A stretch of DNA of 64,000 nt from Mesostigma viride (Eukaryota; Streptophyta; Mesostigmatophyceae; Mesostigmatales; Mesostigmataceae), in the NCBI GenBank assembly GCA_009746045.1, contig RPFO01000072.1, positions 3,359,237-3,423,236 on the forward strand, written 5' to 3'. The notes below the pieces were generated by a model. It did not search any database. It was not told the origin of the DNA and saw nothing but the letters and a program-made list of their open reading frames with translations. A program made the position numbers and the translations under genes. Shown here in pieces: positions 1 through 64,000 of the stretch; position 1 is the first letter of the stretch, and the number at the start of each line of letters is the position of its first letter.

Positions 1-265
1 AGACCCCCTTTCTCCTTCATGTCACAAAGGCATGCCACAACTGCAATCGGACTCGGTAAACGATCCGGCAAGATCTGTGGGTGCAATAATTAGGTCTACC
101 CATGTGAGCATAACCAGCATATCATATCAAGGAGCATGGGCAAGTAATCTGAGGATAGCCAGGACGTAGCATGGTTGTACAAGGACTACGCTAAGGCTGT
201 GGCTGGTGGTGTAGGTATACCGTGTGTTAGCGGTGCACGCACGTGACTGCCGGGCATGGAAGTAA
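1..265 (-). repeat. 3' UTR copy of a LINE/ORF1-only element, cut by the window edge
   Basis: This stretch matches, with small indels, the segments at about 27,340-27,600 and 49,370-49,560. Shared blocks include CTCCTTCATG, GGCATGCCACA, TGTGGGTGCAATAA, GGGCAAGTAATCT and CGTAGCATGG. In the 27 kb copy this sequence follows the 3' stem-loop and TTAA tail of a minus-strand element, so this is read as the same 3' UTR in minus orientation. Its tail would lie left of the window. No coding capacity is visible. Confidence 0.7.
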
Positions 266-958
266 GTGGCAGCGGAATGCGGCGGCAGCGGCAGGCCGGC
301 AGTGGCGGCGGCAGCAGAAGGGGCAGCGTCAGGGGCCGGGCGGCAGCGGCAGGGCAGGGCCGAGGCCCGCGCAGCGGCATCGGCAGCAGCGGCAGCGGCA
401 GGGGGCAGCGGCAGCGGTAGGCAGGGCAGGGCAGCAGCAGTGGCATGGCGGTAGTGGCAGCAGCAGCAGCAGCGGGGGCACCTGGGGGCATGGGCAGCTA
501 GGTTCAGCGGCAGGGGTTAGCTAGTAGAGCGGCAGGGGCAGGGCGGCAGCGGCAGGGGCAGGGCGGCAGCGGCAGGGGCAGATGCATGCAACGTTATAGC
601 GACAGGGGTAGGCCGGGCAGTGAGCGGCAGTGCGGTCCGAGCGGCAGGGGTATAGCGCGGCAGGACGTAGGGGCCTGAGGGGCAGAGGCAATCAATGGCA
701 GCGGCAGAGGCAGGGCGGTAGCTGCATGCAGAGTGGCAGCGGCATGGGCATGCAGCGGCAGAGGCAGAGGCATGCACAGCAGGCCCAGGGGCAGAGGCAT
801 GCCGCGGTAGCGGCAGGGCAGGGTAGTTGCGGCAGGGCGGGATCGAGCGGAATTAGCGGGGGCAGGCTGCGGCAGGGGCAAGGGCACTGCGGGCAGGCGG
901 GTAGCGGTAGTGGCATCGGTGTCTGCAACGGCAGGGCGGCAGCGGCAGAGGCAGAGCA
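266..958. repeat. GGCAGC/GGCAGG minisatellite
   Basis: Imperfect tandem array of 6-bp words GGCAGC, GGCAGG and GGCAGA with occasional GCATGC interruptions. It leaves long open frames rich in Ala/Arg/Gly/Gln on every strand; these are composition effects and not genes. 959-1208 after it holds no recognisable feature. Confidence 0.85.
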
Positions 959-1219
959 GCATGCAACATTAGCATCCACATTTACAAAGAGGGATAAGAT
1001 CCGACCACCAAAAAAATGAAAGCGACAATCACCCTATATTATATCCGCGAGGCCAGAACTGAAGAGCGTTGCAATTGAGGATCTAAATTTTCTGACCCGA
1101 CCGTCCACAGACAGTTAGTGGCGTTCTGACCGTGCTAGGTACCGAATGCTGTGGGCGAGTGCCACATGGCTCACGTGATGGAATGGACGACGAAACATGC
1201 CTTGGCATTAGGATAGAAA

Positions 1220-1272
1220 TTAATTAATTAATTAATTAGACTCGTGCTCCCGTTGGGGAGTCACGGAGCATT
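1220..1272 (-). repeat. LINE 3' stem-loop and (TTAA)n tail
   Basis: Read on the minus strand, a stem-loop with complementary ends (TGCTCC/GGAGCA) is followed by about five TTAA units. The same arrangement is seen at 27,274, 33,261 and 49,268, and with related stems at 31,937, 39,370, 40,110 and 28,589. It is the 3' terminus from which reverse transcription would be primed. Confidence 0.8.
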
Positions 1273-1319
1273 AACCCCGATGAATGGATGGATGGGTGCA
1301 AACATTCCTACCGGTCTAA

Positions 1320-1348
1320 GGGTGGTTTTACCGGATTAGGATACATTT
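1320..1348 (+). repeat. Left terminal inverted repeat
   Basis: 29 bp, exact reverse complement of 10,574-10,602. It is followed by an inverted second copy of the AGGATACATTTG word at about 1,359-1,371, giving a short hairpin at the terminus. Confidence 0.9.
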
Positions 1349-1430
1349 GCACGGCTTCAAATGTATCCTAAATGCACCATTGGCAAACATGGTTTCTGGA
1401 CATGGTCGATATCATTAATATGTTTGGCAA

Positions 1431-1459
1431 GCATAATATGATCATGCTTGCCAAAGATG
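1431..1459. repeat. Small hairpin TGGCAAGCAT/ATGCTTGCCA
   Basis: Ten-base complementary arms separated by about nine bases, AT-rich loop. It lies in the AT-rich subterminal part of the 9.28-kb element (1,372-2,100), which holds no supported gene. Confidence 0.5.
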
Positions 1460-2109
1460 TTGTCTCTTTTCATATTTCACACATATATTATCGGCCTCGG
1501 CGTGCCATGCTTCCACGTTTGTTGTCTCTTTTCATATATTGTGAATATGATCAATAAAATTCCAAACATGACCATGTTGGAGACTTCAAGTGGAGCATCA
1601 TGATTACTGTTTTCACTATTACGTAACCCATGGTTCATGTTAACATGGCATAATGAGCAATCCTATTGACCCCATGACTAATGGTGAAGTTAATAAAGTT
1701 ACATCGTGGCACGTCACTATAGCATCAAGTTGCATCATTGTGCATAAAGTAGTTTAGCACTGAGTTGGCATGCCAACACCAGGTACACTAAATAAATTAA
1801 AACCAGAATTGATAAACAACCCAGTATCCAAATACAGTATCCATATATATGCAGGTCGTACTACAGGTACAGCCACGGCTGCCACGCGGCTTCTGCAGCG
1901 ATCACGCTCTTTCTCCTAGACAATTGCTCTACTGGTCCCTACAGGTCGGTCGACTTGGACCATGATGCGTCAAGAACAGTTAATTGACCGACTTAAACAA
2001 GATGTTTGTCTACATGCAGCTGTCTGCACCTAACTAACGCGAAACCGCGTGCTACCAAATATAGGGGCAAATGCATGAGTAACACATGTCAACGCACAAC
2101 CGGTGGAAA

Positions 2110-2600
2110 TCACGCGATACCAACCGCGGCAACAGTGGTGTGAACATAGCGGGCACTGACATGCAAAAAAGCACCAGCAGCGGCATCAGTAGCAAATTGT
2201 AGTAGCGGAACAATAGCCACTACATCAATGCAACAACACATCAGCCCAGCAACACAGCAGCAGCATGACCGTAGCACAGCAGCAGCACAACTGTAGCACA
2301 TCAACACGGCCGCATAGCAGGAGCACAAGTCAGCGCAGCAGCAACTTAGTATGCCGATTCCTGAATTTCCTATCAGTGGACTATAGTCCATTGATAGGAA
2401 ATTCACTAATAGGCAGTACTAGCTCAGCAGCACGGCAGCAATGCAGCAGTGCATCAACACAGCAGCACGACAGCAATACATCAGCGGCACGGCAGCAATG
2501 CAGCAACACATCAGCACAATAGCACAGCAGCAGTACGGCAGCAATGCAGCAGCAATAGCATGGCAGCACAGCAGCAGCAGCAGCACATGAGCAGCTCAAT
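2110..2600. repeat. CAGCA-rich triplet region
   Basis: Imperfect GCA/CAG/CAACA repeats on both sides of a short palindrome at 2,363-2,404. Cys- and Ser/Gln-rich frames here come from the repeats and are not counted as genes. Confidence 0.7.
2363..2404. repeat. 42-bp near-perfect palindrome
   Basis: GAATTTCCTATCA at the left and TGATAGGAAATTC at the right are complementary, and the centre is CTATAG. Only one base pair of 21 is mismatched. It sits alone inside CAG-type repeats and has no loop. Confidence 0.85.
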
Positions 2601-2621
2601 GACAACAACGCTGCTTGCGCT

Positions 2622-4152
2622 TCAGCAGTCGTCGTCGTCGTCATCGTCATCGGCAAGGATGAGCGCTCGCTTCCGACGCCGGGAGGCGCCTGCGTTGTTG
2701 TTCTCCGCCACAACGTCGCTGGGTGGAACCATCTCGCGCAATCGAGCCTCGGCCAGGGTGATATCCGGCGCTTGCAACGCAGGGACGACCACACCGGGGC
2801 ACCCGCAGATCTGTGCCTCCAGCTCGTGGAGAGGCACGCAAGAAACCGCGTCCTCCTCCCAACGGGCACCCCAGTACATGGCTACCATGTCGTTTTGCGT
2901 GTCGACAACAGCGACACGACCATGGTACCTGCCGTCCCGGCTTTCGGTGCGACCGTCCGCGGATGTCACACGCTCCGACGCCCAATGACACACGACTTGC
3001 CCTACGAGGTTGCGGCTGCCACTCTTGACCTGCAGCGTTACGCCTTCCCAGCATGCCTTCGCCATGCCGACGATGCCCTTCGAGCATTCAGCATCTTGCC
3101 ACTTCACGACCGGGTGTTCCGCGTCATAGGGCACCTCCTTCAGCGCCTTTAGGCACTCCTTGGTGAGCTTTTCGTTCGCACCCAAGGAGACTCCATGGGG
3201 CGGCTGACCTCGCTTGCCCACCACTTGTGTCAAGACGAGGTCTGAGGCGGTGATGATCACCGTGTGCGCCGCAGTGGTTGGCGGATGGGGCCATTGCGCA
3301 ATGTCTGTATTCCACGGGTGCCACGTGTCATGCAAATGCTTAGCGCGGTATACAAAGAGCTCAATAGAAGGTTGGCCGCCATCCTCCTTCGCAACCACCT
3401 CCTTGATGATGCCAACGAGGACTGGAGTCCACGTGAGCTTCGAGTTGCAGAGAATACCAGCTGAAGGGTGCCAGTATAGAACAGCGGAGCCTTTCTCAAC
3501 GCCTTGCATGCGCTTCAAGTAAGCGACCTTGGCTGCCATGGCCCTGTCTTCTGCCGCCCATTCCTGCTGTGTGTGGCCATCATGACGAACTCGGTCTACC
3601 AGCGGGGTGACGCGCACCGCCTCTGCGTCGACCAACGCCATGAAGTGCTCTTCTTGCGTCGGTGGTGGTTCAGGCGCTGCATCGTGCTCACGCAGGGCGG
3701 AGATGTCCGCGCGAGATGGCCACGGCAAAGGGCGCCACTCCTCAGGCACCTCCTCAGGGGCATGTGGGACTTGACTTGCGAAAAAAGGCCTTGTTTGGCT
3801 TGATGGTGTCGGGCGGAAAGTACCACTGCCAGATGCCATGGGGCAACTTCTCGACCCTTGTTTTGATCGACTCCAGCTCCTTCCCCAGAAACTCCATGTT
3901 CAATGGTGCGAAGGCTGGGGTGTCCTGCAACATCGGAATGCGGTCTGGATCCACAAGTCGGACGCCAAACAGCGGCCGCCCCTCCGCATCAAACCTGTAT
4001 GGCTGTGTCATCGCCTTCCCGCACCGTGGCGCGCCTTCCTGTCGAGTCCCCGCGGGCTGCCACGGCGTCTTTTGGGACTCCGTGGTCCGGTAGGACAACC
4101 AGGTCTCTGTGTTGCCCTGTACCTGGAAGAAGACGGCGTGGTGCACCTTCAT
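2622..4152 (-). CDS. Unrecognised protein of the 9.28-kb element, with one frameshift
   Basis: Two overlapping minus-strand frames. The first runs from an ATG at 4,152 to 3,754 (132 codons) and includes a Trp/Tyr-rich stretch ending WQWYFPPD. The second runs from 3,839 to 2,622 (405 codons). The first frame's text fades just where the second starts to look protein-like, beside an A6 run near 3,781-3,786. One ~500-residue protein with a 1-nt frameshift is therefore likelier than two genes. The C-terminal half has many Trp/His/Cys residues and ends in a basic patch (RRRKR) followed by eight Asp, encoded by a TCG/TCA run at about 2,625-2,655. I recognise no family. It could be the element's own protein or cargo. 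An in-frame ATG at 3,839 is an alternative start. Confidence 0.5.
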
Positions 4153-4159
4153 TGAGCGA

Positions 4160-5168
4160 CCGCGTTTTTCAGGCACCGGCTGTGCCGCTCCGCCGCTCCG
4201 CCGCTCCGCCGCCCGCCGGCTGCGCCGCCGGCCCGCCGCGCGCCGGCTGCCCCGCCCCGTAGCCCGTCGACAGGCTGCCCCGCCCCGCCGCATGCCAGCT
4301 GCGCCGGCCCGCCGCCCACGCGCGCCGGCAGCGCCGTTGGCCCCCCGCGCGCCGACGGCCCTGCCCCGCCGCCCGTTGACAGCCCCGCCCCGCCGCATGC
4401 CAGCTGCGCCGGCCCGCCGCCCATGCGCGCCGGCAGCGCCGCTGGCCCCCGCGCGCCGACGGCCCTGCCCCGCCGCCCGTCGACTGCCCCGCCCCGCCGC
4501 CCGTCGACAGCCCTGCCCCGCCGCATGCAGGCTGCGCCGCCGCTGCCACCTCGCTGCGCGCTGGCTGCGCCACCTCGCCGCCCGCCGACGGCGCCGCCCC
4601 GCCGCGCACCGGCTGCCCCGCCCCGCCGCCTGTCGACTGCCCCGCCCCGCCGCATGCCAGCTGCGCCGGCCCGCCGCCCACGCGCGCCGGCAGCGCCGCT
4701 GGCCCCCCGCGCGCTGACGGCCCTGCCCCGCCGCCCGTCGACTGCCCCGCCCCGCCGCCCGTCGACAGCCCCGACCCACCGCATGCCAGGTGCGCCGGCC
4801 CGCCGCCCGCGCGCGCCGGCAGCGCCGCTGGCCCCCCGCGCGCCGACGGCCCTGCCCCGCCGCCCGTCAACAGCCCTGCCCCGACGCCCGTCGACAGCCC
4901 CGCCCCGCCGCATGCCAGCTGCGCCGGCCCGCTGCCCACGCGCGCCGGCAGCGCCGCTGGCCCTGCCCCGCCGCCCGTCGACTGCCCCGCCCCGCCGCCC
5001 GTCGACAGCCCTGCCCCGCCGCATGCCAGGTGCGCCGGCCCGCCGCCCGCGCGCACCGGCAGCGCCGCTGGCCCCCCGCGCGCCGACGGCCCTGCCCCGC
5101 CGCCCGTCGACAGCCCCGCCCCGCCGCATGCCAGCTGCGCCGGCCGGCCGCCCATGCGCGCCATGCGC
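4160..5168. repeat. GC-rich minisatellite with ~100-bp higher-order unit
   Basis: Nearly pure G+C array built from words such as CCCCGCCGCCCGTCGAC, GCATGCCAGCTGCGCCGG and GCGCGCCGGCAGCGCCGCTGG. They recur in the same order roughly every 95-130 bp, with partial units between. All six frames stay open for hundreds of codons (Pro/Arg/Ala or Gly/Ala/Arg), a product of the repeat. Confidence 0.9.
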
Positions 5169-6239
5169 TTCGCAGGTCCATTGGGATCATGAGGCCTGCG
5201 CAGAATCTCACCTCGGAGGCCCGTGCTACTTCTAGTAAGATGCTTGCATTTTCAATGCGTCACCTATATGCAGGCATAGAGGGTGGTACATGGCGCTAGA
5301 CTCATCAAGGGATAGGAGCCATGCCCTCAGCAATTACTCACCTCCTGGCCCTTGCTGTTGCGGTCTCGGATGAAGATGATGGTCTACACGCCGCCGCATG
5401 CAAACAAGGAATGAGAGACAAAGCCGTGCGAGGCCAATATGGGCACAGTGAGAGAAACAAGTCGACGCGAACCTACATCACGAGTGTCAGCGAAGGGGAC
5501 CCATGGGAGAAGTCTCCCTCCCATGGTATCATTCACGGACACACGCAGCGGCCATGGGAACAGCCAAAACAGCAGGTTCACACACGCAAGGGCAACGACC
5601 TGCAGTGCCTGACCAGCATGTCGGTCAGTTGTGATTGGCAAGGCAGAGCCACACACACCAGGTACACGCTGCATGGGCAGGGAAGACGCTCTTACATGAG
5701 AAAAAGCGAGGAAACGTGCGCGAGAAGGATATTAAGAGCGATCCGCGCTAGAAGGATGCTACAATAGCATCATATATTCAAGAATTAGCAAAGAAAGATG
5801 TAGAAAAGAGACAAAAGAAAGAAATACGAGAGAAAGCAAAGACAGGGAGCTGCCAAACAGGGCAGACAAAAGGTTACGAGCGGCAAGAGTTGTGAACGCT
5901 GCACTTGATTGCTTTCTCTGACTTGTCAACTGCGAAGAGTGACTGACTTACCTCTCTGGAAATGGTATGCTCAGCATCCCATGGTAATGAAATGGTGAGC
6001 TATGCTGTCAGACATGCCTATATAACATAGCTACCCTAGGGTCCTAATACAAAACTAGAAATCAAACCATACCGTGAGTTTCCCGGCTCGCACGGCCTCC
6101 TCCCTTTGTGCCGACGCCTGCAAACACAACGGGCCGTGGAGGAGGGTGGAAAGGTGGGCAAGTGTGGAGGAGTTTGGGGGGGACCGGGTTGAGCAGCGGT
6201 GGGGGAAAGATGTGCCGGTCATGATGTTGTCAACTACAG
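5169..6239. other. Unassigned sequence inside the 9.28-kb element
   Basis: A frame of 148 codons at 5,321-5,767 (+) has no recognisable domain or convincing composition. An A/G-rich stretch lies at about 5,780-5,880. I see no supported gene, RNA or repeat. Confidence 0.5.
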
Positions 6240-6575
6240 CTGTTGTATCGTGATTCACCTTCAATAAGTCTACTGTTCTACATCCGGTGGTGGATGGACA
6301 CAAGCAATAAAGGCCCCGCCCACAACTCAGATTTCTTTAGAAAATCTACTGATCTACATTCGATGGCGCCTTCACAGAAGCAGGAAACTCCGCCCACCGG
6401 TCAAATGTGACGCCCAACAAAGCCCCAACTTATTTCTTCAAGAAGTATACTGTTTTACATCCGGTAGTGCTTGGACAGAAGCAATATGTAAAGCCCGCCC
6501 ACAAATCGGATTTCTTTACGAAAAACCTGTTTTACATTCGATGGGGTCTTGACAGATTCAAGCAGCAATACTCGT
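6240..6575. repeat. Imperfect ~80-bp direct repeats
   Basis: The phrase TCTACTGTTCTACATCCGGT, then an AGAAGCAATA-like block, GCCCGCCCACAA and TTTCTTTA, recurs three to four times with alternating half-units (near 6,268, 6,345, 6,448 and 6,530). No gene is visible. Confidence 0.6.
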
Positions 6576-6639
6576 TTCTACCTGCGTGCGACTGCAGCGG
6601 CCGAGTGCTGCAACTTGCCTTCACGTCCCAGTCTTCACG

Positions 6640-8010
6640 TGTCAGTCCTGGTCTTCACGTCTTCACGTCTTCACGTCTTCACGTCTTCACGTCTTCACGT
6701 CTTCACGTCTTCACGACTTCACCTGAACTTGCGGCGTATCGTATCTTTGATACCTTGCATGCACGTCTTCACGTCTTCACGTCTTCACCGCGTCTTCACC
6801 TGTCTTCACCACGTCTTCACGTCTTCGCGTCTTCACGTCTTCACGGCTTCACCTGAACACCTGAACTTCACCTGAACTTGCCGTATCGTGTCTTCACGTC
6901 TTCACGTCTTCACGTCTTCACGTCTTCACCGCGTCTTCACCTGTCTTCACCACGTCTTCACGGCTTCACGGCTTCACGTCTTCACGGCTTCACCTGAACA
7001 CCTGAACTTCACCTGAACTTGCCGTATCGTGTCTTCACGTCTTCACGTCTTCACGTCTTCACGTCTTCACGTCTTCACCGCGTCTTCACCTGTCTTCACC
7101 ACGTCTTCACGTCTTCGCGTCTTCACGTCTTCACGGCTTCACCTGAACACCTGAACTTCACCTGAACTTGCCGTATCGTGTCTTCACGTCTTCACGTCTT
7201 CACGTCTTCACGTCTTCACCGCGTCTTCACCTGTCTTCACCACGTCTTCACGGCTTCACGGCTTCACGTCTTCACGGCTTCACCTGAACACCTGAACTTC
7301 ACCTGAACTTGCCGTATCGTGTCTTCACGTCTTCACGTCTTCACGTCTTCACGTCTTCACGTCTTCACCGCGTCTTCACCTGTCTTCACCACGTCTTCAC
7401 GTCTTCGCGTCTTCACGGCTTCACGGCTTCACCTGAACACCTGAACTTCACCTGAACTTGCCGTATCGTGTCTTCACGTCTTCACGTCTTCACGTCTTCA
7501 CGTCTTCACGTCTTCACCGCGTCTTCACCTGTCTTCACCACGTCTTCACGGCTTCACGGCTTCACGTCTTCACGGCTTCACCTGAACACCTGAACTTCAC
7601 CTGAACTTGCCGTATCGTGTCTTCACGTCTTCACGTCTTCACGTCTTCACGTCTTCACGTCTTCACCGCGTCTTCACCTGTCTTCACCACGTCTTCACGG
7701 CCTCACGGCTTCACGTCTTCACGGCTTCACCTGAACACCTGAACTTCACCTGAACTTGCCGTATCGTGTCTTCACGTCTTCACGTCTTCACGTCTTCACG
7801 TCTTCACGTCTTCACCGCGTCTTCACCTGTCTTCACCACGTCTTCACGGCTTCACGGCTTCACGTCTTCACGGCTTCACCTGAACACCTGAACTTCACCT
7901 GAACTTGCCGTATCGTGTCTTCACGTCTTCACGTCTTCACGTCTTCACGTCTTCACCGCGTCTTCACCTGTCTTCACCACGTCTTCACGGCTTCACCTGA
8001 ACACCTGAAC
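6640..8010. repeat. GTCTTCAC satellite with ~145-bp higher-order units
   Basis: The basic monomer is 8 bp (GTCTTCAC). Variants (GGCTTCAC, CGTCTTCACCG, CTGTCTTCACCA) and the spacer CACCTGAACACCTGAACTTC are arranged in a fixed order. The marker GCCGTATCGTG recurs near 6,880, 7,020, 7,170, 7,310, 7,460, 7,608, 7,757 and 7,907, so eight units of 140-150 bp are present. Two unit types, with and without GGCTTCACGGCTTCAC, partly alternate. Confidence 0.9.
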
Positions 8011-8177
8011 TTTGCGTATCGTATCTTTCATACATTGCATCATTTGCATGCCTTGGAGCTGCACGTCTTCAAGCAGTGTCACCCAGTTCCCGCTTGATTC
8101 AAATGCACTTCGCGCTTGAATTCGTGACTTCGCCCCGCTCAAGGTGGAAAGAATGATGGGCACTAGCCACGGGAACT

Positions 8178-8525
8178 ATGCCCGATGCTGATAGCCGAAG
8201 CGATGACATGGACGAATTGATTGATTTGTGTTATGCCGGGGACGATTGTAGAAAATGGGTGCTAGGAAAGAAATCTGGTGCCATGAAAGTAGATTTTTTG
8301 GCCGGTGCAAACCACCAATGCGCCGGCCGATGTGGCAAGGTCCTGCACGGCAGCCAGAGCGCACCCAGCCAGAGCGTACCCAGCCGCTGCCGCCGCCGAC
8401 CCCCGTACTGGTGGGCGTGGAACAGACGATGAGAGAGATGCAACGAGCTATGGAGAACCAAAGCAAGAAGGTTGAAGAGCTTGGTTTGCAGCTGCGTCAA
8501 GAGGTGCAGAAACAAGTGGTCCAGC

Positions 8526-8564
<39 letters not shown>

Positions 8565-8601
8565 TGCAGCAGCAACTGCAGCAGCAACTGCAGCAACAAC
8601 T

Positions 8602-8670
<69 letters not shown>

Positions 8671-8806
8671 CTTCAGTTCCCGCAGGCAGCGTCGGCAATG
8701 TCGCAGTTTCCACAGGCATTGTCGGCACTGCAGCAGTTTTCGCAGGGACCGTCGGCAGCAGAGCAGTTCCCGCAGGGATCATCGGTGGTGCAGCAGTTCT
8801 TTGTGA
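8178..8806 (+). CDS. Possible coiled-coil/polyglutamine protein, broken
   Basis: A frame opening at 8,178 encodes an acidic start (MPDADSRSDDMDELIDLCYA) and runs to 8,432. A second frame, 8,255-8,806, encodes a Pro-rich linker, a heptad-like helix (TMREMQRAMENQSKKVEEL, about residues 56-75) and then over 40 Gln from a CAG tract at 8,529-8,668 with CTG interruptions. Reading both as one protein needs a frame change near 8,330. The CAG tract makes the second half easy to over-read, and I recognise no family. Confidence 0.3.
8529..8668. repeat. (CAG)n trinucleotide tract
   Basis: About 140 bp of CAG units with four or five CTG/CAA interruptions in the first half and a pure run in the second. 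Confidence 0.95.
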
Positions 8807-8881
8807 GTCATTCGTGTAGTGTTGAGTGGGTGGGGTGGGGGGTGTGTGTGGGGGGGGGGTGTAGGGGGGTTTGACTGTGTG

Positions 8882-9870
8882 ACTGCGTGGCTGCTTGGCT
8901 GGAAAGGAGGGTGCGTGGCTGTGTGGCTGCGTGGCTGCGCTGCTGCGTGGCTGCGTGGCTGCGTGGCTGCGTGGCTGCGTGGCTGCGTGGCTGCGCTGCT
9001 GCGTGGCTGCGTGGCTGCGTGGCTGTGTGGCTGCGTGGCTGCGCTGCTGCGTGGCTGCGTGGCTGCGCTGCTGCGTGGCTGCGTGGCTGGAAAGGAGGGT
9101 GCGTGGCTGTGTGGCTGCGTGGCTGCGCTGCTGCGTGGCTGCGTGGCTGCTTGGCTGGAAAGGAGGGTGCGTGGCTGTGTGGCTGCGTGGCTGCGCTGCT
9201 GCGTGGCTGCGTGGCTGCGTGGCTGCGTGGCTGCGTGGCTGCGTGGCTGCGTGGCTGCGTGGCTGCGTGGCTGGAAAGGAGGGTGCGTGGCTGTGTGGCT
9301 GCGTGGCTGCGCTGCTGCGTGGCTGCGTGGCTGCGTGGCTGCGCTGCTGCGTGGCTGCGTGGCTGCGTGGCTGTGTGGCTGCGTGGCTGCGCTGCTGCGT
9401 GGCTGCGTGGCTGCGTGGCTGCGTGGCTGCTTGGCTGGAAAGGAGGGTGCGTGGCTGTGTGGCTGCGTGGCTGCGCTGCTGCGTGGCTGCGTGGCTGCGT
9501 GGCTGGAAAGGAGGGTGCGTGGCTGTGTGGCTGCGTGGCTGCGCTGCTGCGTGGCTGCGTGGCTGCGTGGCTGCGTGGCTGCTTGGCTGGAAAGGAGGGT
9601 GCGTGGCTGTGTGGCTGCGTGTAGCTGCGCTGCTGCGTGGCTGCGTGGCTGCGTGGCTGCGTGGCTGCGTGGCTGCGTGGCTGCGTGGCTGGAAAGGAGG
9701 GTGCGTGGCTGTGTGGCTGCGTGGCTGCGCTGCTGCGTGGCTGCGTGGCTGCGTGGCTGCGTGGCTGGCTGGGGGGGGGGGGGTGCCGGGTGCGTGGATG
9801 CGTGGATGTGTGGCTGGGTGGGTGCGTCACTGCGTGGCTGGCTGGCTCTGTGGCTGCGTGGGCGGCTGGA
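8882..9870. repeat. GCGTGGCT satellite with higher-order units
   Basis: Monomer of 8 bp (GCGTGGCT), with variants GCGCTGCT, GTGTGGCT and GCTTGGCT. The marker GGAAAGGAGGGTGCGTGGCT recurs about nine times at variable spacing (8,901, 9,089, 9,157, 9,272, 9,437, 9,505, 9,589 and 9,690). Long Ala/Trp/Leu/Arg/Gly/Cys frames here are repeat artefacts. A G10 run lies at about 9,771. Confidence 0.9.
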
Positions 9871-10573
9871 TGGCCGGGTCAGCGTGGCTTCGTGTTCAAT
9901 GGGATGCTAATATGTTGTTGCCTTTGGATGCCACAGTTCATGGATTCTTTTGTTCACATGCAGGTGCTGCCGTCTTCCCCATCGACGTCGTCAAGACCGA
10001 TGTCGCCAAGAAGGATGATGCAATCACTCTCGGCCATGTTTAACTCATGTGGGCCTTCATGGCCATACGGGAAATATTATTGAATCAGTTCTTTGACACT
10101 GAGTTGGCACTACGCAACACCTTTGATGCACATGAGTGCAGGGCGCATGTGTTGAAACCATGCAACCATGGCGATCCCTCAAAAAGTTTGGTTATGTAAT
10201 AAGTGACACAATTATTCCGGACGTATGATGGCCCAACGTCCTGTAAGGTTGAGTTGTCTTGGAGGAGGAGCGTGATGACCGCGGAAGCCGCGTGGGTGTC
10301 TGTAGTGCTATATCTTGAAGATGTACGGTCTTGGAAGAGTTATGGTCTTGGAATCATATAATAATGAACTTGGAATAAAGTTGCGGGCAGCCTTCAATTG
10401 GCATATGTTGTCTCATTGATGTTGTCTCATTGCGTTAATGGGTCAATTGTCTTAGTTTATATAATGTATATCTTGGGAAACTCATTGCTTCAATAAAATG
10501 CATGCTAGGCGCAATCAACCCCCACAAACACATCTGAAAACTGCACAGTGCATCAAATGTATCCTAGACAAAA
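9871..10573. other. Right interior of the 9.28-kb element
   Basis: A short open stretch at 9,960-10,083 (+) has unremarkable composition and could be a last exon of the frame at 8,178. The rest is moderately AT-rich, with AATAAA-like words at about 10,371 and 10,494. No gene is supported. Confidence 0.45.
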
Positions 10574-10602
10574 AAATGTATCCTAATCCGGTAAAACCAC
10601 CC
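10574..10602 (-). repeat. Right terminal inverted repeat
   Basis: Exact reverse complement of 1,320-1,348. A second direct copy of the AGGATACATTTG word lies just inside (about 10,554-10,566). Confidence 0.9.
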
Positions 10603-10694
10603 TAATCTATCTACATTGGCTACATACTACATCTATCTAGCAACATTCTAACTACATCATCTATCTAGGCAGCCGCACGCTGCCCTAGGGGGAG

Positions 10695-11015
10695 CTATCT
10701 AGCGTGCCTCCCGTGGGATTGCACACGCGGGCGCTTCCCCACTGGGGGGGGCTCGTTGTCCTCTATGACCTGGGCCCACTTGGCCTTGTCCATCATCTTC
10801 TTCCAAATCACGGAGAGGCCGAGGCCCCCCATGTCCTCTACTAGCTGTTCTTTGAAGGTGCGGGCCTTGCGGCGTCTAACATCACTGGGCCCAGCCCACG
10901 TCAGGAGGTGCCGGCCAGGCTGGGCTGGTCGCAGTCCTGCGGGGGGGCCACGTGAGGTGTCTACCTGATTGGTGCGAGCTAGGTGCCCTACTAGCTGCAG
11001 GCGGCGTTGCTTACG
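10695..11015 (-). pseudogene. C-terminal fragment of LINE reverse-transcriptase ORF
   Basis: Read on the minus strand, the frame gives RRLQLVGHLARTNQ and later FKEQLVEDMGGLGLSVIWKK, ending at TAG 10,697-10,695. A motif of the type RRL.lvGHlaR is usual in the C-terminal part of LINE ORF2 proteins after the RT and thumb. The same text recurs at 33,461-33,805 (-) and, more diverged, at 28,120-28,170 (+). It joins the endonuclease fragment directly in another frame, so the RT core (over 600 codons) has been lost. Confidence 0.75.
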
Positions 11016-11970
11016 GCCAGGAAATCATCCCTGTGCGACATAGCGGCCTGCTCTTCTGCTGACATCTTGTCGGCATCCTTCAGCACAATCCGGAGCACTT
11101 TCAGATCTGGCTGAGGTGCCAGCTGTCGCGACGGTTTCACCCCAGGAAACCGCAATCTGATGCGAGCGAGCACGAGACGATGATCAGATTCCACCGTGCT
11201 GACAGAATCTTGCAGGACGCGAGCATCGACAACTGAGGGGCGCTGAGCCCGACGTACGCAGACATAATCAAGGCACACCACCCGATCCGACGGCCCAAAA
11301 AAGGTGGCCAGCTGCTCAGCGGGGCGTGCGAAAGAAGCATTGCATGCAACCAGCGCAGATTCTGCCAGCAGATTCGCAAATAAAGGCGTGTTACCGTTGG
11401 CTGTCGTGTTGGTTGGGGAATACTGAGCGCCCCCAGTGCCAACTGGCAGCGTGGCGTTGGCGTCGAGCAGCATAACCAGGAAGTGCCGAGCTGGGATGTT
11501 GGCCTCCTCCTCCTTGAGGGCGTCGAAGAAGGCCTCACGTTCCGCCTGAGCTCGACCCGCATGTGGTGCATATCCCACGATAACGGTTAGCGTGTGGTGT
11601 GAATGGCCCTCAGTGGCCGAAAAAGTGGCCACTAGCACACGCGGGGACCGCAGCACGATGGACTGGAGCTGCTCTGATGCTGCCGGCGAGCACAAGAGGC
11701 CCACACCACCTTGGCCCGGCGCGTCGCCGCCACCATAGTGGAACCGCCAGCCTGCACGCAGGTCGTCGACCAGCAGACCGTTGACCGCGTGCTGAGGGTC
11801 AACGGTGCGTCGGTGCTCCTGGACTCCAAGAACAGCGATCTTGTTGTCGGCGCACAGGGCGATCAGCTCGTCGACGCGTTGGCGTGCTGGGGTGCCGCCG
11901 CTCGTAGAAGGATCTGCAGGGAGGGTGCGCACGTTAAAACTAGCAACACCAAGAATGGGCCGTTGCCCTA
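10991..11970 (-). pseudogene. LINE ORF2 endonuclease (EEP/APE-like) domain
   Basis: The frame starts after tandem stops near 11,970 and reads ILGVASFNVRTLPAD, the usual opening of an AP-endonuclease-like LINE nuclease. It then shows VLGVQEHR (metal-binding Glu of motif II), LDANA (the D.N motif) and SDHRLVL (the catalytic SDH motif). The order and spacing match exonuclease-endonuclease-phosphatase enzymes that nick target DNA for target-primed reverse transcription. No ATG opens the frame; it may depend on reinitiation after ORF1 or be 5'-damaged. It ends 313 codons after 11,932, at the deletion of the RT core, so it cannot support retrotransposition alone. Confidence 0.85.
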
Positions 11971-11972
11971 TT

Positions 11973-12055
11973 AGCGGGGGGTGGGGGTGGGGGTGGGGGT
12001 GGAGAAGGGTAGTGCTGGAGGTGGGGGTGGGGGTGGGGGGGGGGGAGGGGGAGGG
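11973..12055. repeat. G-rich tract between ORF1 and ORF2
   Basis: Repeated GGTGGGGGT words with runs of G up to about 10 on the plus strand. Several G-runs could form a G-quadruplex; the LINE transcript would be C-rich here. Confidence 0.75.
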
Positions 12056-12344
12056 TGGCGATTGGGGTTAATGCTTGTCAACGCATGGAGGCTTTCTTTC
12101 AGGACGGATATGCGTCGTCTCCGTCCTGGCTGGGGTCGCCGGCGTGTCGACTGGGCCTCATCCCGCTCAAGGCGGGCTAGGAGGCGTGTAAGGCTGGTAA
12201 ATTGGCGGGAAGGTTGACCGTGGCGTGCCTGGCGACCTTGCATCCTGATCATGCTCGCACGGTGCGACATGAGGATGGAAAGGGGCTTGTTTATAAAGGC
12301 TGTGCCCAAAGCCTATTGTACCGCGAGGCCGCGAGGGTGTGCCC

Positions 12345-13679
12345 TTACCGGGCGCCATCCATACCCGGGACGTGCGTAGACGATGATGACGCAGCTGGGG
12401 CGGGCCTGGGACGGCCCGACTTGTGCCGCTTGTTCGGCGCCTGCACCTCCGTGCGCTGGCCGTTGATGAATAGCACGGGGGTGTCGTGGACGAGGCGGAC
12501 GTAGACCTTCTTGAGCTCCTGCTTGGCCTTGGTCGCCACGTCGCTGCCCAGCAGACCATTCTTGATGACTAGCTGGGCCGGTGAGAGGAGGTCGTCGAGG
12601 CTCGGCGCGTTCTTCCCGCCTAGGAGCTTGCGGGCCTGGAGTACCTTCACCTTGCTGGCCACATTCGCAAAGGTCACCCGGATGGGGCCAGGCTGGCCCG
12701 CCATCCAGGCTGCCGACTCAATGCGGATGCGTTCGTTGCCCAGTTGCAGCCTGCCCACGATGAGGCTGTGGTACAGGCGTTGCGCTAGCATCAGGTCCGT
12801 TTCAGGCTGCTGTGCGACCTGGAAATACCGGACCACTATACTGCGTGAGCGCAGGTCCTCCTCGACCGCAGTCTTGTGGGCTGCAGCCCCCCTGCGTGCT
12901 GCATCTTCCATCAGGTTGGCAATGTCCGTCTGTTTTACCACGTTAGCATAGCTGGTGGGTGCAGGGGCTGCTGGCTGGGGAGGTGTGGCCAGGGCGGCTT
13001 TGACCTCGGCACTGGATTGAAGCGCAGCAGTGTCTTGACGGATAGCAGTGGACAAGGCGCCGAGTTGGGCAGCCATGTCTGCGACTTCCTTATTGAGCTT
13101 GTGCAGGTCTGCTTCCGGGGAAGCAGCATCAGGGGTGTTGGCGGTGCCGTGCTCGGCTTCCTTGAAAGCGGCAAAGAGTGCCCGGAGGCAGGGGGCCTGC
13201 GCGTGGCTCAGGAAAACAGAAAGTCGAAGCTCTGGCTCGTCCATTTCGGCAAGCTGGTCCGTAGAAATGGTATCGCCAGACGTGGGAAAATAGAGTGGAA
13301 TGTCATTGGCTTTCAGGTGGTGCAGGATAGCCTGCGCCTCCTCGGCGGTAAGCGAAAAGAACCGGGGCTCGGCGACAACCTTGCCAGGCATGAAGGATGC
13401 TGGGTCGAACTCAGCGTCGTCGTCGTCGGCGTCGTCGTCGTCCTCGTCAATGGGGGTGGCCTCGCTGGGTTGAGAAGACGATGGCAAAGGGACCTGGCGG
13501 TCCATCTCGTCGGCTGGGGTGACGCAAAGCCGCTTGGAGGAGGCGGTAATGGCTGCCTCGCTGGCCCGGGGCTGCGTTGCTATGGTTTCCGCATCTGCAA
13601 TTAGTTGCGTAATCGTGTTGGGCGCTGAAGCCTCCCCCTCGGAGAGAGTATGGGAGGCGGTTGACGGAGTTTCTGCCAT
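12345..13679 (-). CDS. LINE ORF1 protein, intact (444 aa)
   Basis: An uninterrupted frame from ATG 13,679 to TGA 12,345. The N-terminal third is acidic (a run of Asp, residues about 77-91). The middle has heptad-like stretches (LHKLNKEVADMAAQLGALST, about 195-214). The C-terminal half is basic/hydrophobic with an RRM-like pattern (SIVVRYF, then IRVTFANVASKVKVLQARKL) and ends KRHKSGRPRP. The layout of coiled coil, RNA-binding fold and basic tail is that of L1-type ORF1 proteins, which coat the element's RNA as chaperones. It lies 5' of the endonuclease frame of the same copy. Short plus-strand frames inside it are shadows. Only the ORF1 role is inferred; motifs are weak at single-residue level. 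Confidence 0.75.
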   Translation of the reverse strand: MAETPSTASHTLSEGEASAPNTITQLIADAETIATQPRASEAAITASSKRLCVTPADEMDRQVPLPSSSQPSEATPIDEDDDDADDDDAEFDPASFMPGKVVAEPRFFSLTAEEAQAILHHLKANDIPLYFPTSGDTISTDQLAEMDEPELRLSVFLSHAQAPCLRALFAAFKEAEHGTANTPDAASPEADLHKLNKEVADMAAQLGALSTAIRQDTAALQSSAEVKAALATPPQPAAPAPTSYANVVKQTDIANLMEDAARRGAAAHKTAVEEDLRSRSIVVRYFQVAQQPETDLMLAQRLYHSLIVGRLQLGNERIRIESAAWMAGQPGPIRVTFANVASKVKVLQARKLLGGKNAPSLDDLLSPAQLVIKNGLLGSDVATKAKQELKKVYVRLVHDTPVLFINGQRTEVQAPNKRHKSGRPRPAPAASSSSTHVPGMDGAR

Positions 13680-13933
13680 AGCTGGTTCCGGAAAATACGA
13701 ACCCTGCCTGTGCTGCGTTTTGTTGATATTGCGCTAAATCTTGGGCGATGGCGGCTGAAAATTATATCATCGTGTTCGTCATCAAAAGACGCTTCTACTG
13801 CAATTTACCCGACCAAATTTCATGCCCGGATGTAAAAGTTATGAGCATTCTCGGCATCCATAGCTCGCCAAGGTGCTGTGGCATGCCTTGGCGCCAAGGG
13901 GCATCTATGGGCCTGTCTAGTGTAGGATAGAAA

Positions 13934-16336
13934 GGCATATGTACTGCTGGCCAGCCGTCACCCATTGTTGGCCAGAGTTTACGTAAGTTAAACCTAACTT
14001 ACTGATGTGTGACGGGCAGCCCAATCGGTTACAACCTGATGTGGTCAGTCCTAACATGACGACTACAGTCCCGGTACTGAGGTACCGGCTCACCACGTAC
14101 TGCATATTATTATTACGGCAGCCGGCCACGTGTACATGCCATAGCTGATAGCTACTCTAGGCCAGACATGGAGTGCAACCGAACATGTCCGGACGGATAG
14201 TGGGGTGTAGGCAATTGTATTTTGGGCTACCGCGGTGTTAATTTGGGTGGTGCGGGGGACTTAGTTGCGAGTGCATGACCTCGTTGTGGGGCGGGTCCGT
14301 CCGTCAGCACTCAGCAGTGGATGGGGTGGGGGTGCCGGGGTTACAGATACTTGGTATGTAGGAGGCCGGTGCATGGCCATGCAGGCGGCGGTATATCGGA
14401 CCCGGCGGTGGGCCGGGCGGCCGGGCCGGGCGAGCCGGCCAACTGCCGACGGAGCGCCGGCCGGGCAGACGGGTCCGCGGGCCACAATTCCGTCACCAGC
14501 GGGCGGGGCCAGCGGGTGGGGACGACGGGATTGGCCCCGGGCGCGCCCACGGGTGCGCCAGCACTTCGCAGGGCGGGCCACAGCGGGGCCCGCGGGCGGG
14601 CCAGCCCGGCGCTTCCGGCGGGAGGGCCGCGGGCGGCCGGACCCTGTTTTGGTTTGGGCGAAGCCAGCGGGTCACTCGACGTCGTAGAGTTCTGAATTGT
14701 GAAACCAGGAATGTCGCCAAGTGGAGAGACCGGGTTGAAAATCACTTTAAAAATCCAGTCTTGCAGCAGAAGAGATTTGCACACTTGGCACACGGAATGT
14801 AGGTCAGGATTTGTCTGCTGATGAGATCAGTTGTTGGATTTCGCGGGCTCTTACAACTGTCAGTGTTGTTGTTGTTGTTGTTCTTGCCCACGCCGCACAA
14901 CTGTCAGTGTTGGGAAAATGGCAAGTGGGCTATGCAGATACGGTCGGTACGTCATGAAACTTGACATTCGGAGAGCCATGGGCCTATCGTATAAGCGCCG
15001 TACGGCAACTGTGAAATCGCACGCGACTGCCGCAAGCTTTCAACGCCAATTTACGGACGCCGAGCAGGCACTGGCCAGCTTGTCATCGCAAGGATCGCAA
15101 GGACTGCACAGTACAAATGCTGACTCGCTTGACTCTGTTTGCATTGTAGATATCTGATCATGGCACTGTCAGGGCCCTAATTATCTTTGCGCGCTGCGCC
15201 AGGTTCCCGATGACAAATCAGGAGCCGTCTCTTTCCGTCTCGCCCGGCGATCCGCCTGCTGAGCGATATATGCTCAGAAATGACGTGGTGCAGGCCAACA
15301 CGTACGATGTACTAGTATATGGCGTCAGCTGCTATCTCTAACTTGCGAGTACAGCCCCATCTCGGCTGGCGTTTTGTAAAAAGGGCAGCCCTTTTCTGGT
15401 CAAAAGTTCTACCCGCTCGAATCTTTTCTAATTTCGGGGGCAAACCAGCCCCCCGTGCCCCTTTCGGACACCTCACCCGCCGAAGGGACAAGAGTGGGGG
15501 GCACGCGCGGTCGGTTGCCTTGCTGGCGAGCAGGGGGCAGCTCTGCTGCCGTGGACCCGAGCGCGCTCTGCACCGGGCGGGAACCGCGAGCACAGGGGTT
15601 TTAATTTGTGCAGGCTCGGCCATCAGCCACCATCACCGCGACCCCAGCCCCCCGAGGCAATTGTATATAATTTCTTTACTGTACATATATTAGCCTGCTC
15701 TGAACGTCGTCCCCTGCGAGGCTGTCCTTCGAGGCTACCGCGTGCATGCTGGATCCCCGAATCGACCATTATTTTTCCAGCTGACACTCCTGTAAATTGT
15801 AAATAGTTCGCTTGCGCCTCGTTGACGCCTGCTTCGCGTCTTTTTGGTGAGTGATATAAAGTTTTCAACTATTGAGCCGAATTCCCGTCGTGGTTGTGGG
15901 CGGGTCGATTCGAGACACATTAATTGCAGTTATGCGCACACGTGCGCATAATTGTGGGGCACCCGAGGGAATTAATTGCAAGGTGCATTCGTTCTGTTAG
16001 GAATCTGTGCCACTTTCATGCGAACGGACCATTGCTGGCAGAAGTTCCATAAGCGTTCTTTGGTGTTTGCTGTTTTTACATAAGGGATCTTTCGAGCGAT
16101 GAATTATCCTTTTGTGCCTGGGCGATGACTGCGTCAATTGCGCAATACGCTGTTGCCGTCTAGCTTTAATTCGGCCTGGGAATCGTGACTTGCGGAAGTC
16201 ATCTTACTTGGGTTCGCCGGGTTTTCGACCAGTTTCGACCAGTTTCGGTTGCCTTGGACCCAGCAAAGTGCCTTCTTTGGTGCGATCTTAACCTCCCCTT
16301 CATATTCGTGCACAATTGATTTCGGCGTGCAGAAAT
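13934..16336. other. Intergenic DNA between LINE copy A and clpC
   Basis: It contains a G+C-rich island at 14,260-14,690 (open frames on both strands, no recognisable domain), a stretch around 14,880-15,160 with a possible short gene, and a block at 15,340-15,640 with open frames of about 100-124 codons on opposite strands and no recognised family. The last few hundred bases should hold the clpC promoter and 5' UTR. I see no clear TATA box there. Confidence 0.5.
14918..15157 (+). CDS. Hypothetical small protein
   Basis: ATG at 14,918 opens 79 codons ending TGA at 15,157. The product is basic in its first half (SYKRRTATVKS) and Ser/Ala-rich after. Composition is more protein-like than neighbouring frames, but I see no domain, signal or homologue. 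An in-frame GTG/CTG-type extension upstream is Cys-rich and comes from a TTG repeat. It may be spurious or an exon of an unseen gene. Confidence 0.2.
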   Translation: MASGLCRYGRYVMKLDIRRAMGLSYKRRTATVKSHATAASFQRQFTDAEQALASLSSQGSQGLHSTNADSLDSVCIVDI

Positions 16337-19300
16337 ATGGCGACGTCTCTGTTGGCGAGCCCTGTTAGCGGTTTGGCATCTGTACGAGCAATCCCAACAT
16401 GCAATCCTGTCGGGCCTTCATGCCGACAATCCCTCGTGCCTTCCAGTGTCGAAGCCGGCCTTGGTGCCCCCCATCGCGGCTCCCGGCCGTCGGGGACCCG
16501 TAACATGCTCGAGGTGGTGTCCGGCGACAGGGGCCGGTTGCAGTCTGCAATTCACACTCCTGCGTTGGGTCTCCAGGGCCGGGTTCAACGAGGCCGATCT
16601 GGTTACCGTCTGGTCACAAAGGCTGTGTTCGAGCGGTTTACAGAGGTAATTACGCCTGTTGCACTTGACAGTTTGCTGTCACCATTTTATTATACAGCCT
16701 TCTCCACTTCTGAGCTTGCCAAATCAATTTGCAAGTGCGTCCAAGATCCCTGAAACTCTGTCCATGTGATGGTCACAGAATTTCCTCTTGAGTGACTCTA
16801 CTTGGCCCAGTCTTGTTTCAGGGTGCCCGTTGATGGTTCCAGCTGTGTTCGTTCTCGAAATTCAAAAATGGGGTTAAGAAATGGAGCTGATATTTGCCGT
16901 TGGATAGCTTGATTTGTGCTCACCTGTAGGCAGACTTGGGGGCTCAGAGCTTGTAACAGGAACCCTGTACCACAACCCTAGCTACGACTTCGCAAGGCAA
17001 CCTCCTCGGATTTTGAAAAGTGTGAGCCTTCCCAGTGAGTTGCCACCCATCGCATCCAGCCCCTTTTTGAGGAGAGTGGGGTTTATTCTTACATTCATGA
17101 AAAAAGCACGTGACAAACAGGTCATGAGATTGCATTTTACTGCTCGCTCTGTGAGCCCTCGTGCTTGGTGCCACGTACCAAGCACATGTGCCTGGTTTCA
17201 GGTGCTTGCTCACGCACATGGTTTCCCCTGGGTCCCCCTCACCCCCTGCCCCCTTGGTCACTTTTTTCCTGTGGTTCCATTCCTTTTAATTGCTTTGTCC
17301 AACAATCCAAGTAATGATGAACCCGTCGCAGTAACTGGGATAGTAATTACGACATGGCAATCGAAACCAAACCACTCACCGACACAACAACAGTGCTCAT
17401 GGACGGATCCTGACCACCCGCCTTTGTCAAATTAAACAAAACCGCCTGCCCTTCGACAAAACCACTCACTGTGCCACCACCACTGCCACCACACAACGAA
17501 AACAACAACAGCGCGCCATCCGCGCAGTGGTGCTCTGCCAGCAAGAGACCAACGATATGCGCCACCTGTCCGTTGGCCTGGAGGCCTTCCTGCTCGGTCT
17601 CATCGCCGAGAGCCACCTGGCCAACGACGATTGGCACAAGGGGCGCCGCGAGTTCCTGGGCTCCGGCATCACGATCGAGACCGCCCGCGCGGTCGTCTAC
17701 GCGCTCGTGGGGAGGGGGAAGGAGTTTGGCCCAGGCACGCCGCCCGCGTGGCGGGAGACCTCGGATGTCCCCTTCTCGATCGAGTGCAAGCGTGTGTTTG
17801 AGATTGCGCTGGAGGAGAGCCGGCGCCTCGGTCACAACTACATTGCCCCAGAGCACCTGTTCCTGGCGCTCATGATCGTGGATGACGGCAGCGTGGCTAA
17901 AGTCCTGGACAGGTGAGGGCATTTATTTCTGCTGTTCCCGTGCACATGAGTGGGGCAACTTGTGGGCCATTTGGCATTTTTTTTAAAAGTTCTGGACAGG
18001 TGAGGGGATCTTTTGTATTCGTTGTTCGAAGTGCTGGTCCTCTATTAAGGAGACAACCAGCGCAGGCCAGAAATCAGGAGAATCCGGAGCATGGTAGCTC
18101 TTCTATGAGTGAAGTGCTGGTTGCTTGATGGAAGTGCTGGTATTCTTTGACTGAGCTGTGGGACAAGCAAGGCCATCAGCAGTGATGTTTCAGGGCAAGC
18201 GAGGGGGCGCTTAGGCCATTGCATTGATGACATGTTCGTGGCTGATTATCTATCTCGTTCTCCCTGGCCGGTACCTGAGACTCGAGACTTTGCTCTCCTG
18301 GTATCTATGATAATTGTTAGTAATTTATCTCCTGGTATCTATGATAATTGTTAGTAATTTATTTGACAGTGCCTCAATCCATTCTCTGTTCCCACCTTCC
18401 CTCTGCCATCCCCAGCCTGAACGTGAACGTCGAAGAGATGCAGCGCGAGGCGCTGGCGGCGCTGGTCAAGAATGAGGAGGGAGAGCGCACATGGGCCAGT
18501 GGCCGCGCAGGTGTCGCTATGGAGGCTGTGGGCAGCGGGGCAGCCAAGCCAAAGGGTTAGTGGGGTGCTGTCACTTACCGTTCAATCACCGTGGTGGTAC
18601 CAAGCCTTAGGGCTAGTGGAGAGGTGGCCACATTGGTCACTGTACAATTTGGTCACTGAAGTGATGGTGGATTGTTCAATGTAGCGCGGTCCACCCCATG
18701 GGTTATGGGGTGGTGCATGCGGTGACGGTCGCGAGGATATTTTGTTCACTGTAGCAGGGCCAAGCCTACATCTGGTGTCGAGTGGGGAGTTGGAACTAAG
18801 GGTTTGTGGGGTGCTGGTGCTGTTCAATGTAGTATCAAGAGTTTTTTTTTTACTCGAGTATTACTGCTCACTCCATCGGCAGCTGGAGGTTGCCCTTCTT
18901 CGCTGCGCTGATGAGGTCCGTGCATGTCTTGTGCTGGCTGTATGTCTGCCCCCCCCCTTGTCCCCCCCCCCCCTCTCAATGTCCTCCTTCGCCCTCCCCC
19001 CCCCCCCTCCTTATGCCCTGTCACCCCACCACCCTATGTCCTGCCACCCCACCTGCCCGGTTCCATCCCCCGGAAACCACCGCCCAGAGAGCACAGGCGT
19101 GCTGGCAGATTTTTGCTTGGACCTGACAGCCCGTGCGCGCGAGGGCAAGATTGACCCCGTCATCGGACGCGCGGTGGAGGTCGGGCGCGTGATAGAGATT
19201 CTGGCACGCCGCACCAAGAACAACCCGGTAGGTGACCATGGTGTAATGTAGAACATCCTGTAGATAAGGCATTAGAATGAGTAGTAAATAGTATTAAAGT

Positions 19301-22300
19301 TTATAATCACCCGTGATAGGAACAACCGGATGGGTGTCAAAAGGGCTTAAAAGACGTGATAAAGAGGCTGGTCGGTTCACGGGCAGGTTTTGTGTAATGT
19401 GGCATAGTGTGCATGCATCACTCACAAAACATGTCAGGAATAATGCAACAAACCGATCTGGGCGCTAAAGCATGGACGCTACATGCATGCTGTAGCCAGG
19501 GCAAGAGAAAGGAAAGTAGAGAAAGTACTGGCCTGTCTTCCTGTGGTGCAATTACGGCTTTTATGTGGCATCGACGCTAGCCAGCCCCCCCCCCCCCCCC
19601 CCCCCATCGCCCAACACACACACCGTTTTTTGGAGCCCAGACTGTCATGACAACGAAATTGACTTTATCCCGCCTGAACCTAATGGCACCGCACCCTGCA
19701 GGTGCTCCTGGGTGAGCCGGGAGTGGGCAAGACAGCCATTGCGGAAGGCCTTGCGCGGGAGATTGTGATGGGGAAGGTGCCCGAGTTCCTGCTGGTGAGG
19801 ATTGATGGCGGGCACTACAGTGTATGATAGTTTAGTGTGGAGTTCAGTCAGGGGTTGTGGGAGAACTCGTATTCCATAAAACCCCTCAGGTTCTGGGACA
19901 GGCCTTTCTACAGGGCTATCGTGGGTTAGCATGCAACCTACCTTACACCCTTTATCATGGCCGAGCATACAGACGTATTGGATAGTTCGGATGACGGGGA
20001 TTTGCTATCTGCGACTACAGACCTGGGCAAGTATCTCTGCTTGCCTTTGCGGGTGAAGTATCTGATAGAAAATTACCCTATCGGGTTCTCTGCTGCATGC
20101 CTTTTCACACACTTGGTAGAGAACCACGTGTTGGTGTTTGTACAGGAGATCAGGATGGGACAGTGCCTTAGGTCCTCGTGCCTAATCAGTTAATCCTTCG
20201 CTCTGCTGCGCTCCGGTGCATGCCCCTTTGTCGCGGTGGTGTTTGCGCTTCAATGGTGGTCTCCAAGAACATGATTTTATGTGCCTTATTGTATGGTATC
20301 ATTCTGTTCTTCGTTGCTGCTGGTTTCCCTCTCGCTGTCCCTCCCTATCTCATACATGCCGCTATGGCCAGCCCACAGTTGATCTGTTGTTCTTTTGTGG
20401 TGGTCACTATAGGCTGTTCTGTTCTCTTCCCCCCCAGTACCCAGTTTGTCCAGGGAATTATCACCCACGCTGTGCCATGAACTGGCACCCTCCCCCTTCC
20501 TGCGCTCTCCCCTCTTCCTTCCAAGAAACACTTGTTTATAGTCCCCCCACCTCATTCTCACTATCCCGCCACTTCACTTCCTTTCCCCTCCAAATGGCTC
20601 CTGTCTTCCCCCCATAAACTCGGCAGTGATCCCTCCCACTTTGAATCACTACTATCCTCCTCCCATAACCTTGCTGTAACCTTCCTCATGCCTTTCCCCT
20701 CCCTCCTTTCCCCCCTCCCCAGAACAAGCGAGTGCTATCGCTTGACGTCGGCGGCCTGATCGCGGGCGCCAAGGAGCGCGGTGAGCTGGAGAAGCGGCTG
20801 ACCGAGATCATTGCGGAGCTCAAGGCCTCCGGTGATGTCATCCTCGTGATCGATGAGGTCCACACCATCGTTGGGTCCGGGACCGTTGGCCGCGGCGGGA
20901 TGGACATCGCTAACATCATGAAACCCGCTCTTGCTCGCGGGGGCCTCCAATGCATCGGCGCAACCACGCTGGACGACTACCGGAAGTACATGGAGAAGGA
21001 CCCCGCACTCCAGCGGAGGTTCCAGCCGGTCAGCGTGCGCGCCCCGTCAACCGACGAGGCCATCGCAATTCTCATGGGCCTCAAGGGACGGTACGAGCGG
21101 CACCACAAGTGCACGATCTCAGATGAGGCCGTCGTGGCCGCCGTCATGCTCTCCGACCGCTACATCGCTGACAGGTTCCTGCCGGACAAGGCCATCGACG
21201 TAATGGATGAGGCCGGCAGCCGCATCGCCATGCGTGTGTACGGACGCCGCAGCGCAAAGGCGGGCCTTGGCCTGGCCCGCGCGCACCGCCGGTCGGCCAG
21301 GCAGGTCCCCAACGTGGAGGATGATATGACCAACGGGGTCATGCCGATCCGACCCGAGGTACCAGAGCCCGCTGCGCTGGGGGCCGGGGAGGAGGTCGTC
21401 ACTGGCGACGAGGAGGCCATGCGGGACGCTGCGCTGGGGGGCGGGGGGATCGGGGAGTACCTCAGGGACTCCCTGGTCCACCAGGTGCACGCAGTGCGCG
21501 CGCTCAAGGACGATGCGGCAGCGGCCAACGACTTTGTCTCGGCACAGGAGCACGCGGCTAAGGAGGCCGAGCTTATCGCGATGCTGCAGACGATGGGATT
21601 AGCGGCCGAGGGCGGGAAGCTGCATGTCAAGTCGCAGCCGCATGAGTCGTCGTCCTACGAGGGCCCGTCGTCGCCCTCGACGCTGGCCACGCTGGCGTCG
21701 ATGTCCTACCGGGAGTCAGTGCTCTCTTCCGAGGAGGCGAGGACCGGGAAGGAGAGTGGAATGTCCGATGGCTCGGCAGCAGGGGCCCACCAGCTAGATT
21801 CTCACGTGGGCGTGGACACGATCGAGCTCATCGTGGCGCAGTGGACGGGCATCCCTATTGAGCGTCTCTCCTTGGACGACAAGTCCCGACTGCTGAACCT
21901 CGAGTCGACGCTCCAGCGGCGGCTCGTGGGCCAGGACGACGCAGTCCGTGCGATCTCTCGTGCGCTCTGCCGGGCAAGGGTCGGGCTCAAGGACCCCGAC
22001 CGCCCGGTGGCCACGATGCTGTTCTGCGGGCCCACGGGGGTGGGCAAGACAGAGCTGTGCAAGGCGCTCGCGCAGGAGTACTTTGGGTCGCCGGATGCGA
22101 TGGTCCGGCTGGACATGTCGGAATACATGGAGCGGCACACGGTGTCAAAGCTGATCGGGTCGCCCCCGGGGTATGTCGGGTTCGGGGACGGGGGCACGCT
22201 CACGGAGGCGGTCCGCCGGCGCCCATTCTGCATCGTGCTTCTGGACGAGATCGAGAAGGCTCACCCAGATGTGTTCAACATCCTGCTGCAGGTGGGTGGA

Positions 22301-24319
22301 CGTGGATGATTGGTCCAAAAGATTTTTAGTCATGGTTTCGACGTGTTCAACATCGTTCTGCAGGTCGGTGGTTGATGTGTTCCACTTCAATAGTCCGCTG
22401 CAAGTTGCTATTGTGATAGGTGACTTGATATGTCATGATTTGTCTTTGACATCCTGCTGCCGTGGGTCTCCATCCCTCGCTCGAGGATCTCTCATGGATG
22501 GTGCCCCTGCAACGCGGCGGCGTGTTGCCATCGCTTGCATTCTCGTCTTGCTGTTTATGTGTCTGTCTGCGTTCCCCACTGTCATCCACACCGGCAAGTG
22601 ACCTTGGAGAGAGTTGTTGGTCGTTGCTGCATGCCCGCTCGTAACCCATTCTGTTGTCCACTCCCTATCCCCCTCTCTTTACTGTGCCACTTTCATGAGT
22701 TTCGTCCGCTGCACCTCTCCTTCCCTCCCCTCGCCCCCACTAACTCTCACAGAAACCTTTTCCCCACCCTTTCCCTCCCCCACTTTGTTTCTCCCCTACT
22801 GCGCTCCCCCCCCCCCCTGTTCTCTTTGTCCTACTGCAGATGTTTGAGGACGGCCGGCTGACCGACTCTCAGGGCCGTGTGGTATCCTTCAAGAACTGTA
22901 TGATCGTGATGACATCCAACGTGGGCTCTTCCATCATTGCACGTGGCGGGGCGGGTGCGCGCATGGGCTTTTTGCTCGAGACCGGCGAGGGTGCCGAGAT
23001 GGCCGAGTACTCGCGCATGAAGGAGGCCGTCACCAACGAGCTCAAGACGTTCTTCAAGCCAGAGCTTCTCAACCGGCTGGACGAGGTAAGCATGCGCTCT
23101 GGGTAGACAGTTTTTCATGGATACCATGTTTGTGAAAGCTGAAGACGTTCTTCAAGCCAGAGCTTCTCAACCGGCTGGACGAGGGAACCACTTTGTTTGT
23201 GGCCGTTAGGTTTTTGCTATCCATGAGACAACCAGCTCGCTTGCGATATAGTTTTCCGTTGGTCATCTTTTGGATTCTAGAACCGGGCAAGCCCCCCCCC
23301 CCCCCCGCCTTAATATTATATTGAGACTCCTCATGTACCGCCGTGTTTTGTTGTTTGCAACCGTGTTCTGTTTCCGTTTGCTGTACCGGCCGCCAGATCC
23401 TCCATGTATCTGTTTTTTGTTGTTGTTGCGTTAAAGTTCCCGTCTTCCCATGTGGACCCTGCCATGTGCAGATCCTCCACTTATTCAACCGATATGATAG
23501 CCGTGGCATGCGCCAGATCTGTCATGTAACGCGTAGGGCCTCTAATGTTTCCCTGCTTGCGTTCTTTGATACGGATGTCCTTTTCTCCTCTCCTCTGACC
23601 TTGGCCGTGACCCCCGCCAGATCACCGTATTCCGCCAGCTCAGCAAGGACAACATCCGGTCCATCTTTGCCATCCTGATGCGCGACGTGACGCGGCTCAT
23701 GGCTGAGGCGGGGGTAACAATGGAGATGAGCGAGCGGCTGCGGGACCACGTGTGCGACAAGGGCTACGACAAGACGTACGGCGCGCGGCCACTGCGCCGC
23801 GCGATCACGGAGCTGATCGAGGACCCGCTCAGCGAGGCCATGCTGGCGCACGTCATCGAGGTGAGGGGGGTATGATATCAGTAGACTAGGTGGATATAAA
23901 TAGACTAACATGCTGGGTTGTATCCTTGATAAATAGACCCACATGCTGATAATGGGCTTCACATGGACATGCCTATCATGCTTATCATGGGCTGTGCACT
24001 GCAAACTATCAACAAGCACTGAAACCAGCCCCTTATTGCCTTGCAAAACTTTAGATGCATCGTCTGCCGTGCTTGCCTGTTCGTCGGGTTTTGATCCTAG
24101 TTCTGATCCTGATTTTTGGTCTTTTGCCTGTCTGTCGTTGTCCCCCCTTCCCCCCCTTCCCAGGACGGCGACACGGCGGTGATGGATGTGACGGAGGATG
24201 GCCGTGTGACCGTTTACAACAAGAACAGCCCCGCCAACAACGCGGCCCCAAACCGGCGCATGTCCTCGCCGCCCACCAAGGCGCCCGTGCCGGAGAGCGT
24301 TCGGGCGTTCTATGATTGA
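16337..24319 (+). CDS. clpC: ClpC-type Hsp100 AAA+ chaperone, plastid-targeted, nine exons
   Basis: Exons: 16,337-16,645, 17,512-17,912, 18,416-18,555, 19,097-19,227, 19,702-19,794, 20,723-22,291, 22,840-23,085, 23,621-23,860 and 24,164-24,319 (1,094 aa). All junctions are GT-AG and all phases agree. Residues 1-95 are Ser/Ala/Arg-rich like a plastid transit peptide. Next come the double ClpN repeat (VFERFTERAI..., ...[11 protein letters not shown]), D1 with Walker [10 protein letters not shown] and Walker B VILVIDE, a UVR-like middle helix in a long low-complexity insert, and D2 with Walker [10 protein letters not shown], Walker B IVLLDE and pore loop GSPPGYVG. The ClpP-docking loop has MGF where IGF/LGF is usual, so it should feed ClpP in the stroma. 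Oddity: the D1 pore loop is AKERGELE where KYRGEFE is expected, losing the substrate-gripping Tyr. In-frame ATG at 16,316 would add seven residues. Confidence 0.93.
17985..18006 (+). repeat. Copy of exon 2 end and donor inside clpC intron 2
   Basis: AAGTTCTGGACAGGTGAGGG here nearly repeats AAGTCCTGGACAGGTGAGGG, the end of exon 2 plus its splice donor at 17,900-17,919, 85 bp upstream. The potential second donor is intact. Confidence 0.8.
18294..18361 (+). repeat. 34-bp tandem duplication in clpC intron 2
   Basis: Two exact adjacent copies of a 34-bp unit beginning TCTCCTGGTATCTATGATAA. Confidence 0.95.
19319..19340 (+). repeat. Degenerate copy of exon 4 end in clpC intron 4
   Basis: GGAACAACCGGATGGGTGTC resembles AGAACAACCCGGTAGGTGAC at the exon 4 donor (19,218-19,237), about 100 bp upstream. 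Confidence 0.5.
22340..22372 (+). repeat. Copy of exon 6 end in clpC intron 6
   Basis: GACGTGTTCAACATCGTTCT then GCAGGTCGGTGG repeats the exon 6 end and donor at 22,268-22,300 with about four mismatches, 72 bp downstream of the original. Confidence 0.8.
23138..23185 (+). repeat. Near-exact copy of exon 7 end in clpC intron 7
   Basis: About 46 of 48 bases match 23,038-23,085, the last 48 bases of exon 7 (GAAGACGTTCTTCAAGCCAG and onward to GGACGAGG). The copy is followed by GAACC instead of GTAAGC, so its donor is lost. Confidence 0.9.
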
Positions 24320-25424
24320 AATTTGACTGTCTGACGCCATCGCTTGCCGTAGGATGTCAGATGCGATGTGTTGGGACGTGTGGTATTGCGGGGAGTTTGG
24401 CTGTTGCTGGCTTTCGGCCATAAGCTCCATGCGCCCTGGTTGCCTTGTCCCTGAATGTGTGCCTGGCCTGGCTGTCGTTGCCAGCTTCCCATGAAAGGAG
24501 GGTCGGTTACAGATGTTGCCTCTGTCATAGGTTTTTACCCAGGCAAAATGGAGTCCACCAAGACTCTGTTCCATGTACTCTTACGTTCTATTGGTCCTTG
24601 CCCGTTTTTGTTGTGTTTTGTAGGGGTTTGTCGCAGGGAAACCTTGCCTTGGTGGCAGGAAGTACCTGTCATCGGCTTGATCTGGAAAAGTTCCATCCTT
24701 GGATGGGGTCCAGGACAGTTTACTGAGAAAAGTGAGATGATGTATGCGTTGGCGCCTTGAAGCTGCCTGCCCGGAGCCATCCAGATCGACAGTTAGTATG
24801 TAGGAAATACGTGTAGATGGGGTCGTTGATTACACCTTGCTCCTTGCCCTGCGCTGCCTTGTGGCGAGTGTTCACTGTGCTGGAGCAGATTTTGATCATG
24901 TAGATGTATATGCACGCAATGCCTGCTGCAACCAAGTGCATTCAGGGCGATGCGTTCAAGAATGTTGGCGATGTGTGTAGATATATACTGTCTGTTGTAA
25001 GTTGTCGAGGCGCGAGTTCAATCAAAGTGAGACAACTATTCCATCAATGTAAATACAGAAGCTTTTTTTGCCTTAGCCACCTGCAGCTGCTTCAACTGTT
25101 GTCTAGATCTCCTAGCAGCTCACTAAAACCGGCCTTCTAAAGGCGGCCCAGCAAACGCCAAATGCCGCACGGGTCCCGGAAATTCCGGGCTTACTAATGG
25201 CAGACATGGGGCCGGGCCCTATGCCCCTGAGTGATGTATCCGGGAGTAAGACAACTGGATTGATATCGATGCAGGACATTAGCTGGCTTGGCATGAGGTA
25301 GCTAGTAGATGCCCACAAGCCTCCTAGGCAGGGAAGGCACATCTCACCGTCCAGCCGTGTGTACCAATGCGCAATCGATCTTGCCCGAATCGGGGCCCTG
25401 CCCCCTTTATGATTACGCTAGGCC
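24320..25424. other. clpC 3' UTR and intergenic DNA
   Basis: After the clpC stop no convincing frame appears. TGTAA words at about 24,997 and 25,049 could serve as green-algal-type polyadenylation signals. 25,140-25,424 is probably older transposon DNA: it leads into the 12-bp target duplication of the next LINE. Confidence 0.45.
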
Positions 25425-27263
25425 ATTACGAGTCACTGAGAGTACCTGTCGGCCCTGGGCGCCCGGGCGGACGTCGACGAGCTGGACAAGGGTGCCCCCA
25501 ACGCCGCCATTTTCGCGGGCTTTGCGGCCCGTGCCCCGTTGCTGGCCATGCCCCGCCGCCGCCCCGGCCCGCTCTACCGCCAGGACCCCAAGGTCTTGGC
25601 CGCCCGGCACCGCCTCAAGCGTAACCGGGACCCGCTGCAGAAACCAGTGCTCAAGGCCGCCCTCGTGGAGGCCTACGAGCATGCTCAGGACGCGGAGGCG
25701 GCCCAGTGCATCGCGGATGCCAAGGCCTGCCAGGCTCGCAACCAGGGCAAGGACATGTGGTACCACCTCGACCGGCTCGGCGGCCGGCGGCAACGCACCC
25801 CGGTGGAGCACACGGGGGACGGCACGGCGCCGGTCAGCCTTGACCGCTGGTTGGCCCACAATGTTTCCTTGACCGGTGGGGCTCGCGCCCCCCCCCCGCC
25901 GCTTCACCCCGAGACGGCCGCCCGCCTCGGGGTCGCCGGACCCCCGCCGCCGCCAGCGCCCCCCTCCTCGGCCGCGGACTACCAAGTCCCCGCCTTGCAG
26001 GAGGGCTGCCTTGCCACTGACGACGTCGTCCCCCCCTTCACTTTGAAGGAATTGGACGGCGCCCTTGCTCGCCTGCGGTACGATGCGGCGGTCGGTGCCG
26101 ACCACCTTTCTGCTGAGCTGCTGAAGACCCCTGATCCGGCGGTTCGGGATCTTCTGCTGGCGTTCTGCAACCGTGTCCTGCTCTCTGACGAGCCTCCGCC
26201 TGCTGAGTGGCAGACGGCCATCCGCGTCATGCTGTACAAGAAGGGCTCTGCTGCTGACCCCGGTAACTACCGGGGTGTCTGCCTCCAGAGCGCCGCGCTG
26301 GAGGTCTTCATGCGCATGATGCTGCACAGGCTCCGCGCCGCGCTGCGGGACCCACACCTGGGTGAGTCTCAGATGGGTTTCCGTCGTGGTCGTAACACTG
26401 TCATGGCTGTGTTTGTCGCGCGCCGGTTGATGGAGGAGGTGCGTCGCCTTCCCCCTGACAGTTTGCCGCTGGTCTTCATTTTTGTTGACTATATCAAGGC
26501 CTTTGACACGGTTCTCTGGGAGGCTCTTTGGGCCATCCTAGCTCTGGATCGGGTACCACCTGCGTTTATTGCTGCCATTCGCCGACTGTATGAGGGCTCA
26601 CAGGCCGTAGTGCGGACTGCGGAAGGCACCACCCCACCATTCCCCCTTCACCACGGGGTGTGGCAAGGTTGTGTCCTGTCCCCATACCTGTTCATTATTG
26701 TCGTGGACACGTCATGCGCCGGGCACGTGCGCGCTTTACTGCTCTTAAGGGGTTCGAGCCAGGCTTGGACATCCTTAACGTGAAAGAGCACGGCGGGGTT
26801 AGACCTGGTTACCGCCTTGCCGACCTGATTTATGCGGATGACACCACCCTCATCGAGAGCCCCGAGCACATTCAGACCTGGCTGGACTGTCTGGGCCTGG
26901 AGGCGCGGGCGGTGGGGTTGGAGATTAGTGTCAAAACTGAGGCGATGGTGATTGGGGCCTCCAGTACACCATCGCTGCCGCGCCTGCTCGACGGGACGGA
27001 GGTCCCGTTCCGCGACCGCTTCAAGCTGTTGGGGAGTTGGCTTCCTGACACTACCGACGATGTGGACACACGCATCAGCCTTGCCCGGGCCAAGCTCCGT
27101 TCGCTCAAAACCTACTGGCGCTCGAAGGGCCTGCCGGAGCACCGCAAGCGCATGCTCTTCAAGGTCCTCGTCCTCACGGTGCTCACGTATGGCGCCGAGG
27201 CGTGGACCATTCCACCCAAACTGGCAGCTAGGCTAGACGGCACAGTTTACAGGATGCTCCGAC

Positions 27264-28058
27264 AGGTCCTTAATTTATTAACACGTGCTCCCGTTGGGGA
27301 GTCACGGAGCACTGAAGTGCTTTTAATCCCTGTGTGTGCACTACAGGAGAAAGGGCAGAGACCCCCAGTCTCCTTCATGCCAAAGGCATGCCACAGCTGC
27401 AATCGGGCGCGCTAGCTAAAAGGACAGGCTAACGATCTGGCAAACTGTGGGTGCAATAAGACCCATGTAAGCGGGGCATAACAAGTATAGCGTGGGCAAG
27501 TAATCTGACCATAGCACGGGCGTAGCATGGCTGTACTAGGACTAGGCTAGCTAAGGCTATGGCTGGTTGTGTACCGTGCGTTGGCGGCACGTGACTAGGT
27601 ATGTTGGCACAGCTAGGCGAACATTCTAGGCATGGCTGCCTTAGCGGCAGTGACTCCAATGGTTACAATTGCTAGGGCTATTGCTATTCTAGCCCGCTGG
27701 GGGCGTCCACATCTTGTGGTTGATCATCAGCCGGTCCCCGCCCCTCCAGTACACCTTGGGCTTCTGGGGGTCCTGCTTATGGCGGAGGTATTCCGGCCAC
27801 AGGTCGCGTCGCTGCTGTTGCTGAGCGGGGGTCAGGTCGTCATCCAGCGTCCAGGTGAGGTCGTGCAACCTCTTGCGACGAGAGAGGAACCGCTGCTTAT
27901 CCTCAGGGGAGGGGAAGGTGAGCAGGACTGGTGGGGGAGCCGCCTTGTCCCGTGAGTGGGGAAGGCGGTGGCACCCACGCAGTTCTACCTCACCTACCAT
28001 GCAGGCCCATGAGGGTAAGAAGCTGGTTCTTGAGCTCGTCAGCAAGAGAGGTCCTTAA
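27264..28058 (-). mobile_element. ORF1-only (half-LINE) element inserted in the RT gene
   Basis: The target duplication AGGTCCTTAA lies at 27,264-27,273 and 28,049-28,058. The body, read on the minus strand from 28,048 to 27,274, holds the 3' half of an ORF1-like frame, a 3' UTR of the dispersed family seen at 1-265 and 49,300-49,560, a stem-loop (GGAGCAC pairing with GTGCTCC at 27,284-27,312) and a short TTAATAAA tail. It encodes no RT or endonuclease. Removing it and one target copy restores continuity of the surrounding RT reading. Confidence 0.92.
27689..28045 (-). pseudogene. ORF1 C-terminal domain fragment
   Basis: This minus-strand frame reads PPVLLTFPSPEDKQRFLSRR and then WTLDDDLTPAQQQQRRDLWP, ending with a stop at 27,689. 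The pattern (strand, acidic DDLTP turn, QQ-RR helix, then a short basic strand) matches the C-terminal nucleic-acid-binding domain of L1-type ORF1 proteins. Related copies with the same DDDLT..QQ..R core are at 29,490, 32,640, 34,530 and 40,740. The start is lost by 5' truncation of the element at 28,048. Confidence 0.75.
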
Positions 28059-28588
28059 CGTAGGGTTTTCCGAGCGTCCGTCATCAGAGTCTTTGTATCA
28101 TTGGCATGCCTCCGGTATTTCGGACGAGATTAGGCAGCGTAGGATAGCATTTGTAGGACACCTTGCTCGCACCAGCCCGGCAGGTCGACACCGCCCTTGT
28201 TAGCCTGGCCGGCCCCCAGCGGCTTGGCCAGCCAGGGCGACACATTCTGACCTGGCCTGGCCCCGAGGGCATTCCCAAAAGGGTAGGGAAACCTGTCACG
28301 AACTACATCCAGATGTTGCTGGACGACCTAGTGGTCCCAGCCTGCAGTTTGAGCACCGCATCCACTCTCTCTCCCGTCTTTGGACTGCCATGCAGGACAA
28401 GACGCGGTGGAAGAAGATTGTCAAGGCGCACACGCCCGACCCTGTGGGCAAGCCCCCTCCCCCCAAGCGGAGGAGGCGTTTTGATGAGTAGTGTAGTTAG
28501 GATTTTCTAGATAGCTTAGAGTTAGGATAGTTCGATCACGCGGCTTCCTCCACCCCATCCATCATGGAATATGTGCTACATCAGTGAT

Positions 28589-28631
28589 CTCCCCACGGAG
28601 GCATGTTATAATTTAATTTTAATTTTTTTTA
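28589..28631 (+). repeat. 3' stem-loop and AT tail of the LINE
   Basis: CTCC-CCAC-GGAG hairpin followed by GCATGTTATAATTTAATTTT and an A/T run to the target duplication. It resembles the CTCCCCACGGAG plus TTAA tail at 39,364-39,398. Confidence 0.8.
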
Positions 28632-28643
28632 ATTACGAGTCAC

Positions 28644-29690
28644 GAGGTAGCCATAGCTGACGGCGGCGCCCATAACTTTCACGTTTGAGCACTGAATTCG
28701 GCTGTGAAGATCACAATCGCTTCGTCTGTCTAAGACGCACATGCTGATATAATTTTCCGAAGCTATTACGCAATATATGACGAGCAAACCCTCCTCGACG
28801 CAACGCAGCCTGGCGGCTGCGCTAGGCCATGAAAATACGTCTGCAGCTCTGGCTGCAGCTTCGCCCTCAAGTCCGGCAGGCAGCGGTGACACTAGTCGCG
28901 CACTGGTGGTCGCCCCGCACCCTCCCGGGCTTCATTCCTCGCCTTCAGCCTCGCCTGAGCCCAAACACAGCCGCCCAACCGAACCTAGCTGGTCTGAGTA
29001 CGACTTTGACGTTGACCGCCCTTGAGCGCTTGCATGACACCGCAGGCCTCACCGCCCAGGCGGTGAAGGAAATCGCTGCCCAGCCGGCATCTGCATGCTG
29101 GCCCGGCCCGTGATGCTCCCTGGAGCCACCTGGGCGGACTTGCACAGCACCTCCACCACCTCCACCATCGCGGCACAGCTCAAGCAACAAGCACTCGACC
29201 TTCGCGAGGAGGCCAACATCACCCAGCGCAGCCACAATGTCATCGTCAAGCACTTCGACCAGCCGGCAGGTGAGACCTCGACGACTCTTCTCAGGGCATT
29301 TAAGCGCGACATTCTTGCCCCCATGCAACTCAAGTGCTGGTGAGCTGCATGCGGATGGCGGCTGTCCGCCTCCCCCGGGCGCGGGGTAAGGCTGGCCCAG
29401 CACCCGTGCTCCTCACCTTTAAGTACATGGCGGACAAGCTGTCGTTCCTTTAATGCCGCAAGAAGCTCTCGAGGACTGGCAGCTTCATGCTGGATGACGA
29501 CTTGACCCTGGCCCAGCAACAGCGGCAACGCGAGCTACATGGCCGACCTACCTTCAGCTCCGGCAGAGCGCAGGGGGGAAGCCGGTATACTAGCTGGAGG
29601 GGGGCGGTCATCCACGTTGACCACAAGCCCTGGCAGGCCCCTCGATCCTCAGCCACCTCAGACTAGGGAATATATACTAGTAGTGTAGAT
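28644..29690 (+). pseudogene. Degenerate ORF1-only element
   Basis: A 5' leader (28,650-28,776) resembles that upstream of the ORF1 at 13,680-13,850. An ATG at 28,777 then opens an ORF1-like frame (SRPTEPSWSEYDFD, residues about 65-78). It changes frame near 29,020 (LTAQAVKEIAAQPA) and 29,110 (LKQQALDLREEANITQRS), and a stop follows at 29,341. The C-terminal core LDDDLTLAQQQ lies near 29,490 in yet another frame with an in-frame TAA near 29,451. The element ends around CTAGGGAATATATA (29,665), losing its 3' stem-loop. The copy is old: at least four disruptions. Confidence 0.7.
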
Positions 29691-29862
29691 TAGTCAGGCT
29701 TAGCCCACGCGCATGTGCGCCCATAATAGCAAAATATGGTGTTGTTCTTTCTCAGTTACATCGTTTTTCCCGTCTTTGTTCTTATCGTGTTGATTTCATC
29801 ACGACTCTTGTTGAACTCTTGCAGCGTTTATTGGTCAAAGACTATGACCGAGCCATTATGCT
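29691..29862. other. Short flank left of the hAT element
   Basis: A frame running through 29,819-29,870 continues across the target duplication into 31,233-31,324 once the hAT insert is ignored. No domain is recognised in it. Confidence 0.35.
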
Positions 29863-31232
29863 CCGTCAAGCAGTGATGCGCCATACGCCGTATTATACGC
29901 CGTATTTAGCGTATTATGCGCGATACGCAAGCGGCGCGTACGAAAATGGGGTACTTTTATACGCAACGCGTATTTTTGCGCATTTTTGCGTATTTTCGCG
30001 TATTTTTTGGCATATTTTTGGCTTACGAGGTGGGTGCATTTGCTTGCCTAGACTGCGGCGCGCCGACCTGTAGTAGGAACAAATAATTGCGTGATGAGCT
30101 AGCTAGTGTATAGTGCACTAAAGCTAAAAGCGCGTTCATTGTGACTTGTGAAGGCGGGAAGGTGAAGGCGGGAAGGCTGAAGATTCATCATCAAGAAGGT
30201 GATAAGCAACAGTGTATTTGGAATAAACGTACACCTACCTATTTATCTGGATCAAGAAGGTGATAAGGTGTGCCAGCAACGTCGTGGTCGTCTGGCACCT
30301 ATATCGTAGCATATCGACATCCAGGCATGGCTGACACGAATGAGTCAATGGAACACGATGATGATGTGCGGCCCGATGAAGAAGAGGCCACATCCGAAAC
30401 TGTCTGGACATACATTAGCAAAGAACGCATCCTCAAGAATGGGCAGCAGACAAATAACTACTACATGGATGATGGAGTACTCCGTTACAGGCTGCTGGTC
30501 GAGCAGGCGGAGAAGGAAAGCAATACCAGGAAGAGGAAGGCGACTAGTGACGCCAAGAAGCAGGCTGATGTGCGGGCGGCACTTAAAGACAGGCTTGCAG
30601 ACGTTCTAGAAATCGACGCCTTTAACTGGGTGTTCGCTCATGCCAGCAACACCTCGGGGCGCGCTGCTGGGGCGGCTGGGCCAAGCGGATCATCAAAGGG
30701 CCAATCCACCGACGGTAATTTGCCCGCACCTTATGGGCTCAGCAAAGAGCAGCTGGACGAGGAGCTGTGCGAGGCATTCATTTGCGCCTTTCAATGCCAT
30801 CGACGCCCTTCAATGTCATCGACACCTCGGGGCAATGTATAGTGCATGCATATCTTGAGTTCTACAAATTTACTATCCTTTCCAGTGAGTTGTGCATTGA
30901 TACTGGTGTTGATACTTAGTTGCATGTTGTCTCGATTTTGAAGAGAAACTATCAAGTTAGACCGTTAGAAACTATGCTTGTATTTAGGTAGTGATGGCAA
31001 TGCCAAGGTCATGCTATATATGTCATGTATAGCCAAAAGGTATGGCAAAAACACCAGCAGACCATGCTTGGTTGCTCAGAATGTTGAAAACCCCTCAAAA
31101 CCATGCCAAAAAAGGGGTTTTCAACAGTTAGCGTACGATTAGCGTATAATACATTATACACCGCGTATTATACATTATACACCTGGGGCCGCGTACGACG
31201 CGTATCGCGTATGGCCCATCACTGCCGTCAAG
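29863..31232 (+). mobile_element. Non-autonomous hAT transposon
   Basis: The 8-bp duplication CCGTCAAG occurs at 29,863-29,870 and 31,225-31,232. Immediately inside are imperfect terminal inverted repeats, CAGTGATGCGCCATACGC at 29,871 and CAGTGATGGGCCATACGC on the opposite strand ending at 31,224 (17 of 18 match). Subterminal zones (29,880-30,010 and 31,128-31,215) are crowded with GCGTAT/ATACGC words in both orientations, as expected of hAT transposase binding sites. CAGTG-type ends with an 8-bp duplication define hAT. The 1,354-bp body has no transposase, only the frame at 30,327-30,842, so it needs a helper. Confidence 0.93.
30327..30842 (+). CDS. Unrecognised 171-aa protein inside the hAT element
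   Basis: ATG at 30,327 opens an intact frame to TAG at 30,842. The N-terminus is acidic (MEHDDDVRPDEEEA). The middle is a charged helical stretch (VEQAEKESNTRKRKATSDAK, about residues 64-83), and a Gly/Ser-rich linker follows at about 115-132. No zinc-finger BED motif, RNase H-like DDE residues or hAT dimerisation domain is visible. It could be the 5' remnant of a longer transposase gene after internal deletion, or captured sequence. The frame is undisrupted, unlike most nearby transposon frames. Confidence 0.5.
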   Translation: MADTNESMEHDDDVRPDEEEATSETVWTYISKERILKNGQQTNNYYMDDGVLRYRLLVEQAEKESNTRKRKATSDAKKQADVRAALKDRLADVLEIDAFNWVFAHASNTSGRAAGAAGPSGSSKGQSTDGNLPAPYGLSKEQLDEELCEAFICAFQCHRRPSMSSTPRGNV

Positions 31233-31926
31233 TCCGATGTTTTTGCAACGTCACCCACATCTGTTCGGTGCTGCCCCTCGGCACAAGCTCTACAAACAGG
31301 TCGTGGACCGGCTGGATCGCATAGTATCTCCGCACATCTGAACCCTGTGATGCCAGATCTCCTTTGCGGCCGTTCCGAGCTTGGCACTGGATTCGTTGTC
31401 CACATCGTCGCGTCGCTGCCGCAACACGATGTTTTCTGGCATCCGCGGGCTTCTGGTTCCCGCCGCACATTTGAAAGTGCTGTCCTCCGGCTTTTTGCCT
31501 TTGCACCGTGTGCAGTTCTTGGACGTTTGGAATCATGGCATGGCTAACGTGATGACTGACTAGCTACCTTTTCAGTGGTTTTCCATTTGCGGGTATCTCC
31601 TTGTAAATGGTGGGAGAGCGATCGCAGCAATGGTGCTCACCACTAGATGTCCACTCCCGGCCAGTTAGGCTCGAATTAAACACACGCCCTGATCAAGCAT
31701 GCTGTTTCCGGCCCCACCGTCTAGGTCATCTAGTCGCTCTACACGTAAGCCAGCCATAATTTCAATGCACAAGGATACACATTTCCATCACCATTCATCT
31801 TCATCATCCTGAACGACTCGAACACGCGGACAAGATAACGGCAGGCTCGAGCTACCATGGTCCGGATTCTCCCAATTTCTGGCCTGCGCTGGTTGTCTCC
31901 TTGATAATGGCCCCCATGGATGATGC
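31233..31926. other. Unassigned DNA right of the hAT element
   Basis: No supported gene. A 47-bp segment at about 31,856-31,902 matches, inverted, part of clpC intron 2 (about 18,047-18,098). A 97-codon minus-strand frame ends here at the hAT border and has no recognised family. Confidence 0.45.
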
Positions 31927-33034
31927 CTTCAACATTGAATTAATTAATTTATTAATTAAAATCATAGCTCCGTGGGGAGCATATGTAACACATAGCCCTG
32001 AGAAAGGGGCATCTGTGGGTTTGTAATACAATCAAGGCGACAACCTGCAGGTGTAGCTAGGATGTACAACTATCACCTGCTCTGGGTGCACAATTAAGGT
32101 CCACCTGCACCGCCATGATGGTTCATGCCTCCTAAACAAGCACAGGCACACAAGGCGGCTTGAGGAGAGGGCCTATCGAAGGCCTGCATGACATATGGGG
32201 TGGAGGGTATGTGGCTAGGCTATAGCTGGTGTACACATCATTGGCATCTCAGCAGAGAGTAACTCCCTGCATGGGCAAAGCATGACTCGAAATGGCTACG
32301 GCTATTGTAAGGGCGGGTGTGGTCCCATCACGTAGGCATACAGGCATTCATTTGCAGATCGCGTTTTCCGCGTTTTCCGCGGCCTGGCACTGAACGCAAA
32401 GGTTTTCACCTTTGCGGAGTGTCTGATCAGAATACAGGCATGGCCACGTCACTAAGCTTTCTAGTCTACACTACTGCTATATATTCCCTAGGCTGGGGTG
32501 GCTGGGGTGGCTGGGGTTGCAGGGGTCGCCTGCCAGGGCTTGTGGGCGACGTAGATGTCCGCCCCCTTCCAGTAGCCCGGCTTCTGCCCCGCCGTCTGCC
32601 GAAGCTGGAGGTAGGTCGGCCATAGCTCCCGTCGCCGTTGTTGCTGCGTCAAGGTCAAGTCGTCGTCCAGCGTGTAGGCGGTCCCCCCAAGCCGCTTGCG
32701 ACACTTGAGGAACTCCATCTTATCCGCCATGGTGTCAATTAAAGGTGAGGAGCAAGGGGGAGGGGCCGGCCTTAGTACCCCGCGAGCGGGGAAGGCGGGT
32801 CACCCCCCGCGGCTTGCCCTTACCAGTGATAGCCATGGGGACAAGGATTTTGTTCTCAAACGCCACGGCAACCTTGGGTCTCGGAGGTCTCGTCCTGCAG
32901 CGGGTCGAAGTGCTTGACTATATGACGTTAAGGCTGCGAGCTTGGCGAGCTCGGCCTCCTCGCGGAGGTCCAGCGTCTGCTGCTTAAGCTGGGCGGCGAC
33001 GACGGAGGTGGTGGAGGTGGCGTGCTTCAACATT
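31927..33034 (-). mobile_element. ORF1-only element with 10-bp target duplication
   Basis: CTTCAACATT flanks the copy at 31,927-31,936 and 33,025-33,034. On the minus strand, from 33,024 to 31,937, it has a 5'-truncated ORF1, a ~530-bp 3' UTR, a stem-loop (CTCCCCACGGAG type, near 31,969-31,980) and a TTAATTAAT tail. The 3' UTR is the same family as 38,937-39,398 on the plus strand and is related to 40,132-40,615. Confidence 0.9.
32488..33024 (-). pseudogene. ORF1 fragment, frameshifted
   Basis: The minus strand encodes LKQQTLDLREEAELAK (about 32,960-33,005), then after frame changes the C-terminal part FDTMADKMEFLKCRKRL, LDDDLTLTQQQRRRELWP and the tail AHKPWQATPATPATP with a stop near 32,488. 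It is almost the same protein as 33,894-34,664. The repeated ATP unit at the C-terminus arises from a GGGGTGGCT-type repeat at 32,495-32,520. Confidence 0.75.
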
Positions 33035-33260
33035 TAGCCAAGCCATGCCTATAATGGGACTTCCCATGGATGTTGCATTAAGAATTTAACCATGCTATTT
33101 TCTGATTTGGCACGCCGCAAAGGTGAAACTATTTGCGTTCAGTGCCGGTCCGCGGAAAACGCGATCTGCCAATGCAATGAATCCAGGCCGGAATCGAACT
33201 GGGGACCTCTCGCTCCAACGTTTGCTGACTATCTATAGGACAGACATCTCCTGATCCTTT
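33035..33260. other. Spacer with a tRNA-like B-box on the minus strand
   Basis: On the minus strand, 33,250-33,176 reads AGAGGTCCCCAGTTCGATTC followed by CGGCCTGGA, which resembles a tRNA T-arm and B box. The T-stem has two mismatches, there is no clear A box, and no cloverleaf closes. It is probably a tRNA or SINE relic. A short GCGAAAACGCGATCTGC-like segment at 33,150-33,172 also occurs inverted near 32,357-32,380. Confidence 0.35.
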
Positions 33261-33460
33261 AATTAATTAATTAATTAATTAATTAATTAATTAATTAATT
33301 AGACTCGTGCTCCCGTTGGGGAGTCACGGAGCATTAACCCCGATGGATGGATGGGTGGGTGCAAACAGTCCTACCGGTCAAAGCTATCTACATCAGCTAC
33401 CTACGACATCTATCTAACAGCAACTAACTACAACATCTATCTATACTGCATCACGTGGCC

Positions 33461-33872
33461 CTAGGGGAGCTGTCTGGCGTGCCTCCCGTGGGTTTGCACA
33501 CGCGGGCGCTTCCCCACAGGGGGGGGCTCGTTGTCCTCTATTATCAACCTGGGCCCACTTGGCCTTAATTGTCGATCCATCATCTTCTTCCAAATCACGG
33601 AGAGGCCTAGGCCCCCCATGTCCTCTACTAGCTGTTCTTTGAAGGTGCGGGCCTTGCGGCGTCTAACATGCATCAGGGGGCCCGGCCCACGTCAGGAGGT
33701 GCCGGCCAGGCTGAGCTGGCCGCAGTCCTGCGGGGGGGGCACGTGAGGTGTCTACCTGGTTGGTGCGAGCTAGGTGCCCTACTAGCTGCAGGCGCCGCTG
33801 CTTAATTAATGGTGCTGGTGATATATGGCATGCCGGCCTGGTACAGGTCCTCATTGCGGACATGAGCAGCAT
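33461..33872 (-). pseudogene. LINE RT C-terminal part
   Basis: This minus-strand text includes IKQRRLQLVGHLARTNQVDT and FKEQLVEDMGGLGLSVIWKK, ending RPRVQTHGRHARQLP with a stop at 33,461. It is nearly identical to 10,695-11,015, apart from frameshifting indels such as an extra TTAATTGTCGAT-like block near 33,566. Confidence 0.75.
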
Positions 33873-33893
33873 ATCCTACTCTGCGGCGGCCAT

Positions 33894-34664
33894 GGGCGGC
33901 ACGTTGGCTGCCGAGCTTCCCATCCTCTCCTCCACCACCACCGCCACCTCCAAGCTCCTCGCCTCCACCTCCACCACAACCGACGCCCTCACGGCCCAGC
34001 TTCTCGCCATCGACAAGCGCCTGCAGGACAACGCCATAGCCATCGAATGCTTGCAGAACACCGCCGGCATCACTGCTCAGGCGGTGAAGGACATCGCCGC
34101 TCGGCCAGCCCCTGCTGGCCCTGCCGGCGATGCTCCTCCGGCCCATCCCGACCTGGGCGGACATGCTTAAGCAACACGCCACCTCCACCACCTCCGCCGT
34201 CGCCGCGCAGACGCTGGACCTCCGCGAGGAGGCCGAGCTCGCCAAGCGCAGCCTTAACGTCATAGTCAAGCACTTCGACCCGCTGCAGGACGAGACCTCC
34301 GAGACCCTTGCCCTGGCGTTTGAGAACAAAATCCTTGTCCCCATGGCTATCACTGGTAAGGTCAAGCCGCGGGGGGTGACCCGCCTTCCCCGCTCGCGGG
34401 GTAAGGCCGGCCCCTCCCCCTTGCTCCTCACCTTTGACACCATGGCGGATAAGATGGAGTTCCTCAAGTGTCGCAAGCGGCTTGGGGGGACCGCCTACAC
34501 GCTCGGGACGACGACTTGACCTTGACGCAGCAACAACGGCGACGGGAGTTATGGCCGACCTACCTCCAGCTTCGGCAGACGGCGGGACAGAAGCCGGTCT
34601 ACTGGAAGGGGGCGGACATCTACGTCGCCCACAAGCCCTGGCAGGCGACCCCTGCAACCCCAGC
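33894..34664 (+). pseudogene. ORF1 protein gene, frameshifted twice and interrupted
   Basis: The first frame to about 34,140 is Ser/Thr/Ala-rich (LTAQLLAIDKRLQDNAIAIE, a coiled-coil-like stretch, then ITAQAVKDIAA). A shift near 34,140 leads to HATSTTSAVAAQTLDLREEA and LLLTFDTMADKMEFLKCRKR. A second shift near 34,505 leads to DDDLTLTQQQRRRELWP and AHKPWQATP. The reading is then cut by the array at 34,665 and resumes at 38,937. The order of parts equals the copies at 28,777 and 32,488. Confidence 0.75.
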
Positions 34665-36226
34665 TGTCACGTCCGTGATCATTTACGTCCGTGCACTCAA
34701 GAAGTTACGCGATTGCCGTAATCGGAATCGTTATGTCCGACGTTTGGTTGGTTCCGATTCAGTATAGGCCGCAGGCTTTGTTCCTTGGGCCGGTGTAGAG
34801 CGCCGCGCCGGAAAGGCCTGAATTTCTAGAGTGACAGTCTTAGGTGACCTGACTTAGGTTCGGGCACAAGACTTTGGGGCGCAAAGCCTTGGTGGCTTGC
34901 GCAATATTCCGGTGCGTGACATTTGGCAGTTACGAATCTTTTGTATTGTCCAGACGGAATGAATCATGTTCAGTCCATCGGACAAAGCTAGATACGCAGA
35001 TCGTAGTGTGCGGTGTGCTGGCTCGCACGTGGCTGTCGAATAGACTTGCTCTGCATTTTGCTGGCAGTCTAACTGCACGTCAGGCGGCTTGCTGGCAAAT
35101 GCGACAGCGCATGGATGCCGGGATTTTTGGAGGTATTTAGGAGCACAGCAGCGGCCATGGTGGTCGTTGTTCGCTCGTTACTCTCCCTCACAACTTGGTG
35201 TTGTCGTCAAGGGGTTTAATAGTGGAACAATCCGGAGCAGCCCCCGAGAGTGGTTGCAATGAGTAATTGTCATGAGATTGGTTGACGGAAGTGATAACTG
35301 TTTGGTTTCGTCAAGATGATGTGTGTATTGTGGGCGAGACTCGGGAAGGAACCCGGTCGTCGTTGGCCAGTGAGCCATAGCTGGGGTAAGCGGGATAGGT
35401 AGACAGGATAGGGGGCGCTAAAGGACACTGCCAGCCGTAAGCCAAGCGGAGCAGTGTGGCGTCACCCGAGGCCTGCTAGGTTATCAAGAACCGCTTAGCC
35501 TTATTTGGACAGTGACGCACAAGTACGACATTATACGACTAGACAACACTTGTATTCTTGTCGATGTCTTTTGAAATTAAATGTGAATGGTTTGGTTGCT
35601 TTCCAAATATATAAAGCATCATGGTTTTATTCTACACCTGGCTGGCTACGGAATTGCCTGTCATGAGGTCGGCGGCCAAGTATGTCCGTGACCTGCATCT
35701 CACACTGGATTTTAACGAGCGAACAACCCATGATGGGTTCACTGAGTCCGGCCAGCCTGGGGTTCCTCCTGCTTCACCCAGGGAAGCACAAGGAAGAGGT
35801 TATTGCTTAGCCTTCAAAAGCATCTGAAGAGGTTAGGCTTTTCCCTGAAAAAGCCATTGAAGAGGTTATTGCTTAGCCTTCAAAAGCATCTGAAGAGGTT
35901 AGGCTTTTCCCTGTAAAAAGCCATTGAAGGGGTTATTGCTAAGCCTTTAAAAGCATGCGTGTTATAAAGGTTGTTGCTGATCCTGGAAAAGCATCTTTGA
36001 GCAGCTGGATTTTTTTTTTCCTTTTTGCTGCTGCCTGGAATGACGCCCTCTTTGGGCTTCCTTCTTTTGTGTGAGATGCCTTTCTTTCACTTTTTGCTCT
36101 CACGTTGTTGTGAGCTAAAGAGTGGGGGGGGAGGTGGCATATCACACACATGATTACAGCTGATAGTGGATGCATTCAAGTAGCGGTAATGATCAGTCCA
36201 GGATATAATGGCACGCAAACGCGACA
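34665..36226 (+). repeat. LTR-like unit 1
   Basis: Full 1,562-bp unit, TG...CA ends. A short frame at 35,621-35,827 just after the TATATAAAG box has no recognisable domain. Confidence 0.85.
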
Positions 36227-36228
36227 GC

Positions 36229-37790
36229 TGTCACGTCCGTGATCATTTACGTCCGTGCACTCAAGAAGTTACGCGATTGCCGTAATCGGAATCGTTATGT
36301 CCGACGTTTGGTTGGTTCCGATTCAGTATAGGCCGCAGGCTTTGTTCCTTGGGCCGGTGTAGAGCGCCGCGCCGGAAAGGCCTGAATTTCTAGAGTGACA
36401 GTCTTAGGTGACCTGACTTAGGTTCGGGCACAAGACTTTGGGGCGCAAAGCCTTGGTGGCTTGCGCAATATTCCGGTGCGTGACATTTGGCAGTTACGAA
36501 TCTTTTGTATTGTCCAGACGGAATGAATCATGTTCAGTCCATCGGACAAAGCTAGATACGCAGATCGTAGTGTGCGGTGTGCTGGCTCGCACGTGGCTGT
36601 CGAATAGACTTGCTCTGCATTTTGCTGGCAGTCTAACTGCACGTCAGGCGGCTTGCTGGCAAATGCGACAGCGCATGGATGCCGGGATTTTTGGAGGTAT
36701 TTAGGAGCACAGCAGCGGCCATGGTGGTCGTTGTTCGCTCGTTACTCTCCCTCACAACTTGGTGTTGTCGTCAAGGGGTTTAATAGTGGAACAATCCGGA
36801 GCAGCCCCCGAGAGTGGTTGCAATGAGTAATTGTCATGAGATTGGTTGACGGAAGTGATAACTGTTTGGTTTCGTCAAGATGATGTGTGTATTGTGGGCG
36901 AGACTCGGGAAGGAACCCGGTCGTCGTTGGCCAGTGAGCCATAGCTGGGGTAAGCGGGATAGGTAGACAGGATAGGGGGCGCTAAAGGACACTGCCAGCC
37001 GTAAGCCAAGCGGAGCAGTGTGGCGTCACCCGAGGCCTGCTAGGTTATCAAGAACCGCTTAGCCTTATTTGGACAGTGACGCACAAGTACGACATTATAC
37101 GACTAGACAACACTTGTATTCTTGTCGATGTCTTTTGAAATTAAATGTGAATGGTTTGGTTGCTTTCCAAATATATAAAGCATCATGGTTTTATTCTACA
37201 CCTGGCTGGCTACGGAATTGCCTGTCATGAGGTCGGCGGCCAAGTATGTCCGTGACCTGCATCTCACACTGGATTTTAACGAGCGAACAACCCATGATGG
37301 GTTCACTGAGTCCGGCCAGCCTGGGGTTCCTCCTGCTTCACCCAGGGAAGCACAAGGAAGAGGTTATTGCTTAGCCTTCAAAAGCATCTGAAGAGGTTAG
37401 GCTTTTCCCTGAAAAAGCCATTGAAGAGGTTATTGCTTAGCCTTCAAAAGCATCTGAAGAGGTTAGGCTTTTCCCTGTAAAAAGCCATTGAAGGGGTTAT
37501 TGCTAAGCCTTTAAAAGCATGCGTGTTATAAAGGTTGTTGCTGATCCTGGAAAAGCATCTTTGAGCAGCTGGATTTTTTTTTTCCTTTTTGCTGCTGCCT
37601 GGAATGACGCCCTCTTTGGGCTTCCTTCTTTTGTGTGAGATGCCTTTCTTTCACTTTTTGCTCTCACGTTGTTGTGAGCTAAAGAGTGGGGGGGGAGGTG
37701 GCATATCACACACATGATTACAGCTGATAGTGGATGCATTCAAGTAGCGGTAATGATCAGTCCAGGATATAATGGCACGCAAACGCGACA
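36229..37790 (+). repeat. LTR-like unit 2
   Basis: Full 1,562-bp unit, apparently identical to unit 1 at period 1,564 (1,562 plus GC). Confidence 0.9.
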
Positions 37791-37792
37791 GC

Positions 37793-38932
37793 TGTCACGT
37801 CCGTGATCATTTACGTCCGTGCACTCAAGAAGTTACGCGATTGCCGTAATCGGAATCGTTATGTCCGACGTTTGGTTGGTTCCGATTCAGTATAGGCCGC
37901 AGGCTTTGTTCCTTGGGCCGGTGTAGAGCGCCGCGCCGGAAAGGCCTGAATTTCTAGAGTGACAGTCTTAGGTGACCTGACTTAGGTTCGGGCACAAGAC
38001 TTTGGGGCGCAAAGCCTTGGTGGCTTGCGCAATATTCCGGTGCGTGACATTTGGCAGTTACGAATCTTTTGTATTGTCCAGACGGAATGATGTTCAGTCC
38101 ATCGGACAAAGCTAGATACGCAGATCGTAGTGTGCGGTGTGCTGGCTCGCACGTGGCTGTCGAATAGACTTGCTCTGCATTTTGCTGGCAGTCTAACTGC
38201 ACGTCAGGCGGCTTGCTGGCAAATGCGACAGCGCATGGATGCCGGGATTTTTGGAGGTATTTAGGAGCACAGCAGCGGCCATGGTGGTCGTTGTTCGCTC
38301 GTTACTCTCCCTCACAACTTGGTGTTGTCGTCAAGGGGTTTAATAGTGGAACAATCCGGAGCAGCCCCCGAGAGTGGTTGCAATGAGTAATTGTCATGAG
38401 ATTGGTTGACGGAAGTGATAACTGTTTGGTTTCGTCAAGATGATGTGTGTATTGTGGGCGAGACTCGGGAAGGAACCCGGTCGTCGTTGGCCAGTGAGCC
38501 ATAGCTGGGGTAAGCGGGATAGGTAGACAGGATAGGGGGCGCTAAAGGACACTGCCAGCCGTAAGCCAAGCGGAGCAGTGTGGCGTCACCCGAGGCCTGC
38601 TAGGTTATCAAGAACCGCTTAGCCTTATTTGGACAGTGACGCACGAGTACGACATTATACGACTAGACAACACTTGTATTCTTGTCGATGTCTTTTGAAA
38701 TTAAATGTGAATGGTTTGGTTGCTTTCCAAATATATAAAGCATCATGGTTTTATTCTACACCTGGCTGGCTACGGAATTGCCTGTCATGAGGTCGGCGGC
38801 CAAGTATGTCCGTGACCTGCATCTCACACTGGATTTTAGGTGGCATATCACACACATGATTACAGCTGATAGTGGATGCATTCAAGTAGCGGTAATGATC
38901 AGTCCAGGATATAATGGCACGCAAACGCGACA
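37793..38932 (+). repeat. LTR-like unit 3, internally deleted
   Basis: 1,140 bp. The deletion joins GGATTTTA (38,838) directly to GGTGGCATATC. Also a 4-bp deletion near 38,090 and one substitution (GCACGAG for GCACAAG) near 38,645. Confidence 0.9.
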
Positions 38933-39409
38933 CAGCCACCCCAGCCATGCACCCCAGCCTAGGGAATATATAGCAGTAGTGTAGACTAGAAAGCTTAGTG
39001 ACGTGGCCATGTATGCCTACGTGATGGGACCACACCCGCCCTTGCAATAGCCGTAGCCATTTCGAGTCATGCTTTGCCCATGCAGGGAGTTACTCCCTGC
39101 TGAGAGGCCATGTGTACCCCAGCTATAGCCTAGCCACATACCTTCCACCCCATATGTCATGCAGGCCTTCTAGGCCCTCTCCTCAAGCCCCCCCTGGGTG
39201 CCTGTGCTTGTTTAGGAGGCATGAACCATCATGGAGGTGCAGGTGCACCTAGTGCACCCAGAGCAGGTGATAGTTGTACATCCTAGCTACACCTGCAGGT
39301 TGTCGCCCTGATTGTATTACAAACCCATAGATGCCCCTTTCTCAGGGCTATGTGTTACATATGCTCCCCACGGAGCTATGATTTTAATTAATTAATTAAT
39401 CCTACTCTG

Positions 39410-39915
39410 AAAATGGAACGCAGCATGTTGGTGACTACCGCGCCATCCAGCTTGCGGGCGCCAGGTCGGCGGTGAGGTCCACGTCTCGGCCCCGCATACG
39501 TGAAAACAGGAAGGACGAGGACCTTGAACAGGTCCTGTTTCTCGATCTTGCCCAGGGGCTTGCGCCACAGGGCCCGGTACTGGCGTAAAGCGTGCCAGGC
39601 GAGGAAAATGCGATGGTCCGGCACATCAACCTCGCAGCTGGGGAGCAGGCTGCCCAGCAGCTCATGACGCGGTCCCGATACAGGACTCGAGAGCCGTCGA
39701 GGAGATAGAGGCCTGGCAGTGAGTGGGTGAGCCCAACCGCCAGGGCCTCTGTCTTCTTGCTGACCTCAAGCCCCACTGCATGCACGGGCCTCGATATAGC
39801 CACTGAGGCAGTCAAGCCATGTCTGCACGTGATCCTTAGAAGGCATCGCCAACTGACACCTACAGGCATCCGCAAAAGTTCTTCTTTCCGGGGAGTGATG
39901 CAAGCCTTTCGGATT
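39410..39915 (-). pseudogene. LINE RT fragment (motif C to thumb)
   Basis: The minus strand reads DHVQTWLDCL, then AVGLEVSKKTEALAVGL and LLDGSRVLYRDR, and in another frame KQDLFKVLVLPVFTY and KLDGAVVTNMLRSIF. It aligns residue for residue with 26,860-27,265 of the other LINE (IQTWLDCLGLEARAVGLEIS, MLFKVLVLTVLTYGAE). The catalytic YADD region is degraded to a FADA-like remnant. At least two frameshifts. Confidence 0.75.
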
Positions 39916-39925
39916 TGGTACTAGA

Positions 39926-40109
39926 TAAATCATTCGAGATCTGTGTGTGTAGGAGTACTACACACGTGTCCACTCGTGCTATGCCTATGCAGAGAGACGC
40001 TCTCTGTTGAGAAGCCGTGCCCTAGCTCTTGTATAGCCATGCATGATGATCTTCCTCTTCCATGCATGCCGGGATCCCCTTAATTAGCTGGCTTGAACCC
40101 GAGACAGCA
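39926..40109. other. Unassigned spacer
   Basis: Nothing recognised apart from GAGAGACGCTCTCTGTTGAG-like inverted words that also recur near 40,405-40,430 in the next element's 3' UTR. Confidence 0.4.
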
Positions 40110-40755
40110 TTAATTAATTAATTAATTTATTAGGAACATAACTCCGTTGGGAGTATATGTAGCACATATGACGTAGCCCTTAATGAGAAGGCGGGCCTAT
40201 GGCCTATAATACATTCTAATCTAAGCTACTTCCTGCAAGGGTGGGAATGTAAACGACACTTGCTCTAGGTGCCCCAGGGCACCTGTGCACAGCCCCATAT
40301 GATCTATCAAGCTAATGAGCTATGCCCAGCTAAGGGGGAGCCTGTCATGGGGGGGAAGATCAGCATAGCTATACAAGATCGAGCTACTAGAGCGTGGCAT
40401 CTCAGCAGAGAGCAGCTCTCTGCATGGGCACAGCGTAACTAAATAAAGCTAGACATCATCGATCTGGAGTGTGGCACATCATAGGCACACATGTACGTGG
40501 CTAACTGAAATGAGACTCGTGAGTCAGCTGGTATAGACTATAGAGCCTGTAGGAGGCTTACATGTACATGGCCACAGTCTATCTAGATATTCTGCACTAC
40601 TACTGCTGTATTCCCCTAAGCTGGGGCGTCTGGAGTCGGTGGGGCCGCGGGGGTCGCCTGCCAGGGCTTGTGGCCGACGTAGATGGCCGCCCCCTTCCAG
40701 TACAACGGCTGCCCCGCCTTGGTCTGCCGGAGCTGGAGGTAGGCCAGACTGGAGG
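40110..40755 (-). mobile_element. ORF1-only element, strongly 5'-truncated
   Basis: On the minus strand: the last ~45 codons of an ORF1 (40,755-40,616), a ~480-bp 3' UTR, a stem-loop (ACTCCGTTGGGAGT, 40,140-40,153) and a TTAATTAAT tail at 40,110-40,131. No clear target duplication was found. Confidence 0.75.
40616..40755 (-). pseudogene. ORF1 C-terminal remnant
   Basis: The minus strand encodes LAYLQLRQTKAGQPLYWKG, then AIYVGHKPWQATPAAPPTP, ending with a TAG at about 40,616. It corresponds to the last part of the 32,488 and 33,894 ORF1 copies. Confidence 0.7.
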
Positions 40756-42939
40756 GGGGCAATGCTGCTCATGCAGTATTTTTATCGGTCACTATGAAAA
40801 AAAGGTTCTCAATACTAACATCCCAGCAAACCTCTTACCAGTTAGATTTCCATTTGTTTATAAAACCTAGCATGCAACATGCATTCTAGCATTTGCAGTG
40901 CATGTTGTAGGGTAGTCATTGGTAGCGCGTTGGTTTGGTATAGCACGTGATAAGTTGGCAAGCGAACGAGCCACTGAGCCACGAGCCACGAGCCGTGGAC
41001 GAGCGGACATGGCTGACGGCGGAGCTCAGAACTTTTGCGTCCGAGCCCCAAATGCAGTCAGATCACTTGCAACCGATGTGCATCTTTTCTAGGCGCATCT
41101 GCTACTATACCATCGGTTATAGAGCTGTAACGCAGTATTGTGACCAGCCTGCAGCTATTACGCAAAGCACCACGGTGTCCTTCTGAGACGCATCCGCTGA
41201 TATATTTTCCCGACGCCATTAACTCTTCAACCGTCTGGACTGGAACCACCGAAACGGACTGAGTTTGGGTATCTTTGTGCGCCTGAGAGTAACTAGCCAA
41301 ATAACATTTTCTGGCCCACCCTTGGAACCAAGCATGCTTTTATATCAAATAATGTTTGGGAAATTTGGTTGGTCACATATCTATGCCCCATGCATGCTAT
41401 AAATAGCACCCCCCCCAGGGGGGTACGGTGCACATGGGGTTGGAGACATATATAATGCATTATAGACCATTTACACAAATCAGGTGGCCCTGGCCTTTTA
41501 AAGGCAGTTTATTAGAATCACAGGCATGCCATCAATGCATTCACAGCATGAAATGTCACAGAACTGCACATGCTATCTAGCAAACAGCCCAAAATAGCTC
41601 AGACCGTTATAACGGTGCAAGCTATTTTGGGACGGTTGCTAGAACTGCCGTATAGGTTTCCTATCCCAAAGTGGCACAAAACAACAACTAGATGGCCACA
41701 AAAGCAATGCCAACACCATGTCCAGCATATAAGACACAAGCTCATGCTATACAATAGGTGTAAGGCTCATATCAAGGCCTAAAGCGCGCGTACAAAGGGT
41801 GGCAAGGAGCTACATCACTAACACACCCAATGAACGACAAAACACCTCTATGTTCTTGGAAACAATGAATAAAACAATAGGAATAAGTTGGTATAATGCT
41901 CCCATGCAAACAGGTTATGGGTATCTCCACGATTTTCACATGCAATGGATGCAAAACAAGAAGGTGGGCGTTGGCCAGCAAAACAAGAAGCCACGCCTAA
42001 CACTGGTCAGAAAAGAACTTGTCTCGGGGTGCTTGACCAAGGAAAAGCATTGGGTAATCAACGTTACCATATTAGTGACCGATAACAATCGTTACCTCGC
42101 TATTTCCGTTGCAGCATCAGCTAACGGTGACCAAACATGGTCCAAAATCTGCTTGACCTGATGGTATTCCCCAACCATGACAAGCCGATGCGTAGAGGCA
42201 GCAAAACAACAAAAAGACAATCACAACCCCTCGGTAATAACTCTGATATTAGCTTTAAACGATAATACAACTATATACGGCTAATAGAACACGCTTGGAG
42301 GCTAGAACGTACCAGGTCGGTACAGCAGATTACCTTTCTTGCGCGAGCCAGCACGCCAGAGTAATGGACGTAGCCTCGAGCCTTTACTGGCTGCCAATGC
42401 TAATCAATCTTGTTGGGAACAACGTACTAAATTGATCGATGCGCAGATGTCTGGGAAAATTCGGCCTAGCAACATGCAGCACTCGCACCATCACTGCCTG
42501 GCCGCTAACGTCATTTGCTGCGCCGACCAGCACCCCGAGACCCATCTACGTACCTCCGAACCTTCCATGGCTAGGGATATTCAATTTTTAGGATCTAAGA
42601 ATCATGCCTACAAAATTTGAGTCCAATACGTCAAGCCATTCTCTCGTACCAGTCAGTTCTTTGCACCGCCATAGCCGTGCGCGTCAATATTTTTCCTGCA
42701 CGTCGGTCCCGTTGGACCATGGTACCCCCCTAACTTTGCTCAAGCATATCTCCCTGGCCAGGTGTCCAAAGTACGGTCTGAAGTGCTCTACGGAAAGCTG
42801 ACGTCTAGATCTTTCGATCCCCCCAGGTTTGACCGTTAAATTATTATTGGCGCGGCGCCTGGTAGGCGCACAAACTCAGTCCGTTAGAGTGGTAGGACTT
42901 CAACTGGTACCACGAAAACGGCGCGAGAACGGTTTAAGA
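40756..42939. other. Intergenic DNA with ORF1-element leader relics
   Basis: The minus-strand segment 41,300-40,980 resembles the leader at 42,862-42,945 (+): both contain GGCGCACAAA, ACTCAGTCCGTT and AAGAGTTAAT. So it is a 5' leader of an ORF1-type element without its gene. A 66-bp compound palindrome is at 41,577-41,642. Frames at 41,799-42,161 and 42,339-42,620 (+) have no recognisable features. Confidence 0.45.
41577..41642. repeat. 66-bp compound palindrome
   Basis: Nested complementary blocks around a perfect centre: CTAGCAA...TTGCTAG outside, CCCAAAATAGCT...AGCTATTTTGGG in the middle, ACCGTTA|TAACGGT at the core, with short unpaired bulges. A cruciform or an RNA hairpin is possible. 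Confidence 0.85.
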
Positions 42940-43386
42940 GTTAATACGCACTAATATGGCCAGCAAACGCTCCTCCGCGCAACCGGCGCAGCCAGCCAGG
43001 CGGCTGCGCTCGGCCCTGAAAATACGTCTGCAGCTCCGGCTTCAGCTTCGCCCACCGGCCCAGAAGGCCGTGGCGCCACTGGCCAATTAAGCTCTAGTGT
43101 TTGCCCAGCCCCCTTCCGGGCTCGCCTCGACCGCAGCGTCGCCTGAGTGAGCCCAATTAAGCGCAGTCGCCCTGCCGAGCCGACCTGGGAAGCGTCCGAC
43201 TTTGACGCCAGCCAGCCCGGCTTCTTTGACAAGCTCACCCACGACAAGATCCTGAGCTACGTGTTCTGGGGATCAACCGCCTCGCTTATTGAACTGGGCA
43301 AGCAGCTCTTCCACCAGGGTCGCCTCGTCAACGCTTTCTTTCAGAAGCGCCCATTCGACTACACTATACTTTTCGTCCGAGGGTAG
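42940..43386 (+). pseudogene. ORF1-element 5' part, degraded
   Basis: An ATG at 42,957 opens a frame like that at 28,777 (Ser/Ala/Gln-rich) that stops near 43,090. A second frame from about 43,147 to 43,386 reads KRSRPAEPTWEASDFD, matching SRPTEPSWSEYDFD of the other copy, then FFDKLTHDKILSYVF, which resembles an F-box-like helix pair. The element is cut off where the 15-bp repeats begin. Confidence 0.55.
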
Positions 43387-43503
43387 TAAAAAGGATCCGA
43401 GGCGTAAATTACGAGGTGGTAATTTACGGCACAGACTACTCTTACCGTTTGTATAAGAGTTCGGATCTTTCTCGTAAGCTACGAGTTAGATCCGAGGTAA
43501 GAT

Positions 43504-43672
43504 CCGACGTCGTAATTTACGAGGTAGTAATTTACGAGGTAGTAATTTACGAGGTAGTAATGTACGAGGTAGTAATGTACGAGGTAGTAATGTACGAGGT
43601 AGTAATTTACGAGGTAGTAAGGTACGAGGTAGTAATTTGCGAGGTAGTAATTTACGAGTTGGTAATTTACGA
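43504..43672 (+). repeat. 15-bp tandem array GAGGTAGTAATTTAC
   Basis: About eleven in-register copies with single-base variants (GTAC, GGTAC, TTGC). The period is a multiple of three, so a plus-strand frame (43,416-43,832) runs through it as YEVVI/YEVVM repeats. Words ACGAGG and GATCCG surround it from 43,390. Confidence 0.9.
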
Positions 43673-43832
43673 TCCCGGTACTCGGTCCCGTAGGTTACGA
43701 CGTCGTATGCTTCTCGCGTACACTACCGGTACTACAATCATGTCGCTATGTCGTTCTGAATTGCAGTACGCATGTCACTTATCAGAATTTCACTTTGATT
43801 TCACTTATCATTTCGGTCAACCTAACCCCTAA

Positions 43833-44397
43833 CACCCATTTACCCGGGGGAAAAAAATGAATGGCATTTGCAGCAAGGCTCATGCAAGACGAGTTCCTAT
43901 TTCATAAAAAATTTCATTATTAAATGCAGGATTACATGTCATGCACAAAAATCCAACGCCTTCACAGAAAATAGCATATCAAGTCTTCTGACGACAATAT
44001 CAAGTCAATATCAAATTCGTGGCTTCTCTTCGTGGCTTGAAATACTGTTTCCATGCGGTGCTTAGGACAGCTCCGGGGATGTCGGCACCGCACAGAAGCT
44101 CCATCCGGGAGCAAGTGCGCCGGGGGAAGATGTTGTACATCCAGAGCTCGATATGTGCGGGAAGCCGTCGTGTTGGAAACCGAGGTGTCTGCACATAATT
44201 CCGCGCGCAGGCAGCTTGTGCCTTTACGGGGGAAGACCTGCGACACAAAAACCGTGTCCGGACAATGCAATACGGAGAAATGGCAACGGCAGATGGAGTC
44301 GGCTAAGGCCGCTTGTAAGGAAAGTGATTTTTAATGCACGAATAAATGTATAATGCATGCTACATCGCCATCGCTTGGGCGGTGAAAAGACAAGGAC
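43833..44397. other. Unassigned sequence
   Basis: Short frames on both strands (under 105 codons) with no recognisable family. No RNA gene or element end identified. Confidence 0.4.
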
Positions 44398-44630
44398 CAA
44401 CCACATGCCCCCACCTACCCTTCGTGCATCCCGCCCTTGACGAGGCACAACCATGTGCCCCCACCTACCCTTTGTGCGTCCCTCCCTTGACAAGAAACAA
44501 GCACGTGCACCTATCTAACCTTTGTGCATCCCTTCCTTGGCAAGGAACAAGCACACCCACCCACCTACTCCACATGCATCCCTCCCTTGACAAGGAACAA
44601 GCACGATCACCCAGCTACCCACTAGCACGG
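44398..44630. repeat. ~46-bp minisatellite
   Basis: About five imperfect copies containing CCCACCTACCCTTTGTGC and TCCCTTGACAAGGAACAAGC. Confidence 0.8.
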
Positions 44631-44839
44631 CAGCAAGGCAGACCTTACAATGGCAAGTGATGTTTATCGGTAGAAACTGTTAGACAACTAGCAAACGAGC
44701 CAGCCGGTGAAGAGCAAGGCACGCATGCAAGGAATTTGTCGTTGCCTATGTCTACGCTTGTGTTTGTCACTGCAGTTGAAATCTGCATTTGCATCAGCAG
44801 GCCCGATCGAACCCCATGTCGCCACCCGCATTTCCACTT

Positions 44840-45260
44840 ATACTTCACGGCCCCTTATTCTTCTCTTGTGCCTGCCTTTGCCCTAACTGTTACCCTAGCA
44901 TCTGCCCTTGCCCCTATCCTTTGATCCCCAGTGTTTGCCGTTGCCCTCATCCTTTCCCTAGTGCCTGCCCTTGTCTTCATCTTTTCCCTTGTGCCTGCCC
45001 TTGCCCTTGTCCGTTCCCTCGTGCTTGACTTGTCCTAATCTCTTTCCCTTGCGCCTGCCCTTGCCCTTATCCGCTTCCCTTGTGCCTGCCCCTGCCCTTG
45101 CCCTTGTCATTTCCCTTGAGCCTGCCCTTTTGGCAAGCACAAGTGCCTTTGTCCTTTCCTTGGCCTTGTGCTTGCTCTTCCAGTTTCCCTTTCCTTTGCT
45201 CGTGCGGTTGCCTTTGCTCTTACCCGGGTGCTTGCCCTTGCCGTTTGCAAGCTGCATTAT
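44840..45260. repeat. Pyrimidine-rich imperfect repeat (GCCCTTGCCCTTGTC)
   Basis: Short words TGCCTGCCCTTG, CCCTTGTC and TTTCCCTTG recur with loose 18-40-bp spacing. Lys/Gly or Leu/Pro frames in it are repeat artefacts. Confidence 0.7.
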
Positions 45261-47091
<1,831 letters not shown>

Positions 47092-47365
47092 GTGGTGGTA
47101 CACAAATACCGTACAGGTGGTACACAACTGCAGCCAGGACAACAGCCGGGCGCTGCGTACCTGCCGTGGGAAGGAGGGGGGTGGTACACAAATACCGTAC
47201 AGGTGGTACACAACTGCAGCCAGGACAACAGCGGGCGCTGCGTACCTGCCGTGGGAAGGAGGGGGGTGGTACACAAATACCGTACAGGTGGTACACAACT
47301 GCAGCCAGGACAACAGCCGGGCGCTGCGTACCTGCCGTGGGAAGGAGGGGGGTGGTACACAACTA
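47092..47365. repeat. 85/86-bp tandem repeat
   Basis: Just over three copies of a unit containing AGGTGGTACACAACTGCAGC, CAGGACAACAG and TGCCGTGGGAAGGAGGGG, at 47,115, 47,201 and 47,286. All frames of 115-240 codons here are produced by the repeat. Confidence 0.92.
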
Positions 47366-47488
47366 CGGTATACCGGCCTAGTACAGCCCGATGTAATTCC
47401 CGAGGGCCTACATGTTAAGACCGACGGGCATAATCAACGACCTATATTACCAATAGCCGCCGCATATCAAACAGGTCGTATTCATGAC

Positions 47489-47541
47489 GCCCGTCGAGGG
47501 CGATGACGGTGACGGCGTCACCGTCATCGCCCTCGACGGGC
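47489..47541. repeat. Perfect 53-bp palindrome, copy 1
   Basis: Two 26-bp arms (GCCCGTCGAGGGCGATGACG... and its complement) around a single central G. Confidence 0.97.
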
Positions 47542-47754
47542 CAACATCTAAACTCTTCTCTTAATCAACAATCTATATTACCAATAGCCGCCGCCTATCA
47601 AACAGATCCTATTCATCGCGCGCGTTAACGCCCCGTCATCGCCCCGTGATCATCGCCATGCCGAGGGCCAACCTCTTAACTCTTTATTGGGAGTAATAGT
47701 AAACGACCTATATTACCAATAGCCGCCGCATATAAAAAAGGTCGTATTCACGAC

Positions 47755-47807
47755 GCCCGTCGAGGGCGATGACGGTGACGGCGTCACCGTCATCGCCCTC
47801 GACGGGC
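47755..47807. repeat. Perfect 53-bp palindrome, copy 2
   Basis: Identical to copy 1, 266 bp downstream. Confidence 0.97.
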
Positions 47808-48090
47808 CAACATCTAAACTCTTCTCTTAATCAACAAACTCTTCTCTTAATCAACAAACTATATTACCAATAGCCGCCGCTTATCAAACAGATCCTATTC
47901 ATCACGCGCGTCAACGCCCCGTCATCGCCCCGTGATCATCGCCATGCCGAGGGCCAACCTCTTAACTCTTTATTGGGAGTAATAGTAAACGACCTATATT
48001 ACCAATAGCTGCCGCCTATCAAACAGGTCCTTTCCATCACGCCCGTCGAGAGCGATGACGGTGACGGCCGTCACCGTCATCGCCCTGCCG

Positions 48091-49189
48091 GCATTGCCAT
48101 ACAAGAAGAAGCTCTCGATCCCAGGTATAGACTACCTCGGGTATCATCATCGTAAGTGCTAGCATCGAGATCATTCATACCTACCGACGATGGCCAGCTG
48201 CAAAAGAAAAATGTCGACCAACAGACAGGACCTATCGCCGGGAACCCTCAAGGCAATAAGGGCGAGACAGGCTTTCACCGTTAAGTAAAGTTGTCCACAT
48301 CGTGCTAAGGAATTTGTGCTAATCTATGAGTACCTATATGGACACTTTGTCGCATTTTTTACATGGCAAATAAGCGATGTATGTGTCATGTAGGCTGCCA
48401 TTGGTGCATGCATGCATGGGCCAGCAATGATGGTCAGAGGTACATTGTGCCTATGAGATAACCATCGATTTGTTGATCAGCAAGTGATTCATTACGTGAG
48501 ACAACAATATGTTTGGGGGCTAAGCTTCTTACATTCCAAGTCACATGGCCCGCCATAATTGTTTTCTTATGTGTTTAAGGTTAGGGCTCTGTTCATGACT
48601 GAACGTCATGAACGCGCTCTATTCATGACATTGATTAATTGATTTTAATTAGTCTCATGTCCATGTTGGGGGACCGGGATCTCTGAATTCCCCAAAGAAG
48701 ATATAGTGGAAGTCACCCCAAGACGTCAATATCCGTCAAGACGTCAATAACAACATGTATGTCCACAGCTCAGCTAGTAGTCTAAAATATGGGCCTCGAG
48801 CTAATCTTGCACGCAAGCAATGCCTATCATCAAGGATTAATTAATGCCTATCAACAAGGAGACAATCATGCTTGTTAAATTTCCTAGGACCCACAACTGG
48901 GGGGTCGTAGTCTTTGACAATGTCCGCCTGGGCAATGCTACTAATCCTACACATCCGAGGTCCCATGTCTGAATAAGAGGGGTTGAGCGGATGACGCCAA
49001 CAGTGTCTGTGCTCTGCATGTCAGCTAAAATCATATCGCGGAGACAAACATATGGCGGTATGTCCAATGCTGGCCACTGCGTCGCCTAACAGGTTCTTAC
49101 ATGGTCGGCAAGGGCCTGACCATGTAAGAAGATATCTCCCTGGCTGGCCAGTCCACAAGGAACCAGCACAGACCTCATCTGAATCAACC
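48091..49189. other. Unassigned sequence with one strong hairpin
   Basis: No supported gene. The hairpin is at 49,094-49,130. A partial hairpin/stop-like text occurs near 48,990. Confidence 0.4.
49094..49130. repeat. 13-bp perfect hairpin
   Basis: TTCTTACATGGTC and GACCATGTAAGAA separated by an 11-base loop. Confidence 0.9.
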
Positions 49190-49572
49190 TGATTAATTAA
49201 CTAACTACTTAATTCATTTATTAAACTCATGCCCCCATTAGGGAGTCAAGGAGCATTAGCTAACCCCGATTAATTAATTAATTAATTAATTAATTAAACA
49301 CGTGCTCCTGTTGGGGAGTCACGGAGCACCGAAGTGCTTTTAATCCCTGTGTGTGCACAACAGGAGAAAGGGCAGAGACCCCCAGTCTCCTTCATGCCTA
49401 AGGCATGCCACAGCTGCATTCGGGAACGCTAGCTAAACGGACACGCCAACGATCCGGCAATCTGTGGGTGCAATAAGACCCATGTGAGCATGGCATAACA
49501 CTAGGAGCGTGGGCAAGTAATCTCATCAAAGCCAGGACGTAGCATGGCTGTACTAGGACTATACCCCGATCA
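49190..49572 (-). repeat. Two stacked LINE-type 3' ends
   Basis: A first TTAA-rich tail and degraded stem-loop (49,192-49,262, GGGAGTCAAGGAGCA) is followed by a second (AATT)n tail (49,268-49,299), a stem-loop (GTGCTCC...GGAGCAC, 49,302-49,329) and about 240 bp of the 3' UTR family of 27,300-27,600. The UTR ends where the GATG microsatellite begins; in copy A the same UTR carries a short GATGGATGG. Confidence 0.8.
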
Positions 49573-49863
49573 ATGGATGGATGGATGGATGGATGGATGG
49601 ATGGATGGATGGATGGATGGATGGATGGATGGATGGATGGATGGATGGATGGATGGATGGATGGATGGATGGATGGATGGATGGATGGATGGATGGATGG
49701 ATGGATGGATGGATGGATGGATGGATGGATGGATGGATGGATGGATGGATGGATGGATGGATGGATGGATGGATGGATGGATGGATGGATGGATGGATGG
49801 ATGGATGGATGGATGGATGGATGGATGGATGGATGGATGGATGGATGGATGGATGGATGGATG
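49573..49863. repeat. (ATGG)n microsatellite
   Basis: About 72 uninterrupted ATGG units. It forms the exact left border of the big inverted repeat and would be a natural slip or mis-join point. Confidence 0.98.
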
Positions 49864-50060
49864 CTACAAAAACCTAAAGTGACCCCCTTTTGGAGGGCTG
49901 ACAGACATGCACAGGACTTGGACAAATGACATGGCATTCCTCGTGGTAAAGCATGGAAATAAACACATGTAATGATATTTATTAATGAAACAATTCTTTA
50001 TTCCAGATTATATTGCATCATTACATTGCATTGGTCACACGTAAACCTTGTCAGTACTAT

Positions 50061-51206
50061 TTACTGGTCCTCATCATCAGAGGATCCCTCCTTTTGATTT
50101 CCCTCATCAGGGATGAAGGGCATGTCCTTGGTTCCTCTCCCCTGAGTCTTTCTGGCCTGCTCAGCAGCAGCAGCCTGATCAATGGCAGCCTGCTCAAAAG
50201 CAGCCTGCTTGGCAGCCAGCTTGGCTGCCTGCTTGGCAGCTTGCTTGGCAGCGCGCCTGGCAGCTCTATCAGGATCAAGTTGCTCGTCAGGAACAGGCTG
50301 CTGCCCCCCCAGAAGCGGCTGGTCAATAAAAACAGGTTGCTGCACGTAAAATGACCCCTGCTGGGGAGCAGGCTGCTGCAAAAAAACAGATGCCTGCTGG
50401 GGAGCTGGCTGGAATACTGGCTGGGGAGCTGGCTGGAATACTGGCTGGGGAGCTGGCTGGGCAACAGGTACATACACAGCAGCCTGTCTTGCGATGAGGT
50501 CAGCCAGCTGCTTTTGCACTGCTGCCTTCTCTTCTTCTGACTTCTTGAGCCGCTCTGCAATCTCATCTGAATCCATCTTGGTCTTGGGAGGCGTTTCGTT
50601 GTGCGAAGGTTCGTCGTTGCTCTGATAGCTCTGCTCTTGTTCGTCTTGTTCCACCGTCTGTGGGCGGCTCTCACGTCGAAGCCGCTTTGTTTGCGGCTCG
50701 TGTGCTGCATTGCGCTCTGCCTGGATTTCATTCCAGCGCCGCCTAACATCGGTGTGGTCGGCCCTGTTTCCAGCCTTGCACTTCGCCTTGGTGCTGACAA
50801 AATCCTGCACAAACGAGGCTACTGCTGCGTCGCAGTTGCTTGCAAGCATGTCGATAGGCTCCCAGCTGAATTTCTGTATTTTCTGACCTTTGACGGCGCA
50901 TTCCATAAGGTGTTCTTTCGTAAAATCCCACTCAATCAGGAGCAAGAGATTGTCGCCTTCGAACTTTGCATCTGAAATAGAAGCTATCTCCCATTCATCA
51001 CGCTCCTTGTGAGGAAGCCCATAGCCAGATGGGCCGACATCGGTCTGCATCATGGCACGCTTTTCCTCCCTGACCTTGACACGCTTACTTTTCGTGTCTG
51101 CATATTCTTCTTGATGAAAAGTGGACTCCATCTTGTGGAGCCGCCGCCCCACATGGGTAAAAAGGGACGTGAGCGGTATTTTCTTTAAAATAGTTTCATG
51201 ATCCAT
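50061..51206 (-). CDS. Chromodomain-like protein, left-arm copy (381 aa)
   Basis: Mirror of 62,240-63,385. The start is the ATG at 51,206 (MDHETILKK). Residues about 71-137 fit a chromo-like fold: EWEIASI, then LLLLIEWD, then FSWEPIDMLASNC and a closing helix, with an insertion between strands 2 and 3. C-terminal to it lie a basic segment (KRLRRESR), four PQPVFQPA-type repeats (about 250-285), a run of AAKQ repeats (about 325-345) and an acidic end (SSDDEDQ). A chromodomain reads methylated histone tails; that role is inferred here from pattern only. It is the last gene before the GATG microsatellite. AATAAA lies downstream at about 50,007 on this strand. Confidence 0.65.
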   Translation of the reverse strand: MDHETILKKIPLTSLFTHVGRRLHKMESTFHQEEYADTKSKRVKVREEKRAMMQTDVGPSGYGLPHKERDEWEIASISDAKFEGDNLLLLIEWDFTKEHLMECAVKGQKIQKFSWEPIDMLASNCDAAVASFVQDFVSTKAKCKAGNRADHTDVRRRWNEIQAERNAAHEPQTKRLRRESRPQTVEQDEQEQSYQSNDEPSHNETPPKTKMDSDEIAERLKKSEEEKAAVQKQLADLIARQAAVYVPVAQPAPQPVFQPAPQPVFQPAPQQASVFLQQPAPQQGSFYVQQPVFIDQPLLGGQQPVPDEQLDPDRAARRAAKQAAKQAAKLAAKQAAFEQAAIDQAAAAEQARKTQGRGTKDMPFIPDEGNQKEGSSDDEDQ

Positions 51207-51764
51207 GGCTGCCTGCCACAAATTCCTCCTTGTATGCTCGACAGGCCTTTGCTTTTATTTATTGTTAAAAGCCTTCATGGCGGCGACTGGCCAGTGGGTC
51301 GACCGCAAGGGCCGACTGGCCAGGGCGAATCTATTTATACAAGTCCGTGGCTTGCCAGTAACTACAATTATGAATTGTGAGCGCCACTCCGTTGGTACTT
51401 TGTCAGTAATTAAAATTGCACAAGTCCCGAGCACCGTGTCATACGCCCTTACTTCTGTCGTACGCAGTACCGGCGCGGCGTTAGGCGTGTTTCTGTGCAA
51501 AGTCCCGAATTTTCACCAAGTCCTGGGCACTAAGGGGGCCGTGCTAGTAAGTGTAGCTCCTAAACGGCTAAGTCTTTTTGAATTCTGTCACTTGCACCCT
51601 GTTTGGTATGCTCAGTATATGCTACGTACCTATTGCATTTGTTAATTGGCCTATTTATAATGCATGAGATGTGAGGACTCTTTGTTTACGTAATTGCTTT
51701 TATTAGAAAATAAAATACAGTAATCATTTCAACACTCCTTTTCTCAATGTAGGAGTGGAAGTAC

Positions 51765-52483
51765 TTATTTGTACATCGCATGCGCCTTCCTCCGTTCATG
51801 GCTTGGCTTCAAAAGGCTGCACTCCCTGCAGCTGACATAGCCATTGGCCAGTTGGTTCTTCCACACGTCTAACTCCCAATTGCACAGTTCCTCCATCTTC
51901 TGCATCCGGGGGGGCGGTGGTGAGGAGCCACGCTTGTCTCGAGGGCCTTGCGCACCGCCTCCTTCATGCGATTGATGAGCTCGAGACCGTGCTCTTCTGC
52001 CGTGCGTTCCTTCTCGAGATCCGGCACGGACTTGATGTACTCGTGAGCGACAAGGTCAGCGTCGTGTCCGAAGACGATGACAGCCCAGAACATCTTGTCA
52101 AACACATTCTGGGCAAGGCACGCCAGATGCTTCCTGTAGCAGTGAGCCTCGGCGACCCACCTCTTCGCTTGACGGAGAAAGATATAGGGCTTCTTGCCAA
52201 TCAGCAACCGCTTGCACATCTTGAGATCGCATGAAGTCATGTGGCGCAGCTCGCCAGGGTTCCTTCGGCGTCTGCGGGAGCGCATCTGAATCTCCTTCTC
52301 AATGGCATTCAGCAGCTCAGTGGCTTCGATCGTCTTTTCCTCTTTCACCTTCTCAAACTGGACCTGCGTGGCCTTGTTGATTCCACACAGTTTGGGCCAC
52401 GAGAGCTCCACGAGGCGGTGCACGATTTCTGCAGGCAGGCTGTCGAAGGTGGCAGCCATAGCTGGTTTCGCGGAGTCAGCCAT
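51765..52483 (-). CDS. F-box-like protein with -1 shift, left-arm copy
   Basis: Mirror of 60,964-61,682, same length and same break. ATG at 52,483 opens MADSAKPAMAATFDSLPAEI. The frame ends at 51,869 unless a -1 shift occurs at the G7 run (C7 on the coding strand) at 51,908-51,914. The shifted frame continues with MEELCNWELDVWK, then SCRECSLLKPSHERR, to a stop at 51,765. The N-terminal LPAEIVHRLVELSWPKL pattern resembles an F-box. See the right-arm entry for details. Confidence 0.6.
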
Positions 52484-52966
52484 AGCTGTTTTCGTGGTAG
52501 TGGTGGATGGAGAGGAGGATAGCTGCGAGAGTTGTTGCGTCTCGCGACTTAATAGACGAAGGGATATCCACAGCTGCCACGGGATTGGTCCGCGTCCTGT
52601 GGATAAGCGCGGCGCGAGCGCGACGCGCGCGTCCTGTGGATAAGCGCGGCGCAAATACGGAACGGCGCGGCGCGAGTACGGACCGGTGCACGTCCACGGG
52701 ATTCTGCCACGTGGCACGTGCCATTCCCCGTGGTGACGGCGCCAGAAGTATAAATATAAAACCGCGCCAAATTCAAATTTTTGCCAAGTCTCAACGGCTA
52801 AGTATTATTAAATTTGGACACTTGGGACGTGTGCAATTGTTAATTTTACTTTGATTGCAAGCATGGAAAATAAGACATGATGTTCGTGTGAATTGTTTTC
52901 ATTAAAAATATAATTACTCTTTAATTGTACACAAGTCCACGGGACTAGAGAGATTCTCTGAACTAT

Positions 52967-54231
52967 TTACAGGGCACGCGGGGCGGCCAGTTGGTTCATG
53001 ACAGCTGCATAGCAGGACTCTGCGGAGTCGTAGCGGAAAAACGGGAAGCACAGGTCGTGCTTGGAGTCCTTGCCCTCGCAGATGGGGCAGGAGACACTCT
53101 TGGTGCCAGCCTCCCGCAGAGTGTCGAGGACGCACTCGCTGCAGACGACGTCGTTGTCGATGCTGTGGCCGTTGGCGGTGAAGAGGTAGTGCGCCTTCTT
53201 GTTGCACACCTTGCAGGTCTTGGAGGGCACGTCCAACTGGTGGTTGCAGCCCATCTGCTTGCTGGCAGCCTTGACGCCGCAGAACTTGTTCTTCAGATGC
53301 TCGAACTCCTTGGTGCCGGGAGTGACGGTGCTGGTGAGGTTGGACTCGGACAGCGTGAAAGAGACGAAGCTGAGGTGGGAGACATAGTTGCGCTTCTCGC
53401 ACTCCCACTTGATCCTGGAGATCTCCTTGGTGAAGTCGCTCTTGAAGTTCTCGATGTCGACCTTGGGCTTCTTGATGGCGTCGTTGAACAGCCCGCAAGA
53501 CCTCAGGTAGTCGTTTGTGTCCTCCTGCTTCCTCTTGTAGCCACCGCGAAGAAAGGGCTGGTCGCGCTCCTCGACCTTGACGTTGACCTTGCCAGGGTCG
53601 GTGGGGCCGGTGAGAGCAAAGTTCGGCTCAGAGACGGTGTAGGTGCCTGGCGTGGGCCACTTGATGAACTCGGCGGTGTCCTCCATATCCGGGTAGATCT
53701 GGAGCAGCTCGGGGAACCTCTTCTTCGTCCGCTCGTGCTCGAACGCGAACTGCTCGAATGCGGGGTCCCAGCAGCTGATGCAGTGCTCGGCCTTGCCGTT
53801 GCAGTCGATCTTGAGGAGATCCACACGAGTCGGCTTCTTGCACTTGGCGCAGTCCTTCGTGGGGATGCTCTTCAGCATGTTGTTCTGCTGAAGGTACTCG
53901 CACGAGTCGCAGAAATGGCCGTCGCAGGGGAAAAGCTGTGATTGTTGCGCATCTTGTAATCCTCGTCAAACTCGCAGAAGTGCTTGAGAGACCTCATCTT
54001 GTCGCAGCCGACGCAGCGAATGCGCTTCTTGTTCATCATGATGTTGCTCGTCTCGTAGTGATCCATCATGTCGTTCAAAACGCTGCGAGAAGCCTCAGGA
54101 AGGTGGACTTCGCATGCATGCTCGCCGGTGACTGGGTGGAAAAGAATGTTGAAGTGGCGAGTTTTCTTGACTTTGGGAGCACTGTGCGGCCCACGCTGGC
54201 GAGGAGCAGAGATGGCGGAGGAGGTAGCCAT
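52967..54231 (-). CDS. Cys-rich/RING-like protein with -1 shift, left-arm copy
   Basis: Mirror of 59,216-60,480. ATG at 54,231 (MATSSAISAPRQRGPHSAPK). A -1 shift is needed at GGGGAAAA (53,927-53,934) to enter the 303-codon frame ending at 52,967. Cys pairs before and after the shift (CVGC, then FCDSC, CAKC, CISC) make one zinc-binding region only when both frames are joined, which supports a single gene. The same break occurs in the right arm. Confidence 0.7.
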
Positions 54232-54319
54232 TGGAGCTGGTTGGTTTTGGTTGCTGAGAGAGCTGGGTGGATGCGAGTGGGATGCGAGGCGAGGTGGTGC
54301 AAGTCCTGCATTTATACCC

Positions 54320-54960
54320 ACGGGGCTGCAATTCCCGTGGTCTAGAAGAATTCAGCAGATCGACGGCTCGTGGCTCGCCACGAGGTTTGTAACGGGAAAC
54401 GGTATGACGGTTACGAGGAAAATTTCCCGTGGCCATACATTTTGAGCGTTATTTTGCCACGGGATTTGTAACGTAAAAAATCTTTCCCCGTGGCAAAAAT
54501 ATCCGACAGTTACTTTGCCGCGGGACCGGAATCGGATTTTTTTCTGTCCCCGTGGACGGATATTTTCGAGCGTTATTTTGCCACGGGATTTGTAACGTAA
54601 AAATTCTTTCCCGTGGCAAAAATATCCGACAGTTACTTTGCCACGGGGCCGAATCGGTTTTTTTTCTGTCCCCGTGGACGGATATTTTCGAGCGTTATTT
54701 TGCCACGGGATTTGTAACGTAAAAATTCTTTCCCCGTGGCAAAATATCCGACAGTTACTCTGCCACGGGGCTCAAAACCGAAAATCCTTAATCCCCGTGG
54801 ACGGATATTTCTGACCGTTATGCTGCCACGGGATTTGTAACGTAAAAAAACGCGTCCCGTGGATAAGGTTTCGGCGCATAAACGACGAACGCGCTTCCAC
54901 GTAGCCAGATTGCCCGTGCAAGACCACGTAGATAGCCTGGCAGCCACGGGACCGTCTCGT
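54320..54960. promoter_or_regulatory. Divergent promoter with repeated CCACGGG boxes, left arm
   Basis: Lies between the two zinc-finger genes. About eighteen CCACGGG/CCCGTGG boxes in alternating orientation sit in ~122-bp units with ACGTTAC, AACGCTCGAAAATATCCG-like and AACTGTCGGATATTTTG words. TATA boxes face outwards at both ends (TATAAAG at 54,980 for the right-hand gene, TATAAA on the minus strand near 54,316). Confidence 0.75.
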
Positions 54961-55059
54961 CAACCAAGGCCTGCGCAGGTATAAAGACCAGACTTCCTCG
55001 TCTCCTCGCCACTCGCTCACCTCACATCAGCTCAGCACACCAAAACTCTCTCACTGGAT

Positions 55060-56244
55060 ATGGCTTCCCGCCCCAGATACGCAGCTAGCTACAACTTTGG
55101 CCGTGGTGTTACTGGAGCTAGTGGCAGTGGCAGTGGAAGTGGCAGGGGAAAGCGACGTGCTGCGAGGAACACGGCTACTGGAGAAGCAGGTTTGTGACGA
55201 GCCTTTGTTTTTTTGCACCCAAAAGCGCTTTTTCTTGTCGTTTCCGCCTTTTGGTACTCATTTCTTGTTATGTTTTCTTGCCCCCACACACCCGTGCATG
55301 CAGAACTGACCGCTGAACAACGGCAGCTTCACAGGGCTAACAAGCCTGTGCCCGTGCACGATAATCACGGGGACTTCGACACAAGAAACAACGTGTTTCC
55401 CTATCTGGAGAACACTTTCAAGGTGGCGAAGCTCGTCCTGGACTTGAGCAAGATCGAATGCGCCATTTGCGCGGAGGAGAGAGACAAGTATGTCACTCTC
55501 ATGCTGGAGAACGAGCCCGCGCACGCATGCTCCATCATCATCTGCGACACCTGTGCCACTACCAAGCTTCACACGTTCAGAAACCAGTGCCCGCAGTGCC
55601 GCAAGCCGCTGAGCTCGTCTGGGCAGCTGTTCGTCCCCAACCCGCAGCTCAACAGCCTGGCGTCGAGGACGCAGTACAGGGCCTGCGAACACCCCGGCTG
55701 CTTTACGATCATCCCAAGCAACATGATGGCGGCGCACGAGGAGGAGTGCGAGTACAACGTCTACACCTGTGGCAACACCGTCTCGTTCCGCCTGCTGGAC
55801 AACGAGACGCTTTCTTCCAAGATGTGCTGCGGCTATGAGGGCAAGAAACGCGCCGTCGAGGAGCACATGGAGACTTGCCCGGAGGCTGAGTCTGCGAAGA
55901 AGCTTAGCGCAATGATGGGCGTGTTTGACAAGGTGGAGGCGCTCTCAGCTGCAATGGAGCGCGACAGCCCAGACGTCTTCAAGCGCATGGCTCAGTTGTT
56001 TGGGGTGACCACGGAGAAGGCCAGGCGCATCCTTGCCAGCCTGCCTGGAGCGAGTGCTGCCGGCCCTTCTTCCCAGCGTGCTCCTCGTCCAGGGGAAGCA
56101 GTGGACACAGCAATCCCCGTCGACGCCCCCACTGACCCAATCAGTGATCTCGTGGACGCCATAGACGCTGACGTTGCTGCACAGGGCGTCGACGACGAGG
56201 CTGCAGACCCCACCTGGACTCCGGCTGGCAACCAGGACGACTGA
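55060..56244 (+). CDS. RING/TRAF-like zinc-finger protein, left-arm copy (356 aa, one intron)
   Basis: Exons 55,060-55,189 and 55,304-56,244, with a 114-bp intron (GTTTGT...GCATGCAG). Exon 1 encodes a Gly/Ser-rich start with a basic patch (GRGKRRAARN) that could be a nuclear signal. Exon 2 has a RING-like set: CAIC, CDTC and CPQCRK at about residues 93-145. A SIAH/TRAF-type segment follows (CEHPGCFTIIPSNMMAAHEE, then CCGYEGKKRAVEEHMETC), and the tail is acidic with Pro/Asp. RING proteins of this layout are E3 ubiquitin ligases; activity is inferred. TATA at 54,980, about 75 bp before the ATG; AATAAA at about 56,401. Confidence 0.8.
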
Positions 56245-56539
56245 ACAGTTACAGCTGACAGCATTGGATGTCAAAAACCCCTCTAGTTTAGAGACAAGGG
56301 CCATAGTTAGAAACCAGCCCATCCACGGGGTTTAGGTGACAGGCAGTAGAAGAAACACCCCACACACTGGGGACTTGGACAGGAAAGATGTGGATGTTTG
56401 TAATAAAGATGTGGATGTTTGCAAAACCAGTTTGAAAAAATATCTAAGCTGCACATTAGTATAAGTATGGTAAGTTTCCAGCAGGCCACGTGGCAGCCAC
56501 AAAGCCCGATCCCCGTGGTAGCCGGCGCAGTACGGATCC

Positions 56540-56910
56540 CGTAGGAATCCACGAGATATTTCGAGATATTTCCGAGATATTTTAGATATTTTCAGATATT
56601 TTGAAAATATCCCAGGGACCCCGTGGACTCCCAGGGGAATCGTAACCGAAAATCGGACTCGCGGCCGGCGATCGGAGGAGCCACCACGGGAAAACCCGTT
56701 TTTTTTTCGGGTGTGTCCTCAGAACGTTCTGAGGACACACCCGAAAAAAAAACGGGTTTTCCCGTGGTGGCTCCTCCGATCGCCGGCCGCGAGTCCGATT
56801 TTCGGTTACGATTCCCCTGGGAGTCCACGGGGTCCCTGGGATATTTTCAAAATATCTGAAAATATCTAAAATATCTCGGAAATATCTCGAAATATCTCGT
56901 GGATTCCTAC
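56540..56910. repeat. Centre of the palindrome with GATATTT clusters
   Basis: On each side of the centre (56,725/56,726) lie a CCGAAAAAAAAACGGG-type homopolymer block and a cluster of GATATTT/AAATATC words (56,550-56,610 and 56,840-56,900). The inner 300 bases are a perfect palindrome without a loop. Confidence 0.9.
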
Positions 56911-57204
56911 GGGATCCGTACTGCGCGGCTACCACGGGGTCGGGCTTTGTGGCTGCCACGTGGCCTGCTGGAAACTTACCATACTTATACTAATGTGCAG
57001 CTTAGATATTTTTTCAAACTGGTTTTGCAAACATCCACATCTTTATTACAAACATCCACATCTTTCCTGTCCAAGTCCCCAGTGTGTGGGGTGTTTCTTC
57101 TACTGCCTGTCACCTAAACCCCGTGGATGGGCTGGTTTCTAACTATGGCCCTTGTCTCTAAACTAGAGGGGTTTTTGACATCCAATGCTGTCAGCTGTAA
57201 CTGT

Positions 57205-58389
57205 TCAGTCGTCCTGGTTGCCAGCCGGAGTCCAGGTGGGGTCTGCAGCCTCGTCGTCGACGCCCTGTGCAGCAACGTCAGCGTCTATGGCGTCCACGAG
57301 ATCACTGATTGGGTCAGTGGGGGCGTCGACGGGGATTGCTGTGTCCACTGCTTCCCCTGGACGAGGAGCACGCTGGGAAGAAGGGCCGGCAGCACTCGCT
57401 CCAGGCAGGCTGGCAAGGATGCGCCTGGCCTTCTCCGTGGTCACCCCAAACAACTGAGCCATGCGCTTGAAGACGTCTGGGCTGTCGCGCTCCATTGCAG
57501 CTGAGAGCGCCTCCACCTTGTCAAACACGCCCATCATTGCGCTAAGCTTCTTCGCAGACTCAGCCTCCGGGCAAGTCTCCATGTGCTCCTCGACGGCGCG
57601 TTTCTTGCCCTCATAGCCGCAGCACATCTTGGAAGAAAGCGTCTCGTTGTCCAGCAGGCGGAACGAGACGGTGTTGCCACAGGTGTAGACGTTGTACTCG
57701 CACTCCTCCTCGTGCGCCGCCATCATGTTGCTTGGGATGATCGTAAAGCAGCCGGGGTGTTCGCAGGCCCTGTACTGCGTCCTCGACGCCAGGCTGTTGA
57801 GCTGCGGGTTGGGGACGAACAGCTGCCCAGACGAGCTCAGCGGCTTGCGGCACTGCGGGCACTGGTTTCTGAACGTGTGAAGCTTGGTAGTGGCACAGGT
57901 GTCGCAGATGATGATGGAGCATGCGTGCGCGGGCTCGTTCTCCAGCATGAGAGTGACATACTTGTCTCTCTCCTCCGCGCAAATGGCGCATTCGATCTTG
58001 CTCAAGTCCAGGACGAGCTTCGCCACCTTGAAAGTGTTCTCCAGATAGGGAAACACGTTGTTTCTTGTGTCGAAGTCCCCGTGATTATCGTGCACGGGCA
58101 CAGGCTTGTTAGCCCTGTGAAGCTGCCGTTGTTCAGCGGTCAGTTCTGCATGCACGGGTGTGTGGGGGCAAGAAAACATAACAAGAAATGAGTACCAAAA
58201 GGCGGAAACGACAAGAAAAAGCGCTTTTGGGTGCAAAAAAACAAAGGCTCGTCACAAACCTGCTTCTCCAGTAGCCGTGTTCCTCGCAGCACGTCGCTTT
58301 CCCCTGCCACTTCCACTGCCACTGCCACTAGCTCCAGTAACACCACGGCCAAAGTTGTAGCTAGCTGCGTATCTGGGGCGGGAAGCCAT
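57205..58389 (-). CDS. RING/TRAF-like zinc-finger protein, right-arm copy (356 aa, one intron)
   Basis: Exons (minus strand) 58,389-58,260 and 58,145-57,205 with a 114-bp GT-AG intron. Its translation is the same as the left-arm copy. Cys/His ligands in order: CAIC (about 93-96), CDTC and CPQC form a RING-like cross-brace. The later CEHPGC, HEEECEYNVYTC and HMETC fit SIAH/TRAF zinc fingers, which usually mediate substrate binding or oligomerisation. The C-terminal ~120 residues are Ala/Asp-rich and probably disordered. TATAAAG lies at 58,469-58,463 and AATAAA near 57,050, both on the minus strand. Transcribed divergently from the Cys-rich gene at 59,216. Confidence 0.8.
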
Positions 58390-58494
58390 ATCCAGTGAGA
58401 GAGTTTTGGTGTGCTGAGCTGATGTGAGGTGAGCGAGTGGCGAGGAGACGAGGAAGTCTGGTCTTTATACCTGCGCAGGCCTTGGTTGACGAGA

Positions 58495-59130
58495 CGGTCC
58501 CGTGGCTGCCAGGCTATCTACGTGGTCTTGCACGGGCAATCTGGCTACGTGGAAGCGCGTTCGTCGTTTATGCGCCGAAACCTTATCCACGGGACGCGTT
58601 TTTTTACGTTACAATCCCGTGGCAGCATAACGGTCAGAAATATCCGTCCACGGGGATTAAGGATTTTCGGTTTTGAGCCCCGTGGCAGAGTAACTGTCGG
58701 ATATTTTGCCACGGGGAAAGAATTTTTACGTTACAAATCCCGTGGCAAAATAACGCTCGAAAATATCCGTCCACGGGGACAGAAAAAAAACCGATTCGGC
58801 CCCGTGGCAAAGTAACTGTCGGATATTTTTGCCACGGGAAAGATTTTTACGTTACAAATCCCGTGGCAAAATAACGCTCGAAAATATCCGTCCACGGGGA
58901 CAGAAAAAAATCCGATTCCGGTCCCGCGGCAAAGTAACTGTCGGATATTTTTGCCACGGGGAAAGATTTTTTACGTTACAAATCCCGTGGCAAAATAACG
59001 CTCAAAATGTATGGCCACGGGAAATTTTCCTCGTAACCGTCATACCGTTTCCCGTTACAAACCTCGTGGCGAGCCACGAGCCGTCGATCTGCTGAATTCT
59101 TCTAGACCACGGGAATTGCAGCCCCGTGGG
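58495..59130. promoter_or_regulatory. Divergent promoter with repeated CCACGGG boxes, right arm
   Basis: Mirror of 54,320-54,960. Boxes alternate in orientation every 25-35 bp; the unit starting CCACGGGGACAG repeats at 58,771 and 58,893 (122 bp). The last boxes flank the TATA of the Cys-rich gene (CCCCGTGGGTATAAATG, 59,122-59,138). Alternating inverted sites suggest a dimeric DNA-binding regulator or a methylation-sensitive factor. What binds is unknown. Confidence 0.75.
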
Positions 59131-59137
59131 TATAAAT
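59131..59137 (+). promoter_or_regulatory. TATA box of the Cys-rich/RING-like gene
   Basis: TATAAAT directly after a CCCGTGGG box, 80 bp before the ATG at 59,216. Confidence 0.7.
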
Positions 59138-59215
59138 GCAGGACTTGCACCACCTCGCCTCGCATCCCACTCGCATCCACCCAGCTCTCTCAGCAACCAA
59201 AACCAACCAGCTCCA

Positions 59216-60480
59216 ATGGCTACCTCCTCCGCCATCTCTGCTCCTCGCCAGCGTGGGCCGCACAGTGCTCCCAAAGTCAAGAAAACTCGCCACTTCAACA
59301 TTCTTTTCCACCCAGTCACCGGCGAGCATGCATGCGAAGTCCACCTTCCTGAGGCTTCTCGCAGCGTTTTGAACGACATGATGGATCACTACGAGACGAG
59401 CAACATCATGATGAACAAGAAGCGCATTCGCTGCGTCGGCTGCGACAAGATGAGGTCTCTCAAGCACTTCTGCGAGTTTGACGAGGATTACAAGATGCGC
59501 AACAATCACAGCTTTTCCCCTGCGACGGCCATTTCTGCGACTCGTGCGAGTACCTTCAGCAGAACAACATGCTGAAGAGCATCCCCACGAAGGACTGCGC
59601 CAAGTGCAAGAAGCCGACTCGTGTGGATCTCCTCAAGATCGACTGCAACGGCAAGGCCGAGCACTGCATCAGCTGCTGGGACCCCGCATTCGAGCAGTTC
59701 GCGTTCGAGCACGAGCGGACGAAGAAGAGGTTCCCCGAGCTGCTCCAGATCTACCCGGATATGGAGGACACCGCCGAGTTCATCAAGTGGCCCACGCCAG
59801 GCACCTACACCGTCTCTGAGCCGAACTTTGCTCTCACCGGCCCCACCGACCCTGGCAAGGTCAACGTCAAGGTCGAGGAGCGCGACCAGCCCTTTCTTCG
59901 CGGTGGCTACAAGAGGAAGCAGGAGGACACAAACGACTACCTGAGGTCTTGCGGGCTGTTCAACGACGCCATCAAGAAGCCCAAGGTCGACATCGAGAAC
60001 TTCAAGAGCGACTTCACCAAGGAGATCTCCAGGATCAAGTGGGAGTGCGAGAAGCGCAACTATGTCTCCCACCTCAGCTTCGTCTCTTTCACGCTGTCCG
60101 AGTCCAACCTCACCAGCACCGTCACTCCCGGCACCAAGGAGTTCGAGCATCTGAAGAACAAGTTCTGCGGCGTCAAGGCTGCCAGCAAGCAGATGGGCTG
60201 CAACCACCAGTTGGACGTGCCCTCCAAGACCTGCAAGGTGTGCAACAAGAAGGCGCACTACCTCTTCACCGCCAACGGCCACAGCATCGACAACGACGTC
60301 GTCTGCAGCGAGTGCGTCCTCGACACTCTGCGGGAGGCTGGCACCAAGAGTGTCTCCTGCCCCATCTGCGAGGGCAAGGACTCCAAGCACGACCTGTGCT
60401 TCCCGTTTTTCCGCTACGACTCCGCAGAGTCCTGCTATGCAGCTGTCATGAACCAACTGGCCGCCCCGCGTGCCCTGTAA
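59216..60480 (+). CDS. Cys-rich/RING-like protein with -1 shift, right-arm copy (421 aa if joined)
   Basis: ATG 59,216 opens a frame to 59,575. The 303-codon frame ending at 60,480 overlaps it in the -1 phase. The switch falls at TTTTCCCC (59,513-59,520). Joined, the product has an N-terminal zinc-binding region (CVGC about residue 73, then FCDSC, CAKC, CISCW), a long charged middle with a Lys-rich segment (about 165-230), and a C-terminal RING-like set (CNHQL, CKVC, H, CSEC, CPIC, about 325-395). Paired RING-like ends suggest an E3 ligase or a scaffold; inferred only. The frameshift could be a one-base loss, programmed -1 slippage or a read error, but both arms share it. Neighbours: divergent RING gene upstream, F-box-like gene 483 bp downstream. 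Confidence 0.7.
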
Positions 60481-60963
60481 ATAGTTCAGAGAATCTCTCT
60501 AGTCCCGTGGACTTGTGTACAATTAAAGAGTAATTATATTTTTAATGAAAACAATTCACACGAACATCATGTCTTATTTTCCATGCTTGCAATCAAAGTA
60601 AAATTAACAATTGCACACGTCCCAAGTGTCCAAATTTAATAATACTTAGCCGTTGAGACTTGGCAAAAATTTGAATTTGGCGCGGTTTTATATTTATACT
60701 TCTGGCGCCGTCACCACGGGGAATGGCACGTGCCACGTGGCAGAATCCCGTGGACGTGCACCGGTCCGTACTCGCGCCGCGCCGTTCCGTATTTGCGCCG
60801 CGCTTATCCACAGGACGCGCGCGTCGCGCTCGCGCCGCGCTTATCCACAGGACGCGGACCAATCCCGTGGCAGCTGTGGATATCCCTTCGTCTATTAAGT
60901 CGCGAGACGCAACAACTCTCGCAGCTATCCTCCTCTCCATCCACCACTACCACGAAAACAGCT
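60481..60963 (+). promoter_or_regulatory. Spacer and promoter of the F-box-like gene
   Basis: Contains AATTAAAG after the Cys-rich gene, CTTAGCCGTTGAGACTTGGC (60,645-60,664), a TATATTTATA stretch at 60,689-60,698, CCACGGGG and CCCGTGG boxes (60,713-60,868), two tandem CGCGCCGCGCTTATCCACAG units (60,793-60,852), and GTCTATTAAG at 60,889 that could be the nearer TATA element. Confidence 0.55.
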
Positions 60964-61682
60964 ATGGCTGACTCCGCGAAACCAGCTATGGCTGCCACCT
61001 TCGACAGCCTGCCTGCAGAAATCGTGCACCGCCTCGTGGAGCTCTCGTGGCCCAAACTGTGTGGAATCAACAAGGCCACGCAGGTCCAGTTTGAGAAGGT
61101 GAAAGAGGAAAAGACGATCGAAGCCACTGAGCTGCTGAATGCCATTGAGAAGGAGATTCAGATGCGCTCCCGCAGACGCCGAAGGAACCCTGGCGAGCTG
61201 CGCCACATGACTTCATGCGATCTCAAGATGTGCAAGCGGTTGCTGATTGGCAAGAAGCCCTATATCTTTCTCCGTCAAGCGAAGAGGTGGGTCGCCGAGG
61301 CTCACTGCTACAGGAAGCATCTGGCGTGCCTTGCCCAGAATGTGTTTGACAAGATGTTCTGGGCTGTCATCGTCTTCGGACACGACGCTGACCTTGTCGC
61401 TCACGAGTACATCAAGTCCGTGCCGGATCTCGAGAAGGAACGCACGGCAGAAGAGCACGGTCTCGAGCTCATCAATCGCATGAAGGAGGCGGTGCGCAAG
61501 GCCCTCGAGACAAGCGTGGCTCCTCACCACCGCCCCCCCGGATGCAGAAGATGGAGGAACTGTGCAATTGGGAGTTAGACGTGTGGAAGAACCAACTGGC
61601 CAATGGCTATGTCAGCTGCAGGGAGTGCAGCCTTTTGAAGCCAAGCCATGAACGGAGGAAGGCGCATGCGATGTACAAATAA
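60964..61682 (+). CDS. F-box-like protein with -1 shift, right-arm copy (204 aa, or 239 aa with shift)
   Basis: ATG 60,964. The unshifted frame ends at 61,578 (204 aa). A -1 shift at C7 (61,532-61,538; reading CGC CCC CCC GG, a classical slippery geometry) would enter a frame coding MQKMEELCNWELDVWK, then SCRECSLLKPSHERRKAHA, to TAA at 61,682. Residues 13-45 (FDSLPAEIVHRLVELSWPKL) resemble an F-box, the SKP1-binding motif of SCF ubiquitin ligases. The middle is basic and helical (MRSRRRRRN; KRLLIGKKPYIFLRQAKRW). The C-terminal CREC pair resembles Cys pairs of the neighbouring protein. AATAAAAG follows at about 61,743. The F-box assignment is weak; alternatives are a DNA-binding helical protein. 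Confidence 0.6.
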
Positions 61683-62239
61683 GTACTTCCACTCCTACAT
61701 TGAGAAAAGGAGTGTTGAAATGATTACTGTATTTTATTTTCTAATAAAAGCGTTTACGTAAACAAAGAGTCCTCACATCTCATGCATTATAAATAGGCCA
61801 ATTAACAAATGCAATAGGTACGTAGCATATACTGAGCATACAAAACAGGGTGCAAGTGACAGAATTCAAAAAGACTTAGCCGTTTAGGAGCTACACTTAC
61901 TAGCACGGCCCCCTTAGTGCCCAGGACTTGGTGAAAATTCGGGACTTTGCACAGAAACACGCCTAACGCCGCGCCGGTACTGCGTACGACAGAAGTAAGG
62001 GCGTATGACACGGTGCTCGGGACTTGTGCAATTTAATTACTGACAAAGTACCAACGGAGTGGCGCTCACAATTCATAATTGTAGTTACTGGCAAGCCACG
62101 GACTTGTATAAATAGATTCGCCCTGGCCAGTCGGCCCTTGCGGTCGACCCACTGGCCAGTCGCCGCCATGAAGGCTTTTAACAATAAATAAAAGCAAAGG
62201 CCTGTCGAGCATACAAGGAGGAATTTGTGGCAGGCAGCC
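61683..62239 (+). promoter_or_regulatory. Spacer and promoter of the chromodomain-like gene
   Basis: TATAAATA at 62,107-62,114, followed by a ~125-base leader. Upstream are words recurring at other promoters of the element: GACTTAGCCGTTTAG (61,873), GACTTGGTGAAAATTCGGGA (61,925) and GCCACGGACTTG (62,095). No further gene is seen. Confidence 0.55.
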
Positions 62240-63385
62240 ATGGATCATGAAACTATTTTAAAGAAAATACCGCTCACGTCCCTTTTTACCCATGTGGGGC
62301 GGCGGCTCCACAAGATGGAGTCCACTTTTCACCAAGAAGAATATGCAGACACGAAAAGTAAGCGTGTCAAGGTCAGGGAGGAAAAGCGTGCCATGATGCA
62401 GACCGATGTCGGCCCATCTGGCTATGGGCTTCCTCACAAGGAGCGTGATGAATGGGAGATAGCTTCTATTTCAGATGCAAAGTTCGAAGGCGACAATCTC
62501 TTGCTCCTGATTGAGTGGGATTTTACGAAAGAACACCTTATGGAATGCGCCGTCAAAGGTCAGAAAATACAGAAATTCAGCTGGGAGCCTATCGACATGC
62601 TTGCAAGCAACTGCGACGCAGCAGTAGCCTCGTTTGTGCAGGATTTTGTCAGCACCAAGGCGAAGTGCAAGGCTGGAAACAGGGCCGACCACACCGATGT
62701 TAGGCGGCGCTGGAATGAAATCCAGGCAGAGCGCAATGCAGCACACGAGCCGCAAACAAAGCGGCTTCGACGTGAGAGCCGCCCACAGACGGTGGAACAA
62801 GACGAACAAGAGCAGAGCTATCAGAGCAACGACGAACCTTCGCACAACGAAACGCCTCCCAAGACCAAGATGGATTCAGATGAGATTGCAGAGCGGCTCA
62901 AGAAGTCAGAAGAAGAGAAGGCAGCAGTGCAAAAGCAGCTGGCTGACCTCATCGCAAGACAGGCTGCTGTGTATGTACCTGTTGCCCAGCCAGCTCCCCA
63001 GCCAGTATTCCAGCCAGCTCCCCAGCCAGTATTCCAGCCAGCTCCCCAGCAGGCATCTGTTTTTTTGCAGCAGCCTGCTCCCCAGCAGGGGTCATTTTAC
63101 GTGCAGCAACCTGTTTTTATTGACCAGCCGCTTCTGGGGGGGCAGCAGCCTGTTCCTGACGAGCAACTTGATCCTGATAGAGCTGCCAGGCGCGCTGCCA
63201 AGCAAGCTGCCAAGCAGGCAGCCAAGCTGGCTGCCAAGCAGGCTGCTTTTGAGCAGGCTGCCATTGATCAGGCTGCTGCTGCTGAGCAGGCCAGAAAGAC
63301 TCAGGGGAGAGGAACCAAGGACATGCCCTTCATCCCTGATGAGGGAAATCAAAAGGAGGGATCCTCTGATGATGAGGACCAGTAA
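62240..63385 (+). CDS. Chromodomain-like protein, right-arm copy (381 aa)
   Basis: ATG 62,240 was chosen because upstream in-frame codons lack an ATG and the TATA box is about 130 bp away. Chromo-like region at about 71-137 (EWEIASISDAKFEGDNLLLL, WEP, then a helix with SNCDAAVASFVQDF). Basic stretches (TKSKRVKVREEKR; KRLRRESR) may bind nucleic acid. The C-terminal half is low complexity: Q/P repeats, then Arg/Ala/Lys/Gln repeats at about 315-350, and an acidic tail. It ends 196 bp before the end of the inverted repeat; AATAAAG at about 63,442. It could instead be a virion or scaffold-type protein; the repeats make homology hard to judge. Confidence 0.65.
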   Translation: MDHETILKKIPLTSLFTHVGRRLHKMESTFHQEEYADTKSKRVKVREEKRAMMQTDVGPSGYGLPHKERDEWEIASISDAKFEGDNLLLLIEWDFTKEHLMECAVKGQKIQKFSWEPIDMLASNCDAAVASFVQDFVSTKAKCKAGNRADHTDVRRRWNEIQAERNAAHEPQTKRLRRESRPQTVEQDEQEQSYQSNDEPSHNETPPKTKMDSDEIAERLKKSEEEKAAVQKQLADLIARQAAVYVPVAQPAPQPVFQPAPQPVFQPAPQQASVFLQQPAPQQGSFYVQQPVFIDQPLLGGQQPVPDEQLDPDRAARRAAKQAAKQAAKLAAKQAAFEQAAIDQAAAAEQARKTQGRGTKDMPFIPDEGNQKEGSSDDEDQ

Positions 63386-63581
63386 ATAGTACTGACAAGG
63401 TTTACGTGTGACCAATGCAATGTAATGATGCAATATAATCTGGAATAAAGAATTGTTTCATTAATAAATATCATTACATGTGTTTATTTCCATGCTTTAC
63501 CACGAGGAATGCCATGTCATTTGTCCAAGTCCTGTGCATGTCTGTCAGCCCTCCAAAAGGGGTCACTTTAGGTTTTTGTAG

Positions 63582-64000
63582 TAAGGCACCTACCGCGGGA
63601 TTCCCGTGGCAAAACATCTTCGGGCCCTTACTACGCTCCGCGAAAGTGACCCGTTTTCCCGGGTTGCGCGACTTGTGAAAATCGGCTAAGTCCCGTGGTC
63701 TTCCAGCGGGTGGGGTTAGCGCCCCCAAGGCCCCCCGAATAGGACCATGGCCGGAATAAATACGGGCGTGAACAATGCAAGCTTAATACGTTTAGATAAG
63801 GGGTAGGTTTCGTACGATTCGCGCGTGTGCCCCGAATACAGGTGGTCGTATGCTAAGGCTATGTTCGCGAGTATGAGATAGTACAGCAGTAGTGCTTTGA
63901 TGATGGACACAATGATCATTGTCTTTTCATTATGGACATAATTTTGTCCATCGGGGTTGCGCCTAAAAGCCGAGTAACCCGAACGGACTACGGGGGAGAA
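63582..64000. other. Unique DNA beyond the right arm
   Basis: Not repeated on the left side. It keeps the element's CCCGTGG box twice (63,605 and 63,692) and the GGCTAAGTC/GACTTGTGAAAATC words of the arm promoters, so it appears to belong to the same element, which would extend past the window. An ATGGACA/TGTCCAT hairpin lies at 63,932-63,951. Confidence 0.6.
63716..63919 (-). CDS. Small two-helix membrane protein (67 aa)
   Basis: ATG at 63,919 to TAA at 63,716. Residues 2-24 (IIVSIIKALLLYYLILANIA) and about 48-62 (IKLALFTPVFIPAMVLFGG) are hydrophobic, with a polar, Tyr/Arg-containing loop between (HTRESYETYPLSKR). The frame is clean and its composition is clearly that of a membrane protein. 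No family is recognised. Single-pass or hairpin proteins of this size are common in viruses and mobile replicons. It reads towards the inverted repeat. Confidence 0.5.
   Translation of the reverse strand: MIIVSIIKALLLYYLILANIALAYDHLYSGHTRESYETYPLSKRIKLALFTPVFIPAMVLFGGPWGR

Follow-up and report, generated by a model that had tools for sequence, protein, structure and literature searches.

The window, that is, the whole stretch of 64,000 nucleotides of the Mesostigma viride genome analysed here, contains a 13.7-kb inverted repeat at 49864–63581, which we confirmed as real sequence. Self-BLAST of the window returned this single inverted pair with 99.85% identity over 13,724 aligned columns. An inverted dimer turning without a loop between AGAAC and GTTCT, as proposed in the initial annotation, was recovered exactly: 49864–56725 is the mirror of 56726–63581 with zero spacer. 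The symmetry is perfect for ~200 bases on each side of this joint; its left limit, next to an (ATGG)n array, is 49863/49864 and its right limit 63581/63582. Each arm is a copy of a 6.4–6.9-kb unit with two precise ends, in the following called X (at the centre) and Y (outer). The features are, with the strand where one applies:

49286–49863, forward strand: 3′ end of a LINE-like repeat on the host side, with an (ATGG)n tail at 49573–49863 abutting Y (labelled in the initial annotation and by eye)
49864–56725: left arm, a terminal repeat unit running from Y at 49864 (CTACAAAAACC...) to X at 56725 (...CCTCAGAAC); host-type repeat DNA adjoins Y
50061–51206, reverse strand: gene 4, left arm
51869–52483, reverse strand: gene 3, left arm, orphan
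52967–54232, reverse strand: gene 2, left arm, rich in cysteine, with a frameshift near 53935
54439–54848: left arm, 123-base tandem array separating the divergent genes 1 and 2, with CCACGGG/CCCGTGG motifs
55060–56244, forward strand: gene 1, left arm, exons 55060–55189 and 55304–56244, weak RING/Sina-type zinc finger
56716–56735: X·X joint, zero-spacer palindrome with the turn between 56725 and 56726
56726–63581: right arm, inverted copy running from X at 56726 to Y at 63581; viral core adjoins Y
57205–58389, reverse strand: gene 1, right arm copy, start set by symmetry
58601–59008: 123-base tandem array with CCACGGG/CCCGTGG motifs, right arm
59216–60480, forward strand: gene 2, right arm, matching frameshift near 59540
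60964–61578, forward strand: gene 3, right arm, orphan
62240–63385, forward strand: gene 4, right arm
63582–64000: start of the viral core, TAAGGCACC..., whose first 23 bases lie directly after a Y end in all 23 exact genome copies

The arms differ by one two-base substitution (51694–5) and six one-base indels, both kinds noted initially, and by two single substitutions (51114, 51605) where one had been counted. Substitutions occur solely towards the outside of the arms (P about 0.02) and all six indels lie outside genes (P about 0.004); as arguments on a fold-back origin both are weak, point different ways and are superseded by the genome-wide joint described below.

The four arm genes had been described as RING/TRAF-like, RING-like, F-box-like and chromodomain-like. 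The intron assigned to gene 1 was verified (114 bases, GT-AG), and its RING label is consistent with a weak profile match under the Pfam cut-offs; a ubiquitin-type role is plausible for this gene only. A protein search found no relative of it among 2176 candidates. Gene 2 is cysteine-rich as described, no family scored above a cut-off in the profile search, and a frame change splits its reading frame in both arms at mirrored positions. Its relatives are P0001, with 97% over 65% of the query, and P0002, with 45% over 99%; both carry the name jgi/Mesvir1. The F-box label of gene 3 and the chromodomain label of gene 4 gained no support from profiles or PDB sequences. A single-sequence structure model of the N-terminal part of gene 4 was unusable (mean pLDDT 47), and the search for relatives of gene 4 ended with P0003 (100% over residues 1–190) and P0004 (95%), again both named jgi/Mesvir1. 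Individual TATA boxes and AATAAA signals had been claimed for all four genes. TATAAA occurs 80, 85 and 133 bases ahead of the ATG in genes 1, 2 and 4, respectively, and AATAAA after the stop codons of genes 1, 3 and 4; the motif listing contains no TATAAA close upstream of gene 3 and no AATAAA close downstream of gene 2. No relatives turned up in viral contigs, whether the query was the four arm proteins, a gene 2 alignment, the 18-mer of the terminus or an origin-binding-like protein. Searches of phage records and prokaryote genomes as well as Rfam and tRNA scans gave nothing useful, and PHROGs only weak matches of unknown function.

Throughout the genome, the X-X joint lies at the identical base in 24 contigs, with a spacer of zero in 23 of them and of 8 bases in one; a 25th contig, C2241, stops 115 bases beyond the X turn. 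Y-Y joints are absent among 61 exact Y ends. The X centre is hence a fixed terminus genome-wide, and the palindrome is neither a product of chance nor a random fold-back artefact. A read or assembly artefact, that is, a missed SMRTbell adapter or a fold-back molecule, deserves consideration because missed adapters are a known source of palindromic reads (PMC6218980). A published M. viride assembly (NIES-296) was built from PacBio RSII reads with Canu (PMC6947507), and six of the arm differences are one-base indels. Such an origin is nevertheless extremely unlikely given the fixed turning base, the different flanks past the two Y ends and the single copies of the unit, which end at the same base, X. 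The initial annotation would have regarded the repeat as artefactual if it consisted of fold-back reads of an otherwise single-copy cassette; the unit is multicopy and its turning base constant.

Arm lengths differ by a mean of 12 bases within a dimer vs 138 between dimers, and none of 100,000 shuffles came as close (13 dimers, some of which probably represent one locus on two contigs). Both arms were measurable in 17 dimers, four of which, with one arm 0.7–8 kb longer, were dropped beforehand. From these matching lengths, each dimer seems to derive from one genome. This bears on the possibility that the chromosomal dimer is unreal and was stitched by the assembler from integrated single arms and free virus ends read round a real hairpin. 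If the hairpin is real, reads crossing it would turn back at X, and breakpoint reads in Ectocarpus revert in this way (PMC13236599). Mixing would, however, not make arm lengths agree inside dimers while they differ between dimers, and we consider this scenario very unlikely.

At the Y ends, all 23 exact sites of the virus-side sequence starting with TAAGG in the genome immediately follow Y. In 17 of the 24 dimers it comes after exactly one Y, and in none after both; in the other seven, either one Y lacks an exact match (six dimers) or the sequence is found on neither side (C874). The other Y side of the dimers, where read, consists of other, varied DNA. A motif count on whether 63582–64000 shares its source with the arms gave 2 vs 0.06 expected, and together with the adjacency of TAAGG to Y this assigns 63582–64000 to the source of the arms. 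Host DNA as the flank at the opposite Y is supported for the window and is putative for most copies. In the single copy on C1535, the Y-side flank could, by eye, be viral. Of 10 single copies, 7 have an A ahead of Y; in dimers this base is mixed.

Downstream of the window, KilA-N and PhyH genes lie in the continuation of the core in L029 and L084; L084 has two KilA-N matches (E 2.5e-19 and 4.8e-16) and one PhyH match (E 9.1e-7). The idea of a self-contained four-gene cassette was therefore abandoned, as its right side continues into giant-virus-like DNA. KilA-N and PhyH are accessory genes common in Nucleocytoviricota; their presence beside the locus is supportive of giant-virus membership, not defining. 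The marker used for Nucleocytoviricota was the major capsid protein gene (Capsid_NCLDV). There are at least 150 matches in the genome (150 of 507 candidates scored) and none in 14 control genomes, which shows that the genome of Mesostigma viride, an alga from the base of the lineage of land plants, is rich in predicted giant-virus capsid genes. One of them (C1535:712070–712633) lies ~58 kb from the Y–TAAGG junction of the C1535 dimer, on its virus side; this capsid neighbourhood concerns C1535, with linkage judged from the distance, and the provirus of the window is on C113. The opposite end of a provirus was not found. A literature search of limited scope yielded no account of giant viruses in Mesostigma among the matches listed, and the available text of a survey of integrated viruses in protists mentions streptophyte capsid genes and not Mesostigma (PMC10120064).

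Twelve copies of the unit that consist of a single arm were examined. The DNA after X in these copies is ORF-rich, and one of five ORFs scanned from single copies encodes, after X, a Herpes_ori_bp match (E 2.6e-17). In three copies it matches the downstream core of the window, with the viral DNA opposite in sense to that in dimers; simple end erosion would not predict this, and it counts against the reading favoured below. At X, all 12 carry a mirror image of their own end over 1–7 bases, 46 bases in total vs 4.0 expected (maximum of 21 in 100,000 random draws), and all 12 X flanks start with G, most with GT. Off-centre opening of closed hairpin ends, followed by joining, would leave such tracts; alternatively, they could reflect a preference for GTTC-like targets. 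Comparison with uninterrupted sequences bears on this choice: the mirror tract of C1073 is absent from the uninterrupted sequence, and C1073 is the only single copy clearly contradicting a target preference. C2100 and its uninterrupted sequence differ at a single base, and C1956 and C1912a are uninformative on the origin of the tracts. The sixth tract base of C14 fits the variant end of C14, but C1535 and C2100, whose ends it does not fit, have it too. By eye, the bases after X in C1391 could equally be taken for a direct copy of the C1391 end.

Target preference would belong to a reading in which the Y-X unit is a mobile element of a rolling-circle or hairpin type that joins viral DNA to host DNA, and the dimers are transposition products. 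Two precise ends, many near-identical copies without target-site duplication, the G or GT at X and the frequent A ahead of Y in single copies all fit this reading. We consider it unlikely, since every exact TAAGG site adjoins Y, Pfam finds neither a transposase nor a Rep in the four arm genes, and in C1073 and C1956 the core past X is not continued by the Y flank, as a simple insertion requires. On the latter ground, a simple transposon in the core was rejected for these two copies; for C2100 the comparison covered 80 bases of Y flank. Helitrons have TC...CTRR ends. The ends of the unit are CTAC... and ...GAAC, and with no Rep-helicase in the four arm genes a Helitron or other rolling-circle element is not supported. 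Nor is a Polinton-like or other integrase-type element, which would have terminal inverted repeats with a target-site duplication; none was recognised (apparent 0–2 bases in 16 dimers).

We thus read the locus in the order host repeat, Y-arm-X·X-arm-Y, giant-virus core. The palindrome is probably the fused terminal-repeat pair from one end of a giant virus endogenous to Mesostigma viride, with hairpin ends at X and entry by a break at Y. Head-to-head joints at one fixed terminus are what a hairpin-ended linear genome leaves, and the junctions suggest virus ends that were once closed into hairpins. The initially proposed linear replicon with a hairpin end gains indirect support from the fixed X terminus and the mirror bases at X. 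The free virus genome would be linear, its terminal inverted repeats (X-arm-Y) would measure ~6.6 kb, and its X ends would be covalently closed hairpins, of which the mirror tracts are an indirect and ambiguous sign. Reading through the hairpin in replication, or joining the two ends of one genome, would give Y-arm-X·X-arm-Y, and a break exactly at one Y would bring the joined genome into the chromosome as host, Y-arm-X·X-arm-Y and core. Off-centre opening of a hairpin, with the opened end then joined to broken viral DNA, would give the single-arm copies with their short mirror tracts, and the arm genes would then be terminal-repeat genes of the virus. More tentatively, giant viruses of this basal streptophyte alga may be hairpin-capped and enter chromosomes after end fusion, with the joining of opened hairpins leaving mirror tracts. 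If true, the chromosome would keep a readable record of the opening and joining of viral telomeres, with many sequence-level snapshots of hairpin viral ends arriving in a eukaryotic chromosome.

By analogy, the mirror tracts at X may be likened to P nucleotides in V(D)J joints. The genomes of chloroviruses and poxviruses are linear, end in hairpins and carry inverted terminal repeats. Like the virus proposed for the Mesostigma locus, they have gene-bearing terminal inverted repeats, and head-to-head joints occur as replication intermediates; we know of no case among them of a fused joint kept at a chromosomal border. Poxvirus hairpins contain mismatches, whereas the joint in the window is perfect. 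The punuiviruses of Chlamydomonas, giant viruses that likewise have integrated into a green alga, are described as having both large terminal inverted repeats and target-site duplications (PMC13236599), in contrast to Mesostigma, where no duplication was seen. The phaeovirus proviruses of Ectocarpus (EVEc) contain an internal telRL-like palindrome, read as joined hairpin telomeres, and a telomere resolvase and a tyrosine recombinase have been proposed for them (PMC13236599). As far as described there, EVEc shares with the Mesostigma locus the integration of a giant virus in an alga, a palindromic joint and some viral genes with introns, and differs in that its telRL-like repeat is internal, whereas in Mesostigma a gene-bearing pair of ~6.6-kb repeats lies at the host border.

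The inverted repeat at 49864–63581 consists of two mirror-image arms of 6,862 and 6,856 bases that meet without a spacer, the turn lying between 56725 and 56726. We call the arm end at the turn X, the outer end Y, and two arms joined X to X a dimer. Zero-spacer arms, the defined turn and the finding of the X-X joint in 24 contigs of the M. viride genome uphold the inverted repeat of the initial annotation as a real feature. Other features of the window are:

4183–5162, 6608–8012 and 8872–9894: large direct-repeat (minisatellite) arrays
~17,700–22,300: Clp/HSP100-type ATPase-like gene with exons and introns, recognized by eye from translations
34661–38838: tandem unit of ~1.56 kb, ~2.7 copies, 99.5–99.8% identity

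The sequences beyond the two arms are unlike each other. The left flank is a 291-base (ATGG)n array, the end of a LINE-like repeat; short ATGG runs also terminate related LINE-like stretches at ~1,218 and ~33,274 of the window. On the right, the core begins directly beyond Y with TAAGG, and the arm motif CCCGTGG persists there (2 per 419 bases in 63582–64000, compared with 7, counting both orientations, across bases 1–49,863 of the window). An imperfect inverted repeat (GGGTCACTTT...GTAGTAAGG / CCTTACTAC...AAAGTGACCC) spans the border between Y and core at 63560–63650.

The query 55000–56725 yielded at least 68 matches in the genome, a lower bound from the scoring of 40 among 85 first-look candidates. 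The joint has zero spacer in 23 of the 24 contigs and 8 bases in C1912, and the terminal 18-mer is exact on both sides in 19; contig C2241 stops 115 bases beyond the turn. Read by eye, the putative host-side flanks of 21 dimers, including that of the window and leaving out C730, C812 and C2191, are of only 15 different kinds; therefore, the 24 contigs are not 24 loci, and flanks common to several dimers probably represent haplotypes. Among 61 exact matches to the Y pattern, none had a Y-Y joint within 20 bases. All 23 matches to the TAAGG pattern directly adjoin a Y. TAAGG lies on exactly one side in 17 of the 24 dimers and on both sides in none; in six of the remaining seven, exact matching recovered only one Y end, and neither side of C874 bears TAAGG. 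In C874, C1414, C1799 and C2096 one arm is longer by 0.7 to 8 kb, perhaps due to nested insertions.

Within dimers, the X-proximal 1.95 kb of the arms show 0–3 differences in C113 (the contig of the window), C730, C1413, C335, C257 and C2067, the C1912 arms show none over 1 kb, and three further dimers show 0–1 substitutions plus 4–6 gap columns over 1.5 kb. Arm identity alone is weak evidence, because some different dimers are identical too, such as C1413 and C2067. Agreement in length is a stronger sign that the arms belong together: the mean difference was 12 bases within dimers versus 138 between them, and none of 100,000 shuffles came as close. Of 17 measurable dimers, those four with unequal arms were set aside before this comparison; among the 13 compared, some probably represent the same locus as haplotypes.

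Each arm carries four genes, two of which are described as follows:

Gene 1, each arm: a single intron of 114 bases; matches to RING and to Sina-type zinc fingers, all under the Pfam cut-offs
Gene 2, each arm: cysteine-rich, with a frameshift in both arms

No family was assigned to genes 3 and 4 in either arm. Residues 1–190 of gene 4 are 100% identical to P0003, a protein named jgi/Mesvir1, and a second relative, P0004, likewise named jgi/Mesvir1, shows 95% identity; the relatives of gene 2 reach 97% (over 65%) and 45%. These matches point to M. viride or a very close relative as the host. The gene 1 region has diverged relatives, with 67–82% identity, at C1801:4078775-4080719 and C335:4491030-4491719; therefore, older arm copies exist.

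The next 13 kb of C113 past the window (stretches L029 and L084) are dense in long open frames, including one for a cysteine-rich protein, two for KilA-N proteins (E 2.5e-19 and 4.8e-16) and a PhyH match (E 9.1e-7); two other L084 proteins gave no match. L029 contains:

611–4979: three more orphan genes, one with a weak HMG-box match under the cut-off (E 0.0037); CCACGGG arrays with spacings of ~30 and 28 bases

Long open frames also occur in the 2 kb past X of twelve single-arm copies, lone arms elsewhere in the genome. Of five such frames scanned, one matched Herpes_ori_bp (2.6e-17) and one Laminin_G_3 (8e-14), the other three giving no domain match. The post-X DNA of C1073, C2100 and C1956 (3 of 12) directly matches the C113 core, and that of C1391 and C1912a overlaps each other. 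In these three copies, the core is oriented toward TAAGG, the reverse of its sense in dimers and not what simple erosion of the ends would give.

The NCLDV capsid was sought across the entire genome: with 150 of 507 candidates scored, there were at least 150 matches, those listed all exceeding the cut-off; 14 control genomes gave none. Many are paired ~1.5 kb apart, a pattern recurring in many contigs; the M. viride genome is very heavily endogenised by giant viruses. One match (C1535:712070-712633) is ~58 kb away from where TAAGG adjoins Y in the C1535 dimer and lies on the TAAGG side of that border. The most likely reading is that the dimer of the window belongs to an endogenous giant virus and is not the self-standing cassette first proposed.

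The virus genome would be linear, in the order X-arm-Y|core, with a probable second arm at its opposite end and with closed hairpins at X; the X ends would fuse before chromosome entry at Y. A closed hairpin opened off-centre and then end-joined would leave a mirror tract, i.e., bases past X mirroring the copy's own end, analogous to P nucleotides in V(D)J joining. Such tracts measure 4, 1, 4, 5, 1, 3, 2, 5, 6, 7, 2 and 6 bases in the twelve single-arm copies, 46 in total, against a mean total of 4.0 and a maximum of 21 at random positions in the same flanks (100,000 draws). The first seven bases of the C1912 spacer GTTCTGAC read as a mirror tract. The end of C14 is a variant one, which its six-base tract fits, but the sixth base of this tract also occurs in C1535 and C2100, unpredicted by their own ends. 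By eye, the post-X bases of C1391 also look like its own end copied directly. A target preference for GTTC-like sites would look similar; however, C1073 has GTTCA at the joint where the uninterrupted core has GGCCC, which favours added bases. In C2100, joint and core are one base apart (GTTCT versus GCTCT), in C1956 they share the same G, and the C1912a site is too diverged in C1391 for comparison. The hairpin end initially invoked thus gains indirect support from fixed joints and mirror tracts outside the window.

The published M. viride assembly of CCAC 1140 is Illumina-based (PMC7027972) and that of NIES-296 PacBio-based, with 441.8 Mb (PMC6947507). The closest described case is a provirus of Ectocarpus that contains a telRL-like palindrome (PMC13236599).
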